A stretch of DNA of 64,000 bases from Volutella citrinella (Eukaryota; Ascomycota; Sordariomycetes; Hypocreales; Nectriaceae), in assembly GCA_034401135.1 (NCBI GenBank), contig JAWZSP010000002.1, forward strand, positions 4,526,001 through 4,590,000, in the 5' to 3' direction. The translations under genes and the position numbers were made by a program. The notes below the pieces were generated by a model. That model saw only the letters and a program-made list of their open reading frames with translations, was not told the DNA's origin and ran no database searches. This document shows positions 1 to 64,000 of the stretch, in pieces (the stretch's first letter is position 1; every line of letters starts with the position of its first letter).

Positions 1-865
1 ATTGAGTTGGGGGTCGGTCACCATCCATGGCACCTTGCCGTTGGTGGTCCTGTAACGAAGAGTATGCGAGCACCGCCCAAAAGATGGCAAGGTTCCCGGA
101 TGAATCAGGGGTTCCTACATCCTGTGGGGAGAAGAGAACCTGAAACAACTTGTGCTTTTCGACCAGTGGTAGCCAGCTGTGGGTGTAGGAGAAGTACAGG
201 TCTAAGAGTCTCCGGGACTCGTCTGGGAAGCGGCGACTTCCCGGGCCTTGGCCCCTTGATAACTGCTGGAGGTGTCCTTCCATGCTTGAAGCTAACATGC
301 CGTCGTCATCTGGTGCCGGAATATTGTCGAAAAGGGGAGCCAAGGGCTGAAAGTCGTCGATGGCCGAGGCTGGTTGATGACGACCACTGCCATCGGGGTC
401 CGCAGTGTCATCGTCCTCCCCACACGAGTCCAGAGACTTCAACCGGCGGTCCAATTCTTGCAGAACTTGGCTCTCAGCCCAAGAAATCCGCAACGTGGAC
501 GGTTCTGCGACGAGGCGTGACACCAAGGAGAGCTTCCCCGCTGGGTCGAGGGTAAATTGAGCCCCTGCTAGCAGCTCACCGACCACCTTCTCACCGTTCG
601 GGACGGCCGTGAATATCATACCAAAGAGAAGCTCGAGAGATTTGACATATCCGGTCGGAAGCCCTCTTTTCCTGACTCCCTCATCGTATGAGCATGTCTG
701 GCCCATCCCCATTGCCACGCAGGGCAAGCAAATGGGACGTTGGCCATCGCAACGATGCTTCCTGTTGCGACATTGGTCACATGCACGACTCGTCCTCTTG
801 CGCTTGAGATGGCTTCTCGCTGTGCTTGGCGGTGTTTGGTTCTCTTCGTCCTGGCGTGAAGACAT
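1..865 (-). CDS. QA-1F/QutA-like quinate pathway activator (Zn2Cys6), N-terminal part
   Basis: The reading frame is open from an ATG at 865 down to the window edge, about 288 codons with no intron seen. Residues near 30-60 form a fungal zinc cluster, starting CDQCRNRKHRCDG and followed by CLPC and a final Cys. After it comes RKRGLPTGYVKSLE, which closely resembles the linker after the zinc cluster of Neurospora QA-1F and Aspergillus QutA. A second conserved stretch, FSYTHSWLPLVEKHKL, lies near residue 240 and matches the start of the fungal-specific middle region of this family. Known role of the family: a nuclear DNA-binding activator that switches on quinate catabolism genes. The divergent neighbour is a QutR/QA-1S-like repressor, which supports the assignment. 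The C-terminus is outside the window. The qa-1F identity rests on motif similarity and on the pairing; no target genes are visible here. Confidence 0.85.
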   Translation of the reverse strand, partial: MSSRQDEENQTPPSTARSHLKRKRTSRACDQCRNRKHRCDGQRPICLPCVAMGMGQTCSYDEGVRKRGLPTGYVKSLELLFGMIFTAVPNGEKVVGELLAGAQFTLDPAGKLSLVSRLVAEPSTLRISWAESQVLQELDRRLKSLDSCGEDDDTADPDGSGRHQPASAIDDFQPLAPLFDNIPAPDDDGMLASSMEGHLQQLSRGQGPGSRRFPDESRRLLDLYFSYTHSWLPLVEKHKLFQVLFSPQDVGTPDSSGNLAIFWAVLAYSSLQDHQRQGAMDGDRPPTQ

Positions 866-1361
866 TGATCTCTCCGTCATCACGGAAGAGGGCCTCTAAC
901 CTGCCAACTTCGCCTTGTGTGCGTCGGCAGCGGAGGGGTTTGTAGCTCCTAGGGCCAAGGCGATGGTGACGAGTAAGGGGTGAATCATGTAGAAGGTTGA
1001 AGGGACCAGTGAGATGTGCTTCGATGTCGTATAGTGAAGTTGGACCGTGGAAATTGGGACCCGGATATGGGCCGTGCCCCAAACAGTTCCAAATACCTCG
1101 GGGTAGCTTGCGGGGGGTGGCGCACTCCACTACTAGTCCCCTGTATTTGCATGGCCCCGGTACCTGTTAGCGTCGGCCTGGGCTCCATTTTGGAGGGCTG
1201 TCGGGGCTGCCCAAAAGCCACTCGGGTCACCTCCCCCGAGGAGTCGACGACCACCTGTCATCTCCCCCACCATTATGAACTGCCCGCCCCTTTCAAACGT
1301 CGACCTGACATGAAATTTCCTAGGCCGCCCAGTCACTCCATCAGCCACGGTCAAGCACGCC
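866..1361. promoter_or_regulatory. Shared divergent promoter region of the quinate regulator pair
   Basis: This 496-bp stretch separates the two divergently transcribed regulator genes, so it must contain both promoters. I saw no convincing copy of the Neurospora QA-1F operator (GGRTAARYRYTTATCC type) and no clear TATA box. The role is inferred from position only. Confidence 0.5.
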
Positions 1362-3999
1362 ATGCACGTCCCTCACTCTTTGACGTGGGCCTCGGAGGAC
1401 GGTCACATGGATGACAACGACGTATTGCCGTTGCCGCCTCCCAGGCTATTATCTGGCCCAAAGACGTCCATCTTCTTACTTGGGTCCCCGGGAACAGGAA
1501 AATCAACACTGGGTATTATTGCATCCGTCCACCTCGGGCGACGGCTTGTGGACTTCGAGACCTACTTCCAGCAACAAACGGGAACCCCGTGGACTCCACC
1601 CTTTTGTCTGCCCGAGGACTCGGCGAATGTATCATCGGAACATTTCAAGGTGTTGGAGAGTCTCATCTTGTCCTTTCCTGAGACTCACGTGGTCATCGTT
1701 CCTACTGAGTGTCTCCGCCTCGATGGCGCCAGGGCACTCTTCAAACGCCTGGCCCAGACATCCCCCGTCATTCTTGTCTCCAGCAATCTGGTCCCCGATC
1801 AAGAACAAGAACAAGCACAGGCCCATTTACCACGCGATCTGAAAGCCGCTCTCGCATGCAGCAATCACAACTACTTCAACGTATCGGAGGAGTGCCACGG
1901 ACGGGGCTCTAGCCCCCAAGGGGCGGCTGGGACCTTGGATGCTTCCGCCACTGTCTCCCTCCCCACACGCTTCTTACATCTGAAGAGACTCGAGCAAGAA
2001 TTTGTTCACTTCCTCGGCAGAGTCTTGAGGACCGTGTCACCCAATATTCAGACCGACACCATCATTGACATGCCACTCCTGCTCAGAAACGAGTACACCT
2101 ACGTGCTCCCTGTGAGCCTAGCCCACCTTGTCCAGGACAACAACCTATGCCGAGTTGTTGACGACGGCGTTGATGCCATCGAATTGGAAATCGACATCCC
2201 TGAAGCGCATACCGGCCAATCCATGTCCGACCTGTTTGAGTCTGTTGCCCGGGGTGTCACGCGACTTCGCAGGGTCTTCAGCGGCCCCATCATCTACCAT
2301 GTGCAGTTCCCCGTGTCGGGGCAGGACGCCTCGGCGCTCAGTACATGTCGGCATCAATACCTTCGATTGGTCTTCTACGGTTTGCGACTGGGTGTTGACT
2401 ATCTCACCATTGATTTGCGCTGCAGTGACCTGGTCGTTCAGAGACTGATCGTCATTCGGTCCTTCGCGAGCATCATCGGGCACCTTCACGACCCGCACCC
2501 AGCAAAGGACGAGTGGAAAAGCCCGAATCGTCTGCGGCAATACAACCGGGCAAGGGTCTTGGGCTGCCAGGTCATTCGTCTGACGCAAGTGGCCGAGTCC
2601 CAGTCGGATAACCTCGCCATTCAGCATTTTATCCGCAGCGTTGGGGGCCCAACAACTCACCCTCCGAGCCTGATAGCGTACAACACCGGTCCTCTTGGAA
2701 GGACATCATGTTGTTTCAACAATGTCTTCACGCCGGTGCGCCCATGCCGTCCATGGACACTCCAGGGCACTTCATCGAACAACGACACATCTGGAGACCT
2801 GGTCAACGTCGCTGAAGCCCAGAGAGCGCTATTTTCCTCCTTCTTTCTTGATCCTCTGCGGCTTTACATCGTCGGTACGGACGTCTCGAAGAGCTTTGCG
2901 CCCTTGGTATACGATGTGGCGCTGCACCATCTCGGAATCCCGCATGACTTCAGTATTCACAACGCCACCTCGCCAACCGACCTGGAGCCTCTGCTCCACA
3001 GCCGGGATTTTGGGGGCGCCAGTCTTGCTCAAGGCTTCAAAGTCTCCATATTGCCGCACATACAGCATCTATCTGTGTCGTCCAAAGTCATAGGTGCAGT
3101 CAACACCATCATTCCGATTCGCTGCGAATGGAGCGACCATACTGAAGATGGGGTCCCTCCTATCCGTTTCTGGAGGGACCGCGGCCATGCGGGTCCCGTC
3201 AAGGGCCTGTACGGAGAAAACACGGATTGGATAGGCATGTACAGATGTGTGAGGAAGAGGCTGTCTCCAGTCAATGCCGTCAGCCCTCAAACCACCGGGT
3301 TGGTCCTCGGGGCCGGAGGCATGGCTCGGGCTGCTGTGTATGCCATGATTCAGATGGGCGTGCGGAATATCTTCGTCCACAACAGAACAAAGTCGAGGGC
3401 TGTTGAGTTGGCGAATTACTTCAACGGTCTTGGTGTCGAGATGGCGACCACTGACTTGACCAAGGCTGCGCCGGGGCGCTCAACAACAAGGAGTCGGCGC
3501 CCATGGACAGCCAAGGTCCATGTGATTGACGAGTTTGGCCAAGAGTGGCCCGTTGGATTCGCCCATCCAACAATCATTATATCATGTGTACGGGCGTCAC
3601 CTGGGACGGGCCAGCCAACTCCCAACATCACTCTGCCACTCAGCTGGCTCAAGAGCCGCCACGGCGGTGTTGTAGTTGATGTGAGCTGCGTGCCTGCCTC
3701 CAACCTTTGGACCGCGAGCTGACCAACGAGTACAGACTGGCTACGAGCCCCTCATCAGTCCCTTGGTGGCGCAAATGCACCAGGAGACCCATCGGGGCTG
3801 GATCACCGTGGACGGGTTTCACGTTCTTCCAGAGCAGGCTGCCGCCCAGTTTGAGCTCATCACAGGAAGGAGGGCCCCTCGATTGCGAATGTCAGCTGAA
3901 ATCTTGAAGAAGAACCGGTTAGACTTGGATCCGAAGACTAGAGACTTGGTGGAACTTCGACTCCGAGATATTCTGGCTGAAATTGGGATGGAGTCTTGA
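1362..3999 (+). CDS. QA-1S/QutR-like quinate repressor (shikimate kinase, dehydroquinase and shikimate dehydrogenase-like domains)
   Basis: Two exons, 1362-3680 and 3736-3999, joined by a 55-bp phase-0 intron (GTGAGC...ACAG with an inner CTGAC), give about 860 residues. The intron is needed: the first frame stops at 3722, while the second continues the conserved C-terminus (WITVDGFHVLPEQ, GRRAPRLRM). Domains in order: a P-loop GSPGTGKST at residues 41-49 in a shikimate-kinase-like region, a type I 3-dehydroquinate dehydratase-like region, and a shikimate dehydrogenase-like region with GENTDWIG and the nucleotide motif GLVLGAGGMARAAV. This matches the three C-terminal AROM-derived domains of QutR/QA-1S, known as repressors acting on the QutA/QA-1F activator. 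Where family enzymes usually have the Schiff-base lysine (VKLVG type), this protein reads VIRLTQ, consistent with a regulator and not an enzyme. An alternative start is Met16 at 1407. Confidence 0.9.
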
Positions 4000-4309
4000 C
4001 GGTGCTAGGGATCGGGTACAGACAGACCAGAGCACATCCAGATCGAGGTAAATGCAGTAGTTATAAGTGCTTAAGATCAGCTTGCACTAGCTTCATCACA
4101 TTGGTAAGTCCCATTAAGAATCTTCAGCCCATTCATGATACACCCGTAATAACTAAGGCTCCAGGGAGGACAGAAGTTGGCAGTTCGAGCCTCTCGTCTC
4201 AATTTTCGTGTTCCACACTGCCAAGATCCCCATAGGCTCATGAAATAAATGAACAAGACGTATTTGATAGCCACTCTGTCTTGGAAATTCCAGCTCCCGT
4301 GTGAGATAT
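4000..4309. other. Intergenic, no gene seen
   Basis: This is the 3' flank of the repressor gene up to the SRPBCC pseudogene. No conserved reading frame or RNA gene was recognised. Confidence 0.5.
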
Positions 4310-4888
4310 TCACTTCTTCTTCGTGACGGCCTTGGCAAGGTCGGCCAGAGCTTCGCGGCGCTTGAACTTGGTATCCTCGATGACTCCTGTGGCGTGCTAT
4401 ATCAGTACCTCATCTGCATGTTTACCACGGAAGGACATACCGGCGTCGGCGTCGCTGGAAAAGTGTCCACTCCAGGTCACAAAGGTATGGCCGGCGTGCT
4501 GGCCTGACGTGATGGGGTACGCGCGGACGGTGCTTATGACGGAGGTGTAGCTGAGGACGGGCAGCGAGGTGATGACGCTGTAGGTGATGTAGTGGTCGAT
4601 AGTCTATAAATCTCGTCAGCAGCAGCTTTCGCTTTTCGCTAGTGATGCTGGATGGTGTACTGAATGCTCCTCCTGCTTGACGTCGAGGATGGTGCCGTCC
4701 TTGAAGGTCTACTGGATAATGTCGGTGTCAGGCGACACGCCGCGCTCCTACTTACTCTTCTCGAGGGCCGAGTAGAATTTAGTAAAGTCCTGGAGCTTGA
4801 TAAGGTGCTAGACGTTGCTGAAGGGCGCGTAGATGACGGCTGACTCGATGACATAGGTCGAGGTAGGGATTCTGGAGGCTATGGCGAC
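4310..4888 (-). pseudogene. RIP-inactivated SRPBCC (Bet v1/START-like) family gene
   Basis: Read on the minus strand this is a recognisable small SRPBCC/polyketide-cyclase-like protein. It has a first exon with SRIPTSTYVIESAVIYAPFS and HLIKLQDFTKFYSALEKS, then a GT-AG intron, a second exon with VITSLPVLSYTSVISTVRAY and FVTWSGHFSSDADA, a second intron, and the tail VIEDTKFKRREALADLAKA ending at TGA 4310. Three TAG stops interrupt exon 1, before HLIKLQDF, before ERGVSPDTD and before TFKDGT. At each, tryptophan would fit the family, so TGG became TAG. On the opposite strand that is CCA to CTA, a CpA-to-TpA change typical of RIP. No start codon is left at the 5' end. The family identity is from memory of similar fungal proteins; the substrate is unknown. 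Confidence 0.75.
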
Positions 4889-5446
4889 GAGTGGCTCGGT
4901 TCGATCTGCTCGAGTTTCACAGATTTAGGGATTGGATGGTGTGTTTTCTTTGGTCTTGCAGTTTCGTTATCGAAGTTGATCTGGACGCTTGCGTTTGCAG
5001 AGGTGAGGGGCAGAGGAATGTTGATAAAGCTTGGAAGTATCCGGGGAAAAGTGTCGTCATACATACACTGTGGCGACATGCTACCCTGAACTCAGGCACC
5101 TAGCCGGATAAGGTCGCAAATACTATATTCGATAATGGCTGGGACGAAATGGACGTTGTTGCTTTGGTACAAAGAATGGCGCAAAGAGGCGCATATGTGG
5201 ACCTGCGGTCTTGTTCGATGTTCACCCGGCCCTCTGTTGCCGGAGAAGAAAAAGAGCCATTCTGATATAACGCCAAAAATTATATTAAAAAAAATACCAA
5301 GTAATAGCAGGAAGGAAACAGTGCCCACCCAGTTGCCTTATCCACTATGAGATCATCATGCATCTTTATAGTACTGATACTATATTCAACAGGCGTCCAG
5401 GCAACTCCGATCCACCTGCATATACCTGGCAACATAGTGACCCGCT
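4889..5446. other. Intergenic, no gene seen
   Basis: Moderately AT-rich sequence between two pseudogenes. Only short frames without recognisable features are present. It may be eroded sequence of the same age as the flanking pseudogenes. Confidence 0.4.
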
Positions 5447-6106
5447 TTAGTTGACTGTTCGAAGCTCCTCAAGCAGCCTCTTCGCTGGGAGAACCAGCTT
5501 GGCTAGTGATCTAAAAACAGTAAGAAACTAATCGCAGTCAGCCAGGCTCATCCATCGCCGTCAATCTCCTCCAACTTACCACGCAGTCGACCAGCTGGAT
5601 GCCTAGGCTAGGGTAGCAATCACCGTCATAGAACGCCCCATCATGTGCAAAAAGCCAAGCTGCGAGCCATTCTCAAAGATATCTCAGAAGAACCACTCCT
5701 TAAAGTCCTTAGTCAGCTCCATCTCCTCTCGGAACGTCGACTTAACACCCTTAACGCGCTTAAAGCCGTATATATAGCCCCTAGGAATATACAGCGGCTC
5801 GCGCCCCTTCTATATTCGCTTCATCACGCCGTCGAGCGTAAAATCGACCTCGCCCTCGATGAGGGTCATAGTTTCATCGTAGTACTGGTGCCAATAAGGT
5901 GGAATGCCCAACACGTCGGACCCAGGCTTGCTATTATAGGTGACATCGACCCAATATCGCCCTCGTCTTTCATGTTCCTGTCTCTGAAGAAGCGCATGAT
6001 GCACCCCTGGCAATCTTTAGAGCTGATTCATGGCCATGAGTTACATGCATGGACCTATACGTACCACGCCGACGTGGATAGATCGGAATTCTTCGATTGT
6101 GGCCAT
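5447..6106 (-). pseudogene. Cupin-domain protein pseudogene
   Basis: The minus strand reads as a small cupin protein. A putative first exon starts MATIEEFRSIHVGV at 6106, followed by a possible intron and then a core with WVDVTYNSKPG, GIPPYWHQYYDETMT and EGEVDFTLDG. HQYYDE and EGE resemble the metal-binding part of a cupin motif. The core continues through PLYIPRGYIYGFKRVKG and HMMGAFYDGDCYPSLG to a last short exon ending VLPAKRLLEELRTVN at TAA 5447. The frame is broken by an apparent one-base shift just before the core, a TAG after DGVMKRI and a TGA after KEWFF. The TAG fits a CpA-to-TpA change (from TGG or CAG); the TGA does not clearly fit. The final intron boundary is unresolved. The enzyme activity is unknown. 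Confidence 0.65.
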
Positions 6107-6481
6107 GGTAACTCGAGGCTATCAAGAGTGAGAATGGTAAGCCTGCAATCAATGCACACACATGCAGCTTCGTGCAAATAGTCGGATAGCGAAGGCGGAA
6201 TCGATAGCCGACCGGGACTGGATAGCTCAAGCAACGGTCTTCTCCCATTTACTTTGAGGACACCAAGATCTGAATGCACTTGACGAGGTGGCTATCAGCG
6301 ACCCCTGCATTCGAAGCGGCTCACATTGGTACAACACGCCCGATGTCATCATGCCAGCCCTAAGCGTGAACAGGAAAGGCCTTCTGCACCATGATCTGCA
6401 GACCAGGCCAATAACCTGCGTGTATAACTTAATGGATTTAACGGTCGCAAGAGAGCGTTCTACAATTGATATATTCTTTGT

Positions 6482-6746
6482 TCAGGCGGTCTGCTTCACC
6501 AATCCGACACACTTCTCAACATCCGTAGTGCTAGGAAGCGTCTTGACTGCGATGTAGCTGCTACATCGTCAGAGACCCGTATTGTCGATAATCACACCCA
6601 AGCTATTGGTCGACTCACGTTCTCGCTGGCTTCGTCTCGCCAAAGTACTCCTCGTCCACCTCATTGACCTTGTCAAAGTCTTCCATGTCGGCAAGGAAGA
6701 CGTTGACTTCGACGACGTCGTCCAGGCTGGACCCAGCGCCAGGGCC
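6482..6746 (-). pseudogene. 5'-truncated RidA (YjgF/YER057c/UK114) gene copy
   Basis: The minus strand encodes the C-terminal half of a RidA-family protein: [20 protein letters not shown], then [16 protein letters not shown], an intron with GTGAGT donor and CTGAC branch-like motif, and a last exon with YIAVKTLPSTTDVEKCVGLV ending at TGA 6482. This half has no stop codons. Upstream of 6746 the similarity to the second copy at 16.2-16.6 kb ends abruptly, so the first exon is missing and the copy cannot make a full protein unless a distant exon is used. Known family role: hydrolysis of 2-aminoacrylate-type enamines/imines released by PLP-dependent dehydratases. Confidence 0.7.
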
Positions 6747-6979
6747 AAAGCCTACCCTGGACTCACACCCCAGATCACGTGCCTGTCATCTTGCAGCTGA
6801 TCTCCTCCAGCCTAGGCTCCACGGGGTGGAGATTTAGTGGCGTAGGCCGGGTGGACGTTCGGCAAATGCAATTGTCCACCAAGGAGCTCGCTCTCGGAAA
6901 TCCTGGGCGGCGATACATTGCAACCGAATCCCACCGCGCACCAGCCGTTGTCTCAGCCATGGACACGAACTCGTCGTAG

Positions 6980-7477
6980 ACATCGCGAAGCACACGAACC
7001 CGGGTCCGTCGGCTCCGGACTGCTCGTGCTTGCGACGCGTGTCGAGCCAAGAAGAACAGATGCGACGACAAGTACCCTTGCGCCTACTGCCAGAATATGT
7101 TCCCGTGGATGGGCGTTCCAACGCTTGAATGCTCCTGTAGCTCACCAACTCCCAGAACACGGCCTAGAGTGTGTCTACGATGGGCGGGATATGGGATGCA
7201 AGTCCACGGCTATCGAGTGATCTCCTTCTGGCCGTTGCTGGTTCCTGGGCTGAGGACGGACTGTCCCGACCATACTGTGGCGCAAACCTCCTCATGCCTG
7301 AATATAGCAGCGCCGACATCCAGTGATTGTGTCTCTGGTTCACCAATGAGAATCTTTGATGGATCGCTTCTAGGGGTGAATCGTATTAACCCTGGTCGAT
7401 GGCCAGTGACTCTCCTCGCAATACCCGTGCCGCGAGTCCGATTATCTTACGTTGGAACCTTGGAATATCCATTTTGA
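6980..7477 (+). pseudogene. Zn2Cys6 transcription factor remnant
   Basis: An open frame from about 6980 contains a fungal zinc-cluster start, TARACDACRAKKNRCDD, then CAYC, i.e. five of the six cysteines in correct spacing. The sixth Cys is expected soon after, but the frame runs into unrelated sequence. In the +1 frame about 70 bases later there is GLECVYDGRD, which looks like the missing end of the cluster. An insertion, a frameshift or an unrecognised intron therefore splits the domain. There is no ATG before the cluster and no middle homology region after it. It is listed as a remnant; a first exon of a gene with distant exons cannot be excluded. Confidence 0.5.
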
Positions 7478-8111
7478 ACAAATTAACAGGCCCTGGAAGC
7501 TACAGGACACCGGGCAGATACCGATGGGGGCGACTTGCAGCGTCTCTGCGGACCTTAAATACAGCTTACTAGCCGAATTCGAGCAGCCTGGATACTCTAC
7601 GGGGCTGGGCGCTTGACTAGTCACTTTTTAGTTCACATGTTGATTATTATTCTTTTTCTTCTTGCCGCTTCATTTGGGACATATCGGAAGCGTGATCGGA
7701 GGACAGACGGAGCGAGTGTTGTTCATAGACTGGCTCGGGGAGGTGGATGTGGAGATGCGCCGGAATTGCCGGACAGTGTCCCACAGTTTAGCTTGATGAA
7801 CACCGCCAAAAATGGTGGGAACCACGGAAATGCCGGCGCATGACCAGAACAGATGGCTGTCGTACGACTCTAGGCGTCTGGCAGTTGTCTCGGCACTGCT
7901 CTGGGAGAGGCGACCTACGCAGTTGAAGTTGATCGTGAATACGGGAAATGGTGGGAGAAATAACCTCTTCGCCCGACTTCGAGTGCCACCATCACTTAAA
8001 TAACACCTCGGATCTTCCTTGTGGCCATGTGGAGCCCTATGGCACTCGGATACCCACCAGAACATCGAGTGTCCTGCAGATTAATTCCGCCAGGACATTA
8101 TTTGACGCATC
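7478..8111. other. Intergenic, no gene seen
   Basis: Only short unsupported frames occur on both strands. The last part lies directly upstream of the DUF3500 gene and should hold its promoter; no TATA box is evident. Confidence 0.4.
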
Positions 8112-9463
8112 ATGGCTTCCACAAATGAGCCCGCTCTAGCGAATGGGGAGTATCGTGAATACCTGCCCGACTTGAGTTTGCCGCGATTCCAGATTATGAA
8201 GCAGCAGACGGCACATGAACATGTAGCCGCATTTAAAAACGAGAAGCAGCCCCCGTGGCTCCATGCATTACATATGCACTGGCGGAACCTGTCGGAGGAG
8301 CCTTTCAAGGGTATAACCAGAGATGGCAGGTCAAGATGTGTCTCCAGGAATAGAACCTAAACTAACCTTGCCACGTAGGATCCGTGATACCTGGGCTCTT
8401 TCAGCTGCAAGACGAGGGCATGCCAATCGACCAAATCGTTCAGGCAATTACCAGCCTGCTTGAAATTTTGGACCAAGACCAGCTGTCCCATCTAAAATAC
8501 CACATTGACTCGCCGGAATGGCCAACATGGTCAAACCCGCAGTTCCTCCTCAGCGACAAGGGTCTACGTCTAGACCAAGTCAACGCAGAGATCCGCTCCA
8601 GTGTGTTGGGCGTGTTGCAAGTGACGCTTTCACCCGAGGGTTACGAGAAAGCCATTGGTGCGATGCGCGTGAATGGCTTCCTGGGCGAGCTCGTTGAAGC
8701 CCCAACAATCTGCAACGAGATCTCCTACAATTTTGTCCTGTTTGGAACCCCCTCCACCAGCGAACCTTGGGGGTTCTCGTTCTATGGTCACCATTTGTGT
8801 CTCAACGTATTTCTGTACAAGACACAGGCTGTTATTTCTCCATGAATTACCGGCGCAGAGCCGAATGTCATCGACGCTGGGCCGTATAAAGGAATGCGCA
8901 TCTTAAACAGAGAGGAGGCCTTGGGGCTGCAGTTAATGAAGGGCTTGGAGCCTGAGCAACAGGCTGAAGCTCAGATATATAAACAGCTCCACGATCCTGC
9001 GATGCCGAAAGGTCGCTGGAACCACGACGACCAGCAGCACCTCTGCGGTGCATATAGACATAACCGCGTGGTTCCATGTGAGGGAATCCTAGTCTCCAGA
9101 ATGTCATCCAAGAATCAAAAGATTGTAACAGGCATCTTGGACGAATTCCTCCTCTATCTGCCGCAAACAGCACGGCAGATTCGGTTGGCTAATTATCAGG
9201 CGTGGTATCACGAGACCTACTTCAGCTGGATCGGTGGGTTCACTGATTATGAGCCGTTCTACTATCGGATCCAGAGCCCGGTAGTGATTGTCGAATTCGA
9301 CCACCATTCCGGGGTATTCCTAGCAAACAAACAACCTGCAAAGTTCCACATTCATACACTGTTGCGGACGCCGAATGCGGGCGACTACGGAATGGCTCTG
9401 CGACCACTGGTTCCAGGGCTGAATCAAGATTTCGTATGGGAACCCTCAGAAGGTTCAGCATAA
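8112..9463 (+). pseudogene. DUF3500 family protein gene with one in-frame TGA
   Basis: Exon 1 (8112-8325) and exon 2 (8379-9463) give 432 codons in one frame, interrupted only by TGA at 8843-8845. Conserved DUF3500 blocks lie on both sides of the stop: before it GYEKAIGAMRVNGFLGELV and EPWGFSFYGHHLCLNVF, after it TGAEPNVIDAGPYKGMRI, YFSWIGGFTD and VVIVEFDHHSGVFL. The family has no assigned function. The 53-bp intron appears to use a rare GC donor (DG|S join, GCAGGT...CGTAG), because the nearby GT would break the frame. The stop could come from TGG or CGA. The rest of the frame is clean, so the loss looks recent. A sequencing error or readthrough is possible but unsupported. Confidence 0.7.
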
Positions 9464-10145
9464 TTGTGTTGTTCAAGATGGCTCCAGCGAAACTGGATGG
9501 AAGGGGATCGAGCAAATGGGGAACTGTATGCCAACTATCAGGACCTCACGAAAAGAATGATACTTACAAGACTCATTGATGCTACTCAGTGACTATGGGA
9601 TTTCCTAGTGATAAGCATTTGATCCAGCGCAGTGCATGCTGTCAGGGTTGCACCTCTTGTCGCGTCGCCCCTTGGCGCGAATACAGCGTTCAAGTCGTCA
9701 AGCTCGTAAGGGAGATTAAGCCTACATTGTTTATTTCTCAGTGCCGTAAGGAACTGTAGAAGCACAGGTTTGGGTAGCCTTAGCACCATCCCTTAATTAA
9801 TAGCAGGAATTCGGCTGCTCCACAAATCCTCCGTCGTGTGAATCCTGTGGAAATCACCTTCCATGTTAGTGGGTTGGAGCAAGGAGGACCACAGCAAGGG
9901 TATAGTGGCCCCAGCGTAAATAGCATGGTCCCTGCTAGACGCCCGCTGTTATAAAAGCAAGCAGTCCCGTTCCCGTTCTCCCATCGGTTAACCTCTTTTT
10001 CAGGACTTGCGACATCGACTGTGTATTTTCGGCCTGTTACCGGTTTCTTATTCCTGTTTTGACTTCTTTAATGTTTGTCTCTCTAATCTAGGATCAGCGG
10101 CTTGATCATTCTCCCCAAAATTGCACCCACTCGGCCCAGGTCGCC
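9464..10145. promoter_or_regulatory. Intergenic and promoter of the metallopeptidase gene
   Basis: A TATAAAAG sequence lies at about 9950-9957, some 190 bases upstream of the peptidase ATG, followed by a pyrimidine-rich leader that fits a fungal 5' UTR. The first part of the interval shows no recognisable gene. Confidence 0.45.
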
Positions 10146-11387
10146 ATGTCTTACGCCAAGTTCATCACCGTCGCGCTGATGGTGCTTTTCCACGCTGGAA
10201 AAGCCGCCATGACCGGAAACATTCTTTGGGACCCAACTCATGGCTCATGCAAAGGGATTGGCCAAAGCTTTGGCGGCACCGACGAACAGGCATACGAGAA
10301 GCTTTACGAGAACATGGAGAAGATGGGATCCTATGCCGCCGAGAGAATGGACTCAATAAAGAATCTTATGGAAAGCGGAAATGAGGATGACCGCTGGGAA
10401 GCTCTTCGAATTTGGGGCACATATAATTCATTTTATGACATCAAGCATAAGGAAGGTCAAAAACGATGGGATCGAGTGCGAGGTTTGTGAACAAGATTCC
10501 CACAGCATTCTGCCCCTTTGGCTAACAACCCTGGCTTCTTGGTACCTTGTAGAGGTTATGGGAAAGATGAGTAATCTCGGGATGGTTGATTATGTCTACT
10601 TGTTGTGCGATGACGAGGCGATGTATCACGACACGGACAAAGCTCGGATTTGGAGTAAGTATTTGTTGTGGGCGAAACCGCTAAAGTCTGGTCAAATACT
10701 GAGATCAAACTATAGCCGTTCCACATAGAGAAAAGCTGGATCGCCAATATTCCTATCCGCACGGCACGATACGGAAATGCAGCGAATTGTTCCCGGATGG
10801 ACGATCGCTCTACGGGTATCGGTATTGGGTACCCGAGGAAGATGGCTTGATACCTGGAGTAGACACTCCGTCGTACGTCATCATCTGCGGCAAGCAAAAC
10901 TCCAGGAAGCCCTTCCTTGAGCAAGTGGCGAATCTGGTCAAGCGGGGCGAATCGCTGGACAAATATCAGACCGTCACCGGAACCATGTTTCACGAGTTTG
11001 AACACGTTCTGTTCCCCGACAGTAAGTAACCTGATACAGACTTGTCAAAATGCGGATATTTATAAGACCCTGGCGGCTAATTAGTAATATCTAGTGAGGG
11101 GACACGCTGGGGAGGGCGGAGAGCGATATGGTACTGGCGGTGCGTGGGAGGTTCGTGATACATATGCCACCGAAAATCCCGACACGAATATGTACTTTGC
11201 CATGGCACTCGCCCTGAACGACTGGTTCTGGCACCTGTTTACGGCAGAGACTAAGCGGGATGTTTGGTACCGATTGATGCAGACTGAGGGTGGCCGCGAG
11301 CAGCTCAAGAACTTTCGCATCAATATGAACACACCACCAGCACCGGGTCCAGGAGATACCGAAACTGAAGAATCCGATATTCAATAA
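10146..11387 (+). CDS. Secreted HExxH metallopeptidase-like protein
   Basis: Four exons (10146-10482, 10553-10654, 10716-11021, 11095-11387) with GT-AG introns of 70, 61 and 73 bp give 345 residues in a consistent frame. The N-terminus has a short polar start and a hydrophobic core (FITVALMVLFHAG) typical of a signal peptide. Exon 3 ends with GTMFHEFEHVLFPD; HEFEH at about residues 239-243 is a zincin HExxH motif. The C-terminus has GTGGAWEVRDTYATENPD and NDWFWHLF. The overall pattern resembles fungal secreted M35/deuterolysin-like or lysine-specific metallo-endopeptidase-domain proteins, but the third zinc ligand is not certain. Expected location is extracellular. Several fungal members of such families are linked to host interaction; that is not shown here. 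Confidence 0.75.
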
Positions 11388-12345
11388 AATCAAGTGCACG
11401 CTGGACTGTGTTTTATTAAAGGTTTGCTATATAGAAACCACTTTTTAAGAGATCGTGAACATATATCCCAAGCTCGGTCAGCTATTCGAATGACTCCCAC
11501 TGCCATCGTAGCGAATTCAACAAAGAGCAACATGCCTGGCATTTTTAGGGCTTGAAGACTGCGGCTATTTTCTACGATGGGGATCCATACAATTATTTCC
11601 CTCTACAATTACCATCAATGCCGACCGTCATCGAACCGGATCACAAGAAGCTTCTCGACTCTCATTTCCCGAGGCTGGGTGGGGGTGATTCCCTTGGAGG
11701 ATTCCGAAGGATGCTCGGGTGGAAAGACTCCACACATCAACTAACCAAAAAGATGACACTCGTCTAGGAAGGAAGCTTATCCTATTATTAGACCTCGGCG
11801 GATGGAACACGACTATCCCGATCTATTAGTTTCTCTGGGGTTTAAGTGTCGCACTAGTCGATGCAATGACTTATCAAACGCAAGCAGATAGCCAGCTGTT
11901 CAAGTACCCGTCAGTTTGAGACTCAACTGTCGGTCGCAAAGTTGTTTATTCCTAGTATTAGTAATGCCTCGTCGCAGGTGTTTGATAGTTTGCTTAGTGC
12001 TCTGTGCTCCGCCATCGGGCGCCATAGGAAGTTTGCCGCTCGATGACATGGACCAATGGCTGTCCATTAGCAAGTCTCACTGTTGGATTGTCGAGAAATA
12101 AATGATGAGTGTACTTGGTCTTTGCAAAGAGCCACGGGGTTCTGGCTGAAGGGTGATGACGCAGCTTGTAAAGAGAATCACTTGACCCTGCAGGTGATGA
12201 ACTGGACAGGGTTTTGTGGGGGGGCGCAGCCGCCATCTAGGGTGTGCTACGTCAGCAGCTAAAAGCCCAGCTCTTCTCCCCATTCTTCTCCTCCAACATT
12301 GATGCCTCTCACATCCACCTCCTCTTCGCCTCCCCCAGCCGCACC
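11388..12345. other. Intergenic, no gene seen
   Basis: Almost 1 kb without a convincing gene. The last 100 bases are rich in CT runs ahead of the ATG at 12346, as in fungal 5' leaders. Confidence 0.4.
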
Positions 12346-13246
12346 ATGTCGCCCAGCGTTAGCTGGGGCGGGCTCCTGTCCGCCGCCCGCGAGCTCATGC
12401 TATTTCTCCCGCCCCAGCCCATCTCGTCTCGCGGACCTGAAGACCAGGATGCATCCCCTCTCTGCAACTTGCCGCCCGAACTGCGCTGCATCATCTGGGA
12501 GCTGTGTCTGAACCGTGCAGTTCACATCTTTGGTGGGCGCATGGCGACATCTTTCGGCAGAATAGACCTCCACCGAGGAACCATCACCGCCGAGGAATGC
12601 TTGGCATGGCCCAATGATGAGTTTTCCTATGGATGCAGGTCTAGTTCATGCCCTCGCGACCGTCCTACTAATGAGGGAACTCGATATAACCGCCTGGCAT
12701 TGCTATTAACGTGCAAAAAGATGTACGTGCTGCATACTGTTGATGTTCAATGCTGTTTCTAACTATCGTGCAAGTTATTCTGAGTCCTTAGACATACTTT
12801 ACCAGGAGACATTATTTGACTTCTCTCGCCACCACCTCGCCATTGCGGGCATGTCAAAACTCACTCCCAATTTCTCGTACATATCCAAGGTCAATATTAG
12901 TTGGCTTATTTGGAAGCCATTGCTCCTGAACAGGGACTTCAGGAAACAGCCTCGGGAGCGGGGATATGGCCCTATCAAGGAGGAAATCATCTGGATCGAG
13001 GTCTGGGATGCTCTAGCAGCGATGGAAGGGCTGAAGTGGCTGAGGTTTGAGTGGTACATCTCAACGTGGCATATCTCACCTGAACGTTTCACCATGATGG
13101 AATGGGTTCTTTGGGACAAAATCAAGAAAGTAACCCGCCCTTCGCACTTTGAGCTGATTCTGCCGTTCCCAGCGGCTGTCGAGACTCAGGAAGAAACGCT
13201 GCCGTGTGTTGTCACTCGTCGTCCGGTGGTTGGTTATGATCCATGA
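12346..13246 (+). CDS. DUF7730-like protein
   Basis: Two exons, 12346-12722 and 12775-13246, joined by a 52-bp intron (GTACGT...GCAAG) give 282 residues; the join reads LLTCKKIYSESLDILY in a clean frame. The N-terminal part has CNLPPELRCIIWELCL, the short F-box-like opening usual in the large fungal family annotated DUF7730. The segment with TCKKIYSE and LYQETLFDF is also typical. The second half has no known motif. An upstream in-frame ATG at 12244 would add 34 residues, but that stretch looks like a CT-rich leader, so 12346 is preferred. Function is unknown. Confidence 0.75.
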
Positions 13247-13685
13247 TGTAAAATACGAAATATATTAGAACAACACTGACGAGTAATACGCAGTTTGGAT
13301 ATGGAGTGATGCGAGCAGACAGATGCGGCGTCCAGGAATGAGTCTGCCCTCGCATCCCAGCGCAGGAGTGGAGTTGTTAGCACTCTGTGTTGGTTGGCCA
13401 CCAGCACGCGACCATGTGTGCACTGTTATCAATAGTGGTTAAAACGTCAGCTCTCCTCTCCCCATTCCAGCCTTGTCCAAGAATTGATGCCCCTCCAACG
13501 CACCTCGTCCCATCGCATCAACGCAAGGTTCGGACAATTTGATCCCCCCAACTTCGGTCAAGTAGGTTCTATATAGCCGCGGAGGGAGCGACCCTATCCG
13601 CAGCGAGCAACAGCACTAACATAAGCAGCTGTGCTATCCATCGGGCTATTCCTTCCTGCTGCATCCTAAAACAGTACTATATATT
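13247..13685. other. Intergenic, no gene seen
   Basis: 3' flank of the DUF7730-like gene, with normal base composition until about 13,680, where the AT-rich block begins. Confidence 0.4.
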
Positions 13686-16310
13686 ACTTTCACACTGCTG
13701 TGCCTTAAGCCCTTAAGTCCTTAAGGCTCTTAGTATTAAGAGACAGGCTGTTAGTAGTATATAAAGAGTATTATAGTTAGCTAGCTAGCTATAGTTATAT
13801 TAATAGCTTATACTTAAAACTGTTTTACTAACTGCTTTACTTTTTACTTTTAGTAAATTAATAAACTTACTTTTTTTATATTTATTATATATTTAATATT
13901 AAGTATTTTTATTTATATTATTAATATACTGATTTTTAGTTAAAATAAATATTTATTTTATATATTAATTAATACTTAGTATTATATTTTAATATAATTA
14001 TTAATATATTTTTTAATTTAATTATTATTATTTATATAATTAAAACTAGCTTAATTATTATAAAAAAAGAATTAATATAATTTATAATTTTTAATAAAAA
14101 TTATTAAATAATAAAGTATTTATATATATTTTTCTTTTTATACTTTTTTATATTTTTATCTATTTTTTATTTATTAATATATATATATTAAAATACTTTT
14201 TTTTATAACTTTATATTAATTATTTTAACTTTTATAAATTATAAATAATTTTAATAAAAAAAAGACTTTTATAAATATATTTTAATAAATATATATAGCT
14301 AAAAGTAATTAATTATATTTTATAAAAAATAATATTAAGTTTTAATAAAAAAAGTTATATTAAATTAATTAAAAATTTTAAAATTTTTAATAAAATAAAA
14401 TAAAATATAATTAATTAAAAAGTAATAAATAAAATATATAAAAAAGATAAAAAGTTATAATAATTAGTTTTAATTTAATTAATTATATAATATATAATAA
14501 ATAGAATTAAAATAAAAATTAATATATATATTATTTTAATTTTTTATAAAATTAAAAAGTTATAAATTATAATAATTTTTTAATATTTTTATTTATTTAT
14601 TTTATTTATTTATTTATTAACTTACTTATTTATTTACTTATTTAAAATAGAATAATTTTAAATTAACTTATTTATAATATTAATTATTAAATTATTATTA
14701 TTTATTATTAATATTAAATTTAATTATAAAGTTAATAATAATTTATATAAATTATTAAAAATATATATAAAAGTTTATATTATATTATTAATTAAAAAGT
14801 TTAATAAAGTTTATAATAAAAAATATAATAATTAAGTAGGTTTTAATTATATAAACTTAGTATAATATACTAAAAGTTTATATTAATAATTTAATATAGT
14901 ATATACTAAACTTAAATAAGTTAGCTATAATCCTAAGTATAGTAATTATAATATTATATTAAGTAATAATTAATTAAAGTAATTAAAGTAACTAAGTTAT
15001 ATTAATAGTAAAAAAGCTATTTATACTAAATATATACTCTTTATAAGTCTATATAATAATTAATTCTTTATTATATAGCCTACTATATCAAAACCTGGCG
15101 CTAATATATAGTATATAATAAAATATATATATACCTACCTTATAGCCTAGAATAAGAGATAGACTAAAGGATAAGAAATAAAAGACATTCTCTACTAATT
15201 AAAGTTATTATTATATATAAATAAAGAAGGATTATAGTAATAAAGGAAGAATTACTTATAATAGTTATTACTAAAAAGTGATAATAAATAAAGGTGACCC
15301 TTTTAGATATATATAGAGCTTAAATAGTGCTATAAAAAAGACCAGCCTTTTTAGTTATTAATATAACCTAGTTACTATAATATACTTACTTATTACTAAA
15401 TATAATAATATATTTGTCTTATATACTGATTAATACTTAGTATTATACTCTAGTATAATTACTAATATAAACCTTAGTATAATTACTACTATTTATATAA
15501 TTAGAACCAGCCTGGTTGTTATATACTGCCTGCTTTTTATTTACTTTAGATTACTAAGATTATAATAGCACTTTAAGTAATCTATTCTTAATTAGTTTAT
15601 TAAGTAGAGATTATAAAAATTATAATATAATCTTAGTAATTTATTATTAATTAGATATAGTTTACTATTTAAGTTTTTTTATTTTATATACTTTATATAA
15701 GTATAGTATATTAGTATCAGGTTCTAATAAAAAGTTTAAATTATTATTTTTAAATTTTTAAATCTTTTATATTAAAGCTCTTTTTTATATTTTTAATTAT
15801 TTCTTTTTATTATTTAAATTTATTATATTATAATAATAATATTTTTTAAATTAATTTATTTAATTTTAAATAATTATTAATTATAATATAAATAAAATTA
15901 ATTAACTTAATATAAGTTTTAAAAACTAAATTTATAATTAAAAACTTAAAAGCTATTAAATAAATATAAAAAAAAATAAAAAAAAATAATATTAAAAAGA
16001 AATAAATATAATAATATAAAGGTTTATAATTAGCTATTTTATTATAAAACAGTTAGTTTTTAATATATTAATTATAAATTATATTATAATAAACTTTAAT
16101 AATTATTTCTAAGCTTAATAAATTAATTTAAATAATAAAATTTAAAAAGCTATTTTAATTATATATATTAATTTATAACTAAAATAGCTACTAAATAATA
16201 ACTTTTATTATACTTAATCTATTAGTTAACTCACGTTCTTACTAGCTTTATCTTACTAAAGTGCTCCTTGTCTACTTTATTAACCTTATTAAAGTCTTCT
16301 ATATTAGTAA
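13686..16310. repeat. AT-rich block, RIP-destroyed repeats (block 1)
   Basis: About 2.6 kb of sequence that is almost only A and T with long TA, TTA and ATT runs, in contrast to its neighbours. No reading frame survives. Part of it (about 15,090-15,540) matches, in reverse complement, the second AT-rich block at about 21,120-21,550, with differences mainly C/T and G/A. This is expected from independent RIP of two copies of one transposable element. A less damaged piece near 15,085-15,095 (AAAACCTGGCGCTA) still has GC. At the right end the AT bias runs into the RidA gene. Confidence 0.85.
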
Positions 16311-16598
16311 GGAACATGTTGACTTCGACGACGTCGTCCAGGCTGGACCCAGCGGCATCAAGCACAGCCCTAAGATTCTCAATACATTTGCGCTATAAAG
16401 AGTCAAACCGGGCTCGGGAGGTGCGACAATATTATAACTTACAGCGCGGTTTTGGATCGGACCCTCCACCAGCTTCCTATTAAGATCCTTGAGCAGCTGC
16501 CCTGAGCAGAGGACGAAGCCATTGGCGACGATGGCCTGGCTGTAAACAGGACGGGGCTTGGGAGCCTTGTCCGTGATAACTGCCGCTCTTCCAGGCAT
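16218..16598 (-). pseudogene. RidA family gene with RIP-mutated 3' half
   Basis: Exon 1 starts at ATG 16598 and encodes ITDKAPKPRPVYSQAIVANG and LCSGQLLKDLN, typical of the N-terminal part of RidA/YER057c/UK114 proteins. An intron (GTAAGT...TTATAG) follows, then exon 2 with RKCIENLRAVLDAAGSSLDD. From about 16,310 downward exon 2 carries many substitutions relative to the partial copy at 6482-6746: A to T, D to N, E to K, G to S, P to L and A to V in the stretch FLTNIEDFNKVNKVDKEHF. All of these are explained by C-to-T or G-to-A changes. The third exon falls in the AT-rich block and is not recognisable. RidA proteins destroy reactive 2-aminoacrylate, and a PLP-dependent dehydratase-like gene starts 475 bp away in divergent orientation. 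Confidence 0.75.
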
Positions 16599-17073
16599 TG
16601 TGGATGATTGAAGGTTTCTATTCCTGCTTCCGAGTATGATACTGACCGCACGGAGCGTTTATGTCGTGGGATGAAAACGAGACGCAAGTTGCCTAATTCT
16701 CGCTTCCCAACGACGAGGTTCAGTGTTGTTCACCGATAATGCTTGTAAGCCGTGGGACACCGGACCGATATGGACGTCCACGCCCGAGATGCCCATTTCG
16801 GCGCGGCCTTTTCCGAGCGAATCGATGCCGGCTTTACGAATCGACTGGTGAAATGCCTTCGACGAGCGGATATGCTGATAATGTGACTCAGCGGCACGGG
16901 TGATGCGCTCACAGAAGCAGATACATCATACTAGGCGGGCTCCTATCGGCAGTTCGGCAAGCACCGAAATCAACAGCGTTCCGTGGTCCTCGGAATGTAT
17001 ATTAAAAAGGCTATTCTGTTTCAAGTTTGTACCCTCCTTCACTCTCCTCACGGATACCTGAGAATCCCACGTC

Positions 17074-17440
17074 ATGGCTGCCGCGGAACATGCCTCGAAA
17101 GGCCCCCTAACCCGGGACTCCATCATCCAGGCCTATGATGCCATCTCGAACCACATTACCAAGACGCCACTGCTCCCGTCTGCAGAGCTCAGCAAACTCC
17201 CTTCCAGTCCCGCCCTGCTCTCGGATGTGTTATCAACTTTCGCCGGCGGCCGTGACTCGAACCCCGCCTCCGAAGGCGACGCTGCGACACCGACGCCGAA
17301 ACTCAACCTCTTCCTCAAGTGCGAGAACATGCAGAAGATCGGCGTGTTCAAAGCACGAGGCGCGTTCAACGCGCTCTCCTCCCTGATCACAGCCCAGGGA
17401 ATCGACTAAGTGCGCCAAAGGGGCGTCGTGTCGAACTGAC
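17074..17440 (+). pseudogene. Truncated threonine/serine dehydratase-like gene (fold-type II PLP enzyme)
   Basis: The frame from ATG 17074 encodes the N-terminal 111 residues of a threonine dehydratase/serine racemase-type enzyme. LNLFLKCENMQKIGVFKARG contains the FKARGA motif whose lysine binds pyridoxal phosphate in the family. The frame meets TAA at 17407-17409, where CAA (Gln) would fit GID-Q-VRQRGVV, i.e. a CpA-to-TpA change. After VRQRGVV the expected SSGNHAQ motif is absent and more stops follow. The enzyme is therefore truncated and inactive. Known family reaction: dehydration of Ser/Thr through 2-aminoacrylate/2-aminocrotonate, the substrates that RidA clears. Confidence 0.75.
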
Positions 17441-17788
17441 CAAGGGGCTAAAATTGCGGTCGCTGCGATAAGTGGCTTATTCCTGACATTTATAACAACA
17501 GAGAATCTGGCGATGGTCAGATCGCCAGCCTTGAAACCGGGCCCAACCCCGTTCGGGTTAGCGTACTGCCAGCTCCTTCTAGCCGTTGGTGAATCTCTGC
17601 TTACGAAAGCTCCTGCAGCCCTCCCCTGTTTTCCCTACTAGGTCAGGCTAATAACAAGGCAAAGCAGCCTGATGCGGGGAACCTCCTGCAAATATCTTCA
17701 AACCACAGTGGCTCCCCTTCTTCTCAATTCTCTGATATCGGAGTTGTTTACCAGCATATCCTACTTCATTTGCGCCTCGGGAATCATC
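17441..17788. other. Intergenic, no gene seen
   Basis: Possibly eroded remains of the dehydratase plus the leader of the HET gene. An in-frame ATG at 17672 would extend the HET protein by 39 residues, but that stretch looks non-coding. Confidence 0.4.
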
Positions 17789-19798
17789 ATGGACGCCTCG
17801 CTTTGCGGAGATTGTAAGGACTTCCTACAGAGCAATCACCACGATGGCTATTACGGCGATGAGAGCTGGCCATATTTCAAGGACAGCCAATGTTATGAGA
17901 GACTTATCTCTCGAGTTATCCAGACTGCCGGTCTGGGCTGCAGTATGTGCGAGACTGTCGTCAGCAAGTTCAGATCTCTCAAGTCAGACCTACTGGCAGT
18001 CGCCCAGAGGAACGGCGAACCTGCAACATTCCGACTGCAGATTGAAGAATATTACAACACAAACCTACAGTGGCCAGAGGATATCGACAGACCGTTTCTG
18101 TTGGTTTCTGTCTCTCAAGAAGAGATTAAGTTTCGTTTGTGGCGCGTTTCGACTAGCCACAAAGCAGGCTTTGGAGAGAACGACGGTGATCGAAGCACAG
18201 GCTCGGAAAGCAGCTTCTTGAGGGCGGAGGAATGGCTGCGCAAATGCATGCACAATCATGACAACTGCAACACCGTTGGGACTTCGGGGGACTGGGCCCC
18301 TAGTCGGCTGCTCGACGTAGGACCAGCAAGAAGTCCATTTCCTACGACCATCAAGCTCAGACAAACCGACAACTGGCCAGGTTCGGTGCACTATACTACC
18401 TTGAGCCATTGTTGGGGCCCTGTACAGCCCTTCCGGCTGTTACAGAGCAATCTGCGCGAACTCATGGATGGCATTTCTATCGATGTCTTGCCGAAGACCT
18501 TTCAGGACGCCATATATGCTTCTCGGAGGCTTGGGATTCAGTACCTCTGGATTGACTCTCTATGCATCATACAGGACTCGACTGAAGACTGGAACGCCGA
18601 ATCGTCTCTGATGGCCCAGGTGTATAGTGGGTGCGTGTTAAATCTTGCAGCGGCTTCCTCGATCGACTGTACCGGCGGTCTGTTCCAAAGTCGACCACCT
18701 TCTTACTTGGGCTCACGCTTCATATCGGTAGAGAGCATACCAGATGACGTCAAGTCATATTACCAGATATGGGATCAGAGCGTCTGGCCTGCCGGTTTCG
18801 AACTCGCCAAACTCAATACTCGCGCATGGGTATTGCAGGAGCGCTTACTATCACCGCGAACACTGGGCTTTGCGAAAGCACAGCTCTTTTGGGAGTGCAG
18901 ATGCAATCGCTCTTCTGAAGAATTCCCCTTTGGATACCCGTCCGAATTATTTGAACGACGCCAAAGGGACTTTCCGCAGCCTGGGATACAAGATAAGCTG
19001 AAGACTCATTGTCTGAGCCACCATGCGGGCAGTCGATTCGACGACAACGTTCAACGCCTGAGTCTTGTATGGCATAACTTGGTCATGCATTATTCGAGGA
19101 AAGAAATGGCGTATGAGCAGGACAAACTGCCTGCAATCAGTGGGCTTGCGTCCTTGTTCGCACAGCAACTGAGGACGGCCTACCTCGCTGGGCTTTGGAG
19201 GTCTACTCTTCTCAGTGACCTCCTCTGGAGAGCGAATCCCGGAGACTTCGCTACGAAACGACCTCTCGAGTACCGAGCCCCTTCATGGTCATGGGCTTCC
19301 GTGAACTGCCCTGTGGAGTATCTCCCTGGCTGGATCACGTCACCGGAAGTAACAGTCATCGAGGCCGAGGCGCACCCCATTGTGGAAAAGAATCAATTCG
19401 GCAGGGTATCGGATGGGTGTATTCGCCTTAGGGGAAAGCTCATCCATAATATGACTGTTGTACCTGCCCATGGAAATTGCTACGCCTTGAAGGCCCGCGG
19501 CTCAGAGGGCCATCCGATGGCTGCAGAGTGCACTCCAGACCTGCCGTTTGGACCCGCAGACACGCCACCCGAGATCTTCTGCTTGCCTGTGGGATCATAT
19601 TTTGACAGCTCCCGGGCACTCGGTGGTGACACATGGTATACAGGTTTGGTCTTGGTAGTACATGAGTGTCAACGCAGAGGCTACTACAGAAGATGGGGTA
19701 TCTTTACATCACGTTGGGGGTGGTTCGATGATACGGGCAACCAAACAGCAAACCACCGATATACCGACGACGGACATGATACAATTGTTCTCAAATGA
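17789..19798 (+). CDS. HET-domain (heterokaryon incompatibility) protein
   Basis: A single uninterrupted exon of 669 codons from ATG 17789. The HET domain begins with YTTLSHCWGPVQPF at about residue 200 and continues with AIYASRRLGIQYLWIDSLCIIQ, CVLNLAAASS and, further on, ARAWVLQERLLSPR-like residues (TRAWVLQERLLSPRTLGF), all standard for the family. The first 60 residues contain a Cys pair (CGDC) and another (CSMC) that often precede HET domains. Known members trigger cell death or growth inhibition when genetically different hyphae fuse; the partner here is unknown. It is intact although it sits between two RIP-destroyed blocks. It could be a functional allorecognition gene or an orphan HET gene. 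Confidence 0.9.
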   Translation: MDASLCGDCKDFLQSNHHDGYYGDESWPYFKDSQCYERLISRVIQTAGLGCSMCETVVSKFRSLKSDLLAVAQRNGEPATFRLQIEEYYNTNLQWPEDIDRPFLLVSVSQEEIKFRLWRVSTSHKAGFGENDGDRSTGSESSFLRAEEWLRKCMHNHDNCNTVGTSGDWAPSRLLDVGPARSPFPTTIKLRQTDNWPGSVHYTTLSHCWGPVQPFRLLQSNLRELMDGISIDVLPKTFQDAIYASRRLGIQYLWIDSLCIIQDSTEDWNAESSLMAQVYSGCVLNLAAASSIDCTGGLFQSRPPSYLGSRFISVESIPDDVKSYYQIWDQSVWPAGFELAKLNTRAWVLQERLLSPRTLGFAKAQLFWECRCNRSSEEFPFGYPSELFERRQRDFPQPGIQDKLKTHCLSHHAGSRFDDNVQRLSLVWHNLVMHYSRKEMAYEQDKLPAISGLASLFAQQLRTAYLAGLWRSTLLSDLLWRANPGDFATKRPLEYRAPSWSWASVNCPVEYLPGWITSPEVTVIEAEAHPIVEKNQFGRVSDGCIRLRGKLIHNMTVVPAHGNCYALKARGSEGHPMAAECTPDLPFGPADTPPEIFCLPVGSYFDSSRALGGDTWYTGLVLVVHECQRRGYYRRWGIFTSRWGWFDDTGNQTANHRYTDDGHDTIVLK

Positions 19799-19899
19799 AG
19801 TGCAACTTTCGGTCATGCTTAATGCCAGCTTGTACAGTGTTCGCCAGTCTTTAGCTTTGCCAAACAGCGACCAGTGATGATGAAGTCAAGACTAGTGCC

Positions 19900-20262
19900 G
19901 GCTCAGGCCAAAAGCAGCGAGGCACCGGGAGATGGCGCCTTGCACAAGGTACCGACTGAGCCTGACACAAGGACACGAAAGAGGAGTCTAGGGGAAGAGC
20001 ATAAGGAGAACATATGTACACAAAGGTCTGTGGCCACGATCGCAGCGTTGTTCGTCCCGTAGTGCCCGGGCAGGCACGCCATGGCGAAGAGGCGCCTGTC
20101 GATGCGTTCGAGGACGTAGGATTTTTCGTCGCCGGGCTGTAAGGGCAGCATTTGGTGCTCCGCGTTAAGCATGGCGCCTGACGCCGCCAGCTCCAGCGGA
20201 AGCGCGCAGATCCAGGCGGGGGTGTAATCTGAAAGCCCAGGCTCGCTTTGTGGTGCCTGTTA
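19900..20262 (-). pseudogene. Fragment of a nucleoside phosphorylase-like N-terminal domain (fungal NLR type)
   Basis: The minus strand reads SDYTPAWICALPLELAASGAM, AEHQMLPLQPGDEKSY and ACLPGHYGTNNAAIVATD. This matches the start of the purine/uridine phosphorylase-like domain found at the N-terminus of many fungal STAND/NLR and ankyrin proteins. After VATD the frame leaves the family pattern and ends at 19903. Upstream it runs into the second AT-rich block. There is no NACHT/NB-ARC part nearby. It is best seen as the remnant of an NLR-type gene broken by transposons. Confidence 0.65.
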
Positions 20263-20324
20263 GACCGTCGATTGAATTGATCAGGATCTAGCTTAATACA
20301 TACGCAACCCTGCTTTTAGGAGGC

Positions 20325-21600
20325 TGGGGTTAGGCAGTAATATAATATATAAATATAAGGATTATTTTATAAAGATAATATATACCTATTTATAATAAGC
20401 CTTGGATTGCCTAAATAAGCTATATAATAACTAATTATATTAAGTTACTTTTTATAATTAGTTTAATATACTCTCTTAGACTAAATATATTAAAGTTTTT
20501 TAAATAGTTTTAATTTATATATTATTAATTACTTATTTATTTTTTTAATTAAAAAAGTATTTAAATAAAGTAGATCTTTATTATATTATTAAATATATAA
20601 GTATAGAATTTATTATAATTTACTTATTATTATTAAGTAGTTTTAAATAATACTTTTTATATTTATAATAATAGTTTATAAATAGTAATAATAAGAGTTA
20701 TAATAAATTACTAAGCTATTATTTTTTATTATAAGCTTATAATTATAAAAAATATTTTATATTTTTTAAATTCTAATTTTTTTTTTAACTCTTTTTACTT
20801 TATTATATATTTCCTTAATAAATACTACTTATTATAGCTATTTAAACTATATAATATTAATTATATACTTTTTATAATATTTTTTTAAATTTATTTTTTA
20901 ATATTTTTTTTAAAATATTATAAGTATAAATAAATATAATTATTATATATCTTAACTTAGATCTTTTTAAGCTACTTATTATATAATAAATTTAAAATAT
21001 ATTTAGCTAGATTTAATATATAAAAAAATAGAAAAAATAATAAACTTTATATATATATTATCTATTTTTTATTATTATACTTATTTTTAGATATAACTTA
21101 TATATAATAACTAAGCTAGTTCTAATTATATAAATAGTAGTAATTATATTAAAGTTTATATTAATAATTATATTAAAGTATAATATTAAGTATTAATTAG
21201 TATATAAGATAAATATATTATTATATTTAATAATAAGTAAAGAGTATTTATAATAATTATATATTATTAATAATTAAAAAGATTAATTCTTTTTATAGTA
21301 CTATTAAGCTCTATATATATTTAAGAGAGTTACTTTTATTTATTATTACTTTTTAATAATAATTATTATAAGTAATTCTTTTTTTATTATTATAATTATT
21401 CTTTATTTATATATAATAATAATCTTAATTAGTAAATAATATCTCTTATTTCTTATCTTTTAATCTATCTCTTATTTTAAGTTATAAAGTAAGTATATAT
21501 ATACTTTATTATATATTATATATTAGTACTAAGTTTTAATATAATATCTCTCTTTTTAAAGTCTTATTTTTAAAACTATATTCTATAACCTTTTATTAGT
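20325..21600. repeat. AT-rich block, RIP-destroyed repeats (block 2)
   Basis: About 1.3 kb of nearly pure A/T sequence with no surviving frame. The part at about 21,120-21,550 corresponds to the reverse complement of block 1 at about 15,090-15,540. Most mismatches are transitions, and block 2 is the more AT-rich of the pair. It ends directly at the left LTR of the retrotransposon. Confidence 0.85.
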
Positions 21601-21605
21601 TAGTT

Positions 21606-21939
21606 TGTTGGTGAGAATGACAGGCCCAAACAAACACCAATAATTGTCAGTGTCCCCTGCAGAAACCTGCCGTAGGGTAACTGAACTTGGGCGAAAAGCG
21701 AAATTTTGCGTGACCTCCAGCAAGAGAACCTCGCAAGATAAACAAAATCTGAATTGACCAGCGATCTGATCAGACAGAAATGAAGGAGTCCCTGAACAGA
21801 AAAAGATTGAAAGAGGGGGAAAATTCTTGTTGATCTCAAGTACTGAGCGAACCTGCCCCTTTTAAGCTACTGACCCAAACGCCCAATTGACCAATCCAGC
21901 CCAACCACCAAAATGCCAATGTGATCCAGCTGCCACACA
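21606..21939 (-). repeat. 3' LTR of the retrotransposon
   Basis: It appears identical over 334 bp to the LTR at 33411-33744. It abuts AT-rich block 2 on the left and the polypurine tract on the right. Confidence 0.92.
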
Positions 21940-21949
21940 CTCCTCCCCC
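21940..21949 (-). other. Polypurine tract of the retrotransposon
   Basis: On the element strand GGGGGAGGAG lies directly against the 3' LTR, the expected position and composition for the plus-strand primer. Confidence 0.75.
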
Positions 21950-22018
21950 ATGGTCTGCATCATGTCCTCATGATCAGGCAGACCATGCCCCAAGCAAAGA
22001 TATCCGAGCCAAGACTAA

Positions 22019-24520
22019 CTACTGTCCACCAACATCCTCCATTTCCACATCCTCGTCTCCAGCGTCCTCCATGTCCTCGTCCTCGCCCGATCCCTGTTCC
22101 GCCACAACTTCCCGCAACACCGGATTCGCCTTGATCAGGTTGCGGCTGCGATACCGCTCCGCCCGGCTGGGCTTGGGCTTTGCCTCTTGGGTCGCCCACG
22201 GTCGCGTCGCTTCGTGGAAGATGAAGTCCCACTGACCAGGGTGAATCAGATTAGGCGGGACAAACGGCGCCCATGTGTATGTCGTAGTGCCAGGAACTGG
22301 GAACCCGTAGATGATTCGATCCTCGACTGGGCACAGCGGTACCACTCCGTTCACAGCGCGCACCATCTCCTCAGCGGCCTGTCCAAGGGGCTGATCCTTC
22401 AGAGCCTCCTTGGTTGCCAGGGCGTCCTCTATGGTGCACGGCAACTTGAGTGCTCCGGCGATCTCGGGTGTGGAGGCGACGAGCTTCTTCAGAGGCACTT
22501 GGCCAGTCTCGGGGTCAATTCGCTGCCCATCTTCGTCCACCTCGACACGAGGTTCCCGTTTGACTCGGAAGCCTGGGCTCGACGCTCGTGATCCGGGTTG
22601 CGATGGCTCTGGTGTTGCCGTCAGTCTCTTCGGGGCTGGCGGTTGCGGCTGCCTGAAGAAGCTGTGGAAGGTGCTGTGCTTCATAACACCAGGCGGCGGA
22701 GGCTGATCCCACAGATCCGACCCGGCTCGTGAGGGTGTTGAGCTACGCGACCTTCCTTCAGACCGATCGCGATCCTCCCCAACACCTGAGCGTGGTGTAG
22801 CTTGGCGCGTTCTGGTGCCAAACGTAGACACAGGCGGGGCCGGGGGCATGCCAGCAGCGGGCTCTCGACCAGCCGAGTCTGATCGCGACGGGGTTCGTCG
22901 ATGGAAAGGGTTGGCCGGAAAGTAATGAGCGCTGGCTCGGTACCCGGGTGTAGGGCTGTCGGGCACATTCTCGACTGAGGGTTGAAGAGTCGCGATTGGC
23001 GGCTGGCTGTCGCCAAGAGGAGCTGGGGACTTCGCGGGAGGCGTTCCGATCAGATCAATAGAGCCCTGTCCGTCAGTGTTGAACTCCGATCGGGGCCTTT
23101 GCGGCACAGGGCCCTTCCAAGCAACGCCTCGGCTCTTCCACATGGCGAGTACCTCATCAGAAATCTTGGTGCGGACTCGAGCTTGCTGGTCAGCCGGCGG
23201 AGCGGAAGACCGCAGGAGATTGGCACTGCTTGGATTCGGTCTGATCAGGTGGAGCGACGTCGGAGAGAAGGCATAGCGAAGCTTGTCAACCTTGAAGCAG
23301 AGGTGGCCGCCAAAGCTGGTAAAGAAGCGTTCGTCTCCATGGATCTCAGAAACGTCGATGAACTTGGTGACATGGCGCATGTAAGGGATCGAGTAAGGAA
23401 TCTGCTCCTTGGTGATCTTCGGGAGTGTAAAGCCAAGATCCATAAGGGCCGCAGAGGTGAGCAGGGCGTAAACGATGTCGAGGCTCTCGTCGCGGTCGCC
23501 GGCAGCGTGATCGACAGTAGCCAGGACCCAGTCTCGAAGTCGGAATCGGAATGCAGGCTCGTGCTTCGGGCGGGTGCGATCAATCGTCAAGATAGCCTTC
23601 TTTGTGTGTTTGTCGAAATCCTCCGGGCCATAGCCTCGCAGGCCGCGTAGTGTCTGGAAGAGGCAAAAGACACTAAGGAATCCACACTCAAAGCCGTTGG
23701 GCTGATCGGATAGAGGTGGGACAATCAGCTTGAAGTCGAAGGGCATTCCGAGAGAGGCAAGGGTCTCGCGCCAGACGTAGGCGAATTGGGCGGCATGAGG
23801 GCGGATCTGCTTTCTCATGGTGTCGAAGAAGTAAACGTGACCGACTACCCGATCGTACAGGAATGAACCCCAATGGGAACTGGCGAAGTTGACTAGACCA
23901 ATGAAGAAAGGCTTGTCTCCCATGAGGTGGCGGACGCGGTCGGGGGCACCTAGGCCAGTGAAGGGGGTCTGCAAGGCTCGATTGGTACCGTGGGGGAGAA
24001 GCAAGTTGGAACCAGTTTCACCGATCTTGGGGTTTGGGAAAGGCACGTTCCCCTCGATTCCAAGCACACCATCGCCGAAGGCCACTAGGTCTTCCATGCC
24101 GTACGAAACCATGCGAACGAAGGCCATCAGCTCAGTGTCCGATGCCCAGCCTTTGTCATTCATTTTGCCGATCGCGCTCCAGAGGCTACGGCAGTGCTCT
24201 GCCCAAACGTTGTCGGCGTGTTTGATCTCCTTAAAGTGGTCTCGCATAGGCACTTTGTCGAAGAGGGGGATGGCTAGTTTTGGGTCTGCGATCTCGAGGG
24301 TATTGTCAACAGGGTCCCAAGTCTCGCGAGGTTTGAAGAAGGCAGGTTGTCGGCGGTAGAGGTCAGTGAGGTTGCCAAACCGTTCCTCGACAGAGGTTCT
24401 TCCTGCCGGATCTTCTCCTTGAACCGAACCGAAGAGGAGCAGGGGATCGGTGCTTGCGCTGTAGCACCCTTGGGAGTTCTCCCACGCTGGGTTGACTTTC
24501 ATGCCTCGGGTTCGCGACAT
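22019..24520 (-). CDS. Ulp1/C48-like cysteine protease carried by the retrotransposon
   Basis: One uninterrupted frame of 833 codons from ATG 24520. Residues 200-300 have the adenain-fold Ulp1 pattern: SSHW with His216, VYFFDT with Asp233, and DQPNGFECG with Gln273 and Cys279, i.e. the QxNxxDCG-type ending with Glu in place of Asp. All four catalytic residues are present. Known family members cleave SUMO, Nedd8 or related isopeptide bonds, or viral polyproteins; the substrate here is unknown. From about residue 480 the protein is Ser/Pro-rich, and it ends in a highly acidic tail (GEDEDMEDAGDEDVEMED). It is transcribed in the same direction as Gag-Pol but is a separate frame 2 kb downstream, between pol and the 3' LTR. 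Host gene capture or an old element-specific gene are both possible. The intact length suggests selection or recent arrival. Confidence 0.8.
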   Translation of the reverse strand: MSRTRGMKVNPAWENSQGCYSASTDPLLLFGSVQGEDPAGRTSVEERFGNLTDLYRRQPAFFKPRETWDPVDNTLEIADPKLAIPLFDKVPMRDHFKEIKHADNVWAEHCRSLWSAIGKMNDKGWASDTELMAFVRMVSYGMEDLVAFGDGVLGIEGNVPFPNPKIGETGSNLLLPHGTNRALQTPFTGLGAPDRVRHLMGDKPFFIGLVNFASSHWGSFLYDRVVGHVYFFDTMRKQIRPHAAQFAYVWRETLASLGMPFDFKLIVPPLSDQPNGFECGFLSVFCLFQTLRGLRGYGPEDFDKHTKKAILTIDRTRPKHEPAFRFRLRDWVLATVDHAAGDRDESLDIVYALLTSAALMDLGFTLPKITKEQIPYSIPYMRHVTKFIDVSEIHGDERFFTSFGGHLCFKVDKLRYAFSPTSLHLIRPNPSSANLLRSSAPPADQQARVRTKISDEVLAMWKSRGVAWKGPVPQRPRSEFNTDGQGSIDLIGTPPAKSPAPLGDSQPPIATLQPSVENVPDSPTPGYRASAHYFPANPFHRRTPSRSDSAGREPAAGMPPAPPVSTFGTRTRQATPRSGVGEDRDRSEGRSRSSTPSRAGSDLWDQPPPPGVMKHSTFHSFFRQPQPPAPKRLTATPEPSQPGSRASSPGFRVKREPRVEVDEDGQRIDPETGQVPLKKLVASTPEIAGALKLPCTIEDALATKEALKDQPLGQAAEEMVRAVNGVVPLCPVEDRIIYGFPVPGTTTYTWAPFVPPNLIHPGQWDFIFHEATRPWATQEAKPKPSRAERYRSRNLIKANPVLREVVAEQGSGEDEDMEDAGDEDVEMEDVGGQ

Positions 24521-24852
24521 TTCGTCAGGCTTGGTGTAGCGGGTTCAAGGGCTCGATGATGGGTCTGATCAGGCAGAATGATGATGAAAATGAGGGAGAA
24601 AGAGAGGCAGTCTGTGTGCGTTGAGGAGTTGAAATGTTTGTTGCTGGAGAGGTGGTTTGCTTCTTCGCGCCGGGAAGAGAGCCGTCCTTTGAGCAGACTT
24701 ATTGCCGTGATTCACTGCCACTAGCCGCGCACCTGCCAGATCCGGCTCTTTGTCATTCATGCCTTTACCCTCTCTGCCCTTTCTCTGCTCTTCTCTTCTC
24801 TTTTTCCCTTCATCATCAACTTCATCTTTGTTGTCGCGACGGCTTTGTCACG
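24521..24852. promoter_or_regulatory. Divergent promoter interval inside the retrotransposon
   Basis: This 332-bp stretch lies between the protease start (minus) and the Cys-rich gene start (plus). It contains CT-rich leaders on the plus side and TGATCAGG near 24,567. Promoter function is inferred from the divergent arrangement. Confidence 0.45.
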
Positions 24853-25883
24853 ATGTCTTCGAACCGCAGCTCAGAGGCGCCCGAGGCTCCCCCTCGCCCG
24901 CGTATTGTTGTTGATCCTTATGCCCTTGAAGAATTGCGTACCAAAGAGCGCAAAGATTTGCCGAACATCATCAAAGCTGTGAAGCCAGGGCTGCACGCTA
25001 AAGATTTCCGACCGACTCATCGCCTTAACACTCGAGGCAATCGAACAGAGTTCATGACCGCCAAGGATACCGGCTTCAACAGCGCCAGCAATGTAATGCC
25101 CTTGTCTGATCATCCTGACCTTGTTGTGGCTAACCATTTTTCCTTTGGCAGACTTTCAGTTTCTTCGACGTGTGGATCTGCTCCCGCCTTGGCCTCGATC
25201 GCGCTGGTCAACCGATGTTTTGTCGTCTCGCTTTCCGAGGAGCTGACGACGAGGAGGTTCTCGAAAGCGCCTCTGGGTTCTGGCAGACCTCTATTGGCGA
25301 CTCGTCCGACCTCCGTCATGCCGTTCGATACACCGCGAAGACTCTCCCGAATCCCGTCTACATCCCCGCCGAGTACGCCCATCCGAAGGGGTACTTCTTC
25401 GCTCAACTGAATGCCCGCCCAAATCACGTCAAGGCGCTCTTCATCGCGTGTTTCGGTCAGATCAACCCGCTGACTTGTCGCCACTGTGCCTCGACTTTCA
25501 TGACGACTGTCACATCCTTCGGCGACCACATACTCTGGCCATTTCACGCTTGCATGTCGATTGCCGACTTCCACGGGGGTTCTTGCGCTAATTGCGTCTG
25601 GCGCGAGTGCCCTGATTGCAGCTGGTCCTTTATGCCTGGCTACCTCCCCACTCGCCGAGACGAAGGCCCTCTGCTTTATCCTCTGCGTGGTCGGGACACA
25701 ATTCGTGAGGATGGTCATAACCGCTACTATGAGGTCGATCCCATGAACCCTTCGAGTTGCCCTGAGATCACTTGTAATCTTCCCGCACTTGAGCCGATCC
25801 CTGAGGAGGATATGCAAGCGCGGCTTGAAACCGCTAGGGAGCGTTCTTGGGATGATTATATGACTGGGTTCCGCCATCTGTAA
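24853..25883 (+). CDS. Cys-rich protein gene with intron, antisense within the retrotransposon
   Basis: Exon 1 (24853-25092) and exon 2 (25152-25883) joined across a 59-bp phase-0 intron (GTAATG...GGCAG, inner CTAAC) give 323 residues; the join reads FNSASN|TFSFFDVWICS. The second half has three CxxC pairs, CRHC at 189-192, CANC at 225-228 and CPDC at 233-236, suggesting a zinc-binding fold. It may correspond to a fungal Cys-rich DUF such as DUF3716, but I am not certain. The gene is on the opposite strand to Gag-Pol, so its intron is not recognised in the genomic RNA of the element and survives retrotransposition. It is divergent from the Ulp1-like gene, which suggests coordinated expression. 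Function is unknown. The two frames overlap as separate ORFs if the intron is ignored, so transcript support matters. Confidence 0.65.
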
Positions 25884-26511
25884 GGGCTCTAGCAGTGGGA
25901 CTGTTGCTTTTGGGTTGCTGGACATGGGATTTTCTTTGGGTTGGAGCTGGTTTGCTGTGTCCGATCGGGCCCATCCGCTTTTGTTCTTTGCGTCTGTCTT
26001 CATTCTGGGTCTTCAGGTTGCTTAAGTAGTGAGCGTCTTCGCTCTAAGAATGGAAAATTTTCTTCCCGGCACTCTGTGGTCTCCAGGCGTCGTTTCCTTT
26101 GTGCCCGTTCTGATCGTTCCAATATGTGTCTTCGCTGTGCGTCACATCTTGTCTAACTGATCGTCTTGGACTGTCGAGTTCCGCGCCTGAGCGTGTCTCA
26201 CAGCGTCCTGGCTGGGGTCGGCTCGTGTCTTGGACAGTCTTGGGGCGTGTCCGGCGCTGTCGAGCCGCTTGTCTTAACGTGTCGCCGACAGTGTCCTCTG
26301 GTCGATCTGGCTTGTCTCGTCTCGTCCCAGCGGTTGTGGCCAGTTGTCGTCGTGTGTCAAAATTTTTCTGGGTAGGTCACCCAAGTCTTTTGGTGTGTGT
26401 TTTGGTCGCGTCTTGCCATCACACCCATCCTCCCCGGTCAGCCACCACAGCTCCCGCACGCGTGAGCTGGCCTGTTCCTGTCTGATCGGGCAGAATCCTC
26501 CCCATCTCCGC
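25884..26511. other. Non-coding segment between cargo and pol
   Basis: About 630 bp without a supported gene. It is rich in TGTC and TGATCGG-like words. It holds the 3' ends of Gag-Pol (minus) and of the Cys-rich gene (plus), which converge here, so terminators for both are expected. Confidence 0.5.
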
Positions 26512-29500
26512 TTAGAGTTTGGAGTATTGGTCTCGCGCCGCTTTTGGCATCGTCGGCAGTTGGACCTCTACCCTATAACCAGGGCCTTTTCTTGGAGGAG
26601 GCATCCTTTCTTCCTCATCCACAACCCCAGACTCGTCACTAAATGACGAGTCGCTTGCATCCGACTCATCATCACTGGATTCTAGAAGGCTTCCTTCCTC
26701 TTCCGAGAGGCTGTCGCTTTCTTTGTCCTGGTTTGTTTCGAGATTTGCAAGTTCTTCCTCGAGATTAAACCACCAGCCACTCTCATCTTGGATAAACTTC
26801 TTCAAATGTTCTCCATGGGTCGTGGTGGCCAGTTTGATCCCGTCAAGTGTTTCCAGCTGGTAGCTTGGCGATCCCTGGCTGTGCCTGTGTATTCTGAAGG
26901 GGCCCTGCCAGCGCGGTCGCATTTTGGCCTCTGTCGACATGTCCTGGGATCTTGGCACATCGTACTTCAGCACTAGGTCTCCTTCCACCAACGGTTCTTT
27001 CCTGAGTGAGTGCAAATTGGTCTTGTCGGTCCGATCAGCCAGTTTCCTCCTAAATGCTGTTGCTTTTCGGATGGCTTCATTAACATCCTCCTCTTTCCTC
27101 TGGAGGACCTTGATCCTTCGCAGCAGCAAATCTTCAGAGCTCCTGACCTCATCCCAATTCACAGTCCTCCAGGTAGGGATCTTGACTTCGATCGGTAGTC
27201 TAGGTTCCCATCCATGAAGCAGGTAGAAGGCTGATCGTCCGTGGGATGCTCTGATCGCGGATCTGTCGGCTAAGAGGACTTCCTCCAGCTGGTCAACCCA
27301 GCACCCACCCAGCTTCTTGAGCGCATTTGTCAGGATGGAGTGCCCTCCTTCCACAATGCCATTAGCCTTCGGGTTATAGGCTGACGTCCAGATCACCCTG
27401 ATCCCATAGTCCTCAAGTACTCGCTTGAAGTCCTTCTTCGTTTCCTTCCCATTGTCGACAACTGCCTCTTGAGGCATGCCATACCTAAATATGACACGCT
27501 TGACGAAGGCCTTGAACGTTTTCACTGTGACTTTGCTCACGGCTTCGGCCTCAATCCACCCCATCAGATCACATCGTCCCTCGTAAAGGAACTTCTTTCC
27601 TTTTCGTGGAGGCATGTACTGGGCGTCGAAGTGGATCTTCTCCATTGGCCTCCCTGGCGTCGAAAAGCCGGCCTTTTCCCTTGGTCGCCTGGGATCATGC
27701 TCTTGGCATGTCGCACAGGCTGTCACTAATGAATATGCGTCTGATCGCATCGACTTCCAGTAGTACCTCCCTGCTGCTGAGTTGAAGGTCGCCTCTCGTC
27801 CTTTGTGCCCATTTTCAGTATGGCAACATCGCAGGATCTCCCTCTGAGTCCCCCCGTCGTCAACCACTAGGACTGGGTCCGCATAAAGCCCGCCTGGCCT
27901 CTTCCATAAGTAACGCTTCTTTACCATGAACTTCGGGGCATTCCGCCTTATCTTGCGGTAGGCTTCAGGTGAAATTCCGGCGGGTCTTTCCAGCGTTTGA
28001 AGGTACCTCCCCATCACCTGGCATTCAGCTCCATAGCTCTGGTCCAGCTCCTTACTGTCGTCATCCAGGGTGATCGTATTAAGGTGAAGGTCGATAAACT
28101 GGTCCATGTCTCCTTCGACGTCCTGATCCATCTGGTCAGATGGACCGGGCTCCTTTCGGGACAGCCCGTCAGCCGCGCCATTCTTCTTTCCTGGGACATG
28201 CTTTGCAGTGAAGTCGAAAAGCATGATATAGCTTAGCCATCGGTTGATCAGGGCCCCGGGGACATCGTCTGCTCGCCCGTTCAACTGGTGAACCAGGACC
28301 TGGGAATCCGTTTCCAGGGTAAAAGGGACTCCATAGAGGTAGCCTCTCAGTCTCCGAAAGGCATGCAGAACTCCTTTGCATTCGCGCTTTGTCGCATCGT
28401 ACCCTTGTTCTGCAGTCGTCCATACTCCTGATTCGTATCGAGCTGGCTTGCGCTTACCGTCCACAACTTGTAGGATCAGGGCTCCCCATCCACGAAGGCT
28501 GGCATCTACCATGAGTATAATTTCACCGGCTCCTTCGCTGTAATCCAGCGTGATCAGGATGGGGGCAGTGACCAATCTCTCTTTGAGGACCTTCATAGCA
28601 TCTTCCTGCTCAGGGCCCCAAACCCATTCGGCATCCTTCTTCAAGAGCTTAGTGAGAGGTATCGCGATCCAGGCGTAGCCCATCACCCAGATCCGGAAGA
28701 ACCCTGTGACTCCTAGGAATCCTCGTACTTGTGTAATGTCTTCGCAGGCTTTCCACTCCAGGATCTTGATGATCTTTTCCTCAGAGGGTTTCCGCCCGTT
28801 GTTGCCACACAGGTATCCCACCAGAATTGCTGTTTCCTGACAGAACTGGGATTTTGCTGCTGAGATCGTGCAGCCAGAGAGCTCCACATTAAGAAGGGCC
28901 TTGTCCAGGTTGACCAGATGCTCCATGACGTATCGCCTTACGCCAGGAAGGCTCTCCTCCCCGCCGTAGTCAGTCGCTGGACCTCTAACTGCAATGTCGT
29001 CAAGGTAGGCCCGGCATACGTCAGGGATCAGATCAAACAGAATCCTGGTCATAATCCTTGAGAACTGAGCTACCGAGTTGGTGGCTCCCTGTGGGAGTCG
29101 ACACACCCGCAGTAGCCCCAGAGGTGTCATGAACGACGTCATATCCCGGCTCTTCTCATCCAAGGGGACCTGATCATAACCGGAAAAGAAATCCAGGACG
29201 CTGGTGATCTTGCATTGCGCAAAGTCGGCTGAGAATTCATCGGTATTAGGCGGACTCATGGCGTCTTTGATCGTAAACGCATTGTACTTCGTCGCCGAAT
29301 TGATCAGTCGCAGGCCGCCGTCTTTCTTCTGAACCAGGAACCAAGGGTTGCGGTACGACCCATGACTTTCCTCCAGGACCCCTCGTTCCAGTCGGGCCCT
29401 CAAGAGGTCGATCACTTTATTAGCCATGCCCTTCGGGATCGGTATAGTACCAGCCTGGAACGCCCGGTGAGGGATCACTTTGATCGTCTGTGGCGGCGCG

Positions 29501-32500
29501 ACCAGAGGGTCCAGCAATCCGCTCTCTGTAAAGTCCCAGGCTAGGGCCGCCTCACGGTTGTACAGCACCTCTGTTAGAACTTCCCGTTCTTGCCGGGTAA
29601 GGGTGCCGTCGACTTGATCAAGCAGATTCTTGAGTCTCTCTGCTGTCAGCCGGGTGCCCTTCTCGATTTTGGAGAACTTTGGTGTTAGCCCTGGGTACTT
29701 GGGTGGACCCTGGAAGTTCTTCTGGGCCTCAGCCAACTTCTTCTCCTTCCACTGCGGGTCTCCTTCGGGGGTTGAGCCATCAGGTGGCACGTCCTCCAGA
29801 GGTCTGATCTTATCGGCTTTGCGCTTGTACATCGTGTTGGCTTTGATGTCTTCGCCCGGTTGCTCTGCGCAGGTCCTCTTCTGGTCGCTGAACATCTGCG
29901 TCTGCTCGTCCATAGCAGCTTGCACCATCGTTCGATAACAGCCCCAGATCTCCTTCTTGATCAGTTTGACAATCTCGCAGGCCGTATCCTGTCCGATCTT
30001 TCTCAAAGTGCTGCGATCATCGTCTCCTTCGAGGGTGACTTTCTCCTCCCCGCTCGGATCCAGAGTGCAGGCGTTCGTCTTTGGGTTCTGCTGGCAGTCC
30101 TCTCTCCCAAAACGCGGCTGGTCGTATCGTATGTTGCCGGCTGCTGCCGTCACGACTCTGATCTCTCCGAGTTGGCATCGGATGAGTAGGTTCCCATCGC
30201 GAGACGTGTGATCGAACGAGACCTTACATGTTCGGATGAAGGGCATTCCTAGCAAAAGGGGCACACTGACCCCGTCCGGGACGACGTACATCCTCTGCTC
30301 CACCCACACATTCCCTAAGTAGAGTTTTGTTAGACACTCACCTACCATCTTGACCTTTTCCCCGTTATAGGCCGTGGTTGTGGCCTTAGCGTACCCGACC
30401 TTCAGACCGGAAGCCTTGGCCACTGATTCAGAGATCAGGTTCCCTTCTGCCCCGGTGTCCACCAGCCCTTCGATAGCTGGTCCGTCTGCTCGATCAAGCC
30501 GAACTCTGATTCGTGGTAACTCTTGGCAGTGGGAGATCAATCTCGCGCTTACTGCGCTTTCCAGGTTGATTGAGACTTGATGGGTTCGCAGCTCCTCACG
30601 CCACTCCGACTTGTCCGTCATCGACTGGCCGAGCAGATCTGCGATCTGGTTGTCCGGAGCGATCTTGACGTTGTTGACCTTGCATTTCTCCTTCATGGCT
30701 TCAAAGTAGGCGTCTGAGAAGTTTTGCGGTTGGGCTTCCTCCATTACAGCATAAGCCGCCATGCGGGTTTGATCGCGGCCAGCCCCTATGCTAGATACTG
30801 GCTCGATGTACTGGGTGTTCGTTACTTCGTCAACGACCTCCCCAATGTCTCGGTGAAATCCCTCTGCAAATTGAGGGTCGAGCTTCATGATGTCCTTTAA
30901 GGAGACGTTCATCTTCCGATTAGCGGCTTCAGCGCGCAGTCTCTGCCTGATCCGATCTTTGCTGTCATCAGGGGTGGTCCTAGGATTCGTGTTCCTGTCG
31001 TCGCTGGGTTGGCGGCCGGACTGCGAGCGCTTCATCGAGGCGTCCTCTTGGGGATCATCCCGTTGGTCTTGAGGATGTTGATGGGAACCGATCGCCTTCC
31101 CATCGTTACTCCTCAGGCGCTTATTGGCCGCATTGTTGACTCGAATGCCCTTCTCCGCCACATCAGGGCCCGGGCCGTCTTCATCCACTGTGAGGAAATT
31201 GGTCCTTGTCTGGCTAGAAAACGTCCCTTGGGCTAACCGATCGTTCCGATCAGGGTGAAGCTGAATCCGGGGGTTGAGTCGGGAGCCCTCATTCTTCTTC
31301 ATGAATCTCTCGAAGAGGTCCTTCTCCTCGGGTGTCTCAACATACCCCCCAGGCGGCTTCCAGAAATGTGTAAGGGTCTCCCCGAGACTCCATGCCTCGG
31401 TACCCGGGAAACGGTTCGACCACAGGACCATTCCTCGTCTGATCCCGCCCGCGCTGTGGCGGAAGATTCCGACCAGGAATGGGGGCACAAAGTACTCACC
31501 AAGCCAGACAGCCCCCGCGCTTGGTTCATAATGGGTAATATGCTCCTTCTTACTGTCCTTTCGCAGCTTCAGGCAATCTCTCAGAGCATGATCCTCATCG
31601 CCGCAGTAATAACACCGATACTGCTTGAACTCGCCTGCTACCATTGTCGCGATGTCTTGGTCGTTCCTCTCGATGATCCTCTCAATTGTCTGGCAGTCGT
31701 GGATTTCCTCAACAGCGGCCGTGTTCGTCTGGATATTCCGGATCCGCGCACCTTGTTGCAAGACGCGTCTTTTCTCGCGGGTCCCCTCTTGGTCCTTAAG
31801 GACTGCGACCTGGATGCTCAGCTCCTCGATCTGACGGGTCAGATCGGCTAGCGCTGACTCGGCGCCGCTCGCTTCCTCATTCCTGTGCTGGAAACTGACC
31901 CTTTTGTCCTTCGGGAGCGAGTGCCGGGCTCTGTCTGGCTGGTCGGCGGGGTCGCCTACCTTGCTTCGCGACGCGCCACCCCCTTCAGAGTCACTGTTCC
32001 ACTCTGATCGGCCCGATCTCTCAGTGATCCCTTCAACCTGGAGGATCGTGTTGATGCTGTCCGACACCGTTTTGTAGGGCTTCTCTAGGATGGTGTCTGG
32101 GGTGCAGCTGAGTTGCCTGCACAGTTCCTTCTTCCATTGGTCAGGGAGCCCTTTATATAAGGTGTAAGCGAAGGTCGTGTTGGTTGCCCAATCATTTGGG
32201 TAAACCGCCTTGATCAGGTAGGCGTGCTTGTCCATCCACCTTCTCATGCCTTGGACATCCCCCAGTTTGATGTCGGGGTTTGCCATGTTCATGAGTTGGT
32301 GAATCGGTGCTCCATCCAGCTCATCATCATAGCTCTTGAACCGTTTGATCAGCATGCTCTTGGCTTCTTCCCAAGAGCAGCCTTCCACAGTTCTCCTTAC
32401 TTGCTTCATCAAGGATCTTCCGGTGACCCTTAAATCCACGTCCTCCTTCATCTGGCTCTCAGAGAATCCTTGAGCCCTCATGTGATCCTCGTAACGTTTA

Positions 32501-33114
32501 AGGAAGAAGGTGATCCCATCCCCATCAAAGTAATATTGATCAGGGAAGGGACGGTACTCGCTGCTCGCTGGGTGATCCATCTTGGAGCTAAACAGCGGAG
32601 TGGTTACTGCTTCTTCGTAGTCTGGAGGGGTCGCAGATGTGAACGGTTTTCCCGTGCAAGATGCCTTGCTAAGAGGTTGAACAGTCTGATCAATTCCGTG
32701 GGATTCCCCGAGGGTTGAAAGAATATCTGGTGACTGAATAGGCTCAGTATGAGAAGTTGTATGAGAAGTCCCTTCTGCTGGAAGGTCCGCAGCAGGCATG
32801 TGCTTGGTTGCTTCGTGCTTTCTCTTGCGTGTCATGGTGATGATTCCATCCCATGGGATCTGTTCGAATATAAGTGCGTAAGCCAGTAGCAGCAGAACTG
32901 TCGTCAAGCTGACTCTTGCAGCCACGCAGATTACCACTAATCTGGTTATCGCGGTGAGTTTTCCAATCGGTATGGAGACCGTGATCGGGAATTCGACCTT
33001 CGGCTCAAAACATAGCGTGTCCATTCCATAATTGGCCTGATCGGGCCGAATCTCGGGGCAGGATTTGTTATGTCTTTGCCCTGGCCAGGCGACTGGCGAT
33101 GCTTTGTCTCGCAT
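26512..33114 (-). CDS. Gag-Pol polyprotein of the LTR retrotransposon
   Basis: One frame of 2200 codons without stops. The probable start is Met94 (ATG 32835, MTRKRKHEATK), because the first 93 residues include a hydrophobic run atypical of Gag. In order: a Gag-like region near 190-350, a CCHC knuckle CYYCGDEDHALRDC at 501-514, a retropepsin with DTGAE (Asp886), a reverse transcriptase with YLDD (Asp1372, Asp1373), and an RNase H with ILMVDASLRGWG. The integrase follows, with an HHCC zinc segment (HTENGHKG, CATC) and catalytic Asp1830, Asp1887 and Glu at about 1922. It ends in a basic then strongly acidic tail; no chromodomain is evident. Gag and Pol share one frame with no frameshift, as in several fungal Ty3/gypsy elements. 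All catalytic motifs are present, so it is likely functional. Confidence 0.93.
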   Translation of the reverse strand: MRDKASPVAWPGQRHNKSCPEIRPDQANYGMDTLCFEPKVEFPITVSIPIGKLTAITRLVVICVAARVSLTTVLLLLAYALIFEQIPWDGIITMTRKRKHEATKHMPAADLPAEGTSHTTSHTEPIQSPDILSTLGESHGIDQTVQPLSKASCTGKPFTSATPPDYEEAVTTPLFSSKMDHPASSEYRPFPDQYYFDGDGITFFLKRYEDHMRAQGFSESQMKEDVDLRVTGRSLMKQVRRTVEGCSWEEAKSMLIKRFKSYDDELDGAPIHQLMNMANPDIKLGDVQGMRRWMDKHAYLIKAVYPNDWATNTTFAYTLYKGLPDQWKKELCRQLSCTPDTILEKPYKTVSDSINTILQVEGITERSGRSEWNSDSEGGGASRSKVGDPADQPDRARHSLPKDKRVSFQHRNEEASGAESALADLTRQIEELSIQVAVLKDQEGTREKRRVLQQGARIRNIQTNTAAVEEIHDCQTIERIIERNDQDIATMVAGEFKQYRCYYCGDEDHALRDCLKLRKDSKKEHITHYEPSAGAVWLGEYFVPPFLVGIFRHSAGGIRRGMVLWSNRFPGTEAWSLGETLTHFWKPPGGYVETPEEKDLFERFMKKNEGSRLNPRIQLHPDRNDRLAQGTFSSQTRTNFLTVDEDGPGPDVAEKGIRVNNAANKRLRSNDGKAIGSHQHPQDQRDDPQEDASMKRSQSGRQPSDDRNTNPRTTPDDSKDRIRQRLRAEAANRKMNVSLKDIMKLDPQFAEGFHRDIGEVVDEVTNTQYIEPVSSIGAGRDQTRMAAYAVMEEAQPQNFSDAYFEAMKEKCKVNNVKIAPDNQIADLLGQSMTDKSEWREELRTHQVSINLESAVSARLISHCQELPRIRVRLDRADGPAIEGLVDTGAEGNLISESVAKASGLKVGYAKATTTAYNGEKVKMVGECLTKLYLGNVWVEQRMYVVPDGVSVPLLLGMPFIRTCKVSFDHTSRDGNLLIRCQLGEIRVVTAAAGNIRYDQPRFGREDCQQNPKTNACTLDPSGEEKVTLEGDDDRSTLRKIGQDTACEIVKLIKKEIWGCYRTMVQAAMDEQTQMFSDQKRTCAEQPGEDIKANTMYKRKADKIRPLEDVPPDGSTPEGDPQWKEKKLAEAQKNFQGPPKYPGLTPKFSKIEKGTRLTAERLKNLLDQVDGTLTRQEREVLTEVLYNREAALAWDFTESGLLDPLVAPPQTIKVIPHRAFQAGTIPIPKGMANKVIDLLRARLERGVLEESHGSYRNPWFLVQKKDGGLRLINSATKYNAFTIKDAMSPPNTDEFSADFAQCKITSVLDFFSGYDQVPLDEKSRDMTSFMTPLGLLRVCRLPQGATNSVAQFSRIMTRILFDLIPDVCRAYLDDIAVRGPATDYGGEESLPGVRRYVMEHLVNLDKALLNVELSGCTISAAKSQFCQETAILVGYLCGNNGRKPSEEKIIKILEWKACEDITQVRGFLGVTGFFRIWVMGYAWIAIPLTKLLKKDAEWVWGPEQEDAMKVLKERLVTAPILITLDYSEGAGEIILMVDASLRGWGALILQVVDGKRKPARYESGVWTTAEQGYDATKRECKGVLHAFRRLRGYLYGVPFTLETDSQVLVHQLNGRADDVPGALINRWLSYIMLFDFTAKHVPGKKNGAADGLSRKEPGPSDQMDQDVEGDMDQFIDLHLNTITLDDDSKELDQSYGAECQVMGRYLQTLERPAGISPEAYRKIRRNAPKFMVKKRYLWKRPGGLYADPVLVVDDGGTQREILRCCHTENGHKGREATFNSAAGRYYWKSMRSDAYSLVTACATCQEHDPRRPREKAGFSTPGRPMEKIHFDAQYMPPRKGKKFLYEGRCDLMGWIEAEAVSKVTVKTFKAFVKRVIFRYGMPQEAVVDNGKETKKDFKRVLEDYGIRVIWTSAYNPKANGIVEGGHSILTNALKKLGGCWVDQLEEVLLADRSAIRASHGRSAFYLLHGWEPRLPIEVKIPTWRTVNWDEVRSSEDLLLRRIKVLQRKEEDVNEAIRKATAFRRKLADRTDKTNLHSLRKEPLVEGDLVLKYDVPRSQDMSTEAKMRPRWQGPFRIHRHSQGSPSYQLETLDGIKLATTTHGEHLKKFIQDESGWWFNLEEELANLETNQDKESDSLSEEEGSLLESSDDESDASDSSFSDESGVVDEEERMPPPRKGPGYRVEVQLPTMPKAARDQYSKL

Positions 33115-33394
33115 CTCGGGTCGTCTTCCGCTCCCTTCTCAGGTCCGCCGATTGAAGTGTCCACCCAATTGGAATGATGATTCGGCTTCGATCATGAAGA
33201 ATCCTCCATCCGATCTTTGCTCGTAGTTGAATCGTTTTTCGGGGTTCGCGCGACCGCCCACTCTTGGAGCAGTCGCCTCGCTTTCCGACTTCGAATCAGG
33301 GATTGCAGGTTCTGGTGCAGCGTAGAAGTGCTCCTCTGGTCGAGCCGTCTGATCATTCAGATCTCTGGCCTCTGACAAAGGAATACCCCCCCCA

Positions 33395-33406
33395 CCGTGA
33401 CCTCCA
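33395..33406 (-). other. Candidate tRNA primer-binding site
   Basis: On the element strand TGGAGGTCACGG begins four bases after the 5' LTR; it starts with TGG, as expected for pairing with a tRNA CCA end. The tRNA is not identified. Confidence 0.45.
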
Positions 33407-33410
33407 AATT

Positions 33411-33744
33411 TGTTGGTGAGAATGACAGGCCCAAACAAACACCAATAATTGTCAGTGTCCCCTGCAGAAACCTGCCGTAGGGTAACTGAACTTGGGCGAA
33501 AAGCGAAATTTTGCGTGACCTCCAGCAAGAGAACCTCGCAAGATAAACAAAATCTGAATTGACCAGCGATCTGATCAGACAGAAATGAAGGAGTCCCTGA
33601 ACAGAAAAAGATTGAAAGAGGGGGAAAATTCTTGTTGATCTCAAGTACTGAGCGAACCTGCCCCTTTTAAGCTACTGACCCAAACGCCCAATTGACCAAT
33701 CCAGCCCAACCACCAAAATGCCAATGTGATCCAGCTGCCACACA
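33411..33744 (-). repeat. 5' LTR of the retrotransposon
   Basis: It appears identical to the LTR at 21606-21939. The base after its outer end begins the coding sequence of an oxidoreductase fragment. Confidence 0.92.
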
Positions 33745-34594
33745 ATACAACGTCAACAACCCCAAGTGGTCGTATGAGATCTTCGTCTTTGGCGGCGACA
33801 AACTCGAGACGCTGTACGAGTTGACAAATTCCATGATGAAGACACAGCCTCCCGAGGCTATCCACTGGGCATATATTGTCAAGATACCTGACTTCGACAC
33901 GGATCACGTAAGTCAAGTCCATGAGACCAGGATCGCCGCCTTAGAAAACTGACAACAGTAGCCGGTCATTTGGTACGCTGTCATATACGACGGCCCAGTG
34001 GAAAAGGCACGCGAATACGCCAAGTCCATTCATGCTCTGGATCCGAAATTTGCACAGGCCGGCGAAGCTTCGATGCCTGATCTTGCGCCAATCACCATGA
34101 TGGGGAGCGAGAGCATAGGCTGTGCTAAAGGCTTGACGGGTTTGCGCTATCCAATCGGACTGAAAGAATACAATCTGCCCGCTCTCCGGAAAGTTTACGA
34201 TGAAATCGTTGAGACGATATCCAAGGTTCCCGAGCTTTCCGGGACATTCTTCCTCCTCGAAGGATATCCGAACCAAGGCGTGCAGGCTATCGATGGCGCA
34301 ACGGCGGCATTTCCACACCGGGACGACAAAATTCTCATAACCTCCTACGTCATGTATGCGCCAAACTCTACAATTGATGGACCAGCACAAGCGTTTGGTG
34401 AATCATTACGGCAAACGCTTCTGGAATCTAGCACTGACCCGGAACACTTGAACGCATATGTGAACTACGCACATGGAATGGAGTCTTTGGAATCAATGTA
34501 TGGATGGGAGTCGTGGAGGCTGGACAGGCTGAGAGAGCTGAAGCAGAAATGGGACCCCCAGAACCGCATGCGGTATTATAACCCTATTGCCTAG
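33745..34594 (+). pseudogene. C-terminal fragment of an FAD-binding (BBE-type) oxidoreductase
   Basis: Exons 33745-33907 and 33962-34594, joined by a 54-bp intron (GTAAGT...CAGTAG), read YNVNNPKWSYEIFVFGGDK, HWAYIVKIPDF and, near the end, NYAHGMESLESMYGWESW and KWDPQNRMRYYNPIA. The NYAHG and WDP.N....NPI pattern is the C-terminal berberine-bridge-like part of FAD-linked oxidases. The frame enters directly from the LTR, and the FAD-binding N-terminal half is absent on the other side of the transposon. The fragment cannot encode a working enzyme. Its own sequence has no stops, so the truncation is recent. Confidence 0.8.
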
Positions 34595-34869
34595 TCCTAC
34601 AGATAATGCCACTAAGATCAGCTCTACAAGTCATCTCTGGCTAGAACCTCTATTGATTGATATCAATATTAACCCTAGATATTTAAGTCAATAGCGTCTT
34701 ATAGGGCATTAGAACAATAGAGTAAGCTGGTAGCATAAGCGATGGGCTCCTCGGCAGACTATCGTCTCGAAGCGAGTCCCCAGAGTTAATGAGCCAACGT
34801 GGTTGTATCGTATCAAAGCCCTCTTCGGAGTTACAGACCAAGCTTGAACACCTCCGACATTATGAATGA

Positions 34870-36804
34870 GTCCTATATGATGGCCAGGTCTTCCACCACG
34901 CACATGTGCAACCTACCAACCGTCCATACAAACCCCACATCTTGTCCATGAAGGTTGCCGCTGCACACTATCCCGTGGTACCCCTCCAGCTTCCGCAGTA
35001 TCATGAACCTATGAGCGCCCTCGAGGACGTATACATCATCCCCGGGCCTGACACTATTGTTCGCAATGCCCAGGGGCTGGCTGAAGAATGATGGCTGCAG
35101 AGCATGTTGAGCGCTGCCAACCTTAGCCGCAGGGTCCAGGGCAAAAATGGTTCTCCCACCCCACTGCCGATTGATGTAGTCGCAATTCATTGCCGTGAAT
35201 GCTGCCTTGATATGGACAGCGCCAGTCGAGCTGTTCGTAGCGGCGGCCAATCTCTTATTTGTCGGGTCTTCCGGCGGTGGCCTGCCGCCGTTCATGATTA
35301 GCCCTAGCAGGTGCTCTTGGCGCAGCTGCAGAGCGGCCGAGCACTGCGTGACCTTTAACTGGGTCGAATCAAACGGCATGTGGTCCGGATAAAAGCCTCG
35401 AGGTATGGCAATCTGACTGGAGCACCAAGTGTCCTTCACCGTCCCAAGGCGGACACCTCGGACGTGTAGAACCCGCCCGTCTTGGCTGAAGCGGAAGGAT
35501 GACGGATTTGCATTGGGCTCAAAGTGCCCTGTGCTAGTGTCCCATGCAGTCAGAGCCGTTGGGCTGGAGTAGTCCGGCGACCAGGAAGGCAGGCCACTGA
35601 GCCAGGCGTCCTGTGGGCGGAAATCATCGATCGCATCAAGGATGACAAGGCTGCCAGAAACCTCCATAATGGCTTTGGTGATTTCCAGGTACACCCTGCC
35701 TAGTGGCTTGTTGTAGTCGACGGCGATGTGGTCCCTAATGGCCTCGGGGAAACAGCCGTAGAATCCGTAGACTTTGTCTCGCTGCTCCCGGCAAAATCTG
35801 CGGCCACATGCAATCAACTATTCGCCCATGGTCAAGAAGTCGCCGTTCAGCGCGCTCCCCATCTTTGGACCTAGAAACGTACCACCGGCATGCTTGGCGA
35901 GACTTTTATACGCGTGCGTCCCGCTAAACAAGCTCGTCATGTTCGTCACGAGCCTTAGCATGTGGTGTATGAACTCGTAGAACTCGAGGTACGGGGCGAC
36001 GTTGGCGCCATACAGAACATACGCCTTGGCCGCATACGCTACTTCTTGGACGACCCATACCCTGCTGAAGTAAGGCAGTTTAATGAAGTCGCCAAAATGG
36101 AGTGTGCAGAATTCGGAGGCATTGGGGTCCCACTTGTTGACGGCTTCGTGCCAGGCAAAACAGGTGTCGCGGTTAAAATTGGCTGGATCATCTGGGATGA
36201 TTCCCGGCACTTCCGTAATCATGCCTAGCAAAGTTTCCAGGTTGCTGTTCCCTTTCCCAAGCCAAATAAAGACATCTTTCGCAGCTGCGTAGATGTCGCG
36301 CATGCGAGGGACTTGCTGGTTGCGTTCCGGAATGTCAGACTGGTTAATCACTAGCGCATCCACCCACATCAATCGCTCCTTCTGCGGCTTCCGCAGGTGC
36401 TGCAATGCGTCTCTGAGGTTTTGCGTGATCTTGAAGTCCGACCCGTCAATTTGGGCCGTGGCGGGGTCGTCCTCAGAGCCCCATACATACGAAAGGGCTG
36501 TGTACTCGGGCGCATTTTGCAGTCGCACAGTCACTAAGGAGCAAACAATTGCTTCACTGTCAACACCACGCTTCAGTTCGATGAGTCGTATCTCATCCGA
36601 CTGCAGAGGTTGGTACAGGGATGCAGCGGCATGAGCGTTGACTGAGCTTAGACCGGGCTGCGGCTGCGCTGGCGCCTTGTGCTGCGGTGTCTCATCTGCG
36701 GAAGATTCGTTGGTGGATGTGTCGGATGTGAAGAGGCGAGAGAGAACTTCGAGGTTGGATGCTGGTTTTTCGGTTCCCCACTTGAAACCCGGGAGTTTTG
36801 ACAT
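34870..36804 (-). pseudogene. HET-domain gene with a single nonsense codon
   Basis: From ATG 36804 (MSKLPGFKWGTEK) a single frame runs to about 34870, broken only by TAG at 35818-35820. Before the stop are the HET motifs YTALSYVWGSEDDP, LRKPQKERLMWVDALVINQ, RMRDIYAAAKDVFIWLG and SRVWVVQEVAYA. After it the same frame continues with REQRDKVYGFYGCFPEAI, the conserved segment that follows the HET core, and 300 more residues. The stop fits CAG to TAG, a CpA-to-TpA change of the RIP type. The truncated product would keep the HET domain (about 328 residues). An upstream in-frame ATG at 36906 is less likely as the start. Downstream 34.6-34.87 kb has no gene. Confidence 0.8.
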
Positions 36805-38609
36805 GGCCGGACAGAGTAGAATTATGGAGGCTTGCAAAGGAAAAGAAACGGGAGGATAGGATAGGGGGGCCAGCGCATGATATGAGGCTGCTCCAAGCGA
36901 GGGCAATAATGAGGCAAATCACAAGGCGTTTTTTCAGCTCGTGAGATGGCAGTGTTCATGTTGTGGCGCTCTGCGATTCAATGCTGTGTCCTCAAATTAG
37001 GACTAGCGTATTTTCTGGTTGTAGGGGAGCCTCGATGACCCATTCCTCTATAGATTGATTCATGTCCTGATAGCTCTCTGCTTCAACTCTTTGACAATTA
37101 TTAATTATAAAGAAGACCTTGAGAATAACACCACACCACTTGACGTTATAAATACAAACAATAAAGGATTAGCGTCTAGTATTATAATCATTTCAACCTG
37201 GTCCATACACGCTAATCATTACTGGATGAATCGCCCCATGCCATTCCCCGCGTTTTCCAAAATCGATCTAGTACTCGGAAATCCGATATCGCCGAATGAG
37301 CCTGCATTACACATGCAGGCAATTACTCGCTTGGCCAGAATCGGGTGACTCCGCCTGTTTTTCCTCCAGATTAGGAGCGAGAAGATGGTGCTAAGATGAC
37401 ATAGTTGAAGGAAGGCGGACCGGACACTTTTGCATGGCAGGTGAATGAGGCCGACACCGATGACACAGCTAGGAACGCACATTCAACAGCGCCCAAGCGA
37501 ATCAGAGAAATCAACTAAGACGCTCAAAATAATTCAGTCAAATGTGGATAAAGAGTGCATTGTTCCAAGACGGCTCCACAATCTCTTCTTTTACTTCTTG
37601 ACCTAGCAACAAGATACTAGGAGTAATATGAACTATGTGCCATTGTTTTTCTCACAGTGAGAAATGATCCTTGCGAAATTTTAGGCTGAATGCACGCAGT
37701 TGGGACAATGCCGCACCCTGGTACGAAATCTGCGGAAATACGAGACGCAAGCGACTGACGACATGAAGCTTTCTGCGATTACCCACTAACTACCCAACAG
37801 GTCTTTACCATACCTGTTTGCCACGCCTAGCTAGAGCTGTTTAGGAAGGTTGGCCGGTTGTTGCACGGCGTCCCTTCGTCATACACCAGAGCGAGCTTAG
37901 CTACCCCGCCAATACCCCGGATTCCCCATACCAGATCGTCAGGGTTAACGATTAGTTTGCGTAGAGCGACTGCAGAGATGGCCAGACACTCGGCCGAAGG
38001 TGCCGATATCGTGTTAACACTCGGTCCTTACGGCGTCCGAACGGAAGCCGTAGTATATCCGTTACATACGGATGCTCGCCTCTACGAGCGTGAGGCTAAG
38101 CAGAAGGTCACCGTCATGTAGCTCATTTTATGGTCCCTGGAACTCACTGACACACAAACCTGGATTATTCTCTGTATGGTACTCCCTGGGTACTTGCTTT
38201 CTATCATCTCATTCGAAAAAAGATACTTCAAGCGGGTAACCGAGCGCGGAATAATCCCCGTCGCTTAGCTACCTCTAGCATGTAGGATCCTTGTTTGGCC
38301 TATGAGGATGTCCGGGTTTGTTGGGTCATGTGTGGTCATCCATTATCGTCAGAACTTTCTTCGAGGACCACAACGGCAAAGCCAGGCTACGCACAGTTGG
38401 TAATTTGATAACCTCGGCCTTGATTGATGAAGTGAGCTGTCTTGGTCTGTCCGGATCTTCCCGAGACGGATCCATAGGCTCTTGAGACGTAGAGGTGAAA
38501 AGTATAAATATGACGGCCTCATCTGTGTGAATCTGAAGGAATTCGACAAGCAATAAACCATACTCATTTACCAGACTCCCAAGGCAGCCTTATCAACTAC
38601 TTCACAGAC
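36805..38609. other. Long interval without a supported gene
   Basis: About 1.8 kb between the HET pseudogene and the phosphate-binding protein gene. A plus-strand frame at 37858-38121 of 87 codons has no recognisable domain. Base composition is moderately AT-rich at 37.0-37.2 kb. It may contain degraded repeats. Confidence 0.4.
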
Positions 38610-39929
38610 ATGTTGCCACTCCTGCTCTTTGTTGCCTCTACAGGTTTTATAGAACCCGTATTGAGCTTGGAAAAGCCTTTCGTCAACGTCATGATGTCCA
38701 CCATGCCGACGTATTCGTCTCAGACCGAGGAACAGGGAAAGTCAGTTTCTTGAATACAGAATATTGTGAAGAAATGAGATTAATCAAGTCCGATTTAGGC
38801 GAGCCTTGGCTGTCGGTCGTTTTCCAGGCACCCTCGATTTGTTACGCCCATCACTGGACCCAGGTTTGGTTTCATACCAAGTCACTGACAAGCCGCTCTC
38901 CGGGAACTATACTCTGGCTGCTTCAGATGTCTTGGCTGTCGTATCTGCGAGATGGATAGACGAGTTCATGCGTTTGTAAGTTACAAATGCGCCAAACTTC
39001 TTACACCCACCATTGACACAGGAGTCGCCGTACAGGTACCCAAACGTGACAATGAACATTCCAGGGCCATTTGCAGGTTCTCTAGGAGCCATCGAGCTTA
39101 TCAAAGGAAACCTCCAGGGTGTTTTTGTTTCCCGCGAACTGAAGCCTTCTGACATCACCAGCTTCAAGGAAGCATTTGGCTACGACCCTACGTCTGTGCC
39201 GATCGCTGGAGGATCATACCGGCAATTTGGGTTCCTTGACGCCATGAGCTTCATCACCCACAAGGATAATCCGATTGAGACTTTGAGTTTCAAGGAGTTG
39301 GACTCCATTCTGAGTACGACTCGGTCCTGTGGTGGGAAGCCGATTAGGAAATGGGGCGACCTGGGCGTTGAAGGGCCACTAGCGTCCAAGGACATCAACA
39401 TCTACGGGCTTGCTCCCTGGAACGGATTTGAGGAGTTTATTCGTCAAAGAGTTATGAGTTGTGGCGGAAAGCGAGGCAATTGTGAGATACACCAGCTGCA
39501 TCGCGGACTCTCATCTAATATTCAATAGGGCGTTCCGGTCAGGACACAAACACGACAAAGAAGGATCCCCAGGTCACATGGGAAAAAACGGTCTTCAAAC
39601 TCTCGAAACTGGTTTCCGAAGACCCGGCAGCTATTGGGTACACCGGTCTTGCTTATGTCGATAGTCCTGTGAAGCTGCTTGGCATTACGAAGGAAGATGG
39701 TGGCGTCGTAGCCCCTTCATATGAGAACATTGCGCTTGCGAAGTGGCCTTTGACACGCCTCATCTACTTCAACACCAACACAAATCCGGCTAAAGGTATG
39801 GATCCGGTTCTCCTTGAGCTTCAGAAGTTCGTCATCTCGAAGGAGGGGCAACAGATACTCTTGGATCATGGGGTGTTCCTGCCTCTGAGGCAGCCTCAGC
39901 AGGACACAAGCCAGCGCATGCTTCAGTAG
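38610..39929 (+). CDS. PstS-like periplasmic-binding-fold protein
   Basis: Well supported exons are about 38797-38975, 39036-39481 and 39529-39929, with GT-AG introns 38976-39035 and 39482-39528. They give a continuous frame with TLAASDVLAVVSARWIDEF, RLYPNVTMNIPGPFAGS, AGGSYRQFGFLDAMSFITHK, KWGDLGVEGPLASKDINIYG and AAIGYTGLAYV. This is the pattern of phosphate ABC-transporter substrate-binding (PstS-like) proteins. The 5' end is uncertain: an ATG at 38610 begins a hydrophobic LLLFVAS stretch that looks like a signal peptide, but the splice from it to the 38.8-kb exon could not be fixed. In fungi such proteins have no matching ABC permease and may be secreted phosphate or anion binders. The role here is unknown. 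Confidence 0.7.
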
Positions 39930-40356
39930 CATCTGTCTCGGCCACATCTGGCTAGCTGATGCATGAAGTGTCAGGGTAGTTCAGTACCCGGTGCTGAAGA
40001 CGACATTCAATTCTCGCTTATCCGGCGTTGTACTCCGGTTGGGGCATCCGGAGCTCAAAGCCAAGGAGGATGATAGTTCGTTGGTACTCTGATCCGAAGA
40101 CATAGAACGCGCTATGAGAACAATATATTCTTCCGGTCGGTCAGCGAAGGTTGGCCCAGACCGCATCTGGCCCAAGCATCGCAGACACCTGGCATTCTTT
40201 GCACTTGGTACTGATTAAATCTTGAAGGCGTACTTGAGTAAAGGAGCCAATGCAAAACGAGCGAGTGCACCCATCATTCAATAAATAGAACTGGGAAATC
40301 ATACATCAGGCCCCAAGAATGCAATTCGAGAACATTACACGAAACTGGTCACGAAG

Positions 40357-42735
40357 CTATCCTAGTATAAGATCTACCTCCTCTATCTCATGCTTCTCCC
40401 AAGCCTCCTTCTCGATATACCCCGACGCCCTGCGATACGCAACGCCATCTTTCCACCGGATCCATAGCACAGAATACGTGTCCTCATATACAACCTCTGG
40501 CGTCTTTCCATATTTTTGTTCGTCGTCCTCAGTAGAAACTATCTTCGGCGTTCGTTTCCTGCAGATGGCAACCAACTCGATTCTGAAACCCGTCTCCGAG
40601 TCAGCCTCTGGGTACACCACAATATCTTTCTTCTCGTGCAAATAGATGGTACCACAGTGTTCCCCATTGTTGTCAAGCACCTTGGACTTCAGTTTTTGCT
40701 GTTCCCACGCACGATCAGTGTCGGACAACTCACTTTCTCGGATTCTTGTGGCTTCGAACCAGCCGCGCCACGTCTTGCATGAAATGTAGGATGTCTGGGG
40801 TAGATTGAAAGGCTGTGTGACTTCGGTGACGGGAGCTGTAGGAATCGGAATCCAGAAGTACTCGTCTGGAATGGATGGGTGGCGGTAGATGTATTTGCCG
40901 AACCCTTCAGGAGGAATCTTGAGCCCGAATCGACCCAGGCCATGCTCGGATTCCTTGTACGCCTCCCTTGTCCATCCTTCGGGCAGCTGAGCATCATATT
41001 CCTTGTATTTATCTCGCCAACTAAACCAGGTGCTTCGAATAGGCCGCTTTTCTTGCGCGGTTGGCGTCTCATGGGTATACCACTGTGTGATGGGTGTGGT
41101 GAGAGCTCCTCTGAACCACGATTGGAAAGCCTCTTCGTCCGTCAACTCCATTCTGAAGCATTCCCAACTCAACCACGACCAAGAAGGGAGGCTGCGCGGC
41201 AGATCGAGCAAATTGCTCTGGCCTGACGATTTCCTCTCGCTCATTTCCGTGGTCATGCCCGCATGCCACGTCAGGGCTGAGTCGAAATATGTCTCAGGAA
41301 GTCCGAATAGAAACCCCCCCTGAAATGATCGGCTAAGGATGGCCAAAAGACCACTGATGCCAGGGAGAGCGTCTTCCGGATAGGTGAACTTCCGGGCGTT
41401 GTACTCGCTGAGCAGCGCATCTAGCAACGAGAAGTCGGGTTGGCCTCGTACCAAGGACGGAAACGAGCGGTCGATGCAGGATCGGCTGTAATCAACGGCT
41501 TCATCATCGCTGGTAGGAATGTAGTCCTCATGCCATGTAGCACAGGCACAGTTCCAATGCACCTGGTTGCGAGCAAGGATCAAGCGCCGCGAGGCGAGGA
41601 AATACTCCTGGAATGTCCAACCGCGCTCAAAGTACGGCTCGCAACCCCTTTGGCTCTCGAGAACAGGTATCGCTCTGAAAATTGCCTTTTCGGTTTCAAA
41701 GATAGGAACAGTCTCCTGCTTGAACTCGCGTGGTGGTGATGTGCCCTTGATGCCAACAATGCCATCAGTCGCATCGCCATCGGAAGCGACAATGGTGATG
41801 ATTGCTGACGAGTAGATGGCACCCATCATAAGGAGCTGCTCCGTGATTTCTGCCTTGTCATCAGGCATGATACAAATGGCGTCAACCCAGAGATACCGCT
41901 CTTCTAGCTCGCGCACCAGTTGCATCGCGTGGCGGATGGTCGGTGGCAAGTTCCGGCCAATTCGGTCTGGCGACAGAGACCCAGGTTGCAAAAGAGTTTC
42001 TAGTCGGCCTTTGTTCGAGCGAAATGACGAATTTGTGCAATTTGTGCCCCATCTGTAGCTGAGGGTGACGTATTCAGATATTCCTGTGCCCTCCACCAGG
42101 CAGTTGTTGTGGGTGTCGATGAGCCACGCCGGTGACACGCGCTGGATGTTGAGAGGGTTTTTACACTTGTCTCTATGCATGAAGAGGCAATCTTTCTTCC
42201 ACTGTTTGGCCAAGCTAAGATTCATCCAACTTTGGTCAAGCATTCTTCCGTAGCCTGGAGTTTGTGGTTCATGGCTCTCTTTTGCCAGAAGCATATGCCA
42301 AGCACATCTCCTTGCTGAGTTGGACCACCCCACGGAGATGTGAAGGTGTGGCCCTATGCGCTGGCCAATGATGACGTTGGTGGGATTAACTTTCATTAGT
42401 TTGTCCTTGGCTTTCTGGCTAACTGGCTCAGCAGACTTAACCGCAGCGTCGTTCGGGTTCTCTCCACCTTCTTCGCCTTCTTCACTTTCATCACATTCTT
42501 CCTCCCTGCCATCCTCCCTGTTATTCGATCGCCAGTTTCGGACTCTTTCGGAAAAACTGCACCGGAGGAATTCTAGTAACGGACGGTGTCCTGGACACTG
42601 TGAAGCCAGCAAGTCGTCAAGCATGCCAAGATCACGTTCAAACACAGAGTCCTCCAAACCTCTCTGTAGTTGAGCGCAAGTGAAGCATAGCTCGACGAGG
42701 GATAGCTTGACAGCATTCTGGGCCAGTTCTTCCAT
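40357..42735 (-). CDS. HET-domain (heterokaryon incompatibility) protein
   Basis: A single intact exon of 792 codons from ATG 42735 (MEELAQNAVKLSLVELCF). An in-frame ATG at 42942 would add 69 residues of low-complexity, leader-like sequence. The HET domain starts YVTLSYRWGTNC and continues HAMQLVRELEERYLWVDAICI, GAIYSSAIITIVASDG and RGWTFQEYFLASRRLI, all standard. The segment before it has an acidic stretch (EECDESEEGEEGG) and the C-terminal 350 residues have no known domain. It resembles the het-6/tol class of incompatibility genes. The partner and whether it controls incompatibility cannot be told. Its sequence shows no RIP scars, unlike the HET gene at 34.9-36.8 kb. Confidence 0.9.
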   Translation of the reverse strand: MEELAQNAVKLSLVELCFTCAQLQRGLEDSVFERDLGMLDDLLASQCPGHRPLLEFLRCSFSERVRNWRSNNREDGREEECDESEEGEEGGENPNDAAVKSAEPVSQKAKDKLMKVNPTNVIIGQRIGPHLHISVGWSNSARRCAWHMLLAKESHEPQTPGYGRMLDQSWMNLSLAKQWKKDCLFMHRDKCKNPLNIQRVSPAWLIDTHNNCLVEGTGISEYVTLSYRWGTNCTNSSFRSNKGRLETLLQPGSLSPDRIGRNLPPTIRHAMQLVRELEERYLWVDAICIMPDDKAEITEQLLMMGAIYSSAIITIVASDGDATDGIVGIKGTSPPREFKQETVPIFETEKAIFRAIPVLESQRGCEPYFERGWTFQEYFLASRRLILARNQVHWNCACATWHEDYIPTSDDEAVDYSRSCIDRSFPSLVRGQPDFSLLDALLSEYNARKFTYPEDALPGISGLLAILSRSFQGGFLFGLPETYFDSALTWHAGMTTEMSERKSSGQSNLLDLPRSLPSWSWLSWECFRMELTDEEAFQSWFRGALTTPITQWYTHETPTAQEKRPIRSTWFSWRDKYKEYDAQLPEGWTREAYKESEHGLGRFGLKIPPEGFGKYIYRHPSIPDEYFWIPIPTAPVTEVTQPFNLPQTSYISCKTWRGWFEATRIRESELSDTDRAWEQQKLKSKVLDNNGEHCGTIYLHEKKDIVVYPEADSETGFRIELVAICRKRTPKIVSTEDDEQKYGKTPEVVYEDTYSVLWIRWKDGVAYRRASGYIEKEAWEKHEIEEVDLILG

Positions 42736-43450
42736 GTCTGTGGTGGTCTGTAAACGGATAAATGGCAAAAATCTACTGCTCGGGGACGAACGAGGCTGCG
42801 CTTGCCTCAGTTGGTCACTGGAATCCCTAGCTGTGGTGCGTTGGATGATCACAATGCTGCGGGGTAGGATGGGCTTATGCCTGTGCATGTGCAAGCCTGG
42901 TAAGCGGCATTTATGCAGTAAATGGAGTACATTATCTACCAAAGCGTCATCCTGCCCCGGCAGACAATTGGAGTTGCCGAGGCTGCTGTTTCTTCACTGG
43001 TAGGAACACAAAAAAGGAGGACATAAAACGCTGATTGCAGTTATGCCCCCCTTGGTTTTATGTGGCAGACAATGTGTTATTCTGTTCAATATATGACGCG
43101 CAGGCACTTGGAGTTCGATTCTACACGTTGATACTATTCAATGCCCATCTCATCCACCATCCATTTGCTCCATTATCACTATACACCCTGTCAGCGATTC
43201 AAACCCCACCGGATCTGACAATCCGCACGACCCAGCCGCTTTCTGCAGACGCAACGTCCCCATCATCCAGACGTTGTATGGAGCAATCCACGTATAGCTT
43301 GAACAATCGCTTGCCCAACCTCATTACTGACAAACGGCTGCAGTGAACTTTCAACGGCCTCAGATCAGGCTGCCAAGCCACTACCTCTGCCACTACTAGG
43401 TCCCCTGGTCGCCAAATGAGTGTGACCATCAATACTCACCGTCTTTTTGT
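42736..43450. other. Intergenic, no gene seen
   Basis: Promoter side of the HET gene and 3' side of the dynamin-like gene. Short frames here lack any recognisable feature. Confidence 0.4.
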
Positions 43451-45759
43451 CTAGTTCTTCAGGATTTTCAACGCGCCCGACAACTCACTAATCTTCTTCG
43501 TAACCTTCCCCCGGCGCCTCTTTGCAGACTTGGTCTCGCCGACTATACGCTCAAGCTGCTCGGGCTCCAGCCTGATGACCCAGTCCGGCGTAAACACGTT
43601 CAAGGGGCTCGACGGACCCCGCAGGAGAGAGTGATCAACGGCAAGCTGGAACACGTTGTCAATGAACCGGTCGAGTGCCAGGTTGTAGTACGCCAGGAGT
43701 ATGTCGTGGATCTCCTCCTGGAGTTGCTCAACGTTACTCTTGTGCTGCGCGGCCATGACAATATCGTCCAAGTTGACCATGTACTGAAGCTCACCGTACT
43801 GCTTGCCGTCCTTTCTCGCTTTGGGGTGCAGAAGCTCCGTAATTCTTTGGCCTCTGCTTTCAGACAGGGCCACGTTGAATCGTTGATTGAGGGTGTAGGG
43901 CCGCTTGTTTCGCTCGACCTCCACCAACAAGGTCGCTTGCTCCATGGCTAACTTGTAGCGGTCGAGCAGACTGTCGAGAATAGCGGTCCATAGCTCAGTA
44001 CGGGCCTGTTCTTCCGGGCACACGGAGCGCAGCGCCTCAGAGATGAAGCGATGGAGTGTGACGATGATTCGGCTCATGTACATGCGAGTCATGTCACCCC
44101 ACTTGCGTGATTGCTCTACAAAGGCCATTGAAACCAGAGCTGGGCTGAAGGTTCCTAGATCTAACCCTCTGGACTTCAAGTAGACCCCGTCAATCCAAGC
44201 AGCCACGTGGCCAGACGGCTGTGGTGTTTCGCCATGGGTGACAATGATGTTGGATAGCTCAGCCAATTCCCCAGGATCGACATTGTCCACTCGCGCCTGT
44301 TGGAGCAGGTCGCGTAGCATGTCAACTATCGGGATGGAAATGGGCCTCTCGGGGTCGCCAGAATCTTCAGCTTCAGGTTCAGAAGCCTCTTCTCTGGCTT
44401 GTTCGACAGGTCCCAGATTCGAAAAGGACCGTGAATGTCCCCTATCTTGAACGTCGGCACTGAAAACATCGGTAATGTTCACAATGTGCGTGATAAGGCG
44501 AAGAACATCGTTGTCAAAAGTAGGATCGGTGTTGTAATTAGCAGCCAGTGCTGCTCTGACACGGTCTTGAAACATGCCTGCAATTTGGCTCAGAAACGCC
44601 CGTTGCTCCCGTTCGTCATCCCGCGGTGGGCCAAGGCTGGCTAGCTCTTGCTGACATGCCCGTATCTGATTGTTGACATCTTGGACCAGCTTGGGGAACT
44701 CTCTCCGGGTGATCTCTATCAACAAGCCTCTGAGCTGTTCCTTGAGTGCTGGGATGCCCACTCGTTCCTGGGGTAGGTCACGCCATGGTTTCTGCTTGAA
44801 CAGGTTGTCGAGATCTTGCTGCTCCGTGTGCATATCATTCGGCCCGTGGTTGCGAACAAGATAGTACCCAAGATTGAGGGGCCGTCTCTTGCCGTCCACA
44901 AGGTCGCAAACGGTTGCCTGCGCACTGGCTTCTCTCACTAAGTCGGGCTTGGTGAGAACCCCGAGAGTTCGGAGTCCTCTAGTATCGTATTCCTCGGCCA
45001 GCTCCAGGATCTCTTGCGTAGCAACGTCGACATTGCTTGGCAAGACGGCTAGAATAATTGTTCTGTCATCCTTGATGTAGTTCTCGACCAATTGCTTCAC
45101 AATAACCATGTCCTCTTTGGTGGTCCCTTGGGTTGTAGTGCGAAAAATGCCAGGCACATCAATAATAGTAAGATGATCCTCGTTGGGTCCCAGTACCTGT
45201 ATCTTGAGAACATCTTCGCTGAAAGCCTTGCCGTGGCCGCTCGAAACATCAGTTCGCAAACCCATCCTTTCGTTGGCCTAGTTCTTCATTAGCTGCAGAA
45301 CATGATTTGGAGCACAGGCTGTACTGACCTCCTTCAAGATGGTTGCAAACTGCTCGCGAAGTGTCGTCCCCGAATCGAGCTTTTTGTGGAAAGAGTTCAG
45401 GTGCTTCTTCCACTCGTCGGTTGCAAGAGGGCCAGGAGTAATTTGTATCTCCACGCCTTCCTTCTTGTCGCGTCGAGATGTAATTTGCGTTGCATGGCGA
45501 GTGCAGAGGGTTTGGTCTTTCGGGAAGGGAATTCCAGTTAGGCTCTCCAGCAGAGATGACTTCCCGGAGCTTTGATCTCCAACCACAACGAGCTGTCGAA
45601 CTGGTCAGATTGTACTGCTAAGATTAGGTCCTGGAAAAGTACCTGAGGGAGGGGCACATGTTGGCCAATGTTCAGATCGCGAAGGAGGTCGACTTTTTCA
45701 AGCAACTTGGGGTCTGACAACGCAATTTTGTCCTGGACTTCGGCCATTTTGACGCGCAT
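43451..45759 (-). CDS. Dynamin-like (Mx-type) GTPase
   Basis: Three exons on the minus strand (45759-45643, 45592-45329, 45277-43451) with 50- and 51-bp introns give 735 residues. The joins restore PLPQ|LVVVGDQSSGKSS and ILKE|ANERMGLRTD, both canonical. G1 is GDQSSGKSS at residues 44-52, G3 is DVPG in TIIDVPGIFRTTTQG, and G4 is TKPD in LGVLTKPDLV. A middle domain and a C-terminal GED-like segment (EEIHDILLAYYNLALDRFIDN) follow, and the protein ends with a Lys/Arg-rich tail. There is no PH or Pro-rich domain, so it is of the Mx/Vps1-like short type common in multiple copies in ascomycetes. Likely role: membrane remodelling or an unknown stress or defence function. A second in-frame ATG at 45747 could also be used. 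Confidence 0.9.
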
Positions 45760-46620
45760 ACAGTCTGGTTGGGGTGTTTGATATTGACGAAGAGGGTGAA
45801 AGTGTTGAAGAAACAGCTCTTAGTAAGGGCTCTTGGGAGGCTTGGCTATTGGCAGGTGAGGGAAGCGATGAGGATGAAGGTTCTGTCATTGTGGCCAACG
45901 TGCCTCCATTTGTACCTGAGTGTTTGAAGTGTGATCATGTCCAAAACATTCTAATCGCCTGTCGAGCCCGGTGGTATCATGAACTGCCGGTGCATTCTAA
46001 GAATACCGTTGCTTTGCTGTGAGTAGTCTTAGCACCATTGTGACGGCGCACGGATGACGAGGCAAGACATGAAGTGTGCGCATGACTGGCCACTCTCGCC
46101 AGCGATTGGCCGCGTTTGAGGCTCGCATGTGCACTTTGGTCCAATTGGTCAGTTTTGAGGTTTTGTCTGAGATTTTTCCGCCCGAGAGCCCGAGACCGGT
46201 TGCAGTGGAAAGCAAAATGCCGTCGATCAGTATCACCAGTGTGATTGGCTTACATACTTCATCTCTGTTGGTCAATTTTGAGGCACAGAGCGCCACGCCG
46301 GGGGATTTGACTCACAGAATTACCTTGAATGGCAGCCTGCCTGATTACGCAGAATGGGAAGTGTGTCAATTACATTGTCGAGCTGATGAATAAGAAGAAG
46401 TGCGCGTCGTTGGGAAGCGGTGATCCTTCCAACAACAATCACAGCCGTCATTCCGTTCAACACAACCCCCAACGGTCCTGGGCACAGCTTCCATAGCTGA
46501 AGCGGCCCAGGGCTGGAGACTTCTTACCTTTCTCCTTTGAACACCACAAGTCGGGCCTCTCACGCCCCTAGCGAGAGGCCCGCACTACCCGATACCTGTC
46601 AAGCAACGAGCAGTCTGTTA
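45760..46620. other. Intergenic, no gene seen
   Basis: Upstream side of the dynamin-like gene and of the C2H2 gene. An 82-codon plus-strand frame at 45774 overlaps the promoter region and has no supporting features. Confidence 0.4.
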
Positions 46621-46721
46621 GCGAAGAACTTAGCCAACAGCCTTCCACTCATCGTCCAGACAGCCTAGATCCATCGACCCACTCGTCACAGTGCTTCGGA
46701 TATTTTCGGCCATGCAGCTGT

Positions 46722-47294
46722 GTGACGGACGAAACGCACGAGTTCCTCTGTTCGTTCGAAAGTCACTCAGCACTCACCACATACCCGACTGCATTCCAGA
46801 ACGAGAGCGTCGGCGCTGTCTGTTCAGATATTGGAGATTTTCTTCCTTCTCAGCTTGACTATCCCTTAATCCCTGGTAAATCCAGTGACTACGATGTCCC
46901 TTATTCTCCTCTCCCGGATTCAGCCCACCCGTGGGCCGAAACATCCTCTCAACACAATCCACCTGCCATCCACACAACACCGGGGCCTCATGATGGCCCA
47001 ACGCCAGAGTCCCCGGACAATACAACACCAAGTTGTCAGAACGAAATATCATCGGGCCTTCGTAAAACCTCGCCTTCTCGCTGTGCTATTTGCAACAAGA
47101 GTTTCGCCAATAAGAGTGTGCTGAACCGCCATGTTCAAAGCAGACACGACCGTGGGAAACACTATTGGACTTGCACCGTCAAGGGTTGCAGGAGATATGA
47201 GGTACCGAACTTTCGAAAAGACAACATGAGGCGACACTACACGAAGCAACACCCGACATTGGATCTACGCCAGCTTGGTCTGAACGGTGCATGA
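46722..47294 (+). CDS. C2H2 zinc-finger protein
   Basis: The frame ends at TGA 47294 and contains two zinc-finger units: CAICNKSFANKSVLNRHVQ with a following His, and CTVKGCRRY...RKDNMRRHYTKQH, the second with longer spacing as is common in fungal regulators. The N-terminal 110 residues are Ser/Pro/Thr-rich with no domain. There is no in-frame ATG at the 5' side: the frame is open well upstream of 46722 and the codon there is GTG. A first exon upstream, joined by an intron, is therefore likely, and the true start is unresolved. A nuclear transcription factor role is inferred from the fingers. Confidence 0.65.
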   Translation: MTDETHEFLCSFESHSALTTYPTAFQNESVGAVCSDIGDFLPSQLDYPLIPGKSSDYDVPYSPLPDSAHPWAETSSQHNPPAIHTTPGPHDGPTPESPDNTTPSCQNEISSGLRKTSPSRCAICNKSFANKSVLNRHVQSRHDRGKHYWTCTVKGCRRYEVPNFRKDNMRRHYTKQHPTLDLRQLGLNGA

Positions 47295-48091
47295 AACTTG
47301 GCTCTTTTGACTGGAGGAATGTTGTTGAAGGCGTCCCGGGGATCGAGGGTCTTTGCAATGTCCTCTCACGATGATGGAGCAGGGATCGCCACTATAGCCA
47401 GCTAATGCTAGTCCAATACAATCTGTTTGTAAATTGGATTGATGACGTGGAGCGATTGTAGTCTGTTCATGACTTTGTTCGGTCAGAGCTGCATGACAAC
47501 TCATAATTTGAGCGAGAATTGCCAATGGTGAAGACTTAACTGGAAATGTCAGTGATTTAGTGACTGAATATCTAATTTAGGCGTCCAGCCAATATAGATT
47601 GTCGAGAATCACGACGGGTTCACCCTTGTTGCCCACGAAAACCATACGCTTGCCCATTCATTGTACGACAGCCCTATTATTCGAAGAAACGTACACGCGA
47701 TCCCATTGGCTTGGCCAGTGATTGGATTTCTTACCCAACGTAGATAGTTCCAGTCGTGTACCCACGGTCAACTTACTTTATTGAAGCTGGCATATTTTTT
47801 TTAACACGCAGATGGATCAAGCAACACAGGCTGAGGTGTTTGCACTTAAGGTGTCACTCGCTGTGAACACGCACCGCTGTGCCGTGATCAACACGAGCAA
47901 CTGAACGTGATTAACGAACACTCATAGATTCTACGTCTACAAGTATTTCACCCTAGGCACTATATAAAACGTAGATCAACACGAGAAGTTGTGGTCAAAA
48001 GTCCGATCCTCCCTATCAGTTCACGAACCCTTGATCAAAGGTCCTACTTCGACAACTCCCGCCAGCGAACACATTGCAAATAGTCGCCATC
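47295..48091. other. Intergenic, no gene seen
   Basis: No supported gene. The region should hold the promoter of the gene at 48092; TATATAAAA-like sequence occurs at about 47,961. Confidence 0.4.
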
Positions 48092-48910
48092 ATGGAGAGT
48101 GATACCCCAGCTGATCTAACATACAGCGTGGATAAGATTTTCTCCGACGGAAACCTGGAAATCAAGCGATGGGCAAAATTTATCAGCTCCCCTGTCGTTG
48201 AAGCCTCGGTGCAGTACATACACGAAAATGCCGGAATGCCCCAGGTGGCCCTCAGATTCAAAGTCCGCGACCAACTGCAGATCAACCTTCCATGTGGTTA
48301 CATTCTCGACGAATGTCTGCTTTACATGAAGGTCCCAGACACCGGGTATGAGGGGCAGTTGGTGATCCAGCTGATTGCTAGCACATCCGCGCAGAATTCC
48401 CGCCCAGCATTTAATTTGCACTTCAATCAGGGGGCTCAATTCAAGGAGAAGGGGATATGGCATTGGATTGAGATCATCAGCGGCAAAACCGATTTGGTCC
48501 CAGCTAGCGACAACACCGACTTGACGCAATTCGCGTTTTCAAGTACCGTCACTGGGGAAGGCTCGCGTGATGGCCTGTAAGTTTTGTTGGCAGCTCCCAG
48601 AGCGCCAGGCAATTGAAGCCATGGCCAGATTAATATTAATGGAAACCCTAGGTATCAATGGATGGTCCGGCTGAACGTGGTCGGAAAATGCGAGTGGATT
48701 GCGAAGAATGATATCTGGATTATGCGCGAATCTCAGTCGCCAGTGAAAATCGTTTTCTTCAACGATTTCATCACCCCCCCCTTCAACTATTCGGATACTC
48801 ACCCTTCCGGCTGGGTGGCTAAGCCCGCGCCGATCATCCGAGGTGTCTTTATGGACACTAGGTTTCAACGGCGCGAGAAGTACAATGAACGCGAGCATCC
48901 TCACAGTTGA
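48092..48910 (+). CDS. Hypothetical protein of 247 residues
   Basis: Exons 48092-48576 and 48652-48910, with a 75-bp intron (GTAAGT...CCCTAG), give a clean join, GEGSRDGL|YQWMVRLN. It has no signal peptide or membrane segment. Visible features are an acidic start and alternating hydrophobic and polar stretches suggesting a beta-rich domain (VQYIHENAGMPQVALRFKV, LQINLPCGYILDECLLYMKV). I do not recognise the family. Codon use and splice signals look like those of neighbouring real genes. Confidence 0.65.
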
Positions 48911-49488
48911 GGAAGCAATCCGGACCGTACTCGACGGCGGTACGAGGTTGTGGTTGCGGTTGTGGACGTTGATGGCCTGCCTATTGCGGATGACGAATGC
49001 AAAATCTGAGCATGAGTGATGAACAATAGACGTTGTGGGTATTAGAGAATATCATACTGTTCATTTCCAGAATCAGGATAGCTGCAGAAGGGTGCGAGAC
49101 GTTAACCACGCTAGGCAGTCGAAACAATTAATGTTGGATGAATCCAACCACCGAGGTGACAGGCCAGGACACACTCGTCGTTTCAAGGCCCGTTACAGTG
49201 GCTCCAGCGCTACAGTCCGGACTTGGCGCTATTTTTAGTCCGCGGCCGTTATTCCACCCATCGACCAGCAACGTGCGCTCCTAGACCCTCCCCCATGTGG
49301 TTAGGGTTACTCCCCATTCGTTTGATCCTTGATGCATGCCATGTCGAGTGGGCCTAGAACGGTCAGATCAGGCCACTTTCCAAAAAGTCTGCGGCACATT
49401 TCTTCTTCCCTTACCTCCGCAAAAAGCCAGGCCTGTTTGACTAAATTTGATCACGTAGCTTTGGAAACCAGCCCTGTAACCCGTCACG
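48911..49488. other. Intergenic and promoter of the Ola1 gene
   Basis: No gene seen. Shortly before the ATG at 49489 there is a CT-rich stretch, as in fungal leaders of highly expressed genes. Confidence 0.4.
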
Positions 49489-51127
49489 ATGCCTCCCAAG
49501 AAGGTCGAAGCCGTCGCGGACAATGTCGTTGCCTTTGGACGGGTTCGCAAGAACCTCAAGATGGGGTGCGTCGGTCTGCCCAACGTGGGCAAGTCAAGCC
49601 TGTTCAATCTTTTGACGGAGCAGAGCGCCGCCGCTGAGAACTATCCCTTCTGCACGATTGAGCCCAATGAGGCGCGATGTGCTGTGCCTGACAGTCGATA
49701 CGTGGGTTGAGAGCATCATGGTTGGTTGACAGGACCCAGGTTGACAATTCATGCAGGACTTTCTCTGTGACCTTTGGAAGCCGCCGTCCATGTACCCGGC
49801 CTATCTCCAGGTCACCGACATTGCCGGTTTGATCAGGGGTGCTTCCCAAGGCGAGGGTCTTGGAAACGCTTTCCTGTCTCACATCCAAGCCGTCGACGGT
49901 ATTTTCCACATTGTCAGGTGAGACACCCGGCGCCACCGCAAGCCGACCGCTCCGTGCTAACCCAAAATGACGATAGAGCATTCGATAACCATGAAGTGCT
50001 GCACGTCGACGACTCGATTGATCCCGTCCGGGACTTGAGTCAGTTCACCAGTGCCCTGCAAGATGGCTAGACTAATGCATGCCTCTTGTAGACACCATCC
50101 AAAGCGAGCTTTGCAAGAAGGATCTCGGTTCGTTTCTTCCCCTGCAAGATTGGACTCATCTAACTGTCGCCTAGACATTCTGGACAAGACTATTGTTGCT
50201 GAAGAGTTGATCGTGAAAAAGGCGGGCGGCAAGTACAAGATGCTCCCTCTCTTCACCGAGACTACAACCAAGATCCGAGCCGTGAGTCCAGCCACCTATC
50301 CCTAGAGTTCTGCCGCATGCTTACACAAACTCAAGATGCTTGAGAAGGATCAGCCAGTGCGAGATGGAACCTGGACGCCGGCCGAGATTCAGCTCATCAA
50401 CGAAAAGATCCAGCTTATCACGACCAAGCCAATCATCTACCTGGTCAACCTGACAATGAAGGACTACCTCCGCCAGAAGAGCAAATACCTGCCGCTGATC
50501 GCCAAGTGGGTCACCGAGCACGGCGGTGTTCCCCGAGACATCATCCCTTTCTCGGTCGAGTTTGAGGAGAAGCTCTACAGTTTCAAGGAGGACCCTGATG
50601 CGCAGGCCAAGTTCCTCGAGGAGAGCAAGGTGAAGTCGAAGCTGGACAAGATCATCACTGAGGGATTCACAAAGCTTGGCCTCCAGTACTATTTTACTGG
50701 TTTGTCTTGAATCCACCCCACAAAGAATGTCACCACTGACTTGGCACATAGCTGGAGAAAAGGAGATCCGATGCTGGACCATTCCCCGTGGCTGCCTGGC
50801 CCCGCAAGCTGCTGGAGCCATCCACAGCGACTTTGAGAGGGGATTCATCAAGGCCGAGGTTGTTGCATACCAAGATTTCCACGATCTGTGCGAGGGCAAG
50901 AAGTCCATGGGCCCGATCAAAGCTGCTGGAAAATACCGCCAGGAAGGAAAGACTTATGTGCGTACTCGGATCTTCGTGGAGGAGTAGCAGCTAACATGTT
51001 CTTAGGTCGTTCAAGACGGAGACATCATCCACTTCCAGTTCAGTAAGTTCAACCGTCGCCGGCTACGATATAGCCCTAAAAAGTAGGAAGCTAACAGCCA
51101 TTTGTAGATGTTGGAAACAAGAAGTAG
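49489..51127 (+). CDS. Obg-like ATPase 1 (YchF/Ola1 family)
   Basis: Nine exons (49489-49701, 49757-49917, 49977-50038, 50092-50127, 50175-50281, 50336-50699, 50752-50957, 51006-51042, 51108-51127) with short GT-AG introns give 401 residues, the normal length for the family. P-loop GLPNVGKSS lies at residues 29-37, switch region [20 protein letters not shown] follows, and the G4-equivalent region reads LVNLTMKD, matching the altered specificity motif that makes these proteins prefer ATP. The C-terminal TGS-like domain has [21 protein letters not shown]. Known role: a conserved ribosome-associated ATPase involved in translation and stress responses, in the cytosol. The gene looks like intact housekeeping, unlike the scarred region to the left. 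Confidence 0.93.
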
Positions 51128-51347
51128 ATGCACAATGATGATAAAAGCGCAATGAACCATAGAGCTGTGCCTTCAACTCCACGCCAAAAGTAATGCGGGT
51201 TTCGTTTTTTTCTTGGATAAATAGAAATCATCAAGCACCATTGCCCTCTATACCGATTCCGTCTATATGCATTTTTACCCCCAGTTTGCCAATCTATTCC
51301 ATCCCAATTCATGCCATCGTGAATTTTTACGCCCTCTAATAAACCAT

Positions 51348-52946
51348 CTAGACCCTCTGCAGCTCAATGTCCTTCTTCGCCGCCGCCTTTTCCTCACGTT
51401 GGTGTCGCCATCTGTCACCGTGCACCCATTGCACCCAAACAAGTGGCGTGAAAAGTGCCACGATACCCGTAACAATAAGAAAGGCGAGCATGATCTTTAC
51501 GCCATCTATGATGGGTTGGATCACACTGACTGCCCCGGCGCCCACGAGGCAGCGAAACAGATTGTTCAGCGCAGTGGCGCTTGCCGGCTGGCTCTGGAAG
51601 CAGTCAATCAGCAGGGTCGAGTTGATATTGAAGATTGCCGTCGCAGTGAAGGCAATGGAGAACTGGAGAAGCAACGGTGCGGCCAGGTTGCCAGCAAAGT
51701 GTCGCCTGATGTCGTTGAACTCGAAGCTTGGGCCGTAGAAGCCGAGACATAGTACCAGGCCGAGACTGAAGTGCGGCATTAGACGCATACGCGACCGCAC
51801 GTAGGGGAAGTCGCTGCGAGTAGAGACATCTTCGTCATCTGACATTGCGTTTCGTATTTTGTACTCGGTCTCGACCTCCTTGAACTTGCGATCTAAGAGG
51901 CGGCCCGTGACGAGTGAGCCGAAGACGCAGCCAAGGCCGTTGGGCAGAAAGCAGAGACCAAGCTGCCACTCATTCAGGAACGGGTATCCTTTGAGGAAGG
52001 TCGTGGTGGTGGACGAGGTGACCATGCTCCAGGCAGAGTATGCAATGGCTCCCCATATCAAGAGCACTGCAATGTCCTTTTGCACGACATAGGTCAAGGG
52101 CTCAACGGCCTTCTTGAGAGTCAAGGGCTGCTTTGCGGGTTTGGGTGCCATTCCGTAGTCTTGGGTCCAGCCGACGGGTTCCCAAATGTAATAGATGAGC
52201 GGCTTGTGGAAGCCCGTGAGTCGGATGCTGCCGTTACCAGCAATACATCGTTGGGTTTCGGGGAGGAAGACAAGAAGAGCGATGAGCACGACTGCACTCA
52301 TGATGAATAGGAACCAGAAGATGCCCCGGAAGCCAAAGGCGCTGTTGAGGGCACCTCCGATGATGGGCCCGATGGCTTGGCCAGTCATTCTAAACACAAG
52401 TCAGATCCTATTCGATACACATAGCGCAACTGGGGCTTACCGGATACCCGCATTGGTTCCCATGAAACCACCTCGCTCAGCAGGACCCGCGATATCAGCA
52501 ATAACGCCAGCGCTAATGCTGATGGTCGCGGCAGATCCTGCAGCCTGGAGCCCTCTCAGAACCATGAGCGAGGCAAAGTCGGGCACAAAGGCGAGTCCGA
52601 GGTTCGCCGCCACATAGATGACGAGGCTGATGGTAAAGGTGAGACGACGGCCGTAGGCATCAGAGAAGACAGCGAAGATGGATGGCGCGATGCCCTGCAC
52701 GATCATGTACACGGTAATGGTCTGAGCCACGAGCGTATCACTAACAGCCAAGTCTTTGGATATAGTGGCGATGGCAGGGAAGTAGATGTTGGACGACAAT
52801 GGGGAAAAAGAGCCTGCGAGAGAGACGAAGAGGACGATATTCCACTTCTGCTGTCTGGACATGAGATGGTACGGCGTGGCAGCGACCTTGACGGGAGGCG
52901 CTGTCAAAGCCACCTCGTCGCTATCTGCAGTTGTCGGACGAAGCAT
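51348..52946 (-). CDS. MFS drug:H+ antiporter-1 (DHA1) family transporter
   Basis: Two exons (52946-52441 and 52389-51348) joined by a 51-bp intron, restoring GTNAGIR|MTGQAIGPIIGG, give 515 residues. The loop 2-3 MFS signature is present as VFSDAYGRRLTF, and LRGLQAAGSAATISISAGVIADI followed by GQAIGPIIGG matches the DHA1 antiporter motif. About 12 hydrophobic segments are visible, with a long polar central loop. The closest class by pattern is the yeast Qdr/Dtr1/Aqr1 group, known to export drugs, polyamines or other small organic molecules at the plasma membrane. The substrate here is unknown. Confidence 0.88.
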
Positions 52947-54430
52947 GGTGAATCTCTTAGTCTATGTCGTCAAGGTCGTCTCCCTTGCTCAGTCGGTTGT
53001 CTGCTGATCTGTCTGATGATCTCCTCCATCTCGGTCAACAACCTCGCAACCCCCCAACTCATATAGGATGCACAACTCGCCCAAGACGCGCCCATGTGAG
53101 GCTACCGCCGACAATCTCCGAGGTCTATCATGACTCCGGCGCTCATGGTGATCCCAATCCCGCGCATGGACCATCTCCTTACGCGGCCATGCCAGCCAGT
53201 GGAACCCGACACCTGCAACGCCGGTGCGCCGTATCTCTGCTCTGCGACCGGGTGAAACGCAGCACGAGAGCCAGGACGGCGCACTGATTCGAGCCGCCCG
53301 GGCGGCAAGCCATCCTGCAGTGGCCAACGGAGGTCCGCCAACCATTCCTGCCCATTCTAGCGCATAGGACACCGCGGCGCCGGCCCCCCAGCCCCCCGGT
53401 GACGCGTCCGGAAAAGTCGATGGGATCTGAAACAACATCGAGGGATGCCCGCTAATCGTCGCCGCCAAGAATACTCATAACCCTGCTGCAGTCCATGTTT
53501 GTTCCCTGCCCCACGTTGCTTCTGTGCTTTGCTTATTTGCTTGGACGTGACGCGTGCCGTTTCGTCATTTGTCGCACAAAAATGCTCGGATTATCGGCGC
53601 TACGGCGTCTTGGGGCCGCTTCTCGATAATGCTACGACTCGGTGACGATAAGCAGCATCTGTTATGGATTAGGATGCCAAGGATGCGTATCACTCGACAT
53701 TCGGCCAACTCTCGGGTCGATCACCTGCCGCACTACTCACCGGACGGGACGGGAGGAGCATTGGAATGGGCACATTTGCAATCTTGGATTCGCAAGTATT
53801 GAGGCGTATTGCGCCATCACCTCGACCACGTGCGAGCATCTACGGAGGATAAGAGGTTTGGCAGGTGGATTTTCGATGACAAGCCGGGCCAGATCGTCGT
53901 ATTCTATGACCAACGTCCGGGAAGACGGCAGATGGACGTGGTAGCGTTGGTGGACCGGGCCCTGGGGTCAGTTTGGGACTGGTTTGGGATATGTCCGAAG
54001 CCAAAGTTTAAGCCTAAAACCAATCATAACGAGTTAATTCCTAACTCAAGGTCGGTCCGACGAAGTAGCCCTGACAGGGGCACTCAGCTTCAGTAAGCAC
54101 CCAAAAATAACTCTGGACTAGGGCCTGGCCGTTGAGCTATCAACTGAAGTGTTTCCTCCTGACGTCCAACGACTTGACGGCCCGGTCTGAGCACCAATCC
54201 CTGACCCACTAGTACCCATCACGTGCGTGGGGGGGAATCGAGGATCGACCTTGGCGGCCTGGAGCCCTCTTGAAACGATACTATGCGATTTTGAGTCTTT
54301 GAGTTGATATCACTTTTGCTGGTTGACGATGCAACTATTGCACCGCCAGGGCATCTCCAAGCGAAACTTTGTGAACGAGTGTCTAACTACTAATGGCAAT
54401 AATTTAAGCTTAAGACATACACCATGATGC
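52947..54430. other. Long interval without a supported gene
   Basis: About 1.5 kb between the transporter and the minisatellite. Short frames on both strands show no domain. The first few hundred bases are the transporter promoter. Confidence 0.4.
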
Positions 54431-54798
54431 CTGCGGGTGGATATGTCATGGAAACCACACGATTCCACCGTTGTGGACAAGAACTAGTTTTGCCGGTGGC
54501 GGTTGTGTGATAACTCTCTTCAGTGCACCTTTATGGACGGGATTTTAGTTATGCAGACGGCCATGTTCCAGTGGCACCTGGCGATTTCACCTGTTGAGCC
54601 GGAAACTTAGTCTTGCGGGTGGCCATTTTATGAAGAAACATCAAGATTCCACCTTGTTTGGCAGAACTGCATAGTAGATTTAAGTTGAGGTGCATGCAGC
54701 AACATCACGGTTCCACCTCATTGGACAGAAATGTATAGTAGGTTTGAGTGGAAGTGTATGGAGAACTATCACGATTCCACCTTGATGGAAACAGAAAG
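54431..54798. repeat. Diverged tandem repeat, unit about 61-65 bp, six copies
   Basis: Six successive units share a frame of the form TGCGGGTGG ... CGATTCCACC ... GGACAGAA ... TAGT. The last three are clearest, with TTCCACC at exact 64-bp steps (starting near 54,647, 54,711 and 54,775). The first three are more diverged. The repeat ends about 215 bp before the F-box-like gene start. Confidence 0.7.
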
Positions 54799-55013
54799 AC
54801 TTTTGCTTATGACTCCTTCAACTGACCATCCTCCCTCGTCGTCAAAAACTCCCATCCTTCCTTTACCAACAACTCCCAGACCCTCCTTCGTCAACTTCCA
54901 GATTCCATCAAATCCGACTCTCTGCCATCATCTGTCAAACCACATCTCCGCACACCTTTGAGGATTACTCTCATCACTCCCGAACACCCTGCTTTCTGTC
55001 TCTACCAAACAAC

Positions 55014-56141
55014 ATGGCTTCGCTGGTTCATCTCCCAGGCGAGCTCTACCTCGCGGTCTTTCAACACTGCAATTCGCCAAACCAGATCCTGTCTCTGATC
55101 CAGGCCGACCCTCGAGCGCTGGCCTATTACATCGCCTTTCGCCGTCCCATTCTCGATGCTCTCAGGGACAACTTCGTTGCCGGACTAAGCAAGGCGATTG
55201 ACGTCCGCCAGCTGCTTCTCACAGTCAGACTCCAAATCCTTCGACAAAAGTCGGCATCCTTCAGCGCCGACGAGTACAAAGACCAAGCACGACTTCGACT
55301 ACGCAGGGCCAACAATGATCCGCGCTGGCCTTTGTCGCTCCCTTTTCTCTGCCAAGTCTCAGCCTTAATCGCTGACGCTGATCGATTCATCGCCGAGTAC
55401 ATCCCTGAAACGTGGGCCAACCCGCCTTTCTCAGATCCCGCCACTGGGCCATCACTCATTGTCCTGGCAAACTTCTACCGAGCCGTCTTTCGATTCGAGG
55501 CTTACTCTTGCGCTCGCTTCCGTGGCGAGTCCGAAAACACGATTTACACCCAGAACAAGATCCCACTGCTGGCAGCACGAAGATTCAGGTACATAGCCAT
55601 CAACGACATGCATCACTTTGTCGACTTTTTCGCGGTGATGCATCATGTATTTGACGAGCACGCCAAAATACTTGACCATGTTTCAACAGCTTTGGGGGCA
55701 AATATATCACCCAAGAAAGCCAGCCTGCCACCATGTGGAGCACTCTCGAAGAGCTGGTCGAGTCTACCTGAACTCCCAGCGAACGCACCGCATCTCGAGT
55801 TTCGGCACCGAAGGCTGAAGGGAAGATCTGCCGAAGAAGAGTGGAACTATCTTCAGTATCTCTGCTCTCAAGGACTCCCACTACTGCGCTACCTCCAAGG
55901 TCTCAGCCTTGAACAGCAGCAATATTTTACAATCATGCTGTTCTTCTCCATCTTGGAGCGACCAACCCGTCGTGTTGGGGTTCCGCCGCTCTATCACGGG
56001 CCCCGATTTTCCAGCGGGGTCTTTAATAGGCCAGACGCGCTTTCTGGGTTCCAAGATTACACCGAGCGGGTGGTCTTGGAAGAAATTTGTGTGCATCGGA
56101 GGGTTCATCCATTTGTGGGAAGGGAGGAATCCATCTTGTGA
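55014..56141 (+). CDS. F-box-like hypothetical protein
   Basis: A single exon of 375 codons starting MASLVHLPGELYLAVFQHC. This short LPGELYLAVF segment followed by LSLIQADPRAL resembles the degenerate F-box opening of many fungal proteins that lack other known domains. The remainder is alpha-helical in appearance with conserved-looking FYRAVFRFEAYSCARF and EEEWNYLQYLCSQGLPLLRYL. If the F-box is real it would link to Skp1 in an SCF ubiquitin ligase. The target is unknown. Confidence 0.75.
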   Translation: MASLVHLPGELYLAVFQHCNSPNQILSLIQADPRALAYYIAFRRPILDALRDNFVAGLSKAIDVRQLLLTVRLQILRQKSASFSADEYKDQARLRLRRANNDPRWPLSLPFLCQVSALIADADRFIAEYIPETWANPPFSDPATGPSLIVLANFYRAVFRFEAYSCARFRGESENTIYTQNKIPLLAARRFRYIAINDMHHFVDFFAVMHHVFDEHAKILDHVSTALGANISPKKASLPPCGALSKSWSSLPELPANAPHLEFRHRRLKGRSAEEEWNYLQYLCSQGLPLLRYLQGLSLEQQQYFTIMLFFSILERPTRRVGVPPLYHGPRFSSGVFNRPDALSGFQDYTERVVLEEICVHRRVHPFVGREESIL

Positions 56142-56676
56142 GGAATGGTACACGATGGAGACGTGTACTACTACTAGTGGAAGATGATCGACAAGCCCGT
56201 GCAACACAGAGCCTCATATATACATAATAAAAACCACAGCGAATTTCACAGGAGACGTCATACCTAACATCTCCACCATAGTGTTAGTCCAGTAAGAGTC
56301 ACAATTAGCATTTGACAGACGCAGCAACGGGCGGCCCCCTTGTCCATCAGGGTCTTTGCACTACGAAAGGTTGTTGGAACGTTTAGCTTGATAGGACAAT
56401 TCAAACCATCAGTCGCCTATTCTGTCAAAATTTCGCAATTCGTAGTATCACAATTAAGTTTCTCACAGAGGAGTATTACTACCAGTATATTGAGAGGGTA
56501 CGGGACACAGTCGGGATCATATGTTACTCCATCCTGATCCATGTACCACCCTATAGTCTAAACAGCAAACAAGAAGGCTGAACAAATCGCTTCCGAAGAT
56601 CCCACGGGGAAATGCTCAATTAAAGCCAGAGACTCCGTCCAACGACACCAATGCACGAAAGTGCAGCCGACCTCGC
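56142..56676. other. Intergenic, no gene seen
   Basis: The convergent 3' ends of the F-box-like gene (plus) and the beta-lactamase-family gene (minus) lie here. No other feature was recognised. Confidence 0.4.
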
Positions 56677-58370
56677 TCAAATCCTTTGGAACAGCTGTGT
56701 CCCCCCTGCAAGGCCCGTAGCCTGGTCCACAAACTCGACGCCAAAGCCAGCGACCTTGTCATCCACTCCAACAATAAACTTGACAACGTGAACCTCAGCA
56801 ACGAGCGTCTCGCCAGTTAAGTAATTAATTGACAAGGCCCAGTAGTCGCCCGATACATGCTGCAGCTTCCATTGCTGGCCGATCACCATTTCGGGGCGCT
56901 TGGCAATGAGCACCGCCTGCTGGGACTCATCCGACGATGACTGCAGAGACAACTCGAGAGTACCGTAGGCCTTGTTGGTGTACTTGCCTTGTAATTCTTT
57001 GGGGAACATTGGCGGCGGCACAGGCGTCTTGGGTTGTTTGGGGTAGAGAATCCGACCGGCCTGGGCACTGACTTCCTTCGTCTTGGCCAGTTCTTCTTTC
57101 AAGCTGCGACATGGTTAGCTTCAATTAAAACTCTCTAGCACGACTGCACTCACGATTTATCAAGATCAGACCAGGACGTGGTTGGCACCGCGAGCTTCTC
57201 CTCAAGAAGGCGAGTCACAATCACGTTCTCCGCAAAGTTTGAAGTTCCACCCCCATTGCCAAGAGCCACAACTCCGTACTTGAGGTCCGGAAACCACCAG
57301 ACAAGAGCCTCGTTTGCGTAGGTGGACCCAGTGTGCATGTATGCCACATTGCCATGGAAGGTGGTGCGGATCCATCCAAGGGCGTAAACGCCGATGTCGA
57401 TGCCGGCACCTTGAGGGGCAGTTGTGGCCAGCATCCGAGGAGTCCGGATGTCCTGGTGAACCTTGCTGGAGAAGGGTTTCGCTCCGTCAATCAGACACTT
57501 GACCCACTTGGCGTAGTCAACAACGTTGGAGATGACCCCACCGGCACCGCTGATGCTTTCAGTCGGCAGGAAAGGCAGCTCAGTGTACTTGTTTTCTCCG
57601 TCCACCCACTGGTAGGCCGTAGCTAGAGGCACAGATGCCTTCTTTGCATCGTCGAGGTTGAGGTACGTCGTGTTCATGCCGAGAGGCTGCCATATCGTCT
57701 CCTTGAAGACCTCGCCGAGCGGCTTGCCCGAGACCGTCTCAATAACGTGGGACAGGACCACGTACATGTGGTTGCTGTAGTAAAACTGATCTCGGGGCTC
57801 GACGCTGAGGGGGAAGTTTCGGAGGTTTCGCACAATATCTCGTGGTGTAGCGGTCTTGCCGTCAATCTGAGCGGGCCAAGCCGAGTCATGGGGGCCCATT
57901 CCGGTCCGGTGGCTGACAGCGTCCTCGATGGTGAGGTGAGCAGTGGCCCATTCGTCTTGCAGGACGAAGTCATCTCGGAGGATGCTCGAGATTGGTGTCT
58001 TCCAGCCGAGGGATAGTTGTGGGTATTTGCCAGAGTCGATCATCTGCGCCAGCACGGCGGCTGTCTGTGCCTTTGTTGTGGATCCGGCGTAAAAGAGAGT
58101 ATCGGGTGTGGCAGACTCATTCGCAAGTTTCGAGGTGCCAAAGGCCTGTCATGGTCAGCCGCGGAGAACAAAGGCTAGATGTGAGCGACTGACCTCAGTG
58201 TAGACATCGTCACCATCGATGACAGCAATCGACAAGCCGGGGACTTTCCATTCCTCTATTATGCTCTTGGCGAAATTCTTAATGTCTTGTGTAAAGGGAT
58301 TGGTAGCATCAGCGTTCCTGGCTATGGTAGCCAGGAGGCCCGCCCTCAGAGTTGTCGATAGCCTAACCAT
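56677..58370 (-). CDS. Beta-lactamase-family (class C-like) serine hydrolase
   Basis: Three exons on the minus strand (58370-58194, 58145-57154, 57103-56677) with introns of 48 and 50 bp give 531 residues. Motifs of the penicillin-binding/class C family: S-x-x-K as YAGSTTK with Ser81 and Lys84, Y-x-N as FYYSNHMYVVL, and HTGST near residue 310. The start MVRLSTTLRAGLLATIARNADA may be a signal peptide. The C-terminal 140 residues form a lipocalin-like or DUF3471-type add-on common in fungal members. Likely a secreted esterase, peptidase or lactonase; the true substrate cannot be told. All catalytic residues are present. Confidence 0.88.
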
Positions 58371-59130
58371 TTTAGCTGGGTTATTTATTGTCCGTGGATT
58401 TAATGAGTATGTACAAGCTCGATTTCTAGCATTGGGGATTGGGTCTCTTTTAAAGAAAGCAGGGAAACAACTGCCGTTGCGTCACGAACACCGTCCCCGT
58501 TATTCTGTTTTGTCCACTGAGCCTTGCTCCACGTCCGTAAGAATGACGGGCATCCTTCTATGGAGCCCTCGATGGGGCCAGTATGGGGGAGATGCCCCAT
58601 TTGGCCTGGCAGAGCAGTGTCGTGGCTATGCAAAGCAGCTTCGCCTGCCAAATTCGACGAGGCAGGGCGACTCTAGTTCTACAGGTGGAGCCCCAAGATA
58701 CGCGTATTCTGCGGGCCACTCAGCGGGGCTTTAGTGGTGATCTTGCCTGTCAGTGGTGAAGAGGCCGTTGGCCATCTCAGTTGGTAATTGGCAGCCGGTT
58801 TTAACCCCAGCCGACATCAATATCGCCGGCTGACCTGGAGGTTTCCATAACCATCTCTGATGGAGCAATGCCGCTATCTCACGTGCCGCAGCGCCTCGTG
58901 TCGCTCACAGTTACGTTGAACACGTAACACGTCAGATCCACTGGCTACTGCTGTGCGGCCTGTGCCATGCCAAGCATGCGTTCCAAGTTTGACCGCGATG
59001 AGTGGCCAGATACATCACGCAGTGGGGTATCATCTACTGGCGCTAAAATATGACACCCCTATTTCCTCCTCTGGCCGGAGATTCATTCTTCCATAACTAC
59101 CCCATCACCACCTTCAGCATTGCCACAGCC
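58371..59130. other. Intergenic, no gene seen
   Basis: Divergent promoter interval between the hydrolase (minus) and the F-box-like gene (plus). An in-frame ATG at 59050 would lengthen the next protein by 27 residues. Confidence 0.4.
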
Positions 59131-60344
59131 ATGGCCAATGTCGACACCGGCATTTGCCTGATATGCGCCGTTCCACTCTGTGAATCGTCCCCACCGTTCC
59201 AAGCACGAGATCATGAGCCACCCGCGTGGAATCCCTACACGTGGAGAGAGTCTCACAAAATCATGGACGGCCCGACTTGGCCGTACAACGTGATGGGGCC
59301 CAAGTCAATGGCAGTGGTGGATCAAGACATCACCGTTTACGAGGCTTATGTATGTTCTCTTGGCCAGTTCCTCGCTCCAGGCGTTGGAATGGTTAGACTG
59401 CAACGCAGGAAGGGCTGGTGGCAAGATAAAAATGCGACTCAACAACGATGGTTTTTGGCAACCCACTCCTCCTGTGCCGCAATAGCTGGGCGCGTTATGA
59501 AGAGGCCCGAAGGGAGCATAAAAACCATTGGAGACCTCTGGGTGACTCTGGACCGACGATGTGCCAAGTTTAACTCCGAGAAGTGGGCGTCAGCACCATA
59601 CCTCCCCATGCTTCCGGATAGTCGCCCAGGAGAACCAGTCAAGTTGGGCATACGCCGCTACTACATTCCTAGAGATGCCTTTTACACTGAGGAACCAATG
59701 TCTGATTACATGGCTCGGGATTGGGTATGAGGGCTCGAAAATTTCGCAGGTGCTGACCTGAATGCTGACGCCGGCAGTGGCACTATGACCCGTCGGTCAT
59801 CCCGGGTCTCTCGGGTGCCCTGATGTCGAACCTGACGCAACTTGAGCCTACTACAGCTGACGGTGATGCAAATCAGTTCAGAAAGCGGTTCAGGGGCCTT
59901 CCCCGCGAGCTACAGGATCGCATTGCTTCATTTGTGAGGGGCACCAACACACCGAAAGAGTGCACGAATCTCATACCACAGGCTTTCTGGAGAGACATTC
60001 TTCTGCAGACCCCCTTTCTTTGGGACATTGAACAAGAACATATCGACATGAAGGAAGAACAGGCGGCGTCGGGTGGTTTCGAGTGGAACTGGGAGAAGCT
60101 TGTCCGGTCTCTATGTGTCGAGATCCCAATTCCTAGTAAAGATGAAAGCGAAAAGGTCAGTGATGAGTTTGATGAGGATTTCCAAATAATGTCTCCCGTG
60201 AACACACAAGCTTTCTGGGACTATAAGCAAGGAGGCCTTGACGTCCCCCCGGGCCTCACGAATAGGAGACGCATATGGCAGATCTTGGTGGACATGTACC
60301 CCAATGACGTCGGCACGGCTCCGCATGGAGATGAAGAGGAATAG
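59131..60344 (+). CDS. F-box-like protein with N-terminal Cys pair
   Basis: Exons 59131-59724 and 59778-60344, with a 53-bp intron (GTATGA...GGCAG), give 386 residues; the join reads MARDW|WHYDPSVIPGL. The N-terminus has CLICAVPLC. Exon 2 has FRGLPRELQDRIASFVRG, an F-box-like helix pair, then a region with LIPQAFWRDILLQTPFLWDI seen in many fungal F-box-like proteins. The C-terminus is acidic. Function is unknown; a ubiquitin-ligase adaptor role is only an inference. The start at 59131 has a good context (GCCATGG). Confidence 0.75.
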
Positions 60345-60512
60345 CTAGAGCGGGAGAGACAATAGCATTAGATTTCCTACCCGTAGGCGGTCAAAGGGAA
60401 CGATTAGGTTGATATATACTTTTGGCCCCCGCAAAGGTGAAGATATTAGTATAACAGTAGACTTGGTACAGAGCTCAACGCCAATAGTGCATCCCACAGT
60501 TCTCATTTTCAT

Positions 60513-60977
60513 TTATTGGGGCCAAGAGGAGCCCGAGTGAGGTGGCTCCTTAAAGATGGAGCACCTCGCGCTCTTCCACTGCCATCCATTTGAGCTCCTG
60601 CTCGCCAAGCAGGTGCCAGAAGAGTATGCCTTCTCGCCCTTGCATCCCCAGTCATCATAAAAGTTGCACTCGGCCCACGTGTTGGGCCACTCCGCGCCGT
60701 CGGTGTGCCACGCGGCGGCCAGCTTCAGGCTCTGGGTGCCCTGGGGCTGTCGAAAGTTCCAGCACGCACCGTCCGAGAATTTCTGAAAGGGAGCGTTGTA
60801 GCCGACGTAGGGGAATCCGTCGGGGTGCCAAAAGGCCATTTCGCCGGCGTAGTTGGTGCATGCCGTGTCGGTGTTGAAGTTGACTTGGATGGCCTTGTTT
60901 GTCTCGAAGCCGGCTTGTGCGGTGGTGGTGAAGAGTGCGCCGACGGCTAGGATGGCTGGGATCTTGGGGAGCTGCAT
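60513..60977 (-). CDS. Small secreted cysteine-rich protein
   Basis: A single exon of 154 codons. The N-terminus MQLPKIPAILAVGALFTTTAQA is a clear signal peptide with an AQA cleavage site, leaving a mature protein of about 132 residues with six Cys (CTNY, CWNF, CNFY, CKGE, CLAS, CSIF) and many Trp and aromatic residues. Six Cys suggest three disulfides. I do not recognise a named family. Size, secretion and Cys content fit either a candidate effector or another extracellular small protein. A TATA-like TATAAAAG on the minus strand lies about 135 bases upstream (61110-61117). Confidence 0.8.
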   Translation of the reverse strand: MQLPKIPAILAVGALFTTTAQAGFETNKAIQVNFNTDTACTNYAGEMAFWHPDGFPYVGYNAPFQKFSDGACWNFRQPQGTQSLKLAAAWHTDGAEWPNTWAECNFYDDWGCKGEKAYSSGTCLASRSSNGWQWKSARCSIFKEPPHSGSSWPQ

Positions 60978-61774
60978 TCTGGCTGATGTTGGTGAAGTTT
61001 GGTGAGAAGAATTGTGTAGGTGAGCTTGTGATGGTGTATGATTTAAGTGATGGACAGTGAACGTTCTTGGCAGTTGATGATGATGCTATCCAAAAGCCCC
61101 CATCGCTTGCTTTTATACAACTCTCCCTCCTCGATACGAATATTTTTAGCCTTCAGCATCGCTAGCTCTGCTCAGTGGCTGTGCCGTGTCGTGGTCCCCG
61201 ACCAAGCGACTAAGTGGAGGCTGGTCTTCAGCTGCGCCCCCACAATCGTGGCACGGCCGCGAAGAGCGAGGATCAATTGGTCGTTGCAAAAACATCGCCG
61301 CTTATGCAGTGTCGGGCATCTCCTGCAATAACACTGTCGGCGGCCGACGTAGGACACGACAAGGTTGCTGGGGAACATGATAGGCTGCCATGGCTTCGAC
61401 CGCTGAACCCGGGCATCTTACCAACTCGGGCCTTTTCAAGGAGGGATAAGGCCATATTTAGGGCTGAGAAATGGTTTCAGAGGGAAAGCTATTGAGCCAG
61501 GACCACGCGCTGTTTCCGTTCAATGGAGATCAAACTGGGCCTCTTGTTGGTGAAGCCATCACAGCCTGAGTCTATGCGCCAAGGATGAATCCGGTCTACC
61601 TCATTCTCTATTTTGCCTAGATCTTTAATTCATTATTCGACACAGCTAAAGTAACAGCTCAGTCACAGCATTGCCAAGTACCCATAGTCCAGCCATGGCT
61701 AGCACTGGCTCAGTCTTTATCTCAATACGACTACCGCATTACGTTTATAGACTCTAGCACCTCCACCATATCTC
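60978..61774. promoter_or_regulatory. Promoter side of the secreted-protein gene, otherwise no gene seen
   Basis: Minus-strand TATAAAAG at 61110-61117 is well placed for transcription of the gene starting at 60977. No other gene was recognised up to the 5S gene. Confidence 0.45.
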
Positions 61775-61893
61775 ACATACGACCATACCTACTAGAGAAC
61801 ACGGGATCCCGTCCGCTCTCCCATAGTTAAGCTGGTAAGGGGCGGACTAGTACTCGGGTCGGTGACGACCGGGGAATCCCCGCTGTTGTATGT
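61775..61893 (+). rRNA. 5S ribosomal RNA
   Basis: A 119-bp sequence starts ACATACGACCATACC and ends GTTGTATGT. Helix I pairs over nine positions (ACATACGAC with GTTGTATGT). The core CACGGGATCCCGTCCGCTCTCCC and GGTCGGTGACGACC matches fungal 5S RNA, and an eight-T run follows directly as a Pol III terminator. It differs from the Neurospora consensus from memory at several places, mainly around helices II and IV/V, but the changes keep pairing (for example the CGGGGAATCCCCG hairpin). A single dispersed copy is normal in Pezizomycotina. Confidence 0.9.
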
Positions 61894-62731
61894 TTTTTTT
61901 GCCGATTTTTGCTAATTTTTCCAGTGCCTTTGTAGCGGGTAGAGTGGGCCTGACGATGGTGGAGATGTTGGTGGGCATGATGTGGGTGGGGCCGTCGTTA
62001 CGTTCAGACTGGAATCACAGGGTAAGTTGACACTTTATGGCAAACCGTCTTTTTGAAGCAAAATCTCAGTAAGTCAGTTTGTAAGTGATTAAGGAGGTTG
62101 GGGCAGGGCTCCTTGAGTAAGTACAGGGAACCCAGAGAGGGAGCAGAATAACTTGCTCAATATCCACAGTATTGTCTGGAGAAAGCGAAGTTCTCAACTT
62201 GCACCGACCCCCGATAACTCAAATGTTACATAGCATCTGAATCTTCACCCCCACAGCACGGGTTGGCAATTATTTCACTCATAAATAGTGTGTTAACTCA
62301 CAACGACGACCATCGGCAGCCCAAGCCAGAGCATGCGATAGGTAGCGCCCCACAGCTCGGCTAACAAAAGGCCAATACTGATCTTAATCGCGCCTAGATA
62401 CTCTAGGTTCTGCTGTTCTAGTAATGTTTTAGATCTATTTACTCGCACCTGAAACTTTAGACCTCATCAGAGACTGGACTGAAGCCCTTCCATCTTGAAC
62501 TGGTCTGCAAGTTGACTGCGGTCCCTCGGAGCAACAGGCCAAACCCTTGCATTGTCACACAAGGCTTCGGATCATTCTGCAGCCGAGACATTTGGCAAGC
62601 CACACGAGATATAAATGTCACCAGCTGAAGAAACACAAACGGATACTCGCCGTTACCCCGCTTCCCGCACAGATCCTCAGAATTCCCAAATTGCTGCCCA
62701 TTTTCGTCCTAGTCGGACCCTCATCATCACC
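61893..62731. other. Intergenic, promoter of the aldehyde dehydrogenase
   Basis: The T run of the 5S terminator occupies the first bases. No gene was recognised before the ATG at 62732. An in-frame upstream frame exists but reads as leader. Confidence 0.4.
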
Positions 62732-64000
62732 ATGACCAAACCCACCCTCAACGTCCATGATGGCTTCGTCCAAATCATCGACGGCCAGATTGCACCAACC
62801 GAGAAGACCCGCCACGGTGTGAACCCTGCCAATCTCGGCTCGCACCCTGAGGTGCCTGTCGCCACGGAGCAAGACCTCGACCGCGCCGTTGCCGCCGGGA
62901 AGAAGGCTTTCAAGTCCTGGAGCAAGACGCCCTATGCAGAGCGCCGCCGGCTGGTTCTTGCATACGCAGACGCCCTTGATGCCCTGCGGGGCGAGTTCCA
63001 GGCTCTCCTCACTGCCGAGCAGGGCAAGGCTGTCAGTGCCTCCCCGTCCCTCCCCCCCGCTCCACGTTCTAACATGATGCCGCTTTCCAGACTCCCGAAG
63101 CCGCCGCCGAGACAGACTGCGCCATAGAGTGGATGCGTGGCATGGCCCAGATTCCCCTTCCCGAGGAAGTCATTGAAGAGGGAGCCACCCGCACCGTCGT
63201 CACCCGACACACGCCCATCGGAGTTGTAGCGGCCCTCGTGCCGTGGAACTTTCCGCTGATGCTAGCCACAGGCAAGATTGCACCAGCAGTACTGACAGGA
63301 AATGTCATCATCATCAAGCCTTCGTAAGGATCCTCGTTCACTTCAAGCATTGCAGGATTGTTTAGCCCTGATGTCGCTCTTGCACAGTCCCTTCACCCCG
63401 TACGGCGGGCTCAAGCTGGTGGAACTGGCTCAAAAGTTCTTCCCGCCCGGCGTCGTTCAGTCTCTCAGCGGTGACGATCGTCTGGGCCCTTGGATGACAT
63501 CGCATCCCGGCGTTGACAAGGTCAGCTTCACGGGCTCGACGGCTACAGGGAAAGCCGTGCTGCGAAGTGCAAGCTCGACTCTGAAGCGGGTTACACTAGA
63601 GCTGTAAGTCTTGGGTTCCAGTCGTGACTGTTGGGGGTCTCATGTTTCTCTAGAGGTGGCAACGACCCAGCCATCATCTTCCCGGACGTTGATATCGAGA
63701 AGACGGCCGAAAAGGTATCAAACATTCACACGACATCCCCCCTCCCCTTGCTTCGTTTTGCCAAGCGTACTAACAATGCAGGTTGCATTTTACGCCTTTC
63801 TCAACTCAGGACAAATTTGTCTGAATCTGAAGCGAATCTTTGTCCACGAGAGCATCTACCAGCCGTTCAGGGAGGCGATTGTCAAGGTAGTCAAGGCCTA
63901 CCACGTCGGAGACGGTGCCCAGCAGGGCGTGACCCATGGGCCCCTGCAGAATGTCGCCCAGTATCAGCGTGTCAAGACCTTTTTCGACGACATCGAGAAA
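62732..64000 (+). CDS. Aldehyde dehydrogenase, C-terminus beyond the window
   Basis: Five exons (62732-63031, 63091-63323, 63388-63603, 63654-63714, 63782 to the edge) with GT-AG introns of 50-67 bp give the first 343 residues. Family motifs in order: [31 protein letters not shown] in the NAD(P) site, VTLELGGNDPA with the general base Glu249, and [13 protein letters not shown] with catalytic Cys283. Reaction of the family: NAD(P)+-dependent oxidation of aldehydes to acids. The substrate is not clear; the pattern resembles fungal betaine-aldehyde/phenylacetaldehyde or succinate-semialdehyde-type members. The frame is open at the last base of the window. Confidence 0.9.

Follow-up and report, generated by a model that had tools for sequence, protein, structure and literature searches.

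The 64,000-nucleotide stretch of Volutella citrinella DNA analysed here (henceforth the window) contains a Ty3/gypsy element of 12,141 bp (21,604-33,744, minus strand, with identical LTRs of 336 bp each), and we propose that the normal body plan of its family joins gag-pol to a fixed accessory module, two divergent genes of which one encodes a Ulp1-like cysteine protease and the other a cysteine-rich (Cys-rich) protein. Sequence comparison places the module at the same position in intact copies and in relics. Our analysis suggests a module that is accessory and probably directed against silencing; to the reading as a whole, including the anti-silencing mechanism set out below, we assign a probability of roughly 0.4. 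The parts of the element, in window coordinates, are:

21604..21939, minus strand: 3' LTR, 336 bp, TGTGTGGC...CCAACAAA, with no difference from the 5' LTR or from the LTRs of the six other full copies
21940..21949, minus strand: polypurine tract GGGGGAGGAG, read directly, immediately upstream of the 3' LTR
22019..24520, minus strand: gene for a Ulp1/C48-like cysteine protease of 833 aa, a single open frame in the same sense as gag-pol
24521..24852, no strand: gap of 332 bp between divergent start codons, in which a palindromic motif site lies (24,561-24,576)
24853..25092, plus strand: first exon of the DUF3716-like Cys-rich gene, which runs antisense to gag-pol
25093..25151, plus strand: predicted intron, 59 nt, GTAATG...GCTAACC...GGCAG, with one motif copy, indel-rich in relics
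25152..25883, plus strand: exon 2 of the Cys-rich gene, with a DUF3716-like CxxC region, open in seven of seven copies
25884..26511, no strand: spacer of 628 bp from the gag-pol stop to the Cys-rich stop, with three GATCAG sites
26478..26493, no strand: example of the motif, matching at 11 of 12 positions, immediately past the pol stop
26512..33114, minus strand: Gag-Pol, a single 2,200-aa frame running from a zinc knuckle to PR-RT-RH-INT, with a GPF motif
33395..33406, minus strand: candidate primer-binding site TGGAGGTCACGG, lying two bases inward from the 5' LTR
33409..33744, minus strand: 5' LTR, 336 bp
33567..33582, no strand: example of the motif CNGNCTGATCAGNCNG within the LTR, 11 of 12 positions

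LTRs, a polypurine tract and target-site duplications mark the family as Ty3/gypsy, although the copy in the window, against expectation, has no such duplication. The initial annotation had described a unit of 12,139 bp with identical LTRs, a polypurine tract and an intact Gag-Pol frame. The LTRs are indeed identical, the purine run at 21,940-21,949 adjoins the 3' LTR and the frame of 2,200 aa is open in all seven full copies, whereas the exact length needed correction: the bounds shift by 2 bp because other copies show 4-bp target duplications. No tRNA matching the candidate primer-binding site was identified, the number of tRNAs predicted in the window being zero. The pol domains follow the Ty3/gypsy order of aspartyl protease, RT, RNase H and integrase (Pfam PF13650/PF13975, PF00078, PF17917/PF17919 and PF17921/PF00665, the PF00665 match scoring 32.0 bits, slightly below its cut-off of 32.6), and the mark of a chromovirus, a chromodomain at the integrase C-terminus, was absent among the Gag-Pol Pfam matches at E 0.01.

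The two genes between pol and the 3' LTR had also been claimed, and both are present. In the Ulp1-like protein, residues H216, D233, Q273 and C279 align with the His-Asp-Gln-Cys positions of yeast Ulp1 (1euv), which we take to be its catalytic residues, giving a complete set of catalytic-type residues. The identification of a Ulp1-like protease thus gains from the fit of all four residues in the alignment but not from the score: the phmmer match against PDB 1euv is weak (E 0.045), a Pfam C48 match is absent even at E 10, and a genome search with PF02902 at E 1 found nine other places and zero element copies. As the C48 profile match is not significant, we file the protein as Ulp1-like only. 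A scan of viral contigs returned no relatives of it, and single-sequence structure predictions were uninformative (mean pLDDT 36.6 for the whole Ulp1-like protein and 35.7 for Cys-rich exon 2). The Cys-rich gene, as annotated before, had to be corrected to an antisense gene that by its sequence bears an intron: it lies on the plus strand, head-to-head with the Ulp1-like gene, and its two exons, predicted from the sequence together with the splicing of the 59-nt intron, encode 323 aa. Its protein probably binds metal and scores 20.6-20.8 bits against DUF3716 (PF12511; E ~4e-4); as this lies below the curated cut-off of 22, it is classed as DUF3716-like. The 332-bp gap between the two start codons is presumed to be a two-way promoter.

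Elsewhere in the host genome the full unit recurs. Full-length copies number at least seven, spread over six contigs, and their LTR pairs are spaced 11,803-11,805 bp apart; 4-bp target duplications flank six of the seven, as well as all four near-identical LTRs among the 13 unpaired LTR loci compared, the rest of which were too diverged for ungapped comparison. In every one of the seven intact copies, gag-pol, the Ulp1-like gene and the main exon of the Cys-rich gene (exon 2) have open frames, and both cargo genes occupy the same place. A further nine relics, mutated by RIP (with both genes, some truncated, in seven of them), also carry cargo, and its position stays fixed across relics whose transversion differences reach 6%. 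Because the cargo is present in these nine relics, the suggestion of an element lineage with a two-gene module between pol and the 3' LTR stands, and a one-off insertion is rejected, given also the near-constant spacing of the full copies and the target duplications of six.

The element is also rich in a palindromic motif around CTGATCAG, which was identified post hoc. Specifically, GATCAGAC occurs 11 times where 0.75 are expected, palindrome-like sites number 37 in 11.8 kb of element against a Markov mean of 7.8 (largest of 60 simulations, 14), with 17 in 39.3 kb of host DNA, and the top 7-mer has the core CTGATC in noncoding-only and in coding-only element sequence alike. TGATCA shows a single transversion in 354 site-copies, the lowest value among 44 six-mers; the conservation of GATCAG is unremarkable (rank 27 of 77 among same-letter six-mers). 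The coding enrichment of the motif is partly codon-driven: the best 7-mer scored 10.2 in the observed sequence but 11.0 in at least one of 60 synonymous shuffles; for 8-mers the largest shuffled score was 7.4, compared with 9.3 observed. GATC by itself is in excess, too (in gag-pol, 80 vs. 49.5), and the Cys-rich gene itself contains zero GATCAG sites.

One explanation of this array is that the motif is the target of a host regulator unrelated to the cargo, which would then act in some other way. Sites also occur within the LTR and between the two divergent genes, regions at which action of host factors would be expected, and the link between motif and cargo is one that we infer. Against this, 33 of the 43 GATCAG sites in the element lie in coding DNA; those 43 sites fall within 11.8 kb of element, compared with 25 in the 51.9 kb of host DNA in the window; and the element's RT piece has six, whereas none of four cargo-free gypsy RT pieces (1.1-1.2 kb each) has any. 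We consider this explanation rather unlikely.

Cryptons with C48 proteases exist. Ulp1 proteases are likewise carried by Ginger1 and Mutator-like elements, but these are DNA transposons, and in Ginger1 the Ulp1 domain is part of the transposase (excerpts of PMC2836005). A parallel is offered by the VANDAL elements of Arabidopsis: in the excerpted literature, VANC proteins bind a short element-specific motif, some VANC genes have an Ulp1 domain, and anti-silencing is reported for VANDAL. The element described here shares with VANDAL elements carrying VANC, including KIU, the Ulp1 likeness and a motif that is dense and element-specific when set against four short RT pieces and the window's host DNA. 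Unlike it, VANDALs are plant DNA transposons with motifs mainly in noncoding tandem repeats (according to the same excerpts), whereas here the motif also occurs in coding DNA and is not tandem. As for the antisense gene, Boty of Botrytis cinerea carries an antisense extra gene, brtn (Zhao 2011, cited in the excerpted PMC7264820), and Boty/BcGypsy1 is similarly a fungal gypsy-type element with that gene between pol and the 3' LTR (excerpts of PMC7264820 and PMC8365987). In Boty, however, one extra gene is named and Gag-Pol has a chromodomain (excerpt of PMC4227169), while the present element has two genes, the protease-like one in sense, and a chromodomain was not found; it is set beside brtn by description only. 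The plant gypsy elements Grande, RIRE2 and Retand have antisense aORFs between pol and the 3' LTR in most copies per family, but they belong to plants, and the excerpted review text (PMC7264820) never mentions Ulp1; according to it, what the extra genes of plant (and Boty) retrotransposons do is unknown. Among the literature matches listed, none is a fungal element with the pair of a Ulp1-like and a Cys-rich gene. The initial annotation's statement that no such fungal element has been described therefore holds for the pair among those matches, but not for extra genes in general, given the excerpted account of Boty brtn; extra antisense genes were already known from Boty and plant elements, the two-gene pair is new as far as searched, and the motif is an observation of the present analysis.

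The motif array makes the counter-silencing reading more specific. In the mechanism we propose, the Cys-rich protein or a partner would bind the motif on element DNA as a dimer and bring the Ulp1-like protease there; the protease would act on host repressors bound to chromatin, stripping them of SUMO or a related modifier and leaving the element transcribable. The antisense placement of the Cys-rich gene would keep its intron from being removed when genomic RNA is spliced. It is conceivable, though on present analysis unlikely, that the family is an independent fungal counterpart of VANDAL/KIU, in which an antisense Cys-rich protein reads a scattered motif and directs a deSUMOylating-type protease to the repressors there. 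If true, this would mean that a fungal element and the plant VANDAL elements have converged although they differ in kingdom and in element class. A single young family here offers the pair of genes, their conservation and a motif that is a candidate target, so that the hypothesis of SUMO removal at the motif becomes testable, and the antisense position of an intron-bearing retroelement gene gains a testable reason. The nine relics mutated by RIP show a family unprotected from RIP, which counts against the anti-silencing reading.

Among the seven copies dN/dS is unmeasurable because no compared stretch has more than one change relative to the window. Selection was measured on the relics in a RIP-blind manner (transversions and indels), excluding the C3 copy described below, alignments shorter than 120 nt and, at the protein-match step, matches with E > 1e-8. 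In the union of eight relics, transversions by codon position numbered 108/85/150 in the Ulp1-like gene (p 7e-5), 23/32/61 in gag-pol (p 4e-5) and 31/24/39 in the Cys-rich gene, where the bias was not significant (p 0.17). Indels per kb amounted to 2.3, 3.3 and 2.7 in the Ulp1-like gene, the Cys-rich gene and gag-pol, compared with 8.5 in other noncoding DNA and 23.5 in the predicted intron of the antisense gene, which in these alignments evolves as noncoding DNA. Coding indels were mostly frame-breaking (10/39, 1/18 and 1/17 being multiples of three), as expected after relic inactivation. These patterns point to an Ulp1-like protein under purifying selection similar to that on gag-pol, with weaker evidence for the Cys-rich protein.

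The similarity in selection between protease and gag-pol would also suit a module that serves the particle or integration, the protease processing or deconjugating Gag-Pol or aiding nuclear entry and the Cys-rich protein acting as an RNA/DNA chaperone, with silencing uninvolved. Retrovirus-like accessory functions have been proposed for antisense extra ORFs (excerpt of PMC7264820), as has a part for Ulp1 in transposition (excerpt of PMC2836005). Gag-Pol, however, already contains an aspartyl protease, and the element-wide motif array would be left unexplained; we think such a role unlikely.

We judge it improbable that the cargo is a passenger host gene pair, gained by transduction and functionless for the element. 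There are four host DUF3716-domain loci, a very weak C48 match (E 0.2) lies at a distance of 1.3 kb from one of these, and the codon bias of the Cys-rich gene is not significant. Yet the cargo has kept its position in relics up to 6% transversions apart, with codon-position bias in the protease and few indels; outside element copies neither cargo protein was significantly matched among the scored own-genome candidates (best E 0.026); and no host homologue pair beside broken cargo in intact, spreading relatives was seen. A nested insertion or an assembly artefact, for which the window copy's missing target duplication might speak, has practically no chance of being correct: seven LTR pairs are very unlikely to be spaced so uniformly by chance or through an assembly join, and the copies, six with target duplications, exclude it.

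A 20-kb copy (C3) was considered as a 57% diverged relative and rejected as such: with C>T or G>A accounting for 3,181 of its 3,185 differences, it is a RIP-mutated copy of the same element.

We searched the host assembly (26 contigs, 45.1 Mb) with the LTR of the element and found at least 31 matches, including seven pairs spaced 11,803-11,805 bp apart. Contig C2 holds two of these pairs, the window copy among them, and C1, C3, C7, C9 and C11 hold one each. Each of the seven copies has open reading frames for gag-pol (2,208 codons), the Ulp1-like protein (841 codons) and Cys-rich exon 2 (249 codons), meaning that the two-gene cargo reported in the initial annotation is kept by the other copies as well. 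In each stretch compared, no other copy departs from the window copy by more than a single substitution or a single 1-base indel (the middle part of the six other copies being covered by the RT match only), and all 14 LTRs of the full copies are identical. The amplification of this family is recent.

Features of the window copy (window positions)
33,744 to 21,604, minus strand: Ty3/gypsy element, termini from 4-bp target duplications of other copies
22,019-24,520, minus strand: Ulp1-like gene
24,853-25,883, plus strand: Cys-rich, DUF3716-like gene, two exons

The LTRs of the window copy are, as first described, an identical pair (336 bp each). Of the termini proposed initially, 33,744 stands and 21,606 is corrected to 21,604, because other copies show 4-bp target duplications (six of the seven full-length copies, and all four unpaired near-identical LTRs). 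At the window copy itself we found no target duplication (flanks GTAT vs. CTAA); its absence and the unlike flanks suggest a rearrangement or deletion. HET-domain genes flank the element on both sides in the window, with a BBE-domain ORF (33,998-34,594) on the 5' side (flank 33,745-34,594) and AT-rich DNA on the 3' side (flank 21,300-21,603). Inside the LTR, the 12-base candidate primer-binding site recurs with one mismatch (33,513-33,524 and 21,708-21,719). The gag-pol stop is followed by a second polypurine-like run, GGGGAGGA (26,496-26,503, minus strand). This run resembles the true tract (21,940-21,949) and may be where an ancestral element ended before it acquired the module.

Beyond the seven copies, matches to the Ulp1-like gene group into nine degraded places (relics).

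Relics found with the Ulp1-like gene
C3:537 kb
C11:190 kb
C11:205 kb
C9:1.75 Mb, only the Ulp1-like gene of the cargo found
C7:4.24 Mb, only the Ulp1-like gene of the cargo found
C9:2.40-2.41 Mb, interrupted by an insert
C4:1.94 Mb
C5:1.36 Mb, second cargo gene by alignment
C3:1.49 Mb

Both cargo genes, some truncated, occur in seven of the nine (six via protein search, C5 via alignment), and in all five relics with a close RT (C3, C11, C4 and C9 twice) the Ulp1-like gene lies downstream in the same orientation. Among the matches listed, none placed cargo near more distantly related gypsy elements (25-31% identity in RT; e.g., C1:5.739 Mb and C10:754 kb). Contig C10 (778 kb) carries seven RT matches without stops (at 45.7, 72.8, 87.2, 224.8, 278.1, 611.5 and 754.5 kb) and may represent an accessory chromosome rich in repeats. 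One relic (C3:519,455-539,903) is colinear with the element apart from two inserts (one read in part), and 3,181 of its 3,185 differences, over 12,064 sites, are C>T or G>A, mostly at CA (1,414/1,621, 87%) and CG (1,211/1,494, 81%). This is the pattern of RIP. Strong RIP thus acts or acted in this genome, yet seven copies that are near-exact in the stretches compared escaped it or arrived later. Together with the HET-domain genes beside the element, RIP in the relics points to a filamentous ascomycete as host.

Since RIP produces transitions only, we aligned the other eight relics in purine/pyrimidine letters (transversions at 0.6-6.1% of sites) and counted transversions against the young element (unique sites, union of the eight relics; p against equal shares); the relics have a common history, so these and the indel counts are not fully independent. 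Transversions at codon positions 1/2/3 numbered 108/85/150 in the Ulp1-like gene (p = 7e-5), 23/32/61 in gag-pol (p = 4e-5; 829-832 codons covered) and 31/24/39 in the Cys-rich gene (p = 0.17). Indels per kb were 2.3, 3.3 and 2.7 in the Ulp1-like gene, the Cys-rich gene and gag-pol, respectively, compared with 8.5 for the remaining noncoding sequence and 23.5 for the Cys-rich intron (about seven times the exon frequency). In each set at least 28/39 of the coding indels were not multiples of three (29/39, 16/17 and 17/18), as expected after inactivation. Codon-position bias and low indel density therefore argue that the protease-like gene has been maintained like gag-pol; for the Cys-rich gene, indel density is what points to maintenance.

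Between the Ulp1-like protein and yeast Ulp1 (1euv) there is a weak match (E 0.045). H216, D233, Q273 and C279 of the element protein align with the catalytic residues of Ulp1, and its QPNGFECG with QPNGYDCG. A Pfam search gave no match at E 10, and the element was absent from the listed matches of a C48 profile over the host genome. The Cys-rich protein has a DUF3716 match just under the cut-off and three CxxC pairs, a pattern that would be typical of zinc binding. Its gene is antisense to gag-pol and is predicted to contain an intron with fungal-type signals (GTAATG, GCTAACC, CAG); an antisense-strand intron stays in genomic RNA and can therefore survive retrotransposition, as would apply here. 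At one host locus (C4:4,789,764-4,791,298) a DUF3716 match and a very weak C48 match are 1.3 kb apart, and none of the RT matches listed is nearby; the two may represent a pair of host genes related to the cargo.

The element is also dense in a palindromic motif, an enrichment noticed post hoc and counted in 11,805 bp (the element minus one LTR). CTGATCA occurs 19 times vs. 2.6 expected (largest in 200 shuffles, 8) and GATCAGAC 11 times vs. 0.75; the remaining 51,859 bp of the window hold 25 GATCAG and one GATCAGAC. The top 8-mer score was 9.3, compared with at most 4.6 in four AT-normal host stretches (two overlapping); the AT-rich stretch 9,600-21,603 scored up to 24, from AT words. The 43 GATCAG matches (33 coding, 10 noncoding) occupy 40 places, with three close palindromic pairs, and their flanks widen the core to the palindrome CNGNCTGATCAGNCNG. 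At least 9 of its 12 positions are matched by 37 sites, compared with a Markov mean of 7.8 and with 17 sites in 39.3 kb from the host. GATCAG is present in each of the LTR, leader, pol-to-gene spacer, intron, divergent gap between the cargo start codons and 3' end (10 in 1,728 nt), and absent from the Cys-rich gene. Synonymous shuffles gave means of 11.7 vs. 25 observed in gag-pol (0/500 reaching 25) and 2.9 vs. 8 in the Ulp1-like gene (3/500 reaching 8); plain GATC was also enriched (80 vs. 49.5 and 30 vs. 19.1, respectively). The top 7-mer contains CTGATC in noncoding-only and coding-only sequence alike. Across 60 synonymous shuffles, 7-mer scores reached 11.0 (10.2 observed) and 8-mer scores 7.4 (9.3 observed), and codon pairs account for part of the enrichment. 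In relics, GATCAG carried 10 transversions vs. 21.9 expected (10/500 shifted controls as low), ranking sixth of 44 common 6-mers in conservation and 27th among the 77 6-mers with the same letters; TGATCA, with one transversion in 354, was the lowest of the 44. The spread of the palindrome in both orientations across the element suggests a candidate dimer binding double-stranded DNA.

The structure and conservation of the element are well supported by these comparisons, and we infer the function of its module. The initial annotation knew of no described fungal element with this pair of cargo genes. This holds for the Ulp1-like gene, which our search of open-licence papers found in no fungal LTR element among the matches listed; antisense extra genes as such are already described in fungi, as in Boty brtn (extracts of PMC7264820, including the title of Zhao 2011). 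Extracts of a fungal survey report complex elements with added domains, attributed to multiple insertions (PMC3248453), and those of PMC2836005 report Ulp1 domains in several DNA transposons. In Arabidopsis, the motif bound by VANC, YAGTATTAY, is dense in the element family to which that VANC belongs (PMC5735166), and in some VANDAL elements the VANC gene includes an Ulp1 domain (PMC13317346). Our element, from another kingdom and element class, shares two ingredients with the system so described: a dense motif and an Ulp1-type gene.
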